NCBI GenBank assembly: GCA_029964075.1
Contig: CM057149.1
Location: 444,465-508,464 of the forward strand
DNA length: 64,000 nt
Source of the DNA: Patiria pectinifera
Lineage: Eukaryota; Echinodermata; Asteroidea; Valvatida; Asterinidae
Direction of reading: 5' to 3'
Positions 1-64,000 of the stretch are shown here, in pieces (position 1 is the stretch's first letter; the number at the start of each line of letters is the position of its first letter). Below the pieces are notes generated by a model. The model worked only from the letters and a program-made list of their open reading frames with translations, had not been told where the DNA came from and did no database searches. Position numbers and translations under genes: made by a program.

Positions 1-40
1 AACTACTTACATTTATACATGTATACATATAAGGAAATAG

Positions 41-120
41 ATGTTGAATTATCATTGTTTTAATATGCACAATTCTTAACATATGTTGAATTATCATTGT
101 TTTAATGTGCACAATTCTTA
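41..120 (+). repeat. 42-bp tandem duplication
   Basis: TTGAATTATCATTGTTTTAA with TGCACAATTCTTA occurs twice, starting at 41 and 83. Confidence 0.8.
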
Positions 121-1240
121 AAAATTAATAAGTTTAAAGATTGGGCGCATTTTCTAATCGTATACGTTTTAAGCCGCCAGAAACGAAATGTAATGACGAC
201 ATCATTAAAACGAATAAAAAAAACACGAATTTGCTTTTTTAATTCAATTTTTTTTTCAATTTTTTTTTCTAGCAATACAAAAGATACTCACTCTGAAATA
301 ATAAAAAATACGTCAACCATTAGCTATGAAATAATTACTTTGCAAATTTCGACTTACTTGCGACCCATGTCAATTCAGTTGCTGTAAGACAACTAAATCG
401 TTTTGTACGTCAGACTTTGAGGCGAGAAAGAAATCCATGATAAAAAGCGTTCTTTTTTCTGAGGATTTCCAACGCTCAAAATAGGAAAATGATGTATTAA
501 TTTCAAAATTCGGTTAGATTCCAAAATTCATTTGTTGAAGAGCACGAGGTAAAGGCAAATGACAGGCGTGTTTACTTCTTTGTCTTAAACAGAATTCTAG
601 TAATGTCGTGCAGCCGACGAAAGGTGGACCATACTTTGGCTGGACTGAGTTCACTGATTTACACCCTGGCAACTACTGTTTGAAGGTATATTGGCCGTGG
701 AATTGAATGCGACAGGGGGGTCGGGAGGGGCTTGGCTTGGCACCACGTGTCACTAGGGGGTACTGTTCATGAAACAAATGTACAGGTAATGCGCCTATCA
801 ATTGTTCCTCCACCCCTCCCCCGGGCTGCCCCACCCAAGACGTGGGGATTGTCACTTTTTGAATGACAGAATCCCCACCCCTCGGACAAAATTTAAGTGA
901 CAATCCCCGACATACATACGTGGGGCGCACCAGTGATTGCCTTTCCATGTAGTACGCCAATGGCAAAAATGTAATTTGAGTGACCAAAATCCCCACCCTG
1001 GGGCATAAAAAAACGTGACCAAATCGCGACATCAAACCTGGGGAAGCGCGTGGGGGGGGGACATTTTGACAGGCGCATAATTATGTACTGTTTGTTCTCC
1101 TGATATGCTCCCTCAAATGTAGACTTGTCCTTGTATCCAAAAGCACAATTCGGGACATTTGCTGGCATGATTTTTCGGACCAAAGCAGAGTACTAATCTC
1201 AAAGAAGAGTACAGATTACCTAGATCAATAATACGACATT
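121..1240. other. non-coding, repeat-derived
   Basis: 141-240 is a diverged copy of 12738-12840 (both contain GTTTTAAG, a CCAGAAACGA stretch and ATGTAATG). 690-1070 has scattered GTGACAATCCCC and GTGGGGATTGTCAC words in both orientations (for example 840-857 against 896-912). No gene seen. Confidence 0.5.
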
Positions 1241-1244
1241 ATAT

Positions 1245-1736
1245 ATAGGTTTTCCAGCACATTTTAAAACTTTTTCCATTCAAATTCTTAATCGGTTAAC
1301 TTCAATTTCGTCTCTAGAGGACTGGAACGCGCAAATGTTATGTTATAGACAACGTTAAATAAGGAGATACATGTACTCAACAGACACAAGTAATTATGTT
1401 TAAAGTAGAAATGAACAGATGAAAACGTAGAAATGCCAAAGAAAGCATACAATCATGAGACGAATTTGGATGAAAATTATGCAACATTGATTGCAAAATG
1501 ACGAAATTTATTCATCTATCGTACGTTCGGCAATTGCAGACGACGACGAAATTGAACTGTCCTTCACGTAATAGTATGGATAAGGTATGAAATTGTTTGA
1601 AGAAGGTGCAAAAATGAGCGACCAAAGACGAAATTAAACATGGGGCAGCAAAATCATGAATTTTGAAGACGAAATTGAAGTAAACCGTTTATGAATTTGA
1701 ATGAAAACAGTTTTAAAATATGCGGGAAAACCTATA
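1245..1736. mobile_element. foldback MITE, TAGGTTTTCC family, copy A
   Basis: About 70-bp inverted ends: ATAGGTTTTCCAGCACATTT on the left and the complement ending GGGAAAACCTAT on the right, with TTCAATTTCGTC as the inner edge of each arm. The interior repeats GACGAAATT words. It is the reverse complement of most of copy C (16131-17416). Flanks are TATA-like. Confidence 0.85.
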
Positions 1737-1737
1737 T

Positions 1738-2507
1738 TTAAAATAACAGAAGAAAAGGAAATGGAAATATCAAAACCAACGAATCGATGACCTATAAATT
1801 CCCGTGTAATTTCCCTAAAATATTGAGTTTAACTTAATTTAAGAAGTTAAATCAAACGAAATGACATACTTATGAAGCAATAAGGAAATAAAAAAGGTAA
1901 AGACTTGTTCTTATTTGAGGCGTGTATATGCCTTTTAAGATATCGATGTGAAGCCTGAGGAATTTGAACAACATTATGTTTAAATTGTGTGGTATAAGAC
2001 GAATTTGATTTCTCAATCACACGATTCGGCGAATACAAGACGAAATCGAATACCCCTGGTCGAAAACGTGTGTCCATTGTTTGAATTTGTTTGGACTAAA
2101 TTTGAAATTGTTCGACACAAGACGAAATTAAACATCGGAAGTGCACTAAATCGATGTTGCCGGACGAATTTGAGTATAAATAAATGACAGAAAGCTAGCA
2201 TATAACATGAAAGTATCATAGCCTGCACTCAATGCGTACAAAGATGTTTTTTGTCAATAGAGGACGGTGTTTTCTTATGTTTCTCAGAGCCGTTTATGGA
2301 AATTATTCGGCAAACAATGCTTTATAACTTCCATGAATTCCATTTCCCCCTGTTTAATCATGGCTAATTATTATAAAGAAACCAGATGAGGAATCTCTCC
2401 ATAAAGGGGGCGTTTAACTAAAAGGGTTACACAGAGGTCTACAAAGCGATGAATCTATCGCGGCCGCGAGTTATTCACGTTGTGAAAGCGAGGTCAGCGT
2501 AAATCCC
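1738..2507. other. repeat-derived, no gene seen
   Basis: 1960-2190 is rich in GACGAATTTGA and GACGAAATT words as in the TAGGTTTTCC family interior, but no element ends were found. Confidence 0.4.
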
Positions 2508-3408
2508 GGTACATACCATTATTTCGTTTTACCGTTTTGGATTTCCTCAAAAACAAAAACAATAAACGAACCATTGACCGTTTTCTCGTTTTACAGTTTT
2601 GTCAAACGGTCGAATGGTATTCAGATAAATACAGTTATTCCGTTTTATCAGTTAGTAAAATTCATTACAGCATAACGATCAATGATTTTTGTTTTACAGG
2701 TTTACACAAATAACTTTGAAAAACAGCAACACGGTCAGTATTGAATACAGACTGTTTTTTTTTATTTCAGTGTAACAGTTAACAGTCCGTAGTGCATTTT
2801 GTGGCGGTGGGCAAGGGGGTGGAGGGGGACCATTCCGTGCACGAAGTAATGCGTGGTGTGATTCCTGGCGTGACCCTGAGCCCATCCACTGCGATTCAGT
2901 TGGTGGGGCTTAAAGAGTTACAAGCAAAAATGGCGCTGGGAAATTTCAAGGAGGAAATTTCACAAGGGATAGGGGTGGTATTAACGTATGAAGAAGTTAC
3001 AGATTATGTTAAGGAAATTGGAGTTTGGCGCGGCTCTTCAAAGTTCAATACCCAATATTTGCAAATTCTGTCGTGCGAACGACATAAATGTAAGGAGGGC
3101 AATTTGCCAAGGACACAATAACATTCAAAGGTGCATTGCTTAATTGCCAAACCTTAACAGTCGACAAGACTATTGACCATTTTGTCATTGTCATGTTTTT
3201 GTAAAACAACACTCAAAAAGTAAAGCAACTAACCGTTTATCGCTTTTTACAATAAAAAAAGTTAGGCCTAATTGTTGTTTTTGTGTGCGACTTTATACCG
3301 TTTGACCGTTTTACAAAACTGTAAAACGAGAAAACAGTCAGTGGTCGTTTACTGTTTTTGTTTTTGAGAAAATCCAAAACGGTAAAACGAAATAACGGTA
3401 TGTAAAAC
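2508..3408. mobile_element. element with about 105-bp inverted ends carrying an exon-like unit
   Basis: 2512-2617 and 3297-3406 are inverted copies (TACCATTATTTCGTTTTACC and its complement). The interior includes a TTTATTTCAG-like acceptor and an open 109-codon stretch (2792-3121) starting MHFVAVGKGVEGDH and containing LVGLKELQAKMALGNFK. No family is recognised. Confidence 0.7.
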
Positions 3409-3980
3409 AAAAACAGTAAATGAACCATCGACCGTTTTGTCGTTTTACAGTTTTATAAAACGACAAGCGGTATTAAGATAAATACGGTTTCTCCGTTTTA
3501 TAAATTTAGTAAAATTCATTATAGCATAACGATCAATGATTTTTGTTTTACAGTTTTACACAAATAACTTTGAAAAACAGCAAAACGGTCAGTATTGAAT
3601 ACAGACTGTTTTTTTTATTTTAGTGTCATAGTTAACAGTCCGTGGTGCATTTTGTGGCGGTGGGCAAGGGGGTGGAGGGGGACCATGCTTACACGAAGAA
3701 GTGTTGGCTCGCCATAATTAATGCGTGGTGTGATTCCTGGCGTGACCCTGACCCCCTTCTCATGCGATTCAGTTGGTGGGTCTTAAAGAGTTGCAAGCAA
3801 AAATGGCGCTTGAAAACTTCAAGGGAGGACATTACTTTTCACAATGGATACAGGATGGTAAGACGTTTGAAGATGTTGCAGATATTTTGAAGGCAATTGG
3901 AGTTCAAGTCGACGCAGCTCTTCAATAGCCAATTCGCGAATTCTGTCGTGAGAACGAAATGTAAGGAGGGCCCAGGTCCA
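3409..3980 (+). repeat. second, partial copy of the 2508-3408 unit
   Basis: Direct repeat of about 2562-3110: the same ATAACGATCAATGATTTTTG, CAGTATTGAATACAGACTG and GTGGCGGTGGGCAAGGGG blocks. The coding-like part is diverged and frameshifted but keeps LQAKMAL and a TFEDVADILKAIGVQVDAAL stretch better than copy 1, suggesting the two copies decayed from one real coding sequence. Confidence 0.75.
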
Positions 3981-4019
3981 ATGACAGTCTTGGCCGTTTC
4001 CTCAAGAGCAGTTCTCAAG

Positions 4020-5060
4020 CTATTGGACAGTGTCTGAACATCTACATGTATATGACAGATCAGTAGCCAGGTCCTGCAGAACTTCGAAACGGTTTTTCAA
4101 GGAGATGTTAAATTATTGTTGCACACTGCTACTATCCTTCAGCTTTGTCCAGTTGTATTTTGGTCTGATACATCTCTTTCTTCCTGCTGTTCAGAGGCTG
4201 CAGAGCTTTATTCTGGCAGTGACGATGCGATGGTCAGAGTCTAGTTCGACGGTATTGTATGACCGGCAGTTTCTAGCGGAGTTTAGCTGCACTTTCCCGA
4301 CAGGAGGATGTGGTCCAGGTGAGCCTGGCTGTGGGTGCTGCTATGTCCATTGTCTACCGCTGTGATGTGGGAACATTGATTCCAGTCATTTTCATGTTGT
4401 GAATTTCACAGAAGTCTACCAATCTCTGCCCATTGTCATTAGTGGAGGCGCGATAACAGTGCAGACCAATGACTCCTGGGCTTATGATGCTAGAGTATGT
4501 TCCATTTCTGCCATTACAGTCACCAAGAATAATGGTGATGCTATGCTTTGGAATTCCCTCCAGAGTGGACTGTAACGTATCGTAGAAGTTGTCTTTAGTA
4601 GTTTCGTCTGCTGCCTCTGTAAGGGCATACACGACAATCACAGTAGTTGTAGGATATTGTCTTCGAAGTTTGCTAACATGATGCGGTTCTCAATCTCCTT
4701 AACATGTCGGAGATACTTGGCCAGATCTTTATTTACCAAAAGACCGGCTCTTCCTGTACCGTTGCTGTTACATGAAGCATTGAGTAAGAGCCAACCCCTG
4801 TTTTCTTCCCATCTGTAGCACAGCCTATGTCATCTGTTGTGATCAAGCGGTGTTCTTGTATCCCTACAATGTGTATATCTGCTTTATCGCAGCCGCTTGT
4901 CAGTTGGTATCCATGGACATTGAAGTCCTTAAGGTTTTTCTTAGTCCTAGGTGCCGTATCGGGGGTAGAGATCTTTGTGGTTTCCCCATGCACCGTCATT
5001 GATGCATCACGTCTGTTCTGCTGACACTTCGCACTTCGAATATTTGTTTGTTTTTTCCTT
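4020..5060 (-). pseudogene. non-LTR retrotransposon endonuclease fragment (RTE-like?)
   Basis: Reading from about 5060 down, translated pieces follow the order of an AP-type endonuclease: ADIHIVGIQEHRL, a VVYALTEA strand, IPKHSITIILGDCNGRNG with the GD(F/C)N active-site loop, and near 4230 a LDSDHRIVTARIKL end with the catalytic SDH. Stops and frame changes separate the pieces, so it is dead. The reverse transcriptase part is absent. It abuts the oppositely oriented CR1/L2-like element at about 5060, apparently a head-to-head arrangement. Clade assignment is uncertain. Confidence 0.7.
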
Positions 5061-7662
5061 GTGTCTTTCGTAATCAAGTTTTGCATTGGAAACTTTTGCT
5101 GCTCGGTGATTTCAACCGCCATGCAGACTGTCCTGAGAAACCGGATGTCGCCCAGATGTCTGCCATTCTCTCTGCTTCAGGACTGAAACAACATGTTACT
5201 GAGCCTACGCATGCACAAGGACACACTCTAGATTGGCTGGTGACCAGAATCAAGGAAGATGGATTATTGATCAATCGCAAGGTCGACATGAACGAAATAT
5301 CTGATCACGCTGTGGTTTCTTGTAAACTTAATCTAACTAAACCGAAAGTGATTATCACTTCATCTTCATCCCGCAACTATGGCAAGATAGATCACACAAC
5401 ATTTGCAAATGATCTGTCAGATCACCTTCAGCATGTGTGTCATGATGGAACTGTTGACAAATTCTTGAACGATATTGATAATGCCATCATCACAGTTCTC
5501 CGTACACGCACCTACGTCATCCTGCTCTAAGCCCAAGCGCCACAGACCTAAGTGGTATAACAACTCAATCGATAAGGCAAGACGTGAGCGTCGCCGAGCT
5601 GAACGCAAATGGCGTAAGTCAAGATCTAACGCTGACACAATTTGCCTTTGACGCGGCCAAGCGCACCGTCTCTGAAACTCTTGCTTCTGTTAGATGCAGT
5701 TTCTACAAGGAATCCTTGACTAACACAAATCCTAAAATCGTCTTCCGTACCATCAATGAATTGATTGGCAGCATCCCACAAGGACCCACCGTTTCAATCT
5801 CACCAACTGCGCTGGCCAACCAATTTAGTCAACGTTTTACGGAGAAGGTAAAGAACATTCGTTTGTTTATTGCCGATCACCATGTCGACGAGCAACTGCC
5901 TGTTACCTCGCCGTCTGCAGATTGCCAGTTGTCTGATTCTCATCCTGTCACTTCTGAAAAACTCTTGAAGATTGTTCAGCGATCTACCAATAAATCGTGC
6001 CAACTGGATCCTATTCCCACATCGTTACTCAAGCGTCACATTATGACCTTTCTTCCCAAGTTGACTGAGATTGTTAATGCATCCTTACAATCAGGTGTCT
6101 TTCCGGAGCGTCTGGGGGATGCAATAGTAACACCAATCTTGAAAAAGCCTTCACTGGATAAAGAGGATCTTAAGAATTATCGCCCAGTTTCTAACATCCT
6201 CTACCTGTCCAAAGTCATTGAAACAGTAGTCTGCTCCCAACTCACTCAATACCTGGACGATCACAAGCTACTGGATCCGTTGCAGTCAGCATACAGAGTT
6301 GGTCACAGCACCGAGACGGCTCTGCTCAGGGTACACAATGACATCCTCCGTGCAATGGACAACAGCAGAGCTGTTTTCTTAGTAATGCTTGACCTCTCTG
6401 CTGCTTTTGATACTCTTGATCACGATATCATACTGCAACGGTTTCGTGATCGATTTGGAATCACTGGAACTGCCTTTCAGTGGTTCTCGTCCTACTTCAC
6501 AGGAAAAACACATTGGGTTCATGCTGCAGGTGCCAACTCCGACGTCCATCACCTTGAGTTTGGTGTCTCTCAAGGATCTGTTATCGGTCCACGTGCTTTC
6601 ACATGTACGTTACTCCTATTTGGGACATCCTTCATCGGCATGGAGTAAGTTACCACATGTATGCTGATGACATTCAAATTTACCTGGATTTTAATCCTAC
6701 CATTCCGTGTGATGCTGAGAGCTGCTTGTTTAGGCTATCCAACTGCATTCAGGATGTTCAAACCTGGATGCTTGCAAACAAACTCATGCTGAATGAAAAC
6801 AAAACAGAGGTTTTCATAGCATCGTCGCCATATCATTCCAAACGTCTTCAGCTACTAACCCTCACGATAGGCAACACAATTTTCAATCCTGTCTCATCTG
6901 TTCGGAACTTGGGAGTAACCTTTGACAACTCCATGCCAATGAGTCAACATGTACTGGTCTGTGCAGGTCCATTAACTATCACATACGCAACATCACAATG
7001 ATCCGTAAATACCTGGACTACGACACCTGTCACTCTGTTGTTCGTGCACTGGTACTCTCACGCCTTGACTACTGCAACTCTCTTCTCACCGGACTTAGGC
7101 AACACGATCTCAACCGCCCACAAAAACTCCAAAACAAGGCTGCTCAACTGATCCATATGAAGCCGAAGTATTTCCCTGCCACACCTCTGCTCCTGGATCT
7201 CCATTGGCTTCCAGTCAACCAGCGGATCACTTTTAAGACGGCACTGAACATGTACAAAACTGTATCCAACACTTTCCCACCATACATTTCGGACACAATC
7301 GATTTCAGCAAACCCAAACGTGAAGGTCTTCTATCACAATCCAATCTGGTGGTACCTCGATCCTCCAGAAATATTGGAGACCGTGCATTCTCCATCGCTG
7401 GTCCCCGTAGCTGGAACTCTCTCCCCATTACCATCCGGAACGCTTCATCTGTAGAGCAGTTTAAGGGACTCTTAAAAACACATCTGTACAATTGTACCTT
7501 CTAATTTGTATTAGATTCTGTTGTAAGACATGTATTTATATGCTCTTTTTTGGACAATCACATTTTGGTTTTGGTAATTTGGTTGCATTCTCCCCTAGCG
7601 CTTTGCATCCTTTGTAAAAGGCGCTTTATAAATACGGTTATTATTATTATTATTATTATTAA
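5060..7662 (+). mobile_element. 5'-truncated CR1/L2-like non-LTR retrotransposon
   Basis: In order: the second half of an AP endonuclease (LLLLGDFNRHADCP, then EISDHAVVSC), a linker, and a reverse transcriptase with LDLSAAFDTLDH, a GVSQGSVIGP motif and the YADD catalytic box at about 6659, then the C-terminal region to a stop at 7502-7504. Frames change near 5530, 6600 and 6995, so the copy is inactive. The 3' end reads GGCGCTTTATAAATACGG followed by (TTA)n at about 7640-7660, the simple-repeat tail typical of this superclade. The 5' half is missing. Confidence 0.9.
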
Positions 7663-8228
7663 GTAATTTGCAGGAAACTGCAGGATTCATATGGGAGATT
7701 AGCCCTATGCTTTAAGGTCCGCTTGTTAAGCACCCGGACAGCAGTCAAGGATCACTGGATATGATGTGTCTTGCCTCTGACCTGAAACATGATGGCCCGG
7801 TTGAACTGAATTAGCCATAACGGAGTCATGATTAGCCTCATGGGTTGCTATTTAACCCACACTGCCTCGCCATGGTAGCCGGGTGAATTAACCTATCGAC
7901 TAGTGAATTTCTATATGCTCGAGGACAATGCTTTGTGCTTCACTTGGCCCCTGTTATATAATATAACACTCTTTCATAGACTAAGCACATAACCGTACAA
8001 TTTCATAGACTAAGCACATAACCATACAATCGAGGACCGTTTTCAATATAAGACCCAGCGCTTGAGGACTGAACGGATCTGTTGTTCTCCCTTTGTGCGT
8101 CTGTGCCCTATCGCAAAGACAAGAGCACAGACGAAGTAAGGGTGTTGGCTCACTGAAACAGTCACGGTGGAAACGCCATAAATCCTATATAGCAACCTAC
8201 AGCGTGTGGACCATTATTTCTTTTTAAC
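7663..8228. other. no gene seen; short tandem repeat inside
   Basis: 7972-8029 is a 29-bp unit (TTTCATAGACTAAGCACATA plus nine) repeated twice. Nothing else recognised. Confidence 0.5.
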
Positions 8229-9144
8229 ATAGGTTTTCCCGGCCAATTTCGCAAAAATAGCATACGAATTCATCTTGATAGTGGCCAATTTGAAGCGGAG
8301 TAGCGCCCTGCTGTCATTCCCGTGGTTTGTATTAGATTTCAGGCGTTCAAATTCGTTTAAAGACCTGACATTTTCATGTTTAACTCATCCTAAATTGAAG
8401 TTATGTCATTCGGTTTAAGTGATCATTCAATTTAGCAGTCGGTTTGGTTTGGAGTTATTTGCATGAGATTCTTGATTTCTTTTTCATTTCCGTGCATTCT
8501 ATTTAGCACTTTTGCATTCAAAAAAATTAAAATAAAACAAGGCATACGACGCGAGTCTTTTTATTTCTTCCATCTATTTATCATTTCTGCTTTTCCGTTT
8601 CATTTTTTTTGGTTCAAAGTGTCTACTATCTGTCTCTTTATTCTAAAGAGGTAAAAATATAAACAAATTAAACAAAAAGGGGGCATATGAAACAACAAAC
8701 ATATAGGCAACAGTAAAAGATGTTTTCCCTTCTTTTTATCATGTTTACATAAATCTATATGTTCTTAATTCTTTATCTTTGGGTTTTTGATCTTCTGTTT
8801 TCAATTGTGATCTTGGTTATATATATATTTGTTTATATCTCTTTAACTTTGTAGATGTTTAATCATCTTAGAGTCCTTTTTGTCTCTCTTTATTTTGGAA
8901 TGACCAAACTTACACAGCTGGAAGCTCCGGCGAATTTGGATGCTCGTTTGTGCAATTTTAATTTGAATGCCCTGTTGTTAAAATTGCATGATTAAAATGT
9001 GAAATCGCATGCTTCAAATGTTGAATTGATTGGTGTTTTTAGCTAATTGAATGTTGATCTCAACGTGCATTAAAATTCGTGCGAAAATGAGTGATTGGTC
9101 ACCAATTTGGCCGCCAAATCTGCTGACTTGGCCGGGAAAACCTA
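8229..9144. mobile_element. TAGGTTTTCC-family element, copy B
   Basis: Ends ATAGGTTTTCCCGGCCAATT and GGCCGGGAAAACCT in inverted orientation. The interior is AT-rich with TTTGAAT and CAATTT words but no protein. Confidence 0.7.
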
Positions 9145-9652
9145 AATATATTTCAATATATTTTAACAAAGCAACACCCCCTGTATCCGTCACCATTGCT
9201 TATCAAGGCAATTATTTTTCCATTGTTTAAAAGATACTCGCAAAACCGACCAGATCGCATGTGTGTCACACTGACGGAGGCATTGTTAATTCGTGCAGAA
9301 TAACAAGGTGTCACAATTTCAGCGTTTCTTTAGGTATGTATTTTGTTTATTTGACTCTTGACTAGCTCGATCAGAACACGGCGGATTGGGAGGTGCGGCA
9401 GCCCCCCCCCCTTTGACTGCCGGACCCCTCCCCCCCCCAACCGAGCGTCGAAAAAGTATCCCCCTCCACAAACCTTTGAAAGCATATATTTCTGAACCGA
9501 CGTCGATACTATATAATGCGCTAAATTAAAACGGGAAATAATAACGAAAGTAATAAGGTTAAAAAGTTATTCCGTTTTTAAATGAGACATCACATATAAA
9601 TGAGATTATGCAGTTGTCAGATTGCCAGGTTCCTGCTCCGCAAAGGCAATTT
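9145..9652. other. no gene seen
   Basis: C-rich run near 9400-9440, otherwise AT-rich with no recognisable feature. Confidence 0.4.
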
Positions 9653-9660
9653 TTCACAGA

Positions 9661-9964
9661 CAGTGGCGCACCCAGGATTTGGCAGGGGGGGGGCCTCACA
9701 ATTTTTTTTAATTCATTTGATTTTTTTTCGAACAATTTTGCTAAACATTTTTGGCCACTGAGAACAAAATGTGGTGTTTTTTTTTGTTCTGGGGGCGGAC
9801 TATTTTGACGTTGGTGGCGCCACTCACACCCCTATTTTACTTCTCGAACATAGGCCGCATACAAATCACCAAGGTCAAATCGTGGGACTAAAAAAAAATT
9901 ACCAAAAAAAAATGACAACCTCTGGGGGGCGCAAGTTCCCCGAGGCCCCCAGTGTGCGCCACTG
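9661..9964. mobile_element. hAT-like MITE with CAGTGGCGCA ends
   Basis: 304 bp, CAGTGGCGCACCCAGG at the left and TGTGCGCCACTG at the right, between imperfect 8-bp flanks TTCACAGA and TTCTCTGA. The interior TTGGTGGCGCCACTCACACC and ATCACCAAGGTCAAA also occurs at 55940-56015, so this is a family. Confidence 0.8.
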
Positions 9965-10060
9965 TTCTCTGACGGAGAAATAAATAGCTAAGTAGAGAAT
10001 TTGTCAACTAAAATCGAATTTGTTAAAGAGCACGGCCAGTCATTGTTAATCATTACGCAG

Positions 10061-10336
10061 ACACCAGGCCCAGCAAAGACACGATCACTGGAGTATCAAG
10101 CACGTTTATGCCAATGCCGACATACACTCCATCCATAGGCCTTCACACCGAGGCTGGTACTGCAACGGCTACACAGCAACGAAATACCGTGGGATGGTAC
10201 CTCGGAATCACCTTGGCCATGGTGGTTTGTATCGTAGTGCTCCTCTGCTTGTACAAGCGGATCAAAAAGAAACGAAGAATTGACATCGGTTCCAATGATC
10301 AACTCGAGGAAACTCCGAATAATATGAATAACAGAA
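10061..10336 (+). CDS. membrane-protein exon: stalk, transmembrane helix, basic stop-transfer
   Basis: 276-nt exon with acceptor CATTACGCAG and donor AGAA/GTAAGC; no upstream exon was recognised. It encodes a Ser/Thr/Pro-rich stalk (about 45 residues), a hydrophobic helix (WYLGITLAMVVCIVVLLCLY) and a strongly basic KRIKKKRR that marks the cytoplasmic side, so this is a type I topology. Phase 1 at the 3' end is completed by CA of the next exon. The protein is probably a surface receptor; the ectodomain lies outside what can be read, and the family is not recognised. Confidence 0.6.
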
Positions 10337-11155
10337 GTAAGCGCAATACTATTTCTTTTTGTTTTGTGTCATTTTCCGGCTAATTGGCGTAAAACATTGC
10401 AAATACAGGCCCTGTTACTTTAACAGCTGTATCATACTTGCGCTTTTCGATGGCAAAGTACTTAAAATGTCGTACCATCACATTATGGGGCTTAAATATT
10501 CATTTCAATACGAAATGGAGGCCAACACCAATATATATATATTTCATTTTCAAACAGCAAACTCGTTTTTTGTTCATTTAAATGGTTTTGTCCATTTCAT
10601 TTCAAAATTGCGACCCGTTTCTGTCAGAATACTTTCCAATCTTTTCAACTTTTATTTTGTTAACTCCGATGTTCTTGTTACTTAAAATACAGTGATAATT
10701 TTATAGTAAACATCATTCAAGTTGGAATAAGGCATAAACATTGAACAGCTTCATAGTGTCATAATCATTCATCCTCCAATCCCCCGTCTCTCGCAATGCA
10801 AGGAATCCACATACTGAATACAACCAAAATGAGTGACACAAAATAATTAGCTGTACTATTCTCACACCATACTTCATGTGAATGCAAACGGGATGCCCAA
10901 CTTGGATGTCACGAAGCATTCTCTGCGAAATTCGCTGGAATTGAAATATTTTCAACTTTGTGAATTCGCAGCGCGAAGTATGAATCGGCTTTTCTCTAGG
11001 CGGGGACTCAGTTCGGTCGAGTAATGGACTCGGTAGTTAGTATGCTAAATGTGACGTACTTATTTAAACATTATTTTGAAGCTTTTTACCACCACCAGGA
11101 GTAAAATATCTTGAACTTATTAGAAAGTGCATGCAATCTTTGTTCTCCTTCACAG
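10337..11155 (+). other. intron of the membrane-protein gene
   Basis: An 819-bp AT-rich intron between GTAAGC and CTCCTTCACAG. No embedded element recognised. Confidence 0.55.
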
Positions 11156-11889
11156 CATTGCGTACTGAATCATCATGCCGTCAGCAATGTGACCCATGGC
11201 AGCAGTCTTTGAATGACGTAGACCTGCCGCAAGAACCAAGCTGGCAGGCCAGTATGGGGACAGTGGAGGGCCCAGCCAGCCATAGTACAGACACATCGAA
11301 AGCCGGGGAAATGTCCGGTGAAGTCGATGGTGCCAACAGGAGACAACCAGAGTCGGTCCGAATGACCAAAGATCCAAAGTTGATTAGAGAGGGTGTTCCC
11401 AATCATGCCAAGGGCGTGGACGGCACCCATGGAAACACAGCGTGTACTCCAAGATACCAAGGTACTGGATTACATAGAATCTCGCATACGAATTGGAGCG
11501 AGGCAATAAGTGGAGATGTCGGTCAGACGTACTGTGATGGGGTCAGTGGTGTCTTTCATTCACACGGCGTGTCATCCGTAAAGTCCCGGTCAAAACTAGA
11601 CCTGTACGAGCTACTTGCTCCTTCCAGGTCAAGCATCGCTTCATCCCAGTTCACAGAAATCTGGAACGCCTTCAATTCAATACAACCAGCGGATGTGAGC
11701 ACTTCCAACTCCCAGTCCAGCTCTCGTCTCCTCAGGCAAGATCTCTTGGTAAGGTCCTGTCCCTCGTTGATGGAGGCCTTGAGCATTCAGTCGACTGGAA
11801 GTTCTTGTGGCCCATCTAAGTTGACTGATGCAGATTACTCAGATAACACGGTGGTGTTAGGCGCACCCAATCTCAAAACTGAAATATGA
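11156..11889 (+). CDS. membrane-protein last exon: cytoplasmic tail
   Basis: 734-nt terminal exon with acceptor CTCCTTCACAG, open to TGA at 11887-11889. It continues in frame from the transmembrane exon at 10061-10336. The tail of about 244 residues is polar and Ser/Thr-rich, with LDLYELLAPSRSSIASSQF and an acidic C-terminus, and shows no kinase, death, TIR or ITAM motif that I can see. A polyadenylation signal AATAAA is present at 12273-12278. Codon use and the long open frame support real coding; function is unknown. Confidence 0.6.
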
Positions 11890-12445
11890 GTTTTTAATCT
11901 TGGTCTTTTAATATTTCTAATGGTATGGGAAAACAATTCTTATAACATCTACATCCACATGATTTCCGAATATGAGGGGCATTTAATTTTAAGTGTCATT
12001 TGTACTCCCTTGTTTTCCAAAAAAAAGGAAGCGACACAGACATTTGCTTGGTGGGTACGTGGAAGGGCCGTTGACCGGCGTATTTTTTTCCCAAGGAGGG
12101 CCTAGGGATGGGGCCAAGTCATACATAATTCAGTTTATCTCAACGATAAATTAAAAGAAGGAACAAGTCTACCGTGTGGTAGCTCGGTGACGACCGTTCT
12201 ATGTTCTTTAAAATGCTTCAATGCAGCTGGTTGACTAATAACAATGCTCTTGATATCGTTGTTGTCATCATGAATAAACATACTGGTCCGAACGAAACTA
12301 CTGAATTAATCATGACTTGGCCCCAACCGTCCTGGGAATAGAACTAACGCTGGCCGGCCGTTAGATAAGCGGCGTTGTGGGAGAGAGAGGGTGTCTGGAC
12401 GCAATGGGGCGCTCTGTTGAGCCTTTTACTTCATTTCCATTACTA
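11890..12445. other. 3' flank of the membrane-protein gene
   Basis: Contains the AATAAA at 12273-12278. No further gene seen. Confidence 0.4.
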
Positions 12446-12760
12446 CAGGGTAAGTAAAAAAAAAAACATGTTTCGACTATTTTATTTGGGTGAAGTTCTG
12501 CATGTAGCACTTTCAAAATCTAGGATGTAAAAGCCCAATTCATGAGCTTTCTTTTCAGTACAAGAATCATTCAAATCAGTGTTCTTTCAGCAAACCGAAA
12601 ACAATTCACGGGGATGAATGTAAATTGTTTTCGTTTTGCTGAAAGAACACTGACCTTTTTATGATCCGTGGACAGAACTTTAAAAACAGTGTTTGAGTGT
12701 TAAAATCCCTTAACTTGAAAAGTCCATGTTATTTGAATGATTGGGCACATAATCGTAACG
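12446..12760. mobile_element. partial foldback element with internal hairpin
   Basis: The left part (ACAGGGTAAGTAAAAAAA, GTAGCACTTT, TCTAGGATGTAAAAGCCCA) and the inner part (GATCCGTGGACA, AAACAGTGTTTG) match the element at 26968-27510. A 30-bp hairpin, CAGTGTTCTTTCAGCAAA then CGAAAACAATT and its complement, occupies about 12577-12653. The right end is lost into a copy of the 141-240 repeat. Confidence 0.7.
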
Positions 12761-14807
12761 TTTTAAGTCACCAGAAACGAGATGTAATGTCAACAACACT
12801 AAAACGTATGAAAAAAAAACAACAAATTTGCCTTTTCAATTCAACGCCGACTGCTACACGAGACGATTTTCACAAATTTAGGAGGAATCGGTATGCTAAA
12901 ACTGTGAATTATACTGAACCTTAAATGAAATCTAGTGGTGGCTTTCTGAAATTGAAATTGAGAATTGATCTATGGCGATGTACGGGGACGAAATTAAAAT
13001 TCGATATAGGGAATTTGTGTGATACAAGTGTTAAAATAACCGGGAAAACATATACTTACCTGAAGAAGTATAGTTAATGTTTAATTCAACCTCCTGGCTA
13101 CTCTTAATTGGTGATCAGATTTTCAAATTATTTTGTGTTTTCTCATCTTGAAGTTGTTTTATTAAATAAAACAATACCGAGTTTGACTGTATGAGATGTT
13201 ATGTGAACCGATGATATCGTAAATGTTTCTATATTTTGCTGTTGCGGTAGCACCGAAACAGCTCTTGTTTTCCCCCTTTTTTCCCCTCCCTTTATACTCC
13301 TCTCCATATGTTTTGTACACGTTTTTCTTCTACCCATTCACTTTCGCACTTTCGTAAATCCAATCGACTTCAGACCTTGTGTTATGGTTGCAGACCAGTA
13401 AATAACTGCCATAGATCCCAATGATAACTGCCCCCACTTCAGAAATTCAGGAATAATACTCACAACTCTCCAAGGTGTTCGAGACACACATCAAATTAAA
13501 GCTATTTCATCACCTTTCATTTTTTTCTCCAATTTTCGGGGGGTTAACTGATGACTTTTAGGAGAAATTTCCATTCGAAGATGATCACCCCTTAAAATAG
13601 TCCTGAAGCCCATCGCCATTTTGAAAAACGATGCCTACACTTCTTTGCAAAATGGAGCATTTTTAGGGGGTACGGCTTCCACCCATATTTTATAAACCTT
13701 AACTTCAGTTCATGGCCCAAAATATGCTCAAATATCGATGAATCTGAGGGCATGCAAATCGTGATTTGACCAGCATATGCAATTTTGGACCGATTTACTG
13801 GCCTGCAACCTTTAAGGTTATCATTTGAAGTGACGCCATCAAGTGTTCATCACGTGCACAGAGTATTTTAAATATCCGCAAAACACATTGTCCAAAAACA
13901 CATCTCTATTTCCCCCCCCCCCCTCCATTCCCTCTTCTCAGTCTTTTTCTGGACTGTATTGTGGTCATTTCTTCAGCTCATTTATACCTTAAAATCGTTT
14001 TCCCCATCCAGATGAGGCAAAAATGGTTAATATTGATTAATACGTTTTGCAAAAACACGTATTTCCCGTTAAACTTCTGAGCCAACCATTTTTTTTCCAT
14101 TTAATTTTCATGCACATTGGAAAAGATTTTCGTTCTAATTATAAATTATGGAAGTTCGATGTAGTCCGGGGAGGGAGGGGGGGGGGGGGATAACCCAGCC
14201 CTTTTAGGATTCAATGCGAATATTGCTTGAGTAAGGTAAACCTCTGGTTGTTCTTCTATTCTTCTGTTTACCTTGTTAATTATTTCCGTTTTCTTAATTT
14301 TAATTCTTCCTTTTGTATTATAATCCGATAATTATAATCCCGTTATCAAAGCTTAGTCCAGTTTCAAATTAGAAGGCGGTCTTGAGAAATCTTTCTAGCG
14401 CATGTAGTTGTTGGTAAAGTTGGCAGCTTTGTTGACTCTATAGACCATTCCGAGCGCGCTAACACTGCACATTCACCAATGGCGAAAGCATTGTGCCAAG
14501 CTAGGGTGCCTCTGTGAATTTCCAGAGAGTAGCGTGACTATTGTCTGCGACAAGACTCGCTGCAGTGTTTTCTAACTGATAATGACTTACAAAAGAAGTG
14601 AAAAAGAGGATATCAGCCGATCCGATGAAAAGTTGCATGCCTTTAAATTTGTCGCGATTTTTTTTTGGTGTTGCAAACTTAGCATAGGCCCTAGACTTAA
14701 GTTGTAATCCCGGTCAACTGGGTTTTAAAACAGTGGTGGGAACATCCGCTTTGTGTTTTTTTTTCTTCATAAAATAGCATTATTAATGATCATTCATAAA
14801 TACCTCA
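12761..14807. other. no gene seen; degenerate repeats
   Basis: AT-rich. 13034-13052 carries a lone CCGGGAAAACATATA end of the TAGGTTTTCC family. 14178-14210 has GGGATAACCCAGCCCTTTTAGG, resembling the right end of the TTAA MITE at 24589-25004 but decayed. No coding exon recognised. Confidence 0.4.
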
Positions 14808-15030
14808 GACAGTTTAGCCATTCCTATTTGTCGAGAGCCCGTCACGTGGCCGGTCTTAAACGGATGATAAAGACATGGCTAGCTGGTCTTAAACACTTTT
14901 CCAGTGTCACATAAAATGTGGACTCCTAAAAATCCAGTGTCTCTTACCGTTTCATTGGTTCACAATCCTCACGTAGGCATGCGCAACACTACCAGTGAGT
15001 CCGAATTTTATAGTCCTTAATTCAAAACGC
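14808..15030 (+). repeat. dispersed repeat, copy without internal insertion
   Basis: Blocks GTCGAGAGCCCGTCACGTGG, GGTCTTAAACACTTTTCCAG, TCATTGGTTCAC and CAACACTACCAGTGAGTC match 35105-35530 in order. This copy reads GGTCTTAAACAC uninterrupted, so it is the empty site for the MITE at 35196. Confidence 0.85.
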
Positions 15031-15440
15031 ATTTAAAACGCATTATATTAAACGCATTCAAAACGCATTATTCCCTTATTATAGCAATTGCTTACATCCT
15101 GTACATGTAATCAGTGAGAAAAAAAAAGACTCAAAGGCCTATGATGTATGTGTTTCCACATGACAGTTTGCATGTACTTTGTAAAAAACGTATACTTTCC
15201 ATCAAATTTTGCTTCTAATAAAAAAATCCACTCTGTATCAAATGTAATAGCGTGGAGTATTTTGATAGTAATTTCAGGGAGTTCCCAATGTAATTGTTTC
15301 TGATAAAAGGAAATCATTGAGATAAATATAGTATCCAATTCTGCAGTTGATAGATTTCACTTTCTTATGTCATTTACCCTTATGTTTCAAAAGATAACAG
15401 TAACTGCACGCATACACCTACAGGTATTATTTCAGGAGAA
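15031..15440. other. no gene seen
   Basis: AT-rich. AAAACGCATT words recur at 15027-15068; nothing else noted. Confidence 0.4.
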
Positions 15441-15820
15441 CCGATGACAGAGGACAATCTACTTACACTTTTGTAAGATTGACAGGCTGTTGTCAAATTC
15501 AGTATAACATGTTTCAATCAAAAACAAATAAAAAGTATTTAACCTTCCTTGTCTGTTTCTTTTGTGTGTGTAAAGTTTTGGGGAAAAATCATTTCCCTGT
15601 AAGTGTGAAATAATAAAATACCGCAAAGAACCGATGACAGAGGACAATCTACTTACACTTTGTAAGATTGACAGGCTGTTGTCAAATTCAATATAACATG
15701 TTTCAATCAAAAACAAATAAAAAGTATTTAACCTTCCTTGTCTGTTTCTTTTGTGTGTGTAAAGTTTTGGGGAAAAAATCATTTCCCTGTAAGTGTGAAA
15801 TAATAAAATACCGCAAAGAA
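15441..15820 (+). repeat. 190-bp tandem duplication
   Basis: Two near-identical units start CCGATGACAGAGGACAATCT at 15441 and 15631. They differ at only a few positions, so the duplication is recent. The long open minus-strand frame across them is a by-product. Confidence 0.93.
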
Positions 15821-16130
15821 CAATAATAATGGGCTCATGCAAATTATTTTCTTCACCAACAATCTTGAAAACATATTAAATACAGCCAGGTCGGTTCAGG
15901 ACGACGAAATCATTTCCTCTTTACATGGCATCGAAATGCTCGCCTTATTCATACGAAAACAGTAAATCAGTAAAAACAACGTGACGTGTTTGCCTATGAT
16001 GGTACTCCACCAAGTTTTTACATTGCATGTTTATTTTGTAGGCATGATTTTCTGTTGAGTAGCTTCACAAAACACGAATCCTGGTAGTTCTGTTTGTATT
16101 TTTGAACGAGGAGTACTGAGGTGGAAGAAG

Positions 16131-17416
16131 TATAGGTTTCCCACACATTTTAAAACTGTTTTCATTCAAATTCATAAACGGTTTACTTCAATTTCGTCTT
16201 CAAAATTCATGATTTTGCTGCCCCATGTTCAATTTCGTCATTGGTCGCTCATTTTCGCACTTTGTTCAAACAATTTCCTACCTTATCCATACTGTTTCGT
16301 GAAAGACAGTTCAATTTCGTCGTCGTCTGCAACTGCCGAACGTACGATAGATGAATCAAGTTAGTCATTTTGCAATCAATTTTATACAAATTTCATTCAA
16401 ATTCACCTCATGATTGTATGCTTTCTTCGGTATTTTTACGTTTTCATCTGTTCATTTCTATTTTAAACGTTTTCTCTGTTTAGTACATGTATCTCCTTGT
16501 TTAACGTAAGTCTATAACCTTCAACAAGCATTTTTCATGTAAGAATTATTATGCAAAGTGTAATCTTTTTCAATACTCAATTTTGTATCCATTTAGTTAT
16601 TTGACAATTTTATGCATCAACAACTGAAAGAAATAGGTATACACAGGCAAATGAAAATGCTTCATGCAAGAAATAAGTAAGCCTATAATTATCACTTAGG
16701 GGGCCTAATATGAAAAGCGAAATGCATTCATATTTTCACATCTTTCGGAAACAGTCACTTTTTTTTTCTTGTCCTTTGGATTGGTTGTTAAACCTTCAAT
16801 TTCTTGTCTTGCTATACACCATTTCAAATAGGTCTGTGCACAGGGTGCATATTTTTCTGATGAATTTGATCGAACATTTCTTGAAATCGACTGAACAAAG
16901 GCGAATTCAATCCTTACATTATGTAGATGGTCATCAGGTGAGACGAATTCCATTGAAATTTGACGAAATCGGATCATGGGCGTCGCCAGGATTTTTTCTA
17001 GAGGGGGGCCAAAAAAAATTTTGACCAAAAATGCTTGTATTTTTCAACACATTTTTCATTTATCAGTTTTAGAGGGGGCAGGGACATTTTGCCCCCCCCC
17101 AACTCATTAAATTTACACCACTTTGTCTTCGCGCCTATTTTTCTTTTCTTTTTTCTTCTTTTTTTTGCGTCTTTTTTTTTTTTTTTTTTTGCTTTTCCAG
17201 GGGGGGGGGGGGGGCAAGTGCCCCCTTGCCCCCCCCCTCGCGACGCCCATGAATCGGATGGACAAATGTTGAAATTGATTGACCATTGATCAATTGGAAT
17301 GACCAACGACTAAATTAATTGTTGCATTTGCGCGTTCCAGCCTTCTCTAGACAAAATTGAAGATAACCGTTTATCAATTTGAATAAAACAGTTTTAAAAT
17401 GCGCGGGAAAAACTAT
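16131..17416. mobile_element. TAGGTTTTCC-family element, copy C (longest of the A type)
   Basis: Inverted ends ATAGGTTTCCCACACATTTT and GCGCGGGAAAAACTATA, with arms containing TTCAATTTCGTC. The first 400 bp is the reverse complement of copy A, showing that A is an internally deleted form. A 277-bp element with its own 8-bp duplication is nested at 16975-17251. Confidence 0.85.
16975..17251. mobile_element. nested hAT-like MITE with CATGGGCGTCGC ends
   Basis: Begins CATGGGCGTCGCCAGG and ends CGCGACGCCCATG, flanked by a perfect 8-bp duplication AATCGGAT (16967-16974, 17252-17259). The interior has GGGGGGCC and poly-T/poly-G runs. A second copy lies at 63505-63732. Confidence 0.92.
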
Positions 17417-17577
17417 AGTAATCAGGTCATAAACATAAGTTCTAGGAGCCTCGGTATTAATTTAAATACGTTCATACGTCGGTATTATAACACATCACAC
17501 AAAGATTGTGTTTCTTGATGAGCCGAGAGCATGCCACGTGGTACTTTATATGTATTCGGTTTTTGTTGGTGATAACT

Positions 17578-19249
17578 ATAGGTTTTCCCGGCGAATTTCC
17601 GAATTTTTCTAATCAGTTTCATTATCAGCCATTCAATTTCGCGTGAGTTTTGCAGATGTGGTCAAATTGAGGTTTCTATTTCATTTTGGGTTCATTCAAT
17701 TTCATTTGAAGGCAGCCAAGATTTTGCTCTGAATATTCGTTTTCGCTTTCGGGCAGTCTATTTCGTTTTGGTGCATTCAAGACCCAACTTTGTAGCAGTC
17801 TTAGTCTTTACAACCTTTTGACGGTTGACGCATTCAAATTAGCGAACAACTGTGCGCTTATAACATATTACCATGTTTTTCGTTTCTTATTCGTTTATGG
17901 GCAATCGCTTTCATCGTTTGGTCATTTAAATTAGTAAGATTTCTTAATCGATATATTTTCCTATTTCCCTCCAAGGTTCATTTCCCCCAAAAAACTTGAT
18001 GACTGAAAAATTTACAATGTTACAAATTAACTGATATGATGAAACAAGATGTAACGAAATAACTAATTGAAAGGGGCTAAGATAATTTTTTCTTTTGCGC
18101 TGTTGATCTTTTCTACTTGTTTAAACGTTTGAGCAAGGGGCAACTTTACGTTGACGATTTCTTGACGTGCAAGACATGTATGTTTGGCAATGGTTGTACC
18201 ATCGGAAACACTTCGAATGCGTTGTTTCTTAAATATTTTCTTGCGTATGTCTGACCAAACACTAACCGTATTCAAAAGGCCCATGCAAAGTAAGTTTTCA
18301 ATGCAAACCTAAAAAATACTTCTTTATGTCACATTCAACCTTATTTGCAAGTTTATTTTCCATTTTGAGGGATGTTTTTTGTGCCTTCTCCGTTTTTATG
18401 CTACTGCAAAGTTTCATATTCATTAGAAAACCTGTGATGGCATTCCGGGCATGATTAATGTTACATGGCTATTTCAGCAAAAAAGTTGCTAGAATTTTTT
18501 ATATTTTGCTGTCATAAATTTCTTTTATTTGGTGATTCTGTGATGTGTCAGTATGCATGGCAGTAAGCCAATGAGCAACCCTTTCCCACAAATGTTTTCA
18601 ATTAGCAAATTTTGGATGAATAGTTTGAAAGAAAAACCCCTAAACTTAACAGTGTCTTCCTGAAATGACATCACAGTAACGGCGCGCTCATACGTAGTCA
18701 AGAAAAGCATGGAAACTTTTAAATGTCTAAAGAAGTGCACTTTTGCATTAAGATCAACCCCAAAAATGTCAAATTTGTAGTTTTCTTACATTTCACAATA
18801 GCAAAGAGTGGAACAAAACAGAATTCCCGGGAAAATTCATTGCACATACCCTTTAAGAAAGAAAGGCATCTTCGGATTGAATACATCAATTATGATTTAC
18901 GCTAAGGAATACAGACACGTATATATGAATCATCGTAACTCCATCTTACGTCAACAGATGTTTGACAAAATGTAAAATATGTTTGCCCATTAATTAAAAC
19001 GAATGCCCGATCAACCCCTTACTGCTGGTTCAGACGAACTTGAATAAACAACGCGATACTTTTAATATGAATGCATCTTTGATAGGGACGAGTGAAGCTA
19101 AAGGCGATATAATGCTCGGATAGTGAAATTGAATGATTCTTTTTTATTGTCGAATGCCGATCTGCGTGATCTTTTAATTTCAATCTAAATCGAATGAGCC
19201 AGGCGCTAAATTGAATGAAAACTCGGTGAAAGTGGCCGGGAAAACCTAT
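17578..19249. mobile_element. TAGGTTTTCC-family element, copy D
   Basis: Ends TATAGGTTTTCCCGGCGAAT and GGCCGGGAAAACCTA in inverted orientation (1.67 kb). The left interior is an irregular series of CATTCAATTTCGTTTTGG-like words. No protein. Confidence 0.75.
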
Positions 19250-21479
19250 GTTAACGTGCAAAGCCAAAAAAACCTTGCTCTGAAAAACTAGTATATGTAC
19301 AGCAACCAGCACAGCAGTTTTCACGCGGTAGAGAGCCAGGTACAAACACTGAATTGATGGGTCATTTGGAAAAGTACAAGTAACGTTTCAACTAATTTCA
19401 AACTGAAATAACGATACACTTTATTGGCTTTTTGTTCAATAAATCTGATAGGCCTATCTATCAAAAACCATACAAAATACCCCGCCAACCGCCCCCCAAC
19501 AAAAACCAAACAACCCACAGTTATTTGCATATAACTTTAATTAAATTAAACAAGCAAAATCTGCGGATGAGGCCTTATCAAACAATTTAACCACATTAAC
19601 CATGTTCACTCATGGTAAAAGTGGGTCTCCCCAGGTGATTAAGGGAACATTTAATTTTCCCTCTCCAAAGAACGCCCCATGGATCACCTCTGGAGGCTGA
19701 TTTTACTTCACTAATCAAAGGAGTAAAATGCTTGTTTATCAGTATACAAAATAGCAATACATGTGTTACTCTTGTACATTTCGACAAGTACAATAATATT
19801 CCCCCAATTATCCAAACCTTAAAAATGAGAACAAAACGGCCAATTCAGGCATAAAATACATTTTTGGCCAAACAATACCAAACAAATAAATTTTTCATAT
19901 GTACACATATATACTGACCATACCTTTGTCAACTGGTTCTCCATCTGCTGTGAACACTCGTGTGGTGTTATAGTTAGTTCACATTTCATTTTACACTTGA
20001 TAAATCAAAATGGAAACAAATCATCTATCTATATCTCCCTTCGAACAAACATCATATCAGCCATACGGTTGCGTAGGCAAAGCGTCGGTCGTTGTCAGGC
20101 AATCCGATTATGTACTAAGACGCTGTAACAGAACATTGAAATTCCCAAGCCCCCAAAAGCATTGCCTTTTGAACGTTGTGTTTCTCAGAAAACATGCTCG
20201 GTATGATTGAAATGTTACATTCTAACTGCAGAAGAAATTCTAAACTTCATGTCAGTGAAAAAATGCCGTCATCGATGCCGAAACGTCAATACTGGTTTCT
20301 GTCAAAACTGACCCTCAAGTCTGGAAGAAATCGTTCGAAAACTTCTCCAAATGTATGTATTTATCCCAATTTCTAGGAATTTACACAAGTTGTTATCTCA
20401 CAAGTAGCTGAACACTTATATCATTTAATTATATTCCGAATTTCAGCTTAATTTGTTGTTGCGGACGCTAGTGTTACCAAGTGAAACCATCTCGAAGGAA
20501 ACTTTCGAAGAGGATCAAACAAATTATTTGCCTACCCAACACATTCGCATTGTCCAGCAAAGCGCCGTAGGTGCTACGGCTGACCGATTTCGGCCTGGCA
20601 CACTATGATGAAGGGCATATTAGCATATTCATTAGCGCCACTCGGCGTGACATGGCGTGGGTCTCGGTATCGACCAATGCCGGCAAAAATAAAAAGGGTG
20701 ACATTTGTTAATTAATAACTCGTGAAGGAGGCTTTTATGCAATTGTTTACTGCACACCGTAATGGATAGGAACCTCATTAATATTTGTGAGGCTTGAAAA
20801 GATTGATAGATATTGCGCGCGCCAGTGTTGCAATTTTCAAGATTGCACGTAGCCAGGCCTATTTTTCCAATTTCAACGAAAAGTAATGAACATACCACAA
20901 CGACTTTTAGCACATACTTTGATCATTATAGGGGAAATAAATCCTGAAAGTTGCATGAAGATACGGTGTTCCAAACGGAAGAAATTAATTTTCAAAGATT
21001 TCACCCACCGACATGAACATGTCTGTGTACAAGTAGTTTCATTCAAAATAAGGTGTTAAGTAACCTTTAGAAATCGCCCTTCGCAACCATTATGGCTGAT
21101 ATTGTGTCACAAAATTCTCAAAATTCAAACAATCAAATCCTATGCATTCTTCAACTACTTGCATTATTTTTTACAACCTTCACAGCATTTCAAGGAAGCA
21201 TTTCTAAGAACCTAAGTGGCCCTAAATTATTATTTCATTCACAGCTGAATAAATTGAATCATTTAATAACATTTTAGCTTTGTGTACATTATAATAGCTA
21301 ATAATGATTCAGGAATTTCAAGAAACAAAATGCACATTTAAAAATATGTGCAATACCGATGTCAACCGTTAGAAATATGCACAACATGCTGCCTGTGCCA
21401 AGGTTGAAGACATCTGAATGTTTTGTTTTCTGGATATATTGTGCTATGAGCAAAGTCTGTTAAATATCAACTGAAATAC
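19250..21479. other. no gene recognised
   Basis: AT-rich with short open frames only. 20545-20660 is slightly GC-rich (GCGCCGTAGGTGCTACGGC palindrome-like) but has no identifiable gene. Confidence 0.4.
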
Positions 21480-21483
21480 AGGC

Positions 21484-22127
21484 TTGGAACCAGAACCCCC
21501 CAAATATATTTTTCATATTTAATAAAAATATGTAGCACCGAAAACAATAATGACTGGAAAGCCAATTTCATAAGTTACTTTTAGATGAAAAAAATTGTTG
21601 AAATTGCTCAATTTGTTCAAAGAATATCAACATTAAAATGAAATGACCCTAAAACCTTATTCGTCCAAAAATACCCCAAAACAAACAATTTATTGTGACT
21701 GTTTGGAACAACAAAGAAAATGACACAGAATACTTGCTTCAACAACTGTCAACAATGGGTAGTACACAATATACTTATTAAGAAAACTGTTTAGGCAAAC
21801 AATATGATTTATAAAACAAACTTTTTTTTTTAAAGACGGGCCTTCAGAAGGACTTTGTTGAATATTTTTACTTTTAAACTGATATTTTATCGCTGGCGAT
21901 GTTTGAAGACAAGTTAGGCGACATCTCTTGGAATCACATTTTTGGACGAAAGAGGTTTTAGGGTCATTGCGTAGAAATGGTTATACTCTTTCAACGCATA
22001 TGAGCAATTTCAGTATTTTTTTTTCGTCTAAAAGTAGTTCATAAAATTGTCTTTCCAGTCATTATTATTTTTGGTGCTACACATTTTTTCAAATATGAAA
22101 TATTTTTGCGGGGGTTTTGGTTCCGCT
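21484..22127. mobile_element. foldback element with about 190-bp arms
   Basis: 21484-21676 and 21939-22127 are inverted copies: GGAACCAGAACCCCCC, TGTAGCACCGAAAAC and ATAATGACTGGAAA, then AAATTGCTCA and GACCCTAAAACC. The spacer is about 260 bp. No protein. Confidence 0.88.
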
Positions 22128-22905
22128 GTTTTTGACTCGCCCTGCATTATTTATACATACATGTACACACTGATAAGGCTAATGGTTTTGATGTCTAAAT
22201 GACGGCAAGCTGAACCATTTCTCTGTTAGCTGGTGTCATACATCAGTACATGCAATTTGTTACAAATCTTTATCCCACATAAAGTGAGAGTTCATTCCAT
22301 ATACATGTATATACATCGTAGTCAAGGTCAGCATAAGTACTTACAAGTCCATCAGAAGTCAAAAGACATCCAGTCACAAGTCAAGTAGCAAGCTAAATTG
22401 AACAAAGACATCTCTTGTGTTGCTCATCCCAGAGGCGTATCGAGGGGAGGGGAGGGGGGCTTGGCTTCCCCCTCCCTCAGGCGGATGTTTTGAAAGATTT
22501 TTGTCAGTAACTATTTCCAAATATGGCGAGAAAGATCTGACAATGCTGCGTGTAAATCAGCATATATTCTCCAGTATGCATAATAATGCTCAGTTTTGAA
22601 GAGTGCTTCCACTTGGAAGATGGGTACCCGCCCCCCAAATAGGCCAAGTGTCCAGAGAAAACACATGTCTATATTTCTGTGCAGACGTGTGAGTGCGGTT
22701 GCCCCCCTTGTTCCGTAAATCACAGACTGCCAAATTTTTCATGAAGTGTACAACTGAAATACTTTGCAACATGCAGTGTTGCGCAAGTTATTCAATAAAA
22801 TGTGGCATTAGTGGAGTGACACCATTGTGTACACTTTTTGGAAATCAGGTGCACAATCCATCTGTTTTCTATTCTGACCAATCATGTGTGTTCCAGCAGA
22901 CATAT
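22128..22905. other. CCDC66 3' flank, with one transposon end
   Basis: 22430-22480 (CAGAGGCGTATCGAGGGG and G/C runs) resembles a CAGTGGCGTA-type MITE end; no matching right end is certain. The 3' UTR of CCDC66 probably lies just below 22906, but no clear polyadenylation signal was fixed. Confidence 0.4.
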
Positions 22906-23043
22906 TTAGACAGGACTGGACAAACCCAACTCCATCTCCCGTTGTTTCATCATTAGACCTTGTCTTAGGTGAGATAGTTGCTGCAGAATACGCTCTTGCC
23001 GCTGCTCTGTGTCCTTCAGTCTATCAGGATTTAGCAGCGGGTC
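22906..23043 (-). CDS. CCDC66: CCDC66 last coding exon
   Basis: 138 nt including TAA, after a TTTTCTTAACAG acceptor. It encodes DPLLNPDRLKDTEQRQERIL and then LSHLRQGLMMKQREMELG, matching the human C-terminus DPLLNPNMVKNRDRQQAIL...LSELRQGLLQKQKELE almost helix for helix. This sets the true 3' end of the gene about 2.2 kb beyond the preceding exon. Confidence 0.94.
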   Translation of the reverse strand, partial: DPLLNPDRLKDTEQRQERILQQLSHLRQGLMMKQREMELGLSSPV

Positions 23044-26000
23044 CTGTTAAGAAAAGCACTGACTGTTAACTCAGGAGATATAAGAGTGGGTATTCAGGAG
23101 CCAAATGAAGGGCACACCACGTCTGTTTGACTCTTGAGTGGCATAGTTCTTCACATCACCCAAATTTACATATTTGAAAGTTGAGACAACTCCACGTGTT
23201 TGATACTATTATCACATTTTAAGTGGAGTCTGTTTGTGGATAGTAATTCATTGTGTTTTTTTATATAGATTTCTTTGGTTGATAATTTAGCATGATTAAA
23301 ATTATTAATACTAAAATTGACGTTGCCAGTAAAAGTCACATTGTCTGTTAACAACACATGATAGACTAGGCGATATTTCAAAAACTGTTACATGAAGAGG
23401 CATTGGGGTGCTGAATCCAAAAATAATGCTTACCCAGCTGGACTGTTTTTAGTGGAAATATGCCTAGTTTGCATAAATCTTAATACCTGTTGTGTAATAA
23501 ATTTGTTCTCATATTTGGATATATTTTTAATTTAATTTAATTTTTTTAAAGTTTATTTTGGTGATTCTAATTACACTTGCTTACTTCAATAACATTTTTT
23601 AAAGCATATAAGTGACTATGATTATGAGGACATAGTAACAATCCAAAATGGCTTCTATTACATGTATACCCCAAAATTGCGCGCATTTACCTTGTCTGCA
23701 GATATCATCAAGTAGTCTTGTCAAACCTCAGTATTGATGAGCTTCAAATTCACCAAGTTGCTTACTGGCACAGTTTCCCTATTAAACCTTATGGAAATTA
23801 TGTGAACAATGATAACATCTTGACATTTAGCCAAGCAAACCAAAACAGAGGGGGATCAAGGCATCCGTAAATTGGGCTATAAAGTAGGTGAAGGGTTGCT
23901 TAACGTTCGAGACTTGAACAAGATCAAGGAAAATTCCGAAAATTATGGGTAAGAAAACATTTTGATCTTGACATAATTATTGTAAGCAACAATAATCTTT
24001 TATTTTGGGAGATTTCCTTAAAGTTGTTCAAGTTCCCCACATTAGGCAACAATTAGCCTAATTTTTAGCCCAATTTACGGACACTTCATTTTCCCCGTTT
24101 TCTTTTTTGGCCTTAATATGAAGACGTTATCATTTTTTCAGATGATTTCCCATTTCTTTTTGTTAGGGTAACTGTGCCAGCAAGTAACTTTATGAATTTG
24201 AAGCTCAACATAACTGAGGTTTGGCAAGACTACTTTATGATATCTGATGAAATGCACGCAACTTTAGGGTATAATAATAGCTATTATGGATTGTTACCAT
24301 GTCCTCATAATCATTCAGTCACTGCTTTGCTTGTACAAAATGTTATTAAGTCAGGAAGTGTAGGTAAGATCACAAACATAAACTGAAAAAAAAAATAATA
24401 ATAATAAAAATATACCCAAATATGAAAACAAATATATTACACGACAGGTATTTGAGATTTATGCAAATTAGGCCTATTTCCACTAAAAATCCAGTTTGGT
24501 AACAATTATATTCGGATTCAGTACCCCCAGATAGGTAAAATAGCTGGCTTACCAACTTCTACTCAAAACTGCCTCTTGTTGCCTTTAACCCTAAAAAGGG
24601 CCGGTTGGGGGGGGGGGGGGGGGGCCCCTCGACTTTTTTCGCGATAGCCTTGAAAAAGAATTTTTCCAGCCTGAGCTGTTATGACTTTTTAGCCTCAAGC
24701 CTTGCGCATCTTTTGATACCAAAAACATAAAAATCGGACCATGGATTGCTACGCACCGTGAAAAATGAATTTGCCCATATACGTTGTGTTCACAGGGCAG
24801 AATTACCATTTGTACATATGAAAAATTAATTAGCCATAATTCCAAGACCCTTTGAACTAAAGTTACGAAATTTCTTGGGGTATGTTTATGATGAGTTGCT
24901 CTATGCATGTACCAAGTTTCAAAATTTGTCATCACTCGATGGCCAAGATCTTAGGGATCCCCCCCTGGCTGACAGATGGTCAAAATAACCCGGCCCTTTT
25001 AGGGTTAATGAGTCTTTTTTTTTTAATATCACCTAGACTATGACTTTAATAGGTAAATTGTTATAAACATTATTTAGTAAAACCTTTTGTTTTTGTGTTA
25101 GATTATTGTCTCATACTTTGTTAGCAGGAAGAAACCTATTTATTGGACTTGGGAGTTTGTATAATCTGACTTCAAGCACTCTTACTTTTTCATTTTGTGC
25201 CAGTAATCTGATCTTGTTCTCCTTCCGCCCTCTATTGTTATCATCAGCGATGACTGTCTGTACAATCTTCCTCTGCCTAAGCATCTGATGTGATTCTGGA
25301 GTGACTGGTACACTGTCCTCACTCATCAGGGGTTCATCACTGCGCAAGAATGGCACAAAGTCACCATTTTTGAGTGGTGGTGTGTCCGGCAGATCGCTGT
25401 TTTCATCTGTCCAAGTTTGCATATCGCCTTGGTCTTGCACCAAGTCTGTCCTACCATGATGGGGTTTGTGGTTTGGCTTCCTGTCCAGGCTACCTCCAAC
25501 TCTTGATTGAGTCGGCTTAGACCCTTGAACTGTGTCAGGTTGCACAGCCCCAGCAGCTACACGTTTCTTTGCTTTTAAGAGTCTCCCTGGAGCATTCCGT
25601 TCTTGCTCTGCTAAGAGCTCTGCTGCCCTTTGTTGTCGCCTCTCCTCCCGTTTCCTCTTGTTGACAGTCAAATCTTTGTCCGAGTTCTGCTGGAGTTTCT
25701 TGGTCTTGGTATTGGCCCCCCAAACTGGCTTCTCCAATTTCTTGACTGACTTCTTTCGGCTGTTTCCAGGCTCTGATCCCGGTGATGTTGTCCTTGATGT
25801 TTGCTGTGTCTGCGTCATAACTCTGGCATTTACCTCTGACTGTCTTTCCTCTTTGCTAATTCTCTTCTTCTCCCGGGCTTTGTATGTCTGAATACGCTCC
25901 ATTTTCTGATCTTTCCTTCCTGCTTCCTGCTGTGCTATTCTTCTGTGTGGTCGATATTCAATGTGAGCACTGGGCTCTCGCTCCAGTAGGCCACCTTGAA

Positions 26001-29000
26001 GTGTGACATCTTCATGAGGAGGGAAGTGAAACTCTGGAAAAGTCATGCAAGCAGTGTTTGTAAATTACTAATGTACGTCAGTCCGATGACTACTTCACAA
26101 TCATGTTAGAAATCGGCTGCTGATTGATACCCATATAAAATCAGCGGAGATTTGCCAAAAACAAATAAAACATTCAGAACTGTTACACATATTCAAGACC
26201 TTCATGCAAGTCAAGAATCCAATAAAAGTTTGATGGAAATGATCTCATCAGAGCTAGAAATTGAGTAAAACAAAGCATTACGAAACGAAAACAGTGGAGC
26301 TGATGTAAACATAACACAGCAAAGATACCACCACAAAGGTCTTAAAACCAAGACTAGATATTCATGGGAATATCTCAAAATTCAAAGCACATGGAATGCT
26401 CCACTGAGACCAACACCCAGTGGCGTATCCTGGGGGGGGGGCAACAACCCCCCATGAAACCTTCTCGCCCCCCCCCCAGTCGCCCCCCCCCTGAGATGTT
26501 GAGTTTCTAAAAAAATTATCATTGATCTACATGACGCCCCCCATGAAATGTTCCAGCCCCCCCCCCCCCCCCCCCCCTGAAAAATTCCTGGCTATGCCAC
26601 TGCCAACACCAGTTCACATTGTGAACATGTGCATTGTCCTATTGCCTGGGAATGCTCTTGTGTTGTACTTGGAACCCAATATACCTGTTTGCACAGCCTG
26701 GTCATACACAGGTGAGGTGAATGCATCAACCATGATAGGACTGTCTTTTACTTGATTGATCACATGATCCATCACATGTAAAGGTATAGGCACTTCAGGT
26801 GGATGCTGAACATGCTGAGGCACTGTGGGTTGTTCTGGCCTGGGTGAAGTCTTGTAAGCCACTTTGGTGTCCTGTTTAGGAGGGGAATTGTCCTGTTGGT
26901 CTGTGGCAGAAAGGCACCATAATTTGCTCTATTAACTTTATGGACACTCTCAAAATAAATAAGTATACAGGGTGAGTAAAAAAATGTAGCGCTTTCTAGA
27001 TCTAGGATATGAATGCCCAAGTAATAAGCCTTGTTTTGCTGAAGAATCATTTAAATTCCTCATGTACACAAACACTGTTTTTTAACCTTGTCCGTGGATC
27101 ACACTAAGGTATGGGATATTTCAGTAAAAATGAAACCATGTTGTATCCTGAAAATGAAATAAAAAATAGTCCTATAAGTGTCCAGGGCAGCCAAATCCAA
27201 GGCAGGGCATGATTAAGCATGTTATTTTAACATCTGAAGCAGTAGGTTTTTAAATAAATGTTATGATAAGTGTTAGTTATCATGGTTATAATCGTGTTCT
27301 GATGTGTTTTTCTTTACATGTGAATACTTTTTGTTTTGCTGAACTATCACTTACCTTTATTGTGATCCGTGGACAAGGTTAAAAAACTGTGTTTGTGTTT
27401 ACATTCCATAACTGCAAAAGTACATGAGTGATTTGAATGATTCTTTCACTATTAAAGAAAGCTTATTAATTAGGCTTTTTCACACTAGATCTTGAACGCG
27501 CTACATGCAAAACTTCTTTAAACAAGTCAGGTGTGTTTACAAAAACAAATGCCCCACAACCGTGACTGTTACCCATGACATGACACCTCTCTTTTAACAT
27601 CAACTTATCTCGGTCACATGGAACGTTCATTGACATCGTTATTTTAAAAAAAAAATTTTTGCCTTTCTGTTGGGAAGTCATTGTATGTGATTTAAAAGAG
27701 TGAGCGAATAACAAGAGATCTAGTACAAACAAGCTGAATTAAAAAAAACAAAAACATGAAGACACAGCTGTACATAAAATGAAATAAAAGATCACATTAG
27801 GCCAACCCCAAAAAAGTCTCCAGTTTCTGGTCTGCACACACATCACTGTAGCCATTGCCTCGGTAAAATTAAAACATTTTTTTTTTCAATGTAATATGAT
27901 GTCTCAAAACCGCCAAACTCACTAATTTTACTGGAATCCTGCTGCTGCACAGTTTTAACATGTTTTAGACGGGGTTACGATCGAGTATAAGCTTTATGTG
28001 ACCTCTCTAGGCTCCCATTTGTTTTGCACTAAATTAAGTCGGACACCATTTGCAGACGGTGTTGTAATTTTGTAATTGTGTGTCTGGCAGCCAGATTGCG
28101 GAAGTGATGATCGTGTATCTGGACCTGTAAACGCTTTTTAATTACCGCAATATGTAAGGGAGGATGAGAAGCTCATGACCAGCCTGGTAACTCATGCACG
28201 ACGTCGATATCGCTGCATGGTCAGACGTTACTGTTTTCTCTGATTTTTCTCTATCCAAACTTCCCGAAGAATGTTCATGTCATTTGAAATTGTAAGTGTG
28301 CAGAATACTCAAGCCTCATGGCCTAATAGTAAGGTCATCTCAAGCTCCACCCTGAAGGATATTTTGAGAGTTTAAGGGGATCACAGCATTATCTGCAACA
28401 TCAGCAGACATTTGAAGAAGAAAAAAAAAGGGGGGAGGGGAAAACCCACATTGCCCCACCTTTTTGGGGCAAGCTCCATATCAGAAACCGGAGAGTTTTT
28501 TGGCCTTATCATTATATGCTTAATAAACATAGATTGTGTGGGGGGGGGGGGAGAACATTCTTATGGTCTCTAAGAACAATCCACAAACCGAATTGGAAGT
28601 TCATATGTAAAATATTTCTTAAGTTATAGTGCTGACAAGATTTCTATTGTTTTAGCCACTGTGACATGGATTTCCACGAGAAACAAAAAATATTCCTTTT
28701 TAAGCCAGTTTTAATTTTGGCTTTATTTCCAAGACCCTCCTAATGTAATTGAGAAGGTTGTCTTCTCCGCATATGCCCTTCAACATGCAAATACTGTCTG
28801 CAAACAGTTAAAACTTAAATCATTATGGCACCAAGGACGGCATAACAATAAGAATTAAATGAATAAAAACACTAACTGTCCCAGCTGGATCTAAGGTTAG
28901 AAGTATCATGTCCCATCTTAGTCAGTTTCTCCAATCTCTTCTGATGTTTCTCCTTCTGTGCGTCATTGTAAGCTGCCTGCATGCTCTCAACTAAGGCTGT

Positions 29001-30890
29001 GTGCCTGGCTGCTTCATCATCCTGCAAAAGTTAACCACAATGCATCATTGTGCAAAAGTCAGATTTATTTACGTACATAAAACAGTTAACCTATTTTTTT
29101 TTATTGCTTTCTCATCAATTGGCAGCTCTCTACAAGCACAGAAAAAAGCGTACAGTCTGACATTGGACATGTACATGTACTTAAACAAAATGTAAAATTG
29201 TAATATGTGTCCTAAGAAAAGTGCATTTTAAATGCATGTTGTAATGATGGAATGTTATGCACTTAAATAACTGACACTAGGAGACCATGTCTGTGCATTT
29301 CCAAGATTGCTGTGTTGAATTTACACCTAATATTTACTGGCAAGTCGATAGAGGGCGGTACAGAAGATTAACACTATAATTTTGTTGAGCTTTCCAATAA
29401 CCTAGGAAAAATAACCATATTCACAGCCCAAGTTTTTGAAAGTGAGTGTCCAGTTGATACAGTTCTTCCAGTTCATATGTTCTTCGTACAATTGTTAACT
29501 AAACTTTGAGAGAAACAAAGTGTTTGTTTGAAGCTCATTATTCAGGAGTTCTGTGAGTGTTACGATTGTGCTTGCAACCAGGCAGAATTTGGAAATGAGT
29601 TTCATTAGATTTTTTTTTTTTTTCCCAAACAAGAAGTAACATTGAGAACAGAGGTTGACTATTCTGCAACGGAGCAATTGCATCAGGGGGTATTCTGCCC
29701 TTCTTTTTATTTTTAAACACAACATTTCTTGCTTTGACAAACTTGAAAAACTAGCTACTTCTTTCAATGTCCAGGGTGAGTTGTGGCGTCAGGTTAGATC
29801 ATTTCTGACAGGTCCTCTAAAGTAGGTCTCTCGGCCCCTAAAGTACTCGGAGAACTCGGTACTCGGCTTTGAGGACTTTGAGTAATGCGCACGCAACATT
29901 TTCCGGCACTTGGGAGTAGCAAGAGTAACACGCTCGAACTCACCCATTAAGACAGGGATAACTGATAGAATTAGATTGAAAAAGAACAGTTGACATCATG
30001 ATTTTAAAGCCTGGCAAACTTAATTATGGTTAATCAAAGAATACATTTGGTACATTTTGGACGGATGGTTTTCAAAAATAATAAAAAAACCTCTATTTGA
30101 TGTGCCACCAGAGGGTGCCCGTTTGGATGATGATGTCATCATGATGTTTTTTGTGTCTGGCATTCCTCACTAAACACTTGCATAATTTATTTGTCTATAG
30201 TAAAATGTTTCCATTTTCAAGTAATATTTAAGTTTTATTGCACTTCCAGCAACACCCGAAGTAAAGGTCAAGTGGTTTTGTTCCTGGGAATATGAAATTT
30301 TGCTCAAGGCACCGTCTACAACCTCATGAAAACATGAACACGATACTCTATTTAGTTAAAAAGATAAATAACTGAAATTTTTTGGTCAAATTTTGCCCAT
30401 AGATCGGTAATTTGATACCTAATGATGTCATGATGATGTCACAAAATGTTCAATATCTTTGTAACTTGGTTCCAAGTTTGTACATGTACTAGGTTTGAGC
30501 ATGATTCCGTAAATCATTTGGAAGAAAATCGGTTTGTTTTGATTTTGAAGTTTCTGTCTGTATTTTAAATTCACCTAAAATGTACCTTCTGGTAGACCCG
30601 AAGTAAAGGTCCAGTGAGTTCACGCACTCAACAAAAAATGTTTATCAATTAATGGTCTATCTGATACCAACGTATGAACATGATTGATCATTTTGTTCCA
30701 AGAGTTATAAGTGAAAGAAAATAGTCATTTTTTTGGTCAAAAATCTCTTGTAATTTGACACCCTATGACATCTTCATGATGTCAGACTAATATGCACCAC
30801 TCAGGATGAAAGTCGATATAGTTAAAAGTTACAAGTTCATACCATGAACCGTTTTACCCGCGGATATTTATTGTCTAGTAAAAAGAAGGA

Positions 30891-30962
<72 letters not shown>

Positions 30963-33900
30963 AGATTGATCAGAACAATTCTGAATAGTTGTCGGGATGT
31001 GCCTGGCCTCTAAATAATTGGTTGCACTCGAATGGTTAAATTTTGTGATCCTTTGTTAAAATATTTGTAACTTAACTTGGCTGTATTTAATGAAATAGTT
31101 CTCTGGCCCGACCGCTCTGCCTTTGTAACTCAACAAATGCAAAGCTCTAGTTAAGTGTTTGGGCACATCCCGACCATCGTTCAGAATTGTACTGATCAAA
31201 CTTTCTTTCCTTTTTTTTATAGAGTGTCCCATAAACAACAATTTGCACTCATGTAAAACATGTATACATGTAGAGCCTGAAAGTTGACACCTGGCGCGCT
31301 TCAGGGCCCCTTGAAAAAGAAAATAACAGTCAGTGTTTTTGGAATTAGTTTTGGTACATTAATTTCTTAAGAAAATCACCTTCGGATTTTAATAGAACTG
31401 AAAAACTGACTGAAAAATTGCATTACGTTGAAAGAGAAATATCGAGCCAAAAATCGAGCCTCTCACTTCCGCAAAACTTCCGTGTGGACTCATGGAACTC
31501 CATCACTCATTCAAGCATAAACATTTATGAAATAATTTTGTGGCGGTCATCGGGTAAAAACTTAAACTTAAAAAGAAGACTCAACTGTCTTTAAGGACAG
31601 ACAATTTTTTTTTAATATACTTGAAGAATTTATTTTCATTTACAACCAAATCTAAAATGACTGTTGATAAGAACTGTTTTAAAACGTCACCTAACAAGCC
31701 TGAATAAATCTAGATACCATCGGCTGCAGGTAGGTAAATCTTCGTGTCATTATCGTTTTCGTTCTCACGCAAGAATGCAATGTGAAAATAGAAGTGATCC
31801 AACGAGGAGACCTTGGAATGGAAATAGATTGTAAGTAAAATTGTTTTTACCCATTTCCAAATGATTTCTCATCTATTTTGAGGCAATTTTGTCAGTGTTT
31901 TTAATTAACAGATCTAATAATTTAATCCTTTAAAAAAGTTGATAAAATAAATTAAAGTGATAAATTCAAATTACACACAAATGGCCGCTGCACAAAGGGC
32001 TGTCACAGAAAAATGCCAGGCTTAAGACTGGCCGAGGATAAACCAGAGTGTATCCTTCAGGCAGCGGAATCAGATGCCTAGTGGAGATTGTGGAGTCAGT
32101 CTGACATCCTTGCAACCAGAAGGAAATAGAATGAAATCCAATCAACATGTCGGAAAAGCCCCTTCATTCTGATTGAGGATGCCATCCGGGAACTTAACCT
32201 TGGAACTAGTAGGGTGATGGCAACTGTCAATAGCAAGCCTGTGGCATACCTCGTCTGCCGTGCCCTTAGGAAGAATGTTTCTGTCTCTTCTGCCAGAATG
32301 AGTGACGAATCGAGCACATAACTGAGGTGGGTGGGCCTGATGACAGACCTGGGTGAACAGGGCAGGAATGGGTTCCAAGTCTCAGTGCAGTTTTCCCGAA
32401 GGAATGTAAAAGTCCTATAAAATACCTAGAAAAGCAGGTATCATGGCAGTAATATGGTCCGCGATAGTGAAGCCAACCTTGGGAGGGCCAACCTTGGGAG
32501 GGCCAACCTTGGGAGCGTTCCATGTCTTTGGTTGCCAGGGGGAGATGGAACACCACCGGAAAGGATGCAGGATGTGATCCAAAAGGGCCACCGATCCAGT
32601 AGGCGAGGACATGGTCAAAGGAGAATGGAACAGAAGGAGAGGAACAGAGTAGAGCAGAGATCCACCTAGGGCCAAATATGGGTTGGCTTCACTTTATTAT
32701 GCATATCAAAGCGCGTAAGTCGAGTGCAACTGATCATATTGTGAGGAGTGAATGCTAGGGCGCTGAAAAGCTCAATGCCAGATGGGCAGAGCGACTGACT
32801 GATCATTTAATAGGAAGTAGGTAACTTGCTGTTGACCACAGCAGAAGAAATGAGGATTGGTTTAAGTTGAGGCCGTGTAGGCAGGACATATATAACCGTA
32901 CATTAATGAATAAGCTACGTGCCGAGATGGGCCAAGTGTCACTCTGTGGTTGGTATGATAAGAGACTTGTCGGGGTGTGGGGGGGGGGGGGACACAGCAG
33001 TATCACTCTGTTGGTTAACAATCATTGAGAGTGAGGGGCTTGCTGAGAGTGCAAGGTGTCGCTCCATTGACAAGGCAGTGAAAAGCATGAGCCGTTGCTG
33101 CCAAGGCACAAAAGGACCAACAAAACTGCCAAAAACTCACAACAATTTGCTCTGAAGACACTCAAAGAAACTGGAAAGCAGCTAAGAAAACAGATCAGTA
33201 AACAGAACTCTAAATACATATCTGTCACTTAGCGTTCACAAAGAGAAAGGAGGATGTCATGGTGGGTGGGCCACGAGTTAGTTTGGGAAATAAATTAGTG
33301 ACTAGCTAGCGCCATATACAGGAATAATGCCTACATGTATGTTGATATGCTCTATGGGTAAGACAAGCGTAGTAGAACTGGGGTTTAAACAAACAGGAGG
33401 TTTTGTACTGTTGAGTTTTCTTCAGTGTTTTTTGTTTAACAATTAACATGCAATACTGTGTCAGTGTTTATCAGTGACTGTCAGTAAATTCAGAAGTAGA
33501 CTGCCATTTAGGCCATCATACAACACTTACTTCTTTTTTCCTTTGTTTTTCTTTCTCTGAATCATACTGATGTTGTAAGTTCATTCTCTGATGTGTCAAT
33601 TGTCTTTCCTCCTCTGCCTCCCCCTGCCGTCTCCTTTCCTCTGCCTCTCTCTTAAGTCGCTGCTTCTCTTCAACCTGGGCCTTTACAGCAAGCTGAATGA
33701 GAAAAGCACACACACAAAGTAAAAGGGGAAGGGTGTACACAATTGTTAAAGTTCACAACAGTGAACAGTTCTTTACTGCCAACTAAATCCATCATGTGGA
33801 AGGCATTGCATGACCCGATATGTATCGACACTTTTATTTCCCTGGTTTGCATAGTTCTATTTAGACATGAGCATCTGCAAATCAAGAGTCAGTATTTTGC

Positions 33901-36900
33901 AATTATTAAGGACGAGATTTTGCCTTGCCTGGTTAACAGGGTAGGTGGGATGTTGTGCATCGCATTGCAACACGTACATGAACCATTGCACTCTCCTTTC
34001 GTGATAAAAGCCTATTAATGAAGGAGAGTTTAATTGCACATTTACATTTTGCCAGTGGATGCTAAACATACAAATGTTGTATAGTTACTGGTCATGTGCG
34101 TGATAGTGATGTCTCACAATTTAACACTGAAGACTTTTTTCAACCGAGAAAAAAAAATAGAAAATATAATTTAGTACTGATATAAGCAGAGTTGCAGCCA
34201 AATTCTCATAGTCATCAAAAGTCAATTCCAAGTCGATAACAAGTCATTCAGTGTCAAGTTATAATTAAAATGAACACTAATCAAACGTGTTCTGAAGTCA
34301 ACAAAGTTGCTTGTGAGTACACAGGCGCACAAATCTCAAAAATCAATATAAACTGTCAACTTTTTCATCCATGCAATGTCCATACGCATCAGAATGTCTG
34401 TGTTATATTATACAAATAATGAATGTTCTTGAGTGCAATGGTAAGAATAATTTTATGAGGTGACAGATCACGTTTGCCTCGTGTCACCTCATAAAATTAT
34501 TCTTTCCATTGAAAAAAACGTGAAACACTCATTATTTGTTACAACACCCAAATAAATCCTTGTCATCTGATTGGTCGCAGCCGCAAACAACATGACCGTC
34601 CAACTTCAATTTACCATAAAAGGAACTTCTACTTTTGCAGTGCAGCTGGGTCGTGGGTTGGGATGAATAATTTAATGACACATGATCAACGACACACCAA
34701 TCAGATGATGGGGATTTTATTCAGGCATCGTATAAATCAAAATGAAGAGCTAAAAATGCTGTTGCTAACAGGTACGTGAAAAGTCCTAATCACTTCCTGA
34801 TATCTGGCAACATTTCTTAGTCCTGACACCGTGGATACACATGTGTCGCGTCTATGTCAGGTTTTATCATCAGGGTACATCAGAACCAATGCATCATCCC
34901 ACTTACAAAGACGGGGTATTATGTGAGCTTCATATCTTTCAGGGAACCTGTGGAAGGGCTACTCACCATGTGTTCCATGTGTTTAACTCGCTGGGCTTCT
35001 CTTCGCTCAATCTCGGCAGGATCCAGGAGAAGATTGTGAGCTCTAATGTGACTCCTTGATGGAGAAAATGGATTCAATTTATCTCATATTCATAAAAACC
35101 TAATACAGTTTATCCATTTCTAATGGTCGAGAGCCCGTCACGTGGCCAGTCTTAAATGGATGATAATTTATAAGGACATGGCTGGCTGGTCTTAAAGGCA
35201 TAGTCCATCATTTGTAATTTGTGCATTTTGTTCGTTTGAAGCAACAAAAGTGCTCAAGATCTAAAGGGTGCTGAACAACTAACCTGATGAAGTTTCAGCT
35301 CAGCTTTAGCTGTATATTTCGAGAAAAATAGGATCTAGGATCTCGATTTCAAATCAAAAGTTGCAAATGATGGACTCTGTCTTTAAACACTTTTCCAGTG
35401 TCACATGAAATTTGGACTCCCATGAAATCCAGTGCCCTTTAACATTTCATTGGTTGAACGTTCACATTCCTCACGCATGCATGTGCAATACTACCAGTGA
35501 ATCAGTATTTCATAGTCCAAAATTCACACTACACCAGCCCAGGTGCGTTTTGCGCGACCTTATGAGCAGTAGGCGGACGCCCATCTCTTCATAAGGTAAG
35601 CAGTTGTAGAGGGACATTCCATATTACAGTCAGAGGGATGTTTCATAAAACATGAAATAAAATTGTTGAACAAAATGGTTGGCAACGTCTAGTTTGTGAC
35701 TTGTTTAGATTTGTGGACCGAAAAGATTTTTTTTTTTGACCGAAAAGGTATTTATGTGCTTGGTCAGTATTAAACACTCCGTTTAAGACCAATGGGAGTC
35801 TGGAAAGCTGACAATTATCCTCGGTTTCACCTCAGGTAATTATCACCCATCCAGACTCCAACCGGTCTTAAACAGAGTGTTATAATACCTCCCGTACACA
35901 CATTTATTCCCTTATTAATAATGACAAAAGAACACTGTACAAATACTACTGACATACACTTTACAAAGAGCCCAATTTGACAATAGGAAGTCCAAATTTA
36001 ACTAATGTTAAAAAGAGGGTACCTAATTCTCTGGAACAGATTTCTTATGGTACTTTAATAATACTGTGGGGGTCTGGGGACGACTACAAAGAAGTATTTC
36101 ATATTGGCATATTTAAAACTGCTTTGTACACTTGTTGATTTGCTTTAATTTTATGGCAATAATCACTTTAAATTCAGCAACTTGTAAAGACAGTACTCAG
36201 CATTTACTTCTAAATGCTTTTAATCTTATTCACAATTACATCAAGCGGTTTGATCCTATGAACTCTTCTAACCAATGTAATACATAATACCACATTTTGT
36301 CACCTATGTTTTTTCACCAATGATAGGGGTACATTTTTGGGGGACAAACCATTCACTCAAAACTGTCATATATATTATTTTGTTTAGAAAATAGACCATC
36401 TGTTTTAACTGCTTATCTGTTTTAATTGGATTATCTGCCACAAACAAAAGTGATTAATTTAAAAAAAAAAATTGCCTTCCAAGTTAATGTAGGGGCCTGG
36501 CCGCTTATAATGACCATTGCCTTCTGCCAACTCACCCCCTCAGTAGAAAGTCCGCTGATTTGGACCTTGTATTATGTATCTTTAACCATTAACAGATACC
36601 CCGATATCAAGAGGACGGCCATGGCCACGACCTGGTTTCAAACCAGACGTTTAAAACTGCTCGACCACATTATTATCCCCTTAACAAGACTCATTTCTAA
36701 AATGCACTTTCTAACCTTTCTTGGGATGGTTTTGTAAATGCCTGGCTGTCATCTCTGCCCTCTGAGCCCTGTGGAGGTGCACTATGGGGTTGCTCCACCT
36801 CCTCCCCTCTGTCAACCTTCCTCTCGATCTGTCTATACATGGCCGAGTCATCATGTACCTTCCGATGACCCTTTATGGACTGTTGTGTCTTAGGTAATTC

Positions 36901-39900
36901 AACAGGCTCTGCCCACTGATGGGTCAAATTGGATTCAAATTCTTGATGGCGTCGTTTCTCCTGTTCTTTGCGCTCTTGTGCCTCAATACGCTGTTGTTCT
37001 ATTAACAAAAAATATGACATCATCCATTCACATTCAATCACTAGATATACCGGTACATGTACTTATATACAAATAAATCCCTAATAAATACAAACAAAAT
37101 AAAATAAATAAGAAGTGGGCATGAGGGGAACTACATGAATTGTTTTGAGCACAACCTTTGAAACTCTCAAGATCACATGGATACCTCAACATGTTCAAAA
37201 CCAGAGCCTTGATATTGAAAAGTGAAGGGGGGGTTGTGTAATTGCGACAAAAAAAAACAATTGAAATAATAAGTGCTACATCATTAGAAAGAAAATAATC
37301 CAGAATTTTACCTCTTTTGGGGGAGGGGCCACATTTTTAAAACGTGGGAGGAAAAAACAAAAAATCTATCTGTATTAGGCAATCAGAGTGTTTCTGATCC
37401 ATCCAATATATGTGAACAGGGGTAGGTAGAATGTTTACAAGTCAAATCAAAACATATTCTTCCCCTTGGGAGAATTTCACAGTTTTGTTTTCCTATTAAA
37501 AAAGGGACCATATCTGGCATATAACCCAATTTTTGATTGATATGAAGACATTAAATTAACAAACATAGAAAGCCTGTAAAGATTCCTAGGAAATTTTTAA
37601 CTTGCTTTTCATTGTTTTGAGGCATAAAATACCAAATATATATTTCCCCTGAAATCAGCAAAATAAATGTTTGTACAGAGTGTGCCAAAAAGTGCAAAAC
37701 AGTCAGAAAACAAATACATGTACATGTAGTTAAAACTGTTTAACTCCTTGGCTACGGGGAGCGGGCATATTCGCATTGTCGCACGTACACATTACATTCA
37801 TCTCCATCCTGTTGTTGCAGGCAGGTTTTGATTGAAAAGTGTTTTGTTTTAGTAGGGAAAGTTTGGTGAACCTTCATTATTCTTCTAAAACCTAATTTAC
37901 TCATTGAAAGGACCTATTCTTCTCGATTGAGTAGGCTTTTAGCATTAGGAGCTCACTGAGTGCTTTCCATTGTGCACAGGCTAGCAGGCGGTGAATAGGG
38001 GCTTTTGTTCAGTGTAGCGCGCTCCTTTGTATAGGGCATGCTCAGCTGACCACACTGGGCTTTCTGTGTACATGTAAATGTACACAGCCTATAAGCACTT
38101 GCATACACGATGTCTTCAGGTGAGGACGAGCAAACCGTGACTGCTACCAGCGGTTCAGATTCTGATTCGGAATCTGAACAAAGTTCAGAAATGGAAAGTA
38201 GTGACAGTGATTCTAACGAACCGTTAGCAAGGTTAGCGAAGCGAGCCAAGACAACCCAATCAATTCGATGGAAGGACACAGACAAATTTCCTCATCAGTT
38301 TGGCTTTCATGGTACAATGGGAGTTCAAGTGCCGGGTTTGAATGACCTTAGCGAAGCAACGGAGATCTTCGAAAACTTCTTCCCTCCCGAACTGACGGCG
38401 CACTATGCCGATGAGACAGATCACTAGGCCGCCAAGAATCCATAGCGTCAAATGCCAAGTCCAAGTCACATGAGGGAATAGTTTGATACTACACCAGATG
38501 AGATGTCGGTGTTCCTGGCCATGCTAATCATCATGGGAATAATGCCCAAGCCGGACTTGAAACTCTACTGGATGAGAGCCCCCTATTTGAGACTCCGTTC
38601 TCCCCCAACACTATACCCTGAGACAGATTCATGGACTTGCTGTCCCATCTGCACTTCACCGACAACAGTCGGGCAGATACAAGTGATGGTTTCAATCCAA
38701 CTCGGACCCAAGCCAACTCGGACCCACTACCAACTCGGACCCACGCCAACTCGGACCCACTACCAACTCGGACCCACTACCAACTCGGACCCACTACCAA
38801 CTCGGACCCACAACCAACTCGGACCCCTACCCACTCGGACCCATTCATGACCAACTCGGACCCATCGTTTTCAATCATTCGACATCGTTTTCAATCATTC
38901 GACATGTCATAAAGTTTGTCCACTTCTCATCTGTTATTACAGCGATGCTGTTTCGTATAAATTTTCATTGTAATTGTAAGGTAAATTATCAGTATTGCGG
39001 CATTAACATAACATTTTTGTCACTGTAAAGCGCATTGAAATGCTATTTGAAATGCGCTTTAAAAGTGTAATTAATTATTTATTATTATTATTCATTTCCT
39101 TTAAAACATATTGCGCTTTAAAGGTTTAACCAATTATTTATTTTCATTAAAACATATTAATTGACATTGTTTTTCATCCAAACTTCAATGTAACGAATAT
39201 ACAAATTCAGAACAGATCTTCATAAAAAAATAAAATTGAAAAGTATGGCATTGAAACATAAACACTTTCAAACATAACATTATTAACTCAATAAATATAT
39301 TAAAGTAAACATTATAAGTCAATAAATAAAATAAATAAGATATAAAAATGAAGTCTATTCTAATCTCTATTTCAAAAAACAACAACACATAAACACCACT
39401 GCATACACTGCAAGAAAAACGAAGGTTCCATAATAAACAAAAAAGTTAAATCAAAAAAGTATAAAAAGTTAAACAGATTCGTAAAAAAAACCCACAAAAT
39501 TCAAAGCCAGTATGTGAATTTAAAAAAAAAGATCAAGTTAAATCCCCTACAAAAAGATGCAACGTCAATCATCAAAAAGGAGTATTTGAGCTCTGGGAAG
39601 ATTATCCTTCAAGGCCTTACAGGTAGCTACACGAAAAAAATCAGCCCATGACAAGTAATCTATTAATTAATTTCAACCTTAATAGCAGGAAGCTCCTAAA
39701 TTTGTTCTGAATATAGTGCACACCACTTAAAACCACTGTTACACAACACAAAGGCCTGCAAAAACAAACAAGCAATATATTTCTTACTAAAAATTATAAT
39801 CCTTTGAATTTCGTTTGGAAAAGAAAATCGACATTTTGAAAAGCATGTATATATCAAGTTGTACAAATGACATACGATATGCCTAACCTATACTATACGC

Positions 39901-42900
39901 TTCTTGGTTTAGCTTCACAGGTCACGGTTTCAAAAAGCTAAGCACGTTTAGTTTCATGACGTTCAAAACAATAAGCGTTTAGCAACAGTATACTGTAGAC
40001 ATCATAAAATACCACTCCACACAGCGGCAATAAAAGAAAACAAAACTAAAAGCCCCATTCTGCCCAATATAATTACAGAATATCTCCACTATATAAGCAC
40101 TGTAACATTAAGATGACCTATAATTCTAATCTCTGAAATAATGATTGAGTCACTGTTGGGACCAAGTTGGTCGTGCTTTGGTCCAAGTTGGTAGTGGGTC
40201 CGAGTTGGTAGTGGGTCCGAGTTGGTCGTTGGTCCGAGTTGGTCGTGGGTCCGAGTTGGTCGTGGGTCCGAGTTGGTAGTGGGTCCGAGTTGGTAGTGGG
40301 TCCGAGTTGGCGTGGGTCCGAATTGGCATGGGTCCGACTTGGTTTGGGTCCGAGTTGACCTGATACCCAAGTGATCACCTCTACAAGGTCCGCCCGGTGG
40401 TAGATACACTGACTGAGAAATTCAAATCGGTCTACCTTCCTGACAGCCGTATATCAACGAATGCGCCACTGTGGAAGTTCAAGGGGAGATTGAAGTTCAA
40501 ACAATTCAACCCCAAGAAGCGCGCCAGCTTTGGCATCAAGGTATACAGAGTCTGCCAAAGTACGGGAGCTGCCTCCAGATATACATGTACCTGGAACTTG
40601 AAAATACTGTTTTTCTTGACAACTGGTTCAGCAGCCCTTCTCTGTTCCGGGAAATCCACAGCCACAAGACCAACGTCATCGGGACAGTCAGAAAAAATCG
40701 CAAGGACATGCCCAAGGATTTTGCGACTTGCAACTTCATAAAGGTGAAGTTGCATATCGCTCTTCAGACAAAGGCCTGCCTGCCTTGGTCTGGAAAGACA
40801 AGAAAGATGCATGTTGTCTACGATACACACGGCGGCAATGGGGGGCCGGGACTCCAGCAAGCCCGAACGGGACAACAAGCCCATCGAGAAGTCCAAGTGC
40901 GTCATCGACTACAACACAGGCATGAATGGCGTGGACATGTCAGACCAACTTGCCTCATCTCACTGCTCGGTCAGGAAGTCCATCAACTGGTACAAGAAAC
41001 TGTTCATCTACCTGCTAGATGTCTGCCTTGTGAACTCTCATCTTGTGCACGAAGCATTGGGTAGGACTGACAAATACCTGTACTTGAATTTCAGGTGGAC
41101 ACTATAGTGAATGAAATGTTAGATGCCCACACACCAAAACTCCCTGTACATGTATATGGATCTAGAGGTAGACATCCTGTCTTCCTACTCCAGGTAGACT
41201 GTTTAATAGGAAGACATATTCCTGCTGACATACCCTCAACGGGGAAACGTGCTAGGTTGTTCAAACGTTGTGTTATTTGTTCAAGAAACTTCATGAGTAA
41301 AGAAACTAGGTTCATGTGTGAATCTTGTGAAGTTCCCCTTTGTGCTGCCCCTTGTTTCAAAATGTATCATTCGACAAAGGAAATTGTTTGATACCCTGGT
41401 ACAACCCACCTAACAAACATAATTTCACTGTACAGCATTTTAGTTTCATTTCAGTTGTAATTATAAAGAGAAAAAAAGACATTTGAAAATAACATTTCTA
41501 TTCAATTCAGTTACTTCATTTTATTTGTAATTATGAGAATAAGAAAGAAAGAGAAAATCAAAAGTGCAAAATCATTTTTGTAAATGTAAAGAGGAATAAC
41601 AAAGAATTGACAAGAGATATGTAAAAAAAAAATGGAAACAAAAACCCAGTTTCTGTCGTATTGGGGTACATGGTAAGGGTTCAAATGGTAAAAAAGAAAA
41701 TATTTACAGATGAGATATATTTTATGGTATGGATAGTCAAATGGGGGGAGGGAATACTAACGGGTGAAAGTATTAAAAGAAATAGCATCAACTATTCTAC
41801 AAAAATGAACACGTGCAATTCTGAAAGATAAGCAGTTCTACCATAGTCAATTCTTTCTGGGTATACGAACGTACAGAATGTACATGTACACAAAGTCATG
41901 TACATGTACATGTACATGGGCCTACGTGGAAGTAAAATAGCGCGCAATCCAGCACCTCGGCCTGGCCGGCACTGTGTGTGTGTGGCCCGGCGATTATGGC
42001 AGACACTTCCTGGTTGACCCCACCATGTAAGGCTGTAGTCATTTAATACCGGCTGCCCGGCAACTACTCGAAAAACAAGCCCGGGTTCAAGGGGTTGTTT
42101 TTCTTCAATGAAATTGTATATTACATTGTTCATTAAAAACTGACTATTTCTCAATCCACTCCTTTTTACCCCATTCCAATTGATCCAGAAATGCAATCGA
42201 TTTATTAAAAGGTTGTCAATTTTACTAAGGCTGTGACTCACCTGTGATGTCACCAACTGCAATGCCTTTTCACTGCTTAACCCAGATTCAGCATGTCCAG
42301 GTGAAAGTGGGCCAAGTATTAAGTTTACATCCTGTCACTTAAAGCCTCAGTCACACATTTATGGCTTTGAGCTACGGATATCCAAGGTTTAAAATTTGTG
42401 ATAAACTGTGGGAGTACCGTATTCATCCTTTGTACCTCCATGGTTATCCGTCATCTTCCTTGGGTTTATGTGGAGGGGCTACAGAAATTGAAGTCTGTTC
42501 CAAACTTCCGTGTTGAATCGTCATTAAAGTCAATCCATAGTGCAACCGCAGGACATCCGTAAGACAACCGTACTAATTTGTAGTGTTATTGTGGCTATTG
42601 GCACATATTCTTGGAGAGTCGTAGCTCATTCGTGGTAGAAATATCTATGAATTTGCTACGAATGTACTACGGATATGCTGGGATTCTGCTAAGGTTGTAA
42701 TATTTATGCTTTATTTGTAGGAGAACCTTGGTCATCTGTGGCATTAACGTCATTATTCTTAGTAATACCGTCGATATTCTTGAACAATCCGTCCATATTC
42801 TGGACGAACGGCGGTGTATTTGTAAAGAAACCTTAGGACAATCGTGGCTATCCGTCCTGAAACCGTAGTGCATTCTTAGAAAGTCAATTTCTCTACGAAT

Positions 42901-45900
42901 CTGGACGGATCATCTTGATTGATTCATTCTTGGCAAACTGTGGATTTTCATAGCTCCAACCGTGAATGTGTGACTGGAGCTTTAGCATTATCCTGTGGGG
43001 ACAGCAGAAAGTCCCCATAGCTCAGTCCTAACTTCTTAAACAATAAACAACTTCCCCATAATGCAGTGACGATGGGCCCACGCATTCTTGGGACTACACA
43101 TGTGTTGTCACATGGTATTATGGGGACCGAATACGCTATGAGGACATCAGAAAGTCCCCATAACTTGGTCCTAATTTCCCTACAAATAAAAAACTTCCCC
43201 ATAATGCGGCAACATACACAAACACACACGTTTGTTTATGGTGTAAATCAAGGATTTTCTTTTGTTCCTCTTCCCTTTTCCTTTGTTTGTACTAGAACTT
43301 TTTCGCAACAGCTCTCATTGGTTTTGTACACGTTTTCTAATTGAGGTCGTCCTCGATTTGGTCCCTGGCCTCGATTCACCAATGATGTTGCATGCGTGTG
43401 TCTTCGATTTACACCATAACAAACACATAGCCCTTGAGAAAGGGTGGTGGGATGGGGGGGGGGGGAGACAATGTCCACGATAACCAACATGGGAAACATC
43501 TTGAAACACATGTTTTTACCCAGTTCTTTCAGCCATTCCTGCTGTTGTCTTCTTTTAACCTGTGCATTGTGGTCATTCAACCTTGAACCTGCTGACCCCT
43601 AAAGAAGTGGAGAAAAACAAAACTATTGAATGTTCAATATCATCCCAATAGAATAGTATACAAATAATGAATGTTTGTGAGTGCAATGGTAAGACTAATT
43701 TCATGAGGTGAGAGATGAAATGTTCCATTCCACGAGGCGGAGCCGAGTAGAATGGAACATTTCATCTGTCACCTCATGGAATTATTCTTTCCACTGCACT
43801 CGCAAACGTTCATTATTTGTTTTATATAACACCTGAATAAATCCTAGTCATCTGCTTGGTTGACTTTTAATAGCCAATTTATTCAGGTTAAAAACTGTTT
43901 AAAAGTTTGACAAGTTCATCATATTTAATTTATGCAAACTGTTCAACTGGTTGAGAACCATCATATTCAATTTTTATCGATTTAAAACAGCGCCACCACC
44001 GGCAGCAGTGACACTGTGCAATGGAAGTTCTATTCACAGTGCAATAGAACTTCCACTGCACTGTGCACTGCGCACCGTGCGTTGGGACAAATTATTCAGT
44101 GACATGTGATCAACGATCCACCAATCAGATGACAGGGATTTATTTAGGTGTTCTATAAAATAGAATATTATTTATTTCAGAATAACTATGGGAAATGTAC
44201 ATGTACGTGTACTGTACACTTCATGTATAAATATATCATATGTAAGAAGCCATCTCCAGAAAGCTCTGTCCATGTCAGAATTTTTGATTGTGATATAAAA
44301 AATCAACCTTGAAATATCGATATAATCATTACATTGAGTTTCCTTTGATTGAAATCATGAAAAAGTCACTCACACTGATGTTCTTGTCAGGCAAGTAGGC
44401 TAAGTCTAAATTCAGCATAAATGTAAAACAAATGCAATACACAAAGGAATTGTTGCCTTCAAATACTAACCAAAACAATTTCTTCATTCAAAGACATCAT
44501 TTTCTTTGAAAATTTGTTTAGGAAACCTTTTTTCCCCAAACATTTGAAAATCACTAGGATACTAACTTTGATAAATTGTTAAAATTATATTCTTGCACTA
44601 GGTTTTAAGGTACTCTGGAAAATAAATTGATCATCTTTCGGCTGAATCCGCATGTCACGGATGTCGCTGGACCGGATGGAGAAGTGCAAATCAGGATTAA
44701 CATGTATGCTGCATTGGATGCTGTGACTGACTGCTCAGTGCTGAACCCGCCCAGCACTCTGAACAAAATAGTCTGTTTTTAATAAAGACAGACACAAGTG
44801 ATTCTTATGTTGGCTCTTGTTCACATTATTTTTTTCAGTAGTTTTTTAATTATTTAAAAAATAATTGTTTTATATTGTTATAATGCGACACTAGTAACAC
44901 CAATGTCATAATTAAATCAAATAATCAGAATGCTGATGGAGCCTTCTGTCTGTACATGTACATATGTACATTGTATGTACACATGTAGAATGAATATAGC
45001 AATACAGTCGAGTCTCGTTAATACAAACTCGTTCGGACCTAGCCAAATTGTTTGTTATATCAGAATTTTGTACTAAGAGGAACATCAGTCCCATTCATTG
45101 TGCACATAAATGCACAGTCGGGACTAAGGCTTTATGTTTGTTATAACCAGAATTTGTATTAACAGAGTTTGTACTAACGAGAGTCGACTGTATATGGGGT
45201 GAACAATACACAGCATTGGCTGAAAGTCTCCGATAAAAATTAGCATTCCACCTTCAAAAATATACTTGCTCAGATTGAGCCAATAGGCCATAAAACCATA
45301 CATACTTGTCCACCAATAAGAAATGAGGATCTCATGGCTGCTGGTACTATTCGCTGTGTTTCAATAGCACCAAGACTAGATGGGGCAACACCACGGGGTG
45401 AAGTCTCCAAAGAGAATGGATCTCTCAAAGACGTTGTTGTATCAACCTGAACCAAAAAAATAAGATGCCATGTGTCAACAAATGTATTTCCTTCTCCTCC
45501 CCCATCCCCCTCCAAAAAAACCATCAAATAATTTTATGATGTCTGTAGGTTCCAACCCATGTTATATTAATATATATTGCTCAGGGCAATTCCACGGTTA
45601 GTTTTGTTACATTTTAATCAATGTAGCTCTCACCACTCTTTGGTCTCCCTACATGTCAACATGCATGGCTATCAATGCTCCATTTTGGTACCATGAATAC
45701 ACTTACCAGGACTTATGGGCCTTATTCACAAGTTTTGGCCATTTTTGTCAAGTTCCCTGAATGTATGTCATTAATTGTTAACTGTTGAATGCGATGGCGC
45801 CAGACTATTTTTGCAGGCACAATGCAGCCTTACATGTATTTACTGTCATTTTTTTTAAATCTGGCTTTAAACATTAGGGAATGTTTAATTACAAATTTTA

Positions 45901-48900
45901 AATTATTCATTGAAGCAGACTGGAATTAGAAATTAATTTGGATTCATTTCTCTTTGCAAGTTCCAAAAATTAAGATTTCACCCCACTTTCAATTCAATAT
46001 GGCCGACTCGTGAATAAGGCCCTTAACAAAGCCATTGAAGAAAATTCCTTTACACATGTTTTGTGTATAAACAGTACGATTTGTGTCAGAGTGGTAACCC
46101 CATATCCCTATAAACACCCTAGACTGTTGCTACCTAGCACAACTCCCCCCCCCTCCCCTGATACCTCAAAAGAATTCTGGAGATTCTGGTAACATGACCA
46201 ACACAAAGGGAGGGGGGTTCCCCTCTATCACATATCTTTCTACATATGGTTTCGTGAGTTGTAATGAGAAATGTAATCTTGGTTAGTTACATAAAAAAAA
46301 CAGGCAAGGATTAAAAATACGTCTTTGCAAAAAAAGTTTCCTCAAATGTGATACAGCTGAAACAAATTATAGTACCGGTACATGTATTCTGTAACTGCTG
46401 ACTTACTGACAAGTATATTTAACATACATTTCTCATATTCTTTCATCACTTAAAAGAATTGCCATAAAATTGTTAATTACATGTACGTTATGTTATGTAG
46501 TTTAGTTACAGTTTGTACATCCAATTTTGACACAAGCTAAAACATATGCATGTGTAAGAAATTAATAATCAAAACTGCTCTTTTGGCTAAGAATATGAAC
46601 CTTTATTTCTGAATTGAAAACACAAACTCATAATACAATGTGTTCATATTTGATCTCAGTTCAGTAACAAGTGACCGTACCTGTGGTGTGTTCCTTGATG
46701 CTGTCGGGCTTCTCTCATGATGTTCTGGAGTGCTCATCTCATGGTGCATCATGCCCATTCTACTTGCAACAACCTCCCTCACATGCTTTTCTTGCAGTGC
46801 CTGTTGTCGGTTTAGAGCTTCTTGCTCATCTAATCAGGAAAAATAAACATGTAATGCCACTTTGGAGAACTATTTTCCTAGACTTCCAGCTTGCACATAA
46901 AACCATGATGAATCAAGCTGAAGAAGTGATTTATGACACATCCTTCTGCGTGCATATTGTGTGTAGACACAAGACTTATTTCATTCAAAATGTGCACAAA
47001 CAATGCAAGAACCTGTAGGGTGTTTATGTGAGCTCCACAAATATAGTGAACAGTATGAATGGCAGTCAAGAGTAAAGTCCACAAGCGAAGTACAGATTAC
47101 AAGACATAATACGGTGGCATTTCAAAAGTAAGGTGGCATTTCAAAAGTAAGGTGGCATTTCAAACAGAAGCACTTGGGGTGTTTAAATCTGTCAATTCAT
47201 AAGTTGACTTATTTAGAAAATGGACATTTTGCCACCTGATTTTTTCCTCCATTTGAAGGCCAAGTTAAACTTACCTTGCTCCTGTTTCCACTTGCGTCTC
47301 TTTCTTTCAGCTAAGCTCAGATGAGCAAACTCCACCTGACCAATGCCCTCCTCCCTTGATCCTGTCTGATTTCCATCTCCTGTCTTTGGATCTTTCATGG
47401 TCTGTTTTTTCCCCTTCTCCGCAACCTTCTCTGCTGACCGTTCTTTGAGTGTCTTGGATGATACAGCGTTGGCTGCACCTGATGTTTTGCTTGGGGTTGT
47501 AGGCTCTGTGCTCGGCCCAGGGCTTGGGGTTCTTGTCCTTACCTTTCCTACCAATGACAGGATGTTCTGAGATCCTGGAAATGGAGATATGTTCTCATCA
47601 CCTTCTTCCACGGTATGCTCATTGCCATCCTTTTTGTCAGGTTTGGAATCTTGGTTGGAATCATCAAACTTGTCTTTAGGCAGTTCCTCATCTGGAGCAT
47701 TCACTGTTACATCCCCATCTTCTACATATTAAGCAAGAATAACATTTTAAATTGTAAACATAGTTTGAACCAAGTTTATTAATCAAACAATCACCCTTCC
47801 CATTTCAGCATTTTTATAGGAACATTGCTTTCAAAGTGACTGTGAACAAAATCACCCGTGTGTGGATGGTGAACTACAGTTAATATTCCCTTTCTGCAAT
47901 ACCGGTACATTCCAGTTGGGAAAGAGCAAATATGAATCCATGCTGATACAGAATACAATCAAGTATAAATGAATGGATGATATTCCAATAATACTATGAA
48001 CATGTACCATTACAACTCAACATTATTAGAAAGAATTTCTTATCAATTTTTTAAGTTAAGAAACATTTAGCTCCTACCTATTTCAATACTAGCAACTTTC
48101 TCACTGCCTGCTATTTGCCCAATGGACTTCAGTATTGCGTTCAACTGGTCCTGTGTCAGTGCTATGGTGTGAGCATCCTTGGAGTCTTCTTTTGTCTTCT
48201 CACCGACCTTCTGCACATTTCTCTTCACAAAGTCTTTCCCTGTTAACTTTCTGTCAGAGGTATTATTACTTGCTATTTGCCTGCTCCATGGTGAGCCCGT
48301 TTCTTTTGCATACTGGGTATGGCTCTTGGGATACGTAGCCTTTTCAGAGGCGGGTTTCTTTAGCGGAGCTGGTGTGCTATTGGCCTGTGAATCTTGGGCA
48401 GTGGTGACTTTCCTAATGGAATATGTCTGGGCTCTCTTCTTGTATCCAAACTGCAGAAGGTAAATATTGTACAAATTATTAAACCTTAATCAACAAAATG
48501 TGTTCTTCATGTGCTTTTATTTCCTTACCCTTCCGTACACAAACCAATGGAACCTGTGGGCCAGGCATACTAGTAGATGTGCTGATCAACATTTACAAAT
48601 CTTTTTCAAGTTTGAATGGGATTATCCGGAAATTGCCTAAACAGCATTTGTTTTCGGCTGTTTCAGCAAACATGCCAAAACAGCCAGTTATTACCACATG
48701 GTGTTACTGCAAACCGAAACGATACCGATACTCCAGCATGCAAAGCTTAAAATCTTATATGAAAATTCAAGTGACATCACGATGACATCATTACGTGACA
48801 TGTGATGTCACATTATAAAAGTACATATTTTGACAGCCTATATCTACAGAACAACATGTCCAATTTGGTTGAAAGTTGGTATGCACCTAGAAAAGAATGT

Positions 48901-50279
48901 GTTGTAGATGAAAATTGAAGTAACGTCACGATGACATCATCACGTGACATGTGACAGCACATTAAAAAGGCATATTTTGAAGACCAATTTCTACAGAGCT
49001 GTTTTGGTCCTTATCACTCGACCGCACATGTCTACATGACATAAAAATACAATAACAAATGACCAAAACAATGGATGTTTGTACACAAACATAAGTAAAT
49101 CTAGTTGTTAAGATTATTATTATTTTTTGTCCAGCAATTTCCTACAGCATTTTTACATGTTTTTATCGTGCATGGCAGTTTGGGCACTAAAATTGATACG
49201 ACTGCCTTAACACTTGGCATACACTTAGACTAGCACCTGCATATGTGTGTCGAACATTGACGTCATCATGACGTCATCACGAGTCACGTGACGTCAGGTG
49301 CATTTTTTGAAGGGCTATCTCCATAACTACAGGCCCAATTGGGTTGAAACTTGGTATGTACCTAGAACGGGATGTGTTAGAGATGAAAATTTAAGTGATT
49401 TCATCATGATGTCATCACGTCACTTGACGTCACAATAAAAGTGCACGTTTTGAGGGCCTGTATCTACAGAAAAAAAGGTCCAATTAAATTGAAAGTTGGT
49501 ACATGTATGTACCTAGACCGGGATGTGTTAGATGAAAATTTAAGTGACGTCATCATGACGTCATCACGTGTCACGTGACGTCACACTAAAATGTATTTTT
49601 CTAAGGGCTATATCAATAGAACTATAGGTTGGATTTGGTTGTAACTGGACGTGTACTAGACTGGGATGTGTTACAGATGAATATCAAAGCAAATTCATGA
49701 TGACATCTAGTTTTCATCAAACTTGAATCAAATATAAGCCTACAACTTTTACTTCAGGAGCCAGACAAAAAGGGGGGGGGGCCTCAACTGATATGATCTC
49801 CCACTTTAAACATGTCTTCACCCCCCCCCCCCAACACACACACACACAGGTCAACACTTAAGTTAAAATCACTTTACCTCATGAGTTCATTCCACATTTT
49901 CCCCCTAAATATTGGACAGGAAAGAAAATAATACTTACCTTTTTGTTTTTGTTTGGCTTTGTATCTGCAAGTAATATCCAAACACATATAAATTAGAAAA
50001 CAAATGAAACTACAGGAAATGTGCCAAATGACCCATACAGGCATTTTAAGGACAATGTGTGTTTAGTTTTACAGTGTCAGAATATGATCTACTATATTGC
50101 TCTGACATAAAGAAAATTATTTAAACGAGGGTCGGTTAACATCAAAGGTAGCCAAAAAGTGCCATGCACAGAGTCCATTTGACAGTTGCAAGTATTAAAG
50201 AGTTGTTAAAGGGTTACCTTTAAAAAGGTAAATTCCAATTTGACCAGACTTCGCTTTGGCAGCATACTTCGCTCCTTCA
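22906..50279 (-). CDS. CCDC66: CCDC66 orthologue, 14 recognised coding exons, N-terminus missing
   Basis: Known role of the family: CCDC66 is a coiled-coil, microtubule-binding protein of centriolar satellites, centrosome and cilium, needed for primary cilium assembly and spindle function; loss causes retinal degeneration in dogs and mice. Seen here: fourteen minus-strand exons with AG/GT borders whose phases all agree, totalling 3,214 nt and about 1,070 residues (human protein about 950). Matches recalled from human CCDC66, in order: LTQDQLNAIL, the DEQEAL exon, the VKRRQQQEWLKEL helix, LLDPAEIERREAQR, KAQVEEKQRLKRE coiled coil, LTKMGHDTSNL, an AVQTG motif, a DFVPFLRSDE motif and the C-terminal DPLLNP...LRQGL helix. 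Exons (5' to 3'): 50279-50218, 49964-49939, 48450-48078, 47721-47275, 46829-46681, 45446-45306, 43598-43520, 36998-36716, 35042-34967, 33692-33531, 29021-28877, 26900-26685, 26033-25117, 23043-22906. The start codon was not found; it should lie above 50279. Introns carry many transposons. Confidence 0.93.
23864..24082. mobile_element. 219-bp foldback MITE in the last CCDC66 intron
   Basis: Inverted arms of about 85 bp: ATCCGTAAATTGGGCTA on the left, TAGCCCAATTTACGGAC on the right, with further matching GAACTTGAACAA blocks. Confidence 0.8.
24167..24363 (+). CDS. candidate isolated exon, unknown product
   Basis: 197 nt open in one frame between a polypyrimidine acceptor (TTTCTTTTTGTTAG) and a consensus donor (GTAG/GTAAGAT). 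It encodes VTVPASNFMNLKLNITEVWQ and on to HNHSVTALLVQNVIKSG, which has natural-looking composition. It lies on the plus strand inside the last CCDC66 intron. No partner exon was found and no family is recognised; it could be a fragment of a transposon-carried gene. Confidence 0.25.
24589..25004. mobile_element. TTAA-target MITE with CCCTAAAAAGGGCCGG ends
   Basis: 416 bp flanked by TTAA on both sides (24585-24588, 25005-25008). Ends are CCCTAAAAAGGGCCGGTT and AACCCGGCCCTTTTAGGG. TTAA duplication points to the piggyBac or Kolobok superfamily. It lies in the CCDC66 intron just below exon m. Confidence 0.9.
25117..26033 (-). CDS. CCDC66: CCDC66 exon m (largest exon)
   Basis: 917-nt exon with acceptor TTTTCCAG. 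It encodes a basic region (YRPHRRIAQQEAGR), helices with ERRQQRAAELLAEQERNAPG (compare human KVRRQMELLHLVEKNNPG) and the NGDFVPFLRSDEP motif (human HFIPYVRTNE). The frame runs to a TGA at 25111-25113, but an AAA/GTATGA donor at 25117 joins in frame to the clear C-terminal exon, so the TGA is probably intronic. An alternative short C-terminus from read-through cannot be excluded. Confidence 0.9.
26418..26602. mobile_element. 185-bp hAT-like MITE with CAGTGGCRTA ends
   Basis: Perfect 8-bp duplication CCAACACC (26410-26417, 26603-26610). Ends are CAGTGGCGTATCCTGG and CCTGGCTATGCCACTG. The interior block GAGTTTCTAAAAAAATTATC recurs at 61995-62020. Confidence 0.93.
26685..26900 (-). CDS. CCDC66: CCDC66 exon l
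   Basis: 216-nt exon with acceptor CTGCCACAG and donor ACAG/GTATAT. It encodes a Pro/Gln/His-rich linker and ends with the conserved AVQTG motif (human DTGVQTDD). It starts by completing a phase-1 codon and ends in phase 1. A 185-bp MITE lies in the next intron at 26418-26602. Confidence 0.88.
26968..27510. mobile_element. foldback element in the CCDC66 intron
   Basis: About 145-bp inverted arms with TGTAGCGC, AGATCTAG, TAATAAGCC, AGAATCATTTAAAT, AAACACTGTTTTTTAACC and TTGTCCGTGGATCAC on the left, and their complements up to 27510. A partial relative is at 12446. Confidence 0.85.
27798..28504. mobile_element. foldback element with GGCCAA ends, Harbinger-like
   Basis: TTA flanks on both sides; ends GGCCAACCCCAAAAAAGTCT and AGTTTTTTGGCC, with TCCRGTTTCTGRT in both arms. 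The 3-bp TTA duplication suggests PIF/Harbinger. Confidence 0.65.
28877..29021 (-). CDS. CCDC66: CCDC66 exon k (MGHDTSNL motif)
   Basis: 145-nt exon with acceptor CTTTTGCAG and donor ACA/GTTAGT. It contains QKRLEKLTKMGHDTSNLRSS, aligned with human RIRELTQKGHDTSRLIKNL. The donor is slightly off consensus. It ends in phase 1. Confidence 0.92.
29022..30090. other. CCDC66 intron, no element fixed
   Basis: 29345-29358 carries a GATAGAGGGCGGTAC motif (related words at 25225 and 55120). No gene seen. Confidence 0.4.
30100..30850. repeat. degenerate repeat with TGATGTCATCATGATG cores
   Basis: ACCCGAAGTAAAGGTCMAGTG occurs at about 30256 and 30597 (about 341 bp apart), and ATGATGTCATGATGATGTC-type cores near 30130, 30422 and 30770. 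This resembles the 48.7-49.7 kb array but lacks intact CRE octamers. Confidence 0.6.
30880..30963 (+). repeat. (GAAA)n microsatellite
   Basis: About 18-20 copies of GAAA. Confidence 0.97.
30963..31205. mobile_element. foldback unit next to the GAAA repeat
   Basis: Arms 30963-31002 (GATCAGAACAATTCTGAA, GTCGGGATGTGCC) and 31163-31203 in inverted orientation. TTTCTTTCC follows the right arm, mirroring the GAAA tract on the left. Confidence 0.75.
31206..33530. other. CCDC66 intron, possible decayed retroelement
   Basis: 31970-32680 is more GC-rich than its surroundings and open in parts on the minus strand, but shows no conserved motif. 32473-32518 is a 17-bp tandem repeat (CCAACCTTGGGAGGG), three copies. 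Nothing else recognised. Confidence 0.35.
33531..33692 (-). CDS. CCDC66: CCDC66 exon j (core coiled coil)
   Basis: 162-nt exon (54 codons, phase 0) with acceptor CTCATTCAG and donor GAA/GTAAGT. It encodes KAQVEEKQRLKREAEERRRQ and on to KEKQRKKE, an uninterrupted charged coiled coil identical in register to human ITAQVEEKRRKKQLEEEQRK. This is the core of the conserved CCDC66 domain. Confidence 0.95.
34415..34740. mobile_element. foldback element, AAATAATGAA family, copy 1
   Basis: CAAATAATGAATGTTCTTGA and AATAATTTTATGAGGTGACA fold on TGTCACCTCATAAAATTATT to 34540. A second inverted pair (AAATAAATCC..GTCATCTGATTGGT and ACCAATCAGATGATGGGG) spans 34545-34730. Copy 2 lies at 43655-44158. Confidence 0.8.
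34967..35042 (-). CDS. CCDC66: CCDC66 exon i (LLDPAEIE motif)
   Basis: 76-nt exon with acceptor CACATTAG and donor ATG/GTGAGT. It reads RAHNLLLDPAEIERREAQRV and ends KHMEHM, a very close match to human TALLDPAQIEERDRRRQKQLEHQ at the start of the conserved CCDC66 domain. It ends in phase 0. Confidence 0.94.
35105..35530 (+). repeat. dispersed repeat, copy carrying a MITE
   Basis: Same blocks as 14808-15030 (GAGAGCCCGTCACGTGGCC to CTACCAGTGAATC), interrupted at its GGTCTTAAACAC site by a 187-bp insertion. Confidence 0.85.
35196..35382. mobile_element. 187-bp TTAA-target MITE with visible empty site
   Basis: TTAA at 35192-35195 and 35383-35386. Ends are AGGCATAGTCCATCATTTG and CAAATGATGGACTCTGTCT. 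The paralogous repeat at 14891-14902 reads GGTCTTAAACAC, i.e. the unoccupied target with a single TTAA. Confidence 0.93.
35772..35885. mobile_element. short foldback MITE
   Basis: About 48-bp arms: AACACTCCGTTTAAGACC and GGGAGTCTGGA, and the complement ending GGTCTTAAACAGAGTGTT. The loop is about 18 nt. Confidence 0.85.
35886..36715. other. CCDC66 intron, no element recognised
   Basis: AT-rich, nothing to call. Confidence 0.4.
36716..36998 (-). CDS. CCDC66: CCDC66 exon h
   Basis: 283-nt exon with acceptor TTGTTAATAG and donor AAAG/GTTAGA. It continues the helix (EQQRIEAQERKEQEKRRHQE, the human KQIEDDRQRKIEEK position) and then runs into a polar linker with SAPPQGSEGRDDS. It ends in phase 2 after PSQE. 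Confidence 0.9.
37740..37764 (+). other. possible left end of the piggyBac element
   Basis: TTAA at 37740-37743 is followed by CTCCTTGGCTACGGGGAGCG, which resembles the C-rich start of some PGBD-type terminal repeats after their TTAA target. No matching right end was found downstream of 41391, so this is tentative. Confidence 0.25.
38695..38862 (+). repeat. left minisatellite array of the foldback element
   Basis: Tandem units CCAACTCGGACCC plus a 3-4 base spacer (AAG, ACTA, ACG, ACAA), 16-17 bp. The array is open in two frames as a Pro-Thr-Arg-Thr-His repeat, which is a by-product of the repeat and not a gene. Confidence 0.93.
38863..38906 (+). repeat. 20-bp direct repeat inside the foldback element
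   Basis: ATCGTTTTCAATCATTCGAC occurs twice in tandem directly after the left array. Confidence 0.85.
38907..40152. other. AT-rich core of the foldback element
   Basis: No coding sequence seen. At about 39025-39092 a GAAATGCGCTTTAAAAGTG stretch followed by TTATTATTATT resembles the 3' tail of the CR1/L2-like element at 7640, so a SINE or LINE tail may be embedded. The rest is A/T-rich and poly-A-interrupted. Confidence 0.5.
40153..40362 (-). repeat. right minisatellite array of the foldback element
   Basis: About 12 copies of GGTCCGAGTTGGTAGTG, the reverse complement of the left-array unit. Diverged copies (GGACCAAGTTGG) lie at the inner edge, with cleaner ones towards the end. Confidence 0.93.
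42339..42984. mobile_element. element with AAAGCYYCAGTCACAC ends
   Basis: TTAAAGCCTCAGTCACACAT on the left and ATGTGTGACTGGAGCTTTAG on the right. The interior repeatedly uses TACGGAT and ATCCGT words in both orientations. No protein. Confidence 0.8.
42995..43210 (+). repeat. direct repeat pair, about 140-bp period
   Basis: CAGAAAGTCCCCATA...GTCCTAA...AAACAACTTCCCCATAATGC occurs at about 43008-43066 and again at about 43149-43207. Confidence 0.8.
43226..43420. mobile_element. short inverted-end element
   Basis: GTTTATGGTGTAAATCAAGG on the left and CTTCGATTTACACCATAAC on the right. Confidence 0.65.
43520..43598 (-). CDS. CCDC66: CCDC66 exon g
   Basis: 79-nt exon with acceptor ACTTCTTTAG and donor CTGG/GTAAAA. 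It encodes LNDHNAQVKRRQQQEWLKEL, matching human VKQELQRKWIEELNKQ, the helix that leads into the long coiled coil. It ends in phase 1. The intron that follows is about 6.5 kb and contains the broken piggyBac element. Confidence 0.9.
43655..44158. mobile_element. foldback element, AAATAATGAA family, copy 2
   Basis: Arms ACAAATAATGAATGTTTGTG with TTCATGAGGTGA fold on 43765-43822. A further pair TAACACCTGAATAAATCCTA and CAGGGATTTATTTAGGTGTT spans 43830-44157. An internal AATGGAAGTTCTATTC hairpin lies near 44020-44060. Confidence 0.8.
45005..45190. mobile_element. Tc1/mariner-type (pogo-like) MITE
   Basis: 186 bp between TA dinucleotides (45003-45004, 45191-45192). Ends are CAGTCGAGTCTCGTTAATAC and GTACTAACGAGAGTCGACTG. 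Confidence 0.88.
45306..45446 (-). CDS. CCDC66: CCDC66 exon f
   Basis: 141-nt exon (47 codons, phase 0 at both ends) with acceptor TTGGTTCAG and donor CAA/GTATGT. It reads VDTTTSLRDPFSLETSPRG and onward, Ser/Thr-rich and probably disordered. It is assigned by position, clean splice sites and phase; I see no strong vertebrate match. Confidence 0.75.
45718..46022. mobile_element. Harbinger-like MITE with GGGCCTTATTCAC ends
   Basis: GGGCCTTATTCACAAGTTTT on the left and CTCGTGAATAAGGCCC on the right, with GGCCA words just inside both ends. Flanking target copy is not exact. Confidence 0.8.
46681..46829 (-). CDS. CCDC66: CCDC66 exon e
   Basis: 149-nt exon with acceptor CTGATTAG and donor CAG/GTACGG. 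With the G left from the previous exon it reads DEQEALNRQQALQEKHVREV, equivalent to human LDEQVALKKKEKE. It is followed by a Met/His-rich segment (MGMMHHEMSTPEHH). It ends on a codon boundary. Confidence 0.88.
47112..47165 (+). repeat. 20-bp tandem repeat
   Basis: AAGGTGGCATTTCAAAAGT, nearly three copies, in a CCDC66 intron. Confidence 0.9.
47275..47721 (-). CDS. CCDC66: CCDC66 exon d (acidic/Ser-Pro region)
   Basis: 447-nt exon with acceptor ATATGTAG and donor AAG/GTAAGT. It encodes an acidic stretch, a Thr/Ser/Pro-rich disordered stretch (VRTRTPSPGPSTEP) and ends in a charged helix, LSLAERKRRKWKQEQ, matching the start of the conserved helical region in vertebrate CCDC66 (the GERERDRSLLEAKKAQWRKE part). 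It ends in phase 1. Confidence 0.9.
48078..48450 (-). CDS. CCDC66: CCDC66 exon c (LTQDQL motif)
   Basis: 373-nt exon with acceptor TTCTGCAG and donor ATAG/GTAGGA. It begins FGYKKRAQTYS and carries ALTQDQLNAILKSIGQ, which corresponds to LTQDQLQQILMTVNQ of human CCDC66, the most diagnostic motif of the N-terminal half. It ends in phase 1 and is completed by AA of the next exon. Confidence 0.9.
48760..49720. repeat. intronic tandem repeat, about 150-bp unit, rich in CRE octamers
   Basis: Five or six diverged units of about 140-150 bp share a core like GACGTCATCATGACGTCATC and a flank like TCCAATTGGGTTGAAACTTG followed by GGTATGTACCTAGA. Cores begin near 48772, 48923, 49259, 49398 and 49546. Seven perfect TGACGTCA octamers occur (49258, 49269, 49289, 49425, 49545, 49556, 49576). 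The array sits in the CCDC66 intron between the microexon and exon c. Whether it binds CREB/ATF factors or is simply a satellite is not shown. Confidence 0.75.
49939..49964 (-). CDS. CCDC66: CCDC66 exon b, 26-nt microexon
   Basis: A 26-nt microexon lies between a TTACTTGCAG acceptor and a consensus GTAAGTAT donor. It codes for a Lys/Asn-rich linker (TKPNKNKK) and links a phase-1 upstream exon to a phase-0 downstream exon. Both splice sites are strong. Skipping it would shift the frame (26 is not a multiple of 3), so it should be constitutive or else gate translation. Confidence 0.7.
50218..50279 (-). CDS. CCDC66: CCDC66 exon a (first recognised)
   Basis: 62-nt exon after a TTCTTCACAG acceptor, ending AAAG before GTAACC. 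It reads EGAKYAAKAKSGQIGIYLFK and ends in phase 1, which the next exon completes as GAT. Its basic, Gly/Lys-rich composition resembles the N-terminal region of vertebrate CCDC66, but similarity is weak, so the call rests mainly on splice sites and phase. Confidence 0.6.
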
Positions 50280-50839
50280 CTGTGAAGAAAATACAAATGT
50301 ACATCAGTTATAGACTTCACATTTGGGCATTGCAAAACATTTTGTGTGTGTAAAACCAATTTGAAAAGTTTTAGTCTGCAATGCAGCACAAAAAATTCAC
50401 AGGTCACATAAAAACAATTGCCTGGTAGTTGTCAAAGAACCTTGCAAGTTTGCTTTCTTCTAATAGTGCCTTCAACACATGTGAACAGGATTTATTATAA
50501 AAACAGCACTCTAAAACAAATGTTTATCTTAAACTTTGGAATCAAATCCCCAATGCTCAACCTAACCACTAAAAAAAACCAAATACACAACTGGCCAAAG
50601 CAAAAAATGGTTATCCATTCTACCTTCAACACTTCATGTTTGTTTTTAGGCATACTTTGCTTCTTGAATGACTGCTGCATTGAGTTTGATGCATTTAACT
50701 AATAATATCTATACATCATGTCACACAATGACAAAGTTGCACAATGTGGTCGCAAAACACAACACTAACCTACATCTAGTTGATACCAAAGGATTCAGGA
50801 GACAAAACTCTCAAAATTTCACAAGAAAGTTAATGGTAT

Positions 50840-51070
50840 TTTTGTGATTACGCGGGTATTAAAGTGTGCTTCCAAAATCATCAACTCCAATACGGTTGCT
50901 GAACGGGTCCAATCTATGCTGCTTGCTGCTCCTTGTCAGCTCGTGATTGGCCCGTCTGACACCACCCGCGATATGCACTATAAAGACGGTGTCTGTGGTC
51001 GGTTCCCAGACCAAACGACTTTGACGTCACGCCAACAACGATTCGCGTGCACGTTTAAACGTTAAAACTC
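50840..51070. promoter_or_regulatory. CCDC66: candidate promoter region upstream of CCDC66
   Basis: This is the first GC-richer stretch upstream of the recognised CCDC66 exons. It holds a perfect cAMP-response element TGACGTCA at 51022-51029, an inverted CCAAT box (GATTGGCCC) near 50945, and a TATAAAG in plus orientation near 50980. It could drive the minus-strand gene, a plus-strand transcript, or both. The assignment is by position only; no first exon or start codon was recognised. Confidence 0.3.
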
Positions 51071-51501
51071 AAACTGTAGCTTCGGTGCGGAAATGGGACC
51101 ATTTTCATCATTTTTGTGTATCTTCGAATCGATTCAACCCTTACACTTTAAGCGAACAGAACGCGAGTATGTCAAGAAGTACTGGGCATAGTCTGGGGGT
51201 ACAAATATACAGTGGCCGCTCCAAAACTCACTTCCATATTATTCGTAGAGTATACAGCATGTTCGCGTTGATATGCCCATCTATGGGTATTACGTCATAG
51301 TTCTAGGGGTATGTAGTGGTTATGCCAGGCTAGGTTTGGGCGAGTCCCAGTTCAAATTAGTGTATTACAGGGACAAAATGGCACATTTTCGAATTCTTTT
51401 TGTACCTGCCAAATGCCTGCTAGTCCAAGTTGATAACTTCCTCCAGCCCTAAATGACTACCCAATGATAAATTTAGGGCTGAGGTAACTCCAGCTAGGCC
51501 T

Positions 51502-51555
51502 ACTTCTGAAATCAGAAGCCTGCTCGTTCACGAGCAGCCTTCTGATTTCAGAAGT
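51502..51555. repeat. 54-nt near-perfect palindrome
   Basis: ACTTCTGAAATCAGAAG, then CTGCTCG TTCA CGAGCAG, and the complement; only the C/C opposition between the two blocks breaks pairing. A second small hairpin (AGCCCTAAAT / ATTTAGGGCT) lies at 51444-51484. It could be a very short MITE or an inverted-repeat transcript hairpin. Confidence 0.9.
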
Positions 51556-52846
51556 ATCCTCGTGTGACCATTTTGTGTGCACTTCGTACTTTGACCGATT
51601 TTTTGCTTGCATGAACTAAACCCTACACAGTTATGGACTTTAATATTGTAAGAATGGCTAATAAACTACATGGAAAATAATTTGAACAATATCGAACATC
51701 AAGGAAGCACCAAGAACGTAGTCAGCTGCAGATGAGTCAAATTGGCTGCCAAGAAAATTTTGTGCCCATAATTCGCGCACGAACGGAAAATGTCATTGTT
51801 TGCCATCCGACATTGTCACTATAAAACACACGTTTGTTTAAATATGAAATAAATGAATTTCTTTCGATTTTGGTAAAACAACTGCATGCGAAATTTTTAA
51901 AATCTATCATATTGAAGATTTGAGGTAAATAAATTACACCCATAAATCTTATAATATATTTTTGTCAAAAATCTAAGAAGCTTAGTTAAAGCCTATGCAT
52001 GGAAAGAGTTCCGAGAATTTTTGTTTTGCTGAAAATCAACCATGTGCCAATTACATAACATTTTGAAAATTTATATATATTCTCCAAAACTAGAAACATA
52101 TGCAATATAACTTTAGTATGCCGTGTTTATATTTTTAAGTACATGGACAAATATATTTTAAATGACCCCTCCATCAAAAACATAACAAAACCACCCCTCG
52201 GTAACAATGTTCTCCGGCCTTTTTTGCTCATTCTAATACGCCTGCGATTAATCAATCAATTATGCAGGCGGGCATGCCTGCATGCGGTTGACCATACCAT
52301 GGCCAATCGCACTGCCTCGACACATGGTTGCTTGATACACTTCGTTTCAATAAAAACAAAAAATAAGTATTGACCTACATTTTGGGTACTTTAAACATTA
52401 CAATTAGGTCTAATTCCGACAGAAATTTATTTTAAAGCATATTAATTCCAGCAAACAACTCGGTACCGAAATCTGCATCTCAGCAAAACAGATCGGAAAA
52501 TAATAACACGATATGAGGCGCACGTCGTATTTCGTGCTCCTTAATTCTGATTACGCCTTCTGTTGTTTAATGAAAGTCGACCAAAGTTATCTTTCATGTT
52601 TCGGGGTTGGACAACGACACTGATTGGAAATTCGTAGTGATGTTTTTATTAGTTTTCTGGGCCATTCAATAATGTTACGTTTTTGTATCTACAGTAGTCA
52701 ATATGGCAATAATTTACTCTCTCTTTAGTTTTATTTCTTTCAAATCACTTCTCGGAAAAGCTTTTGATTTCCGCGTAGGCCTAACTGCATTGAGAAGAAA
52801 GGCGATGTGACGATGGATCATCGACGGTGATTTGACGTCAGGGCAC
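51556..52846. other. no gene recognised
   Basis: AT-rich, short frames only. Confidence 0.4.
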
Positions 52847-53467
52847 AATTGCAGAATACCCCGCCACTCGCGTATCCCACCTCTTATCCGGATACGCGGA
52901 TATGGAGTCACGCTTGGATGCTCAACCAAAACCACACGCGTGTGCCACCCCGTATCCCCGTATCCGTGTATCCACTTCCCGGCACCTACTTTGGACTTGG
53001 ACGTTTTTCCTCAAAACCACACGCATGTGCCACCCCGTATCCCCGTATCCACTTCCCGGCACCTACTTTGGACTTATACGTTTTTCCCCTGCTCCCCATT
53101 CAACTCACGTTGTCTCTGCCTTCGTTATTTTTCAACATGGATATGGACGCTTCGTTCTCAAAAATATTTTCCTCCGCTAAAAATAAAGTCCACCCCGTAT
53201 ACTCTTCCTGGCACCTACTTTCGACTTAAGATTTATTTAACCCCTGCTCCCCATTCAATTCACGTTGTCCCTGCTGGCCGCATTTCTTAATACAGGGAAA
53301 TAGCTCCCTCTTTAGACCCTCCAGCGCTCAAACCCACCCCGTATATTGTATCCGCGTATCCACTTCCCGACATCTACATGTACTTCGGACATTTCTGCAA
53401 CATTTTCCGACTGCGTAGCCATTTATTTTTAGGGGGTAATTTTCGCGTGGCGGGGTATTCTGCAATT
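52847..53467. mobile_element. 621-bp element with 21-bp perfect inverted ends and internal tandem units
   Basis: ATTGCAGAATACCCCGCCAC (plus a leading A) and its exact complement at 53447-53467. Inside, three units share CACCCCGTATCC..., CCCGGCACCTACTTTGGACT and CCTGCTCCCCATTCAA. The frames read through the repeats are by-products. A lone end copy is at 62597-62617. Confidence 0.9.
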
Positions 53468-53584
53468 ACTTCGACGTCGGCCTGTGTTGTGTGAAAAAAA
53501 ATACGAGCCGAGAAAGTTGGTTGCGCGAATTTGGGCACCGCACGATACTAGGTTAGGCCTAGGCCTAGGCCTATACCATGTGCC

Positions 53585-54827
53585 TGTCGAGCGCAAAGTG
53601 AGTCCCCCGCGCAAGTTTGAACTTGCGCGCGCAAGTTTAAACCTGCGCGCACGCAAGTTTAAACTTGCGCGCGCATTCATTTCCTTGCTACAAATTGCGC
53701 ACGCAAGTTTAAACTTGCGCACTGCATAGAATTTCCCGGCCACGCATACAGAGCCGCTAAACTATTTTGCCCAAAGGCTGGGTATGCTCATGCAGATATG
53801 TGACATTATTTTTAAAGCAGATTTTTTCTCCGATTTAATAGCATCACTGAGCTTCGGGAGACAATGCCTTAATGCCTTTTTTTTAACATTTGATTAAATT
53901 CATGAATTAAAATTTATTTACTTTTTAAAATAATTACCATTTTATATGCATAGCGTTTTTAAGTTGTTAACATTTTTGAATATGAATTATTGAGCCTGCA
54001 ATAAAAAATATTTATTAAAGTAATACATTTAATTAATTAATTAAATTAGTAATGTATTCATTAATTTTTTTCAAATTATGCATTTTTGAAGTGTTCACAG
54101 CGCTCGGAATGTTATGCAAGCATTTCTAAAAACAATATCAATTTATTAATTGTTAAATTAATTCGTATTTTTTTGAAGAGTAAGTACTTTTTTAATTGTA
54201 GAATACATAAGCATTTTAAAAAATAATGTAAATGATTAGTATCATGTCAAAACTTGAACAATTGAAGGGATCATAATCATTCTTTTTATGTTAACAGCGG
54301 GTTACACCTAGGAAATTATGATTTATTTACATTCAAGAATATAAATAAAATGCAAATTAGGTTTACAAAGCAAAAAAGTTGAAGCTGGTCTCCATTTTTG
54401 AACAACTTCAGTACACTTTCCAAGCAATCGCCGCTAGTGTGCTAAAGTTGATTGCTTGCCCGGTCCCCTCCCTGGCCCCGCCCCCACGTACCCTTAAACA
54501 GCTTCTCTGATAAGCACTGCTAAATCTCAATGTTTCTTTTCATTGACGCTAATTGAATTCCCCTTTTTTATTTATTTCTTTATTCATTCATTTATTCCAT
54601 TATTTCTCCATGTAGGCCTACTCGTGTTTTGAAAAAAAAAATTCTTCATTTTCAATGAAAATCCCGCCCGCAAAAGAAGGTTGCGATCGCCTTTGCGCAA
54701 GTTTAAACTTGCGTACGCAAATTAAAATGGCGCGGTGTAATTTGCGTGCTTCAGGAGTCCCTTGCGCAAGTTTAAACTTGCACGCGCAAGTTTAAACTTG
54801 CGTGGGGGACTCAAATTGCGCTCGACA
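53585..54827. mobile_element. 1,243-bp element with terminal arrays of GTTTAAAC-centred palindromes
   Basis: Inverted ends TGTCGAGCGCAAAGTGAGTC on the left and GACTCAAATTGCGCTCGACA on the right, flanked by TGCC at 53581-53584 and 54828-54831. Just inside, seven copies of GCGCAAGTTTAAACTTGCGC (some with one mismatch) occur: four at 53610-53725 and three at 54698-54802. The core is AT-rich and non-coding. Confidence 0.85.
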
Positions 54828-55914
54828 TGCCTACCTACCTGGTTACCACGGCTACCACGGCTACCACACTGCATTTTCTATGTTACACTTTATTTTTACT
54901 CACCCTCTGTTCATATTTACAAAGTCAAAGTACTTCACACTGTCATAATTTTCGAATGAAAATACATGATTAAACTATTTCAATGCAATAACCTAACAAC
55001 AGCGTCAGTCTAGCTGTGCTGCTGTGCTGATAATCTCCATGCAATATTCGTTTAGGCCCTACGTACGTACATATGTACATACGCCGCATGAATTCTGCCG
55101 AAACTATGTAATACGCCCTCTATTGTCCAGTTAGGCGTACGTTTTTACGGTGGCGCCAGTATCACAACCCGAGTAATACCACTTATGATTATTTATACCG
55201 TGAATAGTGGCGTCATCGAACTTACAATTATGTACATCCTCAACCTCGTCCCCAGTGCTTACTTTATTTCCAACCTAGTTTCCAATAGTAAACCCTGGAT
55301 AGGAAACTTTCTTCCTGCAGGCTAGTAATGGATTTTTGTCGTGTACTTGGTGGTGTTATTCACAACGTGCAGTACGTGTTTTCGCGATTATTCGTCCACG
55401 CCTTCTCGAAAATACTTATTTCCTTCCCCATTTGTTCATATTAATGTGAAAAGTGATACTACATGTTGTTTCGGTAAGATCGTAACAATTTAATCAAAAT
55501 AAATCGTGTTTTTCGTAACTCACGCCATGCTCGCGCTGCGACGAATTGACTCTGCTTTTACCCCAGACACCGCATACAAAAATAAACGCAAATGTAACGC
55601 ACTCATTTGCATACGTGTTCAAAAATCTTGCACATGCAAATGATCCAATACCAGGGTGAGAGAGCAGGTAGTGATGGGCGCGTACTGCTCGACACCCTGG
55701 GGTCGAGGTTGGTACATCGGGCATGTACATGTACATGTACTGTAGGGTTCGGTATACGTGCCGGGTGGAGCAGGTTTCTTTGGGGGGGGGGGGCCTTAAA
55801 TGCAAGCGCCAAAATTTGGGAGATTCGCGATACGTTACTCCTAATAATGCACCGTTTAAGCATTAAGCTTGCATGGTGGGCCCACACGTTTCCCCCGATT
55901 TAAAAAAAACTATG
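54828..55914. other. no gene recognised
   Basis: 55118-55130 has CGCCCTCTATTGTCC. An ACATGTACATGTACATGTAC run is at about 55720. Nothing coding. Confidence 0.4.
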
Positions 55915-56087
55915 GTAATTATTTTGGTAATACCACGGGCCTGACGTTGGTGGCGCCACTTTCACCCCTATAAAGGCTAGGCCTACATATCACCAAGGTC
56001 AAAATGTGGGAATATTAAAAAAATGACATCTTGCGGGTGCTCAAGCCCCCCCCCGCCCCCCCGCCCCCCCCCTTGGGTGCGCCACTG
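55915..56087. mobile_element. right part of a CAGTGGCGCA-family MITE
   Basis: Shares TTGGTGGCGCCACT and ATCACCAAGGTCAAA with 9661-9964 and ends CCTTGGGTGCGCCACTG. The left end is missing or too diverged. Confidence 0.7.
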
Positions 56088-56518
56088 ATTTCAAGTAGGA
56101 TTTTCATAGACAGATCCAAATTTCCATTAATTCAAAATAAATTATTTATTTCAATAACTATATTATTAAATATTAAAAAGGGTTTGTAAACATGGTAACT
56201 TTTATTGTGAAAAAGAAAAAGAATACAAAAATTAAATAAATAAACAAATTAAATAACGATTAATGCCAGCGTTCATGATAAAGCATTCCTTATTTTACCT
56301 ACTTCTCATTTGAATGCTGGACCCGAATCATCTGCCCAGTATACAAAGTGAGTGCACGACCCCCGCCCCCACCCCCCACATTTTTTCATCGATTGATAAA
56401 ATTAATGAATTTAACATTGATTGGTCCGGCATTTCAAGAGTGAGGGCTCCCCTATTAATCTATTCGTATTGTTTTTAAAAGCACGTTGCCTACGGCTAAA
56501 ATGCCGTGCAAAATATAT

Positions 56519-57350
56519 TGTGACGGAATAGGAATTAAGTCACCAACTGTATGTTTTAAATACATTAGCACACTGTGAGTCACCCACACTTTGCATATAA
56601 GGGATCCTTGGTTCTGATTGGTCAATTGAGTTTATGCACTGTTGTATGGCAAAGAGAAGTTGTGCACAAGCTTATGGGGCTCAAAGTCTATAAAAGGAGC
56701 TGCAGGGCTAGGATTTAGTCAGTTGATTGCTTGATTCTCTGACGATTAGACTAATTGCTAAGGCTCTTGATTATGTGGAATGACATGACGGATGATGATG
56801 ATTAAAGGCTTGACCACCGTACTTGATTACTGTTTCTGTTCACCAATTACTAGTCTGTCTTAGGGTATAGGGTCTACCTAGGATAAGTTGCTCCACCCAC
56901 ATTCCGACTCCGCCGCCTCCGCCCACATTCCGACTCCGCCTATTCCACCCAATTCCTACTCCACCCACATTCCGACTCCGACTCCGCCTATTCCACCCAA
57001 TTCCTACTCCACCCACATTCCGACTCCGCCGACTCCGCCCACATTCTGACTCCGCCTATTCCACCCATTTCCTACTCCGCCGACATTCCGACTCCACTGA
57101 CATTCCGACTCCGCCGACATTCCGACTCCACTGACATTCCGTCTCCACCCACTTCCGACTCCACATTCCGATTCCCAGTTCCCACTCCCATTCCATTGCC
57201 CTGACTACCAGTCTACTGGCTGATCCAACCAACCCAGAAGAGGGGATAGCCTGGTGCTGTGGCCCACCACTGCAGGGATAGGACACCATCGGGACGGCAC
57301 GCTACCAATCAAACCAGCCTGACGAAGGAGAGCTGGCACGACACGTCACA
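56519..57350 (+). repeat. 5' LTR
   Basis: 832 bp, TGTGACGG to CGTCACA (7-bp inverted ends). It carries a GATTGG CCAAT-type box near 56618 and TATAAAA at 56689-56695 (promoter), then a pyrimidine-rich minisatellite at 56893-57175 built on CCACCCACATTCCGACTCCG. Confidence 0.93.
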
Positions 57351-57368
57351 TTGGTGGCAGCGGTGGGA
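57351..57368 (+). other. primer binding site candidate
   Basis: TTGGTGGCAGCGGTGGGA follows the 5' LTR directly; TGGCAGCGGTGGGAT is shaped like the complement of a tRNA 3' end. The exact tRNA was not determined. Confidence 0.6.
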
Positions 57369-57424
57369 TCCACCAGGAGAGAAACTTCAGTGGAATTCAG
57401 CAGCTGAAGGAAGAAGACAACGGA

Positions 57425-60415
57425 ATGGAACAAAGAGAGCAAGCAGTGCTTACACCGGGGAGACACCGAGTGGAAGAAGTCGACTCGGGAGTGGAGTTCC
57501 GGTATCAAGGCAGTGACTTATTTCCAGCGGCTGTGGGAAGTGCGGCGACGAGCGGAGCAAGCAGTATCCTTCAACCGGTCCAGGAAGCATCGCAGCTCCA
57601 GTTCTCTCCAATGACATCCACCGTGAACCCAGGGCTGTTTCTAGGGAGATCGACAGGATGGACAACGGTTGGAGAAGAGTGGGCAAGGCAACCGATGGCG
57701 AGCATCAACCCTGCACATCTTGAGGGGTCTCAACAGAGAACTCCACAACGTGGATGGATGGGAGAGCTGGGGGAACCAGCCGGAGGATCGCCGATGTTGA
57801 ACCCACTGAGCACCTCTACTCCAGTGAGCCACTTACAGATATCAGGAGCCAGAGTAGAGCAAGCACCAAGGCTACCAGTGACGATCGGGAAGATCGAAAA
57901 CTGGTGCCAGGGGGGAGCAGGAGCAAGGGAATATTCCACCAGAAGTGTGAATATTGGAACTTCCGCACCACCAGGAATCACTACCGTCAGTGGAGCATGG
58001 CAAGCACCACCGGGGTACGGCCCGTACGTGCCACAAGTCTTCAGCACTATGACGGCAGGACTGCGGACATCCCCGGGGTATGCAGCAGCAGCAAGGCAGT
58101 CTACAAGCGGAGCAAGCATAAGCACGGCTTCTGCTCAAGGGAGACCGTTTGAGGTTCCCGAAGCGGGAGCCGGAAGCGAGTACAGGCTGGTTTCAAGTGA
58201 ACGGTCAAGCACGTGGAGTCCAGTTTTTGCAACCAAGATGGAGTCGAGTCAACCACAGCTACCACCGAAGGTTTCCTCACCGATGAAGGTGGAGGGACTG
58301 GAGAAAGGGTTGGCGGGAGCGACAATTGGGAGCAAGAAACCAGAGGGGCCAACAGCGGAACAAGAGAAAAAGACAGGTGCAGGGGAGGAGAAGATCCACC
58401 GAGCACAACGGAAGCCGAGTTTTGTTCCAGACAGATTTTCAGGGGACATTCCCTGGAGGGATTACAAGGCTCATTTTGAGTCTTGTGCCACGATCAACGC
58501 GTGGACCTCTGCAGAGAAAGCATTTTTCCTGGCAGCAAGCCTGAAGGGGCAGGCCCAGCAAGTGCTTGGAGACGGGGTCCAGGGCGAACCATTGAGCTAC
58601 AACGACCTTACTACAAGGTTGGAAAGACGATTTGGTCCCGGGGAGCAGGCCGAGAGATTCCTGTCGGAACTGAGGAGTAGGACAAGGGGGGTCAACGAAG
58701 GTCTACAAGCACTCGGACACAGCATCCGACGGCTGACGGAATTGGCATACCCTGAGCTCCCCAGAGATTCACGGGAAAGACTCGCCCGAGGGCATTTCAT
58801 GGATGCCATCCCAGATGCAGAAGTGCGTGCGGGAATCTTCAGAGCACACCCCAAGTCCTTAGATGAAGCGATACGGGCGGCCCTGGAGACAGAATCATTC
58901 ATCAACTCCGAGAGACAGAGGCAGGGGGGCCAAGGTGGTCGCCAACCTCCAAGGACACATCGGTACGTCGAGATGGTCTCTCGAGAGGAGTTCAACCGGC
59001 ATACACAGGGCATGTTGGAACAACTCAATGCATTGGAGGCAATGATAGCTGGCCTAGCAGAGGCAATGCACAGCAAGACCGCAGCTCCGAGGAGTAACGA
59101 AGGAGGAGTAAACGATGCTGGGATTCAGAGAGATGGAGGAGGAAGACAACCATGGGACATCGAAACCTGTCACAATTGCGGGGGCTTGGGACATTTCAAA
59201 AGAAATTGTCCAACTCCTATGAGCCGAGGATGGGCTACTGGAAACCCCAGGGGACTAACACAGCTAGTCGTGGGGAAGCCGTCTCTACCAGAGCAGAGCC
59301 AAGTAACCGACACGGCGACGACAAAGGCTACTCTCAAGGAGTCCAGTGGAGAAAATGAAAGAGGGGCATGGACGTTGACAAGAACTCCAAGGTGGACACT
59401 GCGGGAATTGAGGGACGCACAGCTGGCGGATTCTTCAATAGGGCCGATGATGCGGGCGATGGAGAATGGTGAGGAGCCAGTATGGGAAGCCATGTCGGAG
59501 GAATCAGCAGCTATGAAGACACACTGGGTTCAGAGGCAGCTACGGATCCGGAATGGTGCGTTGTCACGTCAATGGAAGTTGGAGAATGGAAAACGCGGCA
59601 GATGGCAGATTGTCCTACCGCCCACATTGCAAGAGAAAGTTCTCAAGGAACTACACGACAGTAAAGTGTCACGTCACCCCAGCGTCTACAAATCACTGCA
59701 GATAGTGCGCCGACGCTACTACTGGTCGGGCATGACGAAGGATGTACGGACAACAGCAACGAGGTGTGAGAGCTGTGGCCATGCGAAGTCCCATGGAAGA
59801 AAGGCTCATGGACTACTCAAGCAACATGTGGCAAAAGCGCCAAGCATGGTGAGAGAGAACACCATGGTGAGGCCACGTGTGTGGAAAGTGAGGTGCTCCA
59901 ACAGCATTTCAGTGGGATTCCAAGGGAAGGTTCAACAACATTCCACTGGGGGAAAGTCAGCAAGATTCCAGCCACATTCCATCAAGACTTCGGCATCCCT
60001 CCACCGATATTCCGATCATGTTCCGAGACATTCCACAGAAATTCCAACAGTATTCCACCAGGGCATTCCACCGAGATTCCAGCTACGAAGGAAGATGCCA
60101 GAAGACAAGCCCAAGTGGGGAGCCGACAAGGCCAAGGACCGGCATCGAGACCCTCGAACCCATCCCCAGCCACACGAACCGAAGCACCGCTGCCCTGAGC
60201 CAGGGTGTGGAACGACCACGACCAAAAGATCCAACCTCGTCAGGCACATGAGGGAGTGCCACAGGGAGCAGTCCCAATTCCGCTGTGCCGTATGTGGAGA
60301 ACGATTCACAAGGAGGGACTCCCGGGATCGACATGAGAAGAACCACCGGGGTGCGGGCAGCACAAGCCACAAGACCCAGAGCCAGAAGTCCAGACCGTCC
60401 ACATCACGCCCGTAA
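57425..60415 (+). CDS. Gag / integrase-zinc / C2H2-finger chimeric retrotransposon protein, 996 aa
   Basis: Residues 1-330 are low-complexity Ser/Gly/Pro/Gln. About 333-500 is a retrotransposon Gag (capsid) domain starting FSGDIPWRDYKAHFE. A CCHC knuckle, CHNCGGLGHFKRNC, lies near 581. About 655-740 resembles the RNaseH-integrase linker, followed near 743-790 by an H2C2 integrase zinc-binding domain (HDSKVSRH ... CESC). About 835-910 is Ser/His-rich and coded by DNA with recurrent ATTCC words. Two C2H2 fingers (CPEPGC...HMRECH and CAVCGERF...HEKNH) lie at 921-965. No reverse transcriptase or DDE core exists, yet the frame is fully open, so the protein is probably still selected for packaging or targeting. 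The fingers may be captured from a host gene. Confidence 0.88.
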   Translation: MEQREQAVLTPGRHRVEEVDSGVEFRYQGSDLFPAAVGSAATSGASSILQPVQEASQLQFSPMTSTVNPGLFLGRSTGWTTVGEEWARQPMASINPAHLEGSQQRTPQRGWMGELGEPAGGSPMLNPLSTSTPVSHLQISGARVEQAPRLPVTIGKIENWCQGGAGAREYSTRSVNIGTSAPPGITTVSGAWQAPPGYGPYVPQVFSTMTAGLRTSPGYAAAARQSTSGASISTASAQGRPFEVPEAGAGSEYRLVSSERSSTWSPVFATKMESSQPQLPPKVSSPMKVEGLEKGLAGATIGSKKPEGPTAEQEKKTGAGEEKIHRAQRKPSFVPDRFSGDIPWRDYKAHFESCATINAWTSAEKAFFLAASLKGQAQQVLGDGVQGEPLSYNDLTTRLERRFGPGEQAERFLSELRSRTRGVNEGLQALGHSIRRLTELAYPELPRDSRERLARGHFMDAIPDAEVRAGIFRAHPKSLDEAIRAALETESFINSERQRQGGQGGRQPPRTHRYVEMVSREEFNRHTQGMLEQLNALEAMIAGLAEAMHSKTAAPRSNEGGVNDAGIQRDGGGRQPWDIETCHNCGGLGHFKRNCPTPMSRGWATGNPRGLTQLVVGKPSLPEQSQVTDTATTKATLKESSGENERGAWTLTRTPRWTLRELRDAQLADSSIGPMMRAMENGEEPVWEAMSEESAAMKTHWVQRQLRIRNGALSRQWKLENGKRGRWQIVLPPTLQEKVLKELHDSKVSRHPSVYKSLQIVRRRYYWSGMTKDVRTTATRCESCGHAKSHGRKAHGLLKQHVAKAPSMVRENTMVRPRVWKVRCSNSISVGFQGKVQQHSTGGKSARFQPHSIKTSASLHRYSDHVPRHSTEIPTVFHQGIPPRFQLRRKMPEDKPKWGADKAKDRHRDPRTHPQPHEPKHRCPEPGCGTTTTKRSNLVRHMRECHREQSQFRCAVCGERFTRRDSRDRHEKNHRGAGSTSHKTQSQKSRPSTSRP

Positions 60416-60932
60416 TTGAGCTGCAAGCCGCTCCTCCTCAGAGGCAAGCTGCTCCGACGTCAACCTCTGAAGTGGAAGGACTGTACTTCCACGAAAAGGG
60501 GGGAAAGTTCCAGAGAATGTTACGCCAGGGAAAGGCTACATACATCAGAGGGTGAAGAGGACATCAACAGGGAATACGGCAACACAATCTGTTGGAACGA
60601 TGTAGCCTGCCATCATGAAAGGATGACAAGAACTTCCACCTAAACTCTTAAGTCTCTATAAAAATAACATTGAGGAATGTTTTCTGAAGAAATTAAAGTT
60701 TATACGATTTTGTTCAGATCGGAGATATTTGTAAGTCAAGTTTTAAAGCTAAGTTTTGAATCACCAAGTGGTTGTTTTTCAAAGTAATGTTTCCAAGAAG
60801 TATTGGAATGTGCTTAAGATTTACCAAACTTAGTTTTCGTGTAAAATATTTTTGTCTTAGTTATTTCATCTGAGTTGTTTTATCAAAAGCTCTTGTAGTT
60901 TTCAGGGACTGAAAACTTTGGGAGGGGGGCTA

Positions 60933-61784
60933 TGTGACGGAATAGGAATTAAGTCACCAACTGTATGTTTTAAATACATTAGCACACTGTGAGTCACCCA
61001 CACTTTGCATATAAGGGATCCCTGGTTCTGATTGGTCAATTGAGTTTATGCACTGTTGTATGGCAAAGAGAAGTTGTGCACAAGCTTATGGGGCTCAAAG
61101 TCTATAAAAGGAGCTGCAGGGCTAGGATTTAGTCAGTTGATTGCTTGATTCTCTGACGATTAGACTAATTGCTAAGGCTCTTGATTATGTGGAATGACAT
61201 GACGGATGATGATGATTAAAGGCTTGACCACCGTACTTGATTACTGTTTCTGTTCACCAATTACTAGTCTGTCTTAGGGTATAGGGTCTACCTAGGATAA
61301 GTTGCTCCACCCACATTCCGACTCCGCCGCCTCCGCCCACATTCCGACTCCGCCTATTCCACCCAATTCCTACTCCACCCACATTCCGACTCCGCCGCCT
61401 CCGCCCACATTCCGACTCCGCCTATTCCACCCAATTCCTACTCCACCCACATTCCGACTCCGCCGACTCCGCCCACATTCCGACTCCGCCTATTCCACCC
61501 ATTTCCTACTCCGCCGACATTCCGACTCCACTGACATTCCGACTCCGCCGACATTCCGACTCCACTGACATTCCGTCTCCACCCACTTCCGACTCCACAT
61601 TCCGATTCCCAGTTCCCACTCCCATTCCATTGCCCTGACTACCAGTCTACTGGCTGATCCAACCAACCCAGAAGAGGGGATAGCCTGGTGCTGTGGCCCA
61701 CCACTGCAGGGATAGGACACCATCGGGACGGCACGCTACCAATCAAACCAGCCTGACGAAGGAGAGCTGGCACGACACGTCACA
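60933..61784 (+). repeat. 3' LTR
   Basis: 852 bp, the same sequence as the 5' LTR apart from a T/C change in GGGATCCYTGG (near 61020) and a 20-bp net gain in the CATTCCGACTCCGCC minisatellite. TATAAAA is at 61103-61109. It is preceded by the purine tract at about 60920-60930. Confidence 0.93.
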
Positions 61785-61917
61785 ATATAGTACCCGCCGA
61801 GCAGAATCCGTTGTCGTTCGTACACAAACTTTAGGCATGCTATTGCTATTAGACACAATTTTACACCAACCATAGAGCTAGGACCCTAGCTCTATGCACC
61901 AACTACATACAGACAGA

Positions 61918-62030
61918 CAGTGGCGTAGCCACCAAGGGGCGTGGGGGGCGTCTGCCCCCATGAAACCTTGTCGCCCCCGTCGCCCCCACTGAGATTTTGA
62001 GTTTCTAAAAAAATTATCATTGATTTAAAT
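61918..62030 (+). mobile_element. left part of a CAGTGGCGTA-family MITE
   Basis: CAGTGGCGTAGCCACC and GAGTTTCTAAAAAAATTATC match 26418-26602; the right end was not identified. Another CAGTGGCG end is at 62319. Confidence 0.65.
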
Positions 62031-62596
62031 CTAAATAGTCGCGAATGATCCACATGATGACCACTGAGAAACGACCCTTCGACCGGCGACCGCGGACCAG
62101 TAAGCTGACAACCGGAGTGACATAGCGCATAATGATAATCTAAAATGCGTATTAACACCCACTGCACTGCTCGCACCACGGAACACGTATTATAGGCAGG
62201 TGGTCCGTGGGTCACACAGTTTCAGTCAGCGATATCACGCGAATCGGCCACGCACAAACTTTTTCCTCCATTCATATCAGCTAAATAATAATATAGACCA
62301 GTTAAAATTCCTTGAAATCAGTGGCGCGCGTAGCCACAGCGGGGCGTGGGGGCCCCGGTCCCGCTCCACTTGGACATGCAGAATATTTATGATTCTGTGA
62401 CGTGCCTGACTTGTGGTGACGTAAGAATAAATTAGCATAATGTTATCGCAGAGTTGTGATACTGGCGCTACCCGTTTTTACAGTAAGAAAAAGATGGCGA
62501 CCACCAGTGGCACTAACCAGTGTGAGTGTGACTGAACTTTACTTCCCGTACCGGCTCAGACTCAGCTAGGGTATGTCATTGTTGATAAATTGGCAC

Positions 62597-62617
62597 AATT
62601 GCAGAATACCCCGCCAC
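62597..62617 (+). repeat. isolated end of the 52847-type element
   Basis: The same 21-bp end (ATTGCAGAATACCCCGCCAC) after the same GGCAC flank, with no partner end seen before the window ends. Confidence 0.8.
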
Positions 62618-62651
62618 TCGATCTATGTGTTTATAGCTTCAAAATCTATCC

Positions 62652-62752
62652 ACCTCGTAGCCGGCTACGAGGTCACGGTTGATTGACCTCAATAAACATT
62701 CTCAGCTACTTGTACACTAGCGGGATGCCGCGCTTCGCGCGGCACCCGCTAG
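62652..62752. repeat. pair of perfect hairpins
   Basis: 62652-62673 is a 22-bp perfect palindrome centred on TAGCCGGCTA. 62717-62752 pairs CTAGCGGG, GCCGCGC with GCGCGGC, CCCGCTAG around a TTC-type loop. Confidence 0.85.
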
Positions 62753-63504
62753 ATGGGTGGAGTTGACTGTTTCGTAATAATTACTGTATACAATGAAATC
62801 TCGATAATTTAAACTCTAATAACTCCAAACAACTGTTAAATCAAATAAAGAATCAGACCCTCTGCTGCACGCGAGCCTATTTGGATTCGCCATCAGTGTC
62901 GCCTAAGTTGTATTTGCGTGCACATAACGTTTCCTGCGGAGATTGTGCGAGGGTCCAGGACATATTGTCAATATAGGGGAAGGGGCTAGCTAGGGTGAAG
63001 GGTGCTAGTTGGAACGCCCAATTCCCGTAAAACCCGTCAACCATGTCACCAATATTTCCGGGGATGGGGAGAAATATTTCCAGGGATGGGGAGAAATGGT
63101 TTTTGTTATAGAGGGGAGATGGTGATATTGAAATCGCTGATATTGTGGAGGTTTATGTTTGTGCTGGGATTCATACCATTTAAATGTTGTTTTAAATTGC
63201 GCGCCGATTAGGAAGGTCTTGCTGTCAACAGTTGAATGAAATTAAGTATTTATTGCCGACCGATTGTCTCACGCGATGTCTCATTATATAAAGCTCATAA
63301 ATAATGTTGTGCTAGAATATTGTCCAGTCAATTTGAACATTGATTTTTCAAGGTGCCAAATCATTAAGGACGTATACACCAACTGTACAAATAGGTAATT
63401 TAGACGAAACGCGGTTTGATCTTGGCCTATACAAAATCGTATCCATCGTTCTCACTACAGAGGAGAGGAGGGGGCAGCCAGTGGGGGTGGGGGTTGGATA
63501 TTGT
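62753..63504. other. no gene recognised
   Basis: Unremarkable mixed sequence with a short repeat GGGGAGAAATATTTCCAGGG near 63067-63100. Confidence 0.4.
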
Positions 63505-63732
63505 GTGGGCGTCGCCAGGATTTTTCTAGATGTCGCAAAAGATATTTTGGCCCAAAAAATTCCTGGTTTTCTCAACACATTCTCGATTTATCAGTTTTAG
63601 AGGGGGGCAGGGACATTTTGCACCCCCAACCCAAACCCATTAAATTCACACCACTATGACTTTGCGCCTCTTTTTATTATTGTTTTTTTTTTTTCTTTTC
63701 GGGAGGGGGGGGCCCTCCTCGCGACGCCCATG
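63505..63732. mobile_element. second copy of the GGGCGTCGC MITE
   Basis: GGGCGTCGCCAGGATTTTTC to TCGCGACGCCCATG, with the same internal TTTATCAGTTTTAGAGGGG as 16975-17251. No exact flanking duplication. Confidence 0.85.
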
Positions 63733-64000
63733 CCTATTTATGTTACACCTGTGAATGGTCACATATTATATTTCCGGGGAAGTGGGCAACAATTTATATT
63801 TGTTATGGTGAAGGGGGTGTTTCTTATTAAAGTAGAAGTTAATGTCATTATAGCAGTTGGTGTTTTTATTATGGTGGTGGGGTTGTACAGCAAAGTACTG
63901 TAACACGTTCATTTGCAGAAGAGAGTAAAACTAAAAGAAAGGACATATTCGAGCACTTCATAATTATGTCAAGCACCACATGTTAAATGTATTTATTACA
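63733..64000. other. no gene recognised
   Basis: AT-rich window end, nothing to call. Confidence 0.4.

Follow-up and report, generated by a model that had tools for sequence, protein, structure and literature searches.

A probable parasite of a Ty3/gypsy retrotransposon in the sea star Patiria pectinifera, its fusion of capsid, integrase zinc domain and C2H2 fingers, and the candidate LTR-reading third gene of its partner

The element described here occupies positions 56519-61784, on the plus strand, of a 64,000-nucleotide stretch of the Patiria pectinifera genome (contig CM057149.1 of assembly GCA_029964075.1, positions 444,465 to 508,464), hereinafter the window, and is a young LTR retrotransposon with the same boundaries as in the preliminary description of this DNA. 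The 5' LTR (56519..57350, 832 bp, with TATAAAAG at 56689 and ATTAAA at 56801) and the 3' LTR (60933..61784, 852 bp) differ, over 832 aligned positions, by two mismatches and a single 20-bp gap within a tandem array, and the element is bracketed by the target-site duplication ATAT (56515..56518 on the left, 61785..61788 on the right). A primer-binding-like site, named as such from its sequence, directly follows the 5' LTR (57351..57368, plus strand) and reads TTGGTGGCAGCGGTGGGA; it may fit the 3' end of tRNA-Leu, a putative primer. At the other end, the purine tract GGGAGGGGGGCTA adjoins the 3' LTR edge, in a plus-strand region (60898..60932) of which all 35 bases are identical in four of six long relatives, the differing ones being L045 and L047. 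The LTRs contain tandem arrays, located after their TATA-like and ATTAAA motifs, in which every GNGGAG site is on the minus strand, with 16 sites in the 5' LTR (56891..57164) and 18 in the 3' LTR (61305..61598), where the enrichment was measured. The alignment of the LTRs and the flanks bear out the earlier reading of a recent element with LTRs, primer site, purine tract and ATAT duplication.

The interior includes a stop-free run of 1020 codons, compared to a maximum of 319 in 300 order-1 shuffles and 483 in 300 order-2 shuffles, and a fused frame of 996 codons (57425..60415, plus strand) that encodes, in this order, a capsid, a zinc knuckle of the CCHC type, the H2C2 domain of an integrase and a pair of C2H2 fingers. 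Pfam searches of the ORF recover Integrase_H2C2 (E 2.1e-16) and zf-CCHC (E 3e-5), and zf-C2H2 is detected when the tail of the ORF is searched by itself (E 6.2e-9); the capsid match is weak (Retrotrans_gag 0.018, Ty3_capsid 0.12, both under the curated cut-offs), and structure predictions for the capsid region are of low confidence (mean pLDDT 44.6 and 62.7). All on the plus strand, the Gag capsid region spans 58400..58950, is the last part before the fingers to be near-identical to the long relatives, and is followed by the CCHC zinc knuckle (59165..59212), the integrase N-terminal H2C2 zinc domain (59618..59791), an ATTCC-rich repeat stretch (59846..60091), finger 1 (60191..60262, helix KRSNLVR) and finger 2 (60284..60346, helix RRDSRDR). 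Another plus-strand open stretch in a different frame (60337..60552) has no Pfam match and, by eye, is like the part of the long relatives' third gene that comes after the fingers. Protease, reverse transcriptase, RNase H and the integrase core were not found by Pfam in the ORF or in 10 further open stretches of the interior, so that the searches and the ORF call agree with the initial claim that these enzymes are absent while a frame of 996 codons stays open.

Elsewhere in the window, there are LINE-like fragments at 5048-7504 (plus strand), including a frame at 5584-6645 that matches RVT_1 (E 1.4e-15) and another with a weak match to Exo_endo_phos, and a 311-aa open frame at 25111-26046 (minus strand) that has no Pfam match at E 0.1. 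Two 17-bp tandem arrays, at 38697-38864 and 40180-40357, are apparent reverse complements of each other about 1.3 kb apart and could be the ends of a DNA transposon; a DDE_Tnp_1_7 transposase fragment (40471-41061, plus strand, E 3.8e-9) lies near them. Repeats of the palindromic CGCAAGTTTAAACTTGCG occur at 53608-53675 and 54764-54801.

The 613.5-Mb assembly (1020 contigs) contains relatives of this element in two size classes. A search with the LTR head, in which 40 of 147 candidate places were scored, yielded inter-LTR spacings of about 4.35 kb (one of 3.85 kb) and about 8.0-8.5 kb; from these, we retrieved six long and seven short copies, followed by seven additional loci found via the join between H2C2 and the fingers. 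In the DNA search for this join, with all 15 candidates scored, 13 copies including that in the window span it; the copy at C20:2990824 matched in two pieces, and two of the 15 candidates match partially. A single odd copy is thereby ruled out, and the refuting condition named earlier, that the join occurs in no other copy, proved false. Exact 4-bp target duplications flank 11 of the 12 short copies and all six long ones, in the form RTAY in 15 of these 17, and the LTRs show zero differences in two of the 12 short and three of the six long copies (L062, for which one end was not found, was omitted from LTR dating). Both classes have thus been recently mobile. Among the 13 short copies, about 1000 open codons are found only in the window and in L060. 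L051 has identical LTRs, yet carries two frameshifts and four in-register stops, along with a 5-base length difference at 60408 that is common to eight of the 12 copies; most likely, it was copied when already broken.

The long copies carry LTRs matching those of the window element, and in four of the six, all except L045 and L048, Gag, Pol and a third frame are all open. In L043, the 3' end of Gag (997-3003) overlaps the start of Pol (2898-6980), which is read in another frame. Pol, searched in pieces, shows the order gag-asp_proteas, RVT_1, RT_RNaseH, Integrase_H2C2, rve, Integrase_p58_C; ORF3 (7362-8108, 249 aa), a separate frame between pol and the 3' LTR, matches zf-C2H2. The order protease, reverse transcriptase, RNase H, integrase, combined with the exact duplications around every long copy, places this partner among Ty3/gypsy elements. 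Among the four long copies compared, dN/dS is 0.18 for Pol and 0.34 for Gag. The window element has the same LTR, lacks the enzymes and recurs in one layout in several copies, as is characteristic of a non-autonomous derivative. The search of the same genome for full-length, same-LTR partners that the preliminary description proposed was, therefore, successful, and the presence in these long copies of protease, reverse transcriptase, RNase H, H2C2 and rve supports its suggestion of a parasite of an autonomous partner.

What was said about the fingers fared differently. They had been thought to replace the catalytic core and to have been acquired by the parasite as a nucleic-acid-targeting domain of its own, but they are already present in the partner, downstream of pol, as ORF3. 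The opposite conjecture, that they are an ordinary integrase C-terminus, came near in that the partner has fingers after pol, but is inexact, given that the integrase ends in Integrase_p58_C. Because the partner has them as a separate ORF3, the fingers are neither a host-gene capture by the parasite nor an integrase C-terminus. ORF3 comes in two types, one in L043, L045 and L048 and the other in L044, L046 and L047; the finger region of the window is 73-81% identical at the protein level to the former (80% for the fingers compared to L043 ORF3) and 63-64% to the latter. The ATTCC-rich stretch between H2C2 and the fingers appears to be the positional counterpart of the array that precedes ORF3 in the partner. 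As a separate observation on L043-L048, near-identical Pol is paired with either of two very different ORF3 types, as if ORF3 were an exchanged module.

Compared to the six long copies, the window element is a mosaic. Over two segments of the LTR, the N-terminal part of Gag and the capsid up to about 58950, identity is 93-99.5% (in L048, the first Gag segment is covered in small part only), and it is again 97-99% at the head of the 3' LTR. The central cassette (58951..60897, plus strand), the 5' edge of which was placed from segment identities and is approximate, is 69-81% identical to the partner where alignable: 69-77% over 58951-59808, with 59276-59390 unalignable, 72-81% over the finger part (in three copies, over part of the region) and 71-80% over 60776-60932, with no alignment over 59809-60091 and 60412-60775. 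The LTRs, capsid and purine tract are thus common to the two classes, and the cassette is distinct. Compared to the other short copies, identity is 86-100% outside the finger part and 60412-60620, 84.5-98.4% over the finger part (except for L066, with 78.6% over a small section of it) and 79-82% over 60412-60620. In the tree of LTR heads, the classes are intermixed: the window element falls with L051 and the long copy L045 (support 0.89), and L049 clusters with a trio of long copies (0.91). In the tree of Gag, L049 joins five long copies (0.96), and in the cassette tree, the window element joins L066 (0.89). The simplest reading of these patterns is recombination between the short and long classes, and the cassette has an older ancestry than the LTR and capsid. 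A closer source of the cassette was not found, the best long open Pol frames, among the 150 of 1342 candidates scored, belonging to the same long family at 62-63%. We also note that L066, which in the cassette is the copy closest to the window element (98.8% over 58875-59808), ends exactly at 59808.

ORF3 extends beyond the window family. When the finger region was used as a protein query, at least 84 matches were obtained (150 of 1475 candidates scored), and beyond the window family, several of these are in open frames of about 200-290 aa, the C-terminal part of ORF3 being conserved as judged by eye. At all four loci retrieved with upstream sequence, a gypsy pol directly precedes the finger ORF, and compared to L043, Pol is about 75% (L077), 49-58% (L078), 68-72% (L079) and 97% (L080) identical; because the LTRs of L078 and L079 are very similar, these loci represent two to three further families rather than four. 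In L085 and L088, a pol match from an integrase search is located on the same strand, some 1.5-2 kb upstream. A long coding stretch (L081) adjoins the L077 element on its downstream side; by eye, it resembles a capsid-type protein of a Polinton-like element.

The finger helices can be set against the arrays by means of the Zif268 code, under which finger 2, having Arg at positions -1 and 6, is expected to recognize GNG; the expected reading of finger 1 is G, then the base set by position 3, then the base set by position -1. On these predicted preferences, and with counts compared to shuffles, four classes of ORF3 helices pair with GNGGAG, GNGGAA, GNGGCT and GNGGAT arrays, respectively. In the window family (K or V, N, R), GNGGAG occurs 12-21 times in seven LTRs, compared to 1.9-3.0 in shuffles, and the type II ORF3, with Val at -1, shares the LTR array of type I. 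In F77 (Q, N, R), GNGGAA is found nine times in the LTR (1.6 shuffled) and 23 times before ORF3 (1.7), and in F78 and F79 (S, S, R), GNGGCT is found 63 and 11 times in the LTRs (4.3 and 1.4) and six and seven times before ORF3 (0.8 and 1.1). The matches of classes A-C were made with the arrays already known; for class D (L, N, R; L085 and L088), GNGGAN was fixed from the fingers alone, before the arrays were counted. In these two loci, GNGGAT is the top GNGGNN word, with seven and six occurrences upstream (1.8 expected) and 12 and 14 downstream (3.3 and 3.5), and the class pattern ranks 4-8 of 256 in the four regions. L087 agrees with GNGGAT, L089 is weak, L095 agrees upstream (6 vs 1.4) and fails downstream (3 vs 6.0), and in L086, which has one finger and for which an LTR was not found, a match is absent upstream and downstream. 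Altogether, the pattern belonging to the class is among the 13 highest-ranked of 1024 in 20 of 28 regions; this tally combines 16 of 19 regions in the first test with four of nine added later, which raised the misses from three to eight, and applies to loci with a finger frame, L084, L096 and L097 having been left out as none was found. The eight regions that do not fit are the arrays preceding ORF3 in L043 and L044, the matching stretch of the window, both sides of L089 and L086, and the downstream side of L095. Because tandem arrays exceed shuffles for any word that they contain, the weight rests on covariation rather than on shuffle counts: the base preferences expected from ORF3 finger helices seem to covary with the tandem arrays of their own LTRs, a relationship that we believe to be new.

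As a rival to binding, C-rich tandem arrays and C2H2 fingers with a liking for G-rich triplets could match by chance or through the choice of pattern, and we would assign this explanation a substantial probability, if one short of even. The comparison involves four helix classes only, three of them matched non-blind; GNGG by itself is not generally enriched, ranking 2-25 of 64; GNCGGA outnumbers GNGGAG in the LTR of the window element (24 vs 18); and eight of the 28 regions fail. That type II ORF3, despite Val at -1, occurs with the same LTR array as type I also counts against binding. Against a chance match, a class's own pattern reaches the top ranks in the 20 regions that fit, classes B, C and D fit in differently built arrays, both in the LTR and before ORF3, and the class D pattern was set beforehand. 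The possibility that the fingers of the parasite were taken from a host C2H2 gene, to which the sequence match with solved host fingers such as those of Zif268 might seem to point, is very improbable: among the matches listed, the closest genomic ones are other short and long copies, which bears on the parasite fingers and not on the ultimate origin of ORF3, and in each of L077-L080, the finger ORF is preceded by a gypsy pol.

A different alternative concerns the fused frame, which might be functionless, with an internally deleted element spreading via its LTR, packaging and priming signals and the open frame left over from a recent intact ancestor. L051 indicates that the fused protein is dispensable in cis for some copies, as this one most likely moved recently when already broken, and the loss of the full frame in 11 of the 13 short copies suggests that it may be unnecessary. 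The ATTCC-rich repeat stretch is near neutral, with a pairwise dN/dS of 0.92 (0.47-2.63) in the 10 younger short copies (L050 included; L062-L064 are only in the 13-copy set, and L065, a fragment, and L066, truncated at 59808, are outside the codon analysis), and in the same set, the integrase fragment is at 0.60 (0.40-0.97), the N-terminus at 0.50 (0.41-0.64) and the CCHC region at 0.36 (0.18-0.65). However, dN/dS is 0.17 (0.10-0.29) for the capsid and 0.24 (0.11-0.58) for the fingers, and in all 13 copies, 0.27 (0.19-0.39) and 0.25 (0.14-0.40), respectively, showing that both are under purifying selection. The low value of the capsid may have been imported from the partner via recombination; this is less likely for the fingers because the cassette differs from the partner. 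The zinc ligands of finger 1 are intact in 13 of 13 copies, those of CCHC and H2C2 in 12 each (H2C2 being unreadable in one) and those of finger 2 in 11, with Arg at position 6 of finger 2 changed to Gly in two copies and unreadable in one, and the frame lesions differ from copy to copy. On balance, we regard a functionless frame as a serious contender that falls somewhat below an even chance.

We therefore consider it probable that the window element is a non-autonomous member of a Ty3/gypsy family that lives off intact same-LTR relatives; the shared ends, the duplications and the broken but recent copies suggest that it moves with the proteins of the partner. The LTR would drive the RNA and a tRNA would prime it, the proteins of the partner would package, copy and integrate the RNA of the parasite, and template switching between co-packaged RNAs could keep LTR and capsid alike. 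With less certainty, ORF3 might bind the tandem arrays in the LTR of its own element, and the fusion might couple array binding to a capsid protein. When made, the parasite protein, which would not be needed by every copy, could co-assemble by means of its capsid and so place the fingers at the LTR arrays, tethering the parasite LTR DNA or competing with the ORF3 of the partner. Points that count against this explanation are the weakly constrained integrase fragment, the unconstrained repeat stretch, the missing full frame in most short copies, the zinc ligand of finger 2 lost in two of 13 copies and the array misses. More tentatively, and at somewhat less than even confidence, a clade of animal gypsy elements could encode a third protein with two fingers that coevolve with arrays in its own LTR and before its own gene, that is, a self-addressed regulator (an activator or anti-silencer), and the parasite in the window could have fused this reader to a capsid and an integrase zinc domain, under selection.

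Parasites of LTR elements that retain Gag are known, for the most part from plants, where TR-GAG elements consist of LTRs, a primer site, a purine tract and a Gag frame, without protease, reverse transcriptase, RNase H or integrase core. The window element likewise has a Gag frame without the enzymes, but this frame adds H2C2 and two C2H2 fingers and so is not a single Gag alone, and its cassette goes back further than its LTR and capsid. Beyond the genome, relatives of the window protein were not found in IMG/VR protein scans, and the 33 IMG/VR contigs that contain a 17-base primer-site pattern include no homologue (best tblastn E 2.3); neither the phage collection nor NCBIfam gave a match, and one candidate from a GTDB scan (L034, E 3e-4, 34% over about 90 residues) was judged to be a chance match. 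In the literature, with Repbase and most subscription papers outside the scope, we encountered no account of gypsy elements with a C2H2 ORF3, which is weak evidence of absence.

In non-autonomous pararetroviruses of grasses, recombination in particular regions is described as keeping the defective members similar to their autonomous partners (PMC5491270); as reported there, it is noncoding regulatory sequences that are homogenized, whereas here it is the LTR and the capsid coding region of an LTR retrotransposon. In the present case, the autonomous partner, the parasite, the homogenizing recombination and the source of each domain can all be read within one genome. Plant gypsy elements such as Retand have further ORFs that lie after pol and before the 3' LTR (PMC11963269, PMC7264820), and the likeness comprises the location of the added gene at the env position, a prediction of DNA binding and family-specific tandem arrays, but the ORFs that these sources describe are mostly antisense TRP28 frames, compared to a sense two-finger protein here. 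The closest parallel in logic is VANC of the VANDAL transposons, an anti-silencing protein, unrelated to ORF3 as described, for which the target motifs are tandem repeats in the element that change with the protein, and for which binding and loss of methylation were measured (PMC5735166). For ORF3, helix class and tandem motifs fit each other in 20 of the 28 regions, over four classes, and in eight they do not. If this covariation is due to binding, ORF3 would follow the logic of VANC in a retrotransposon, as a retargetable, element-encoded reader of the element's own DNA.
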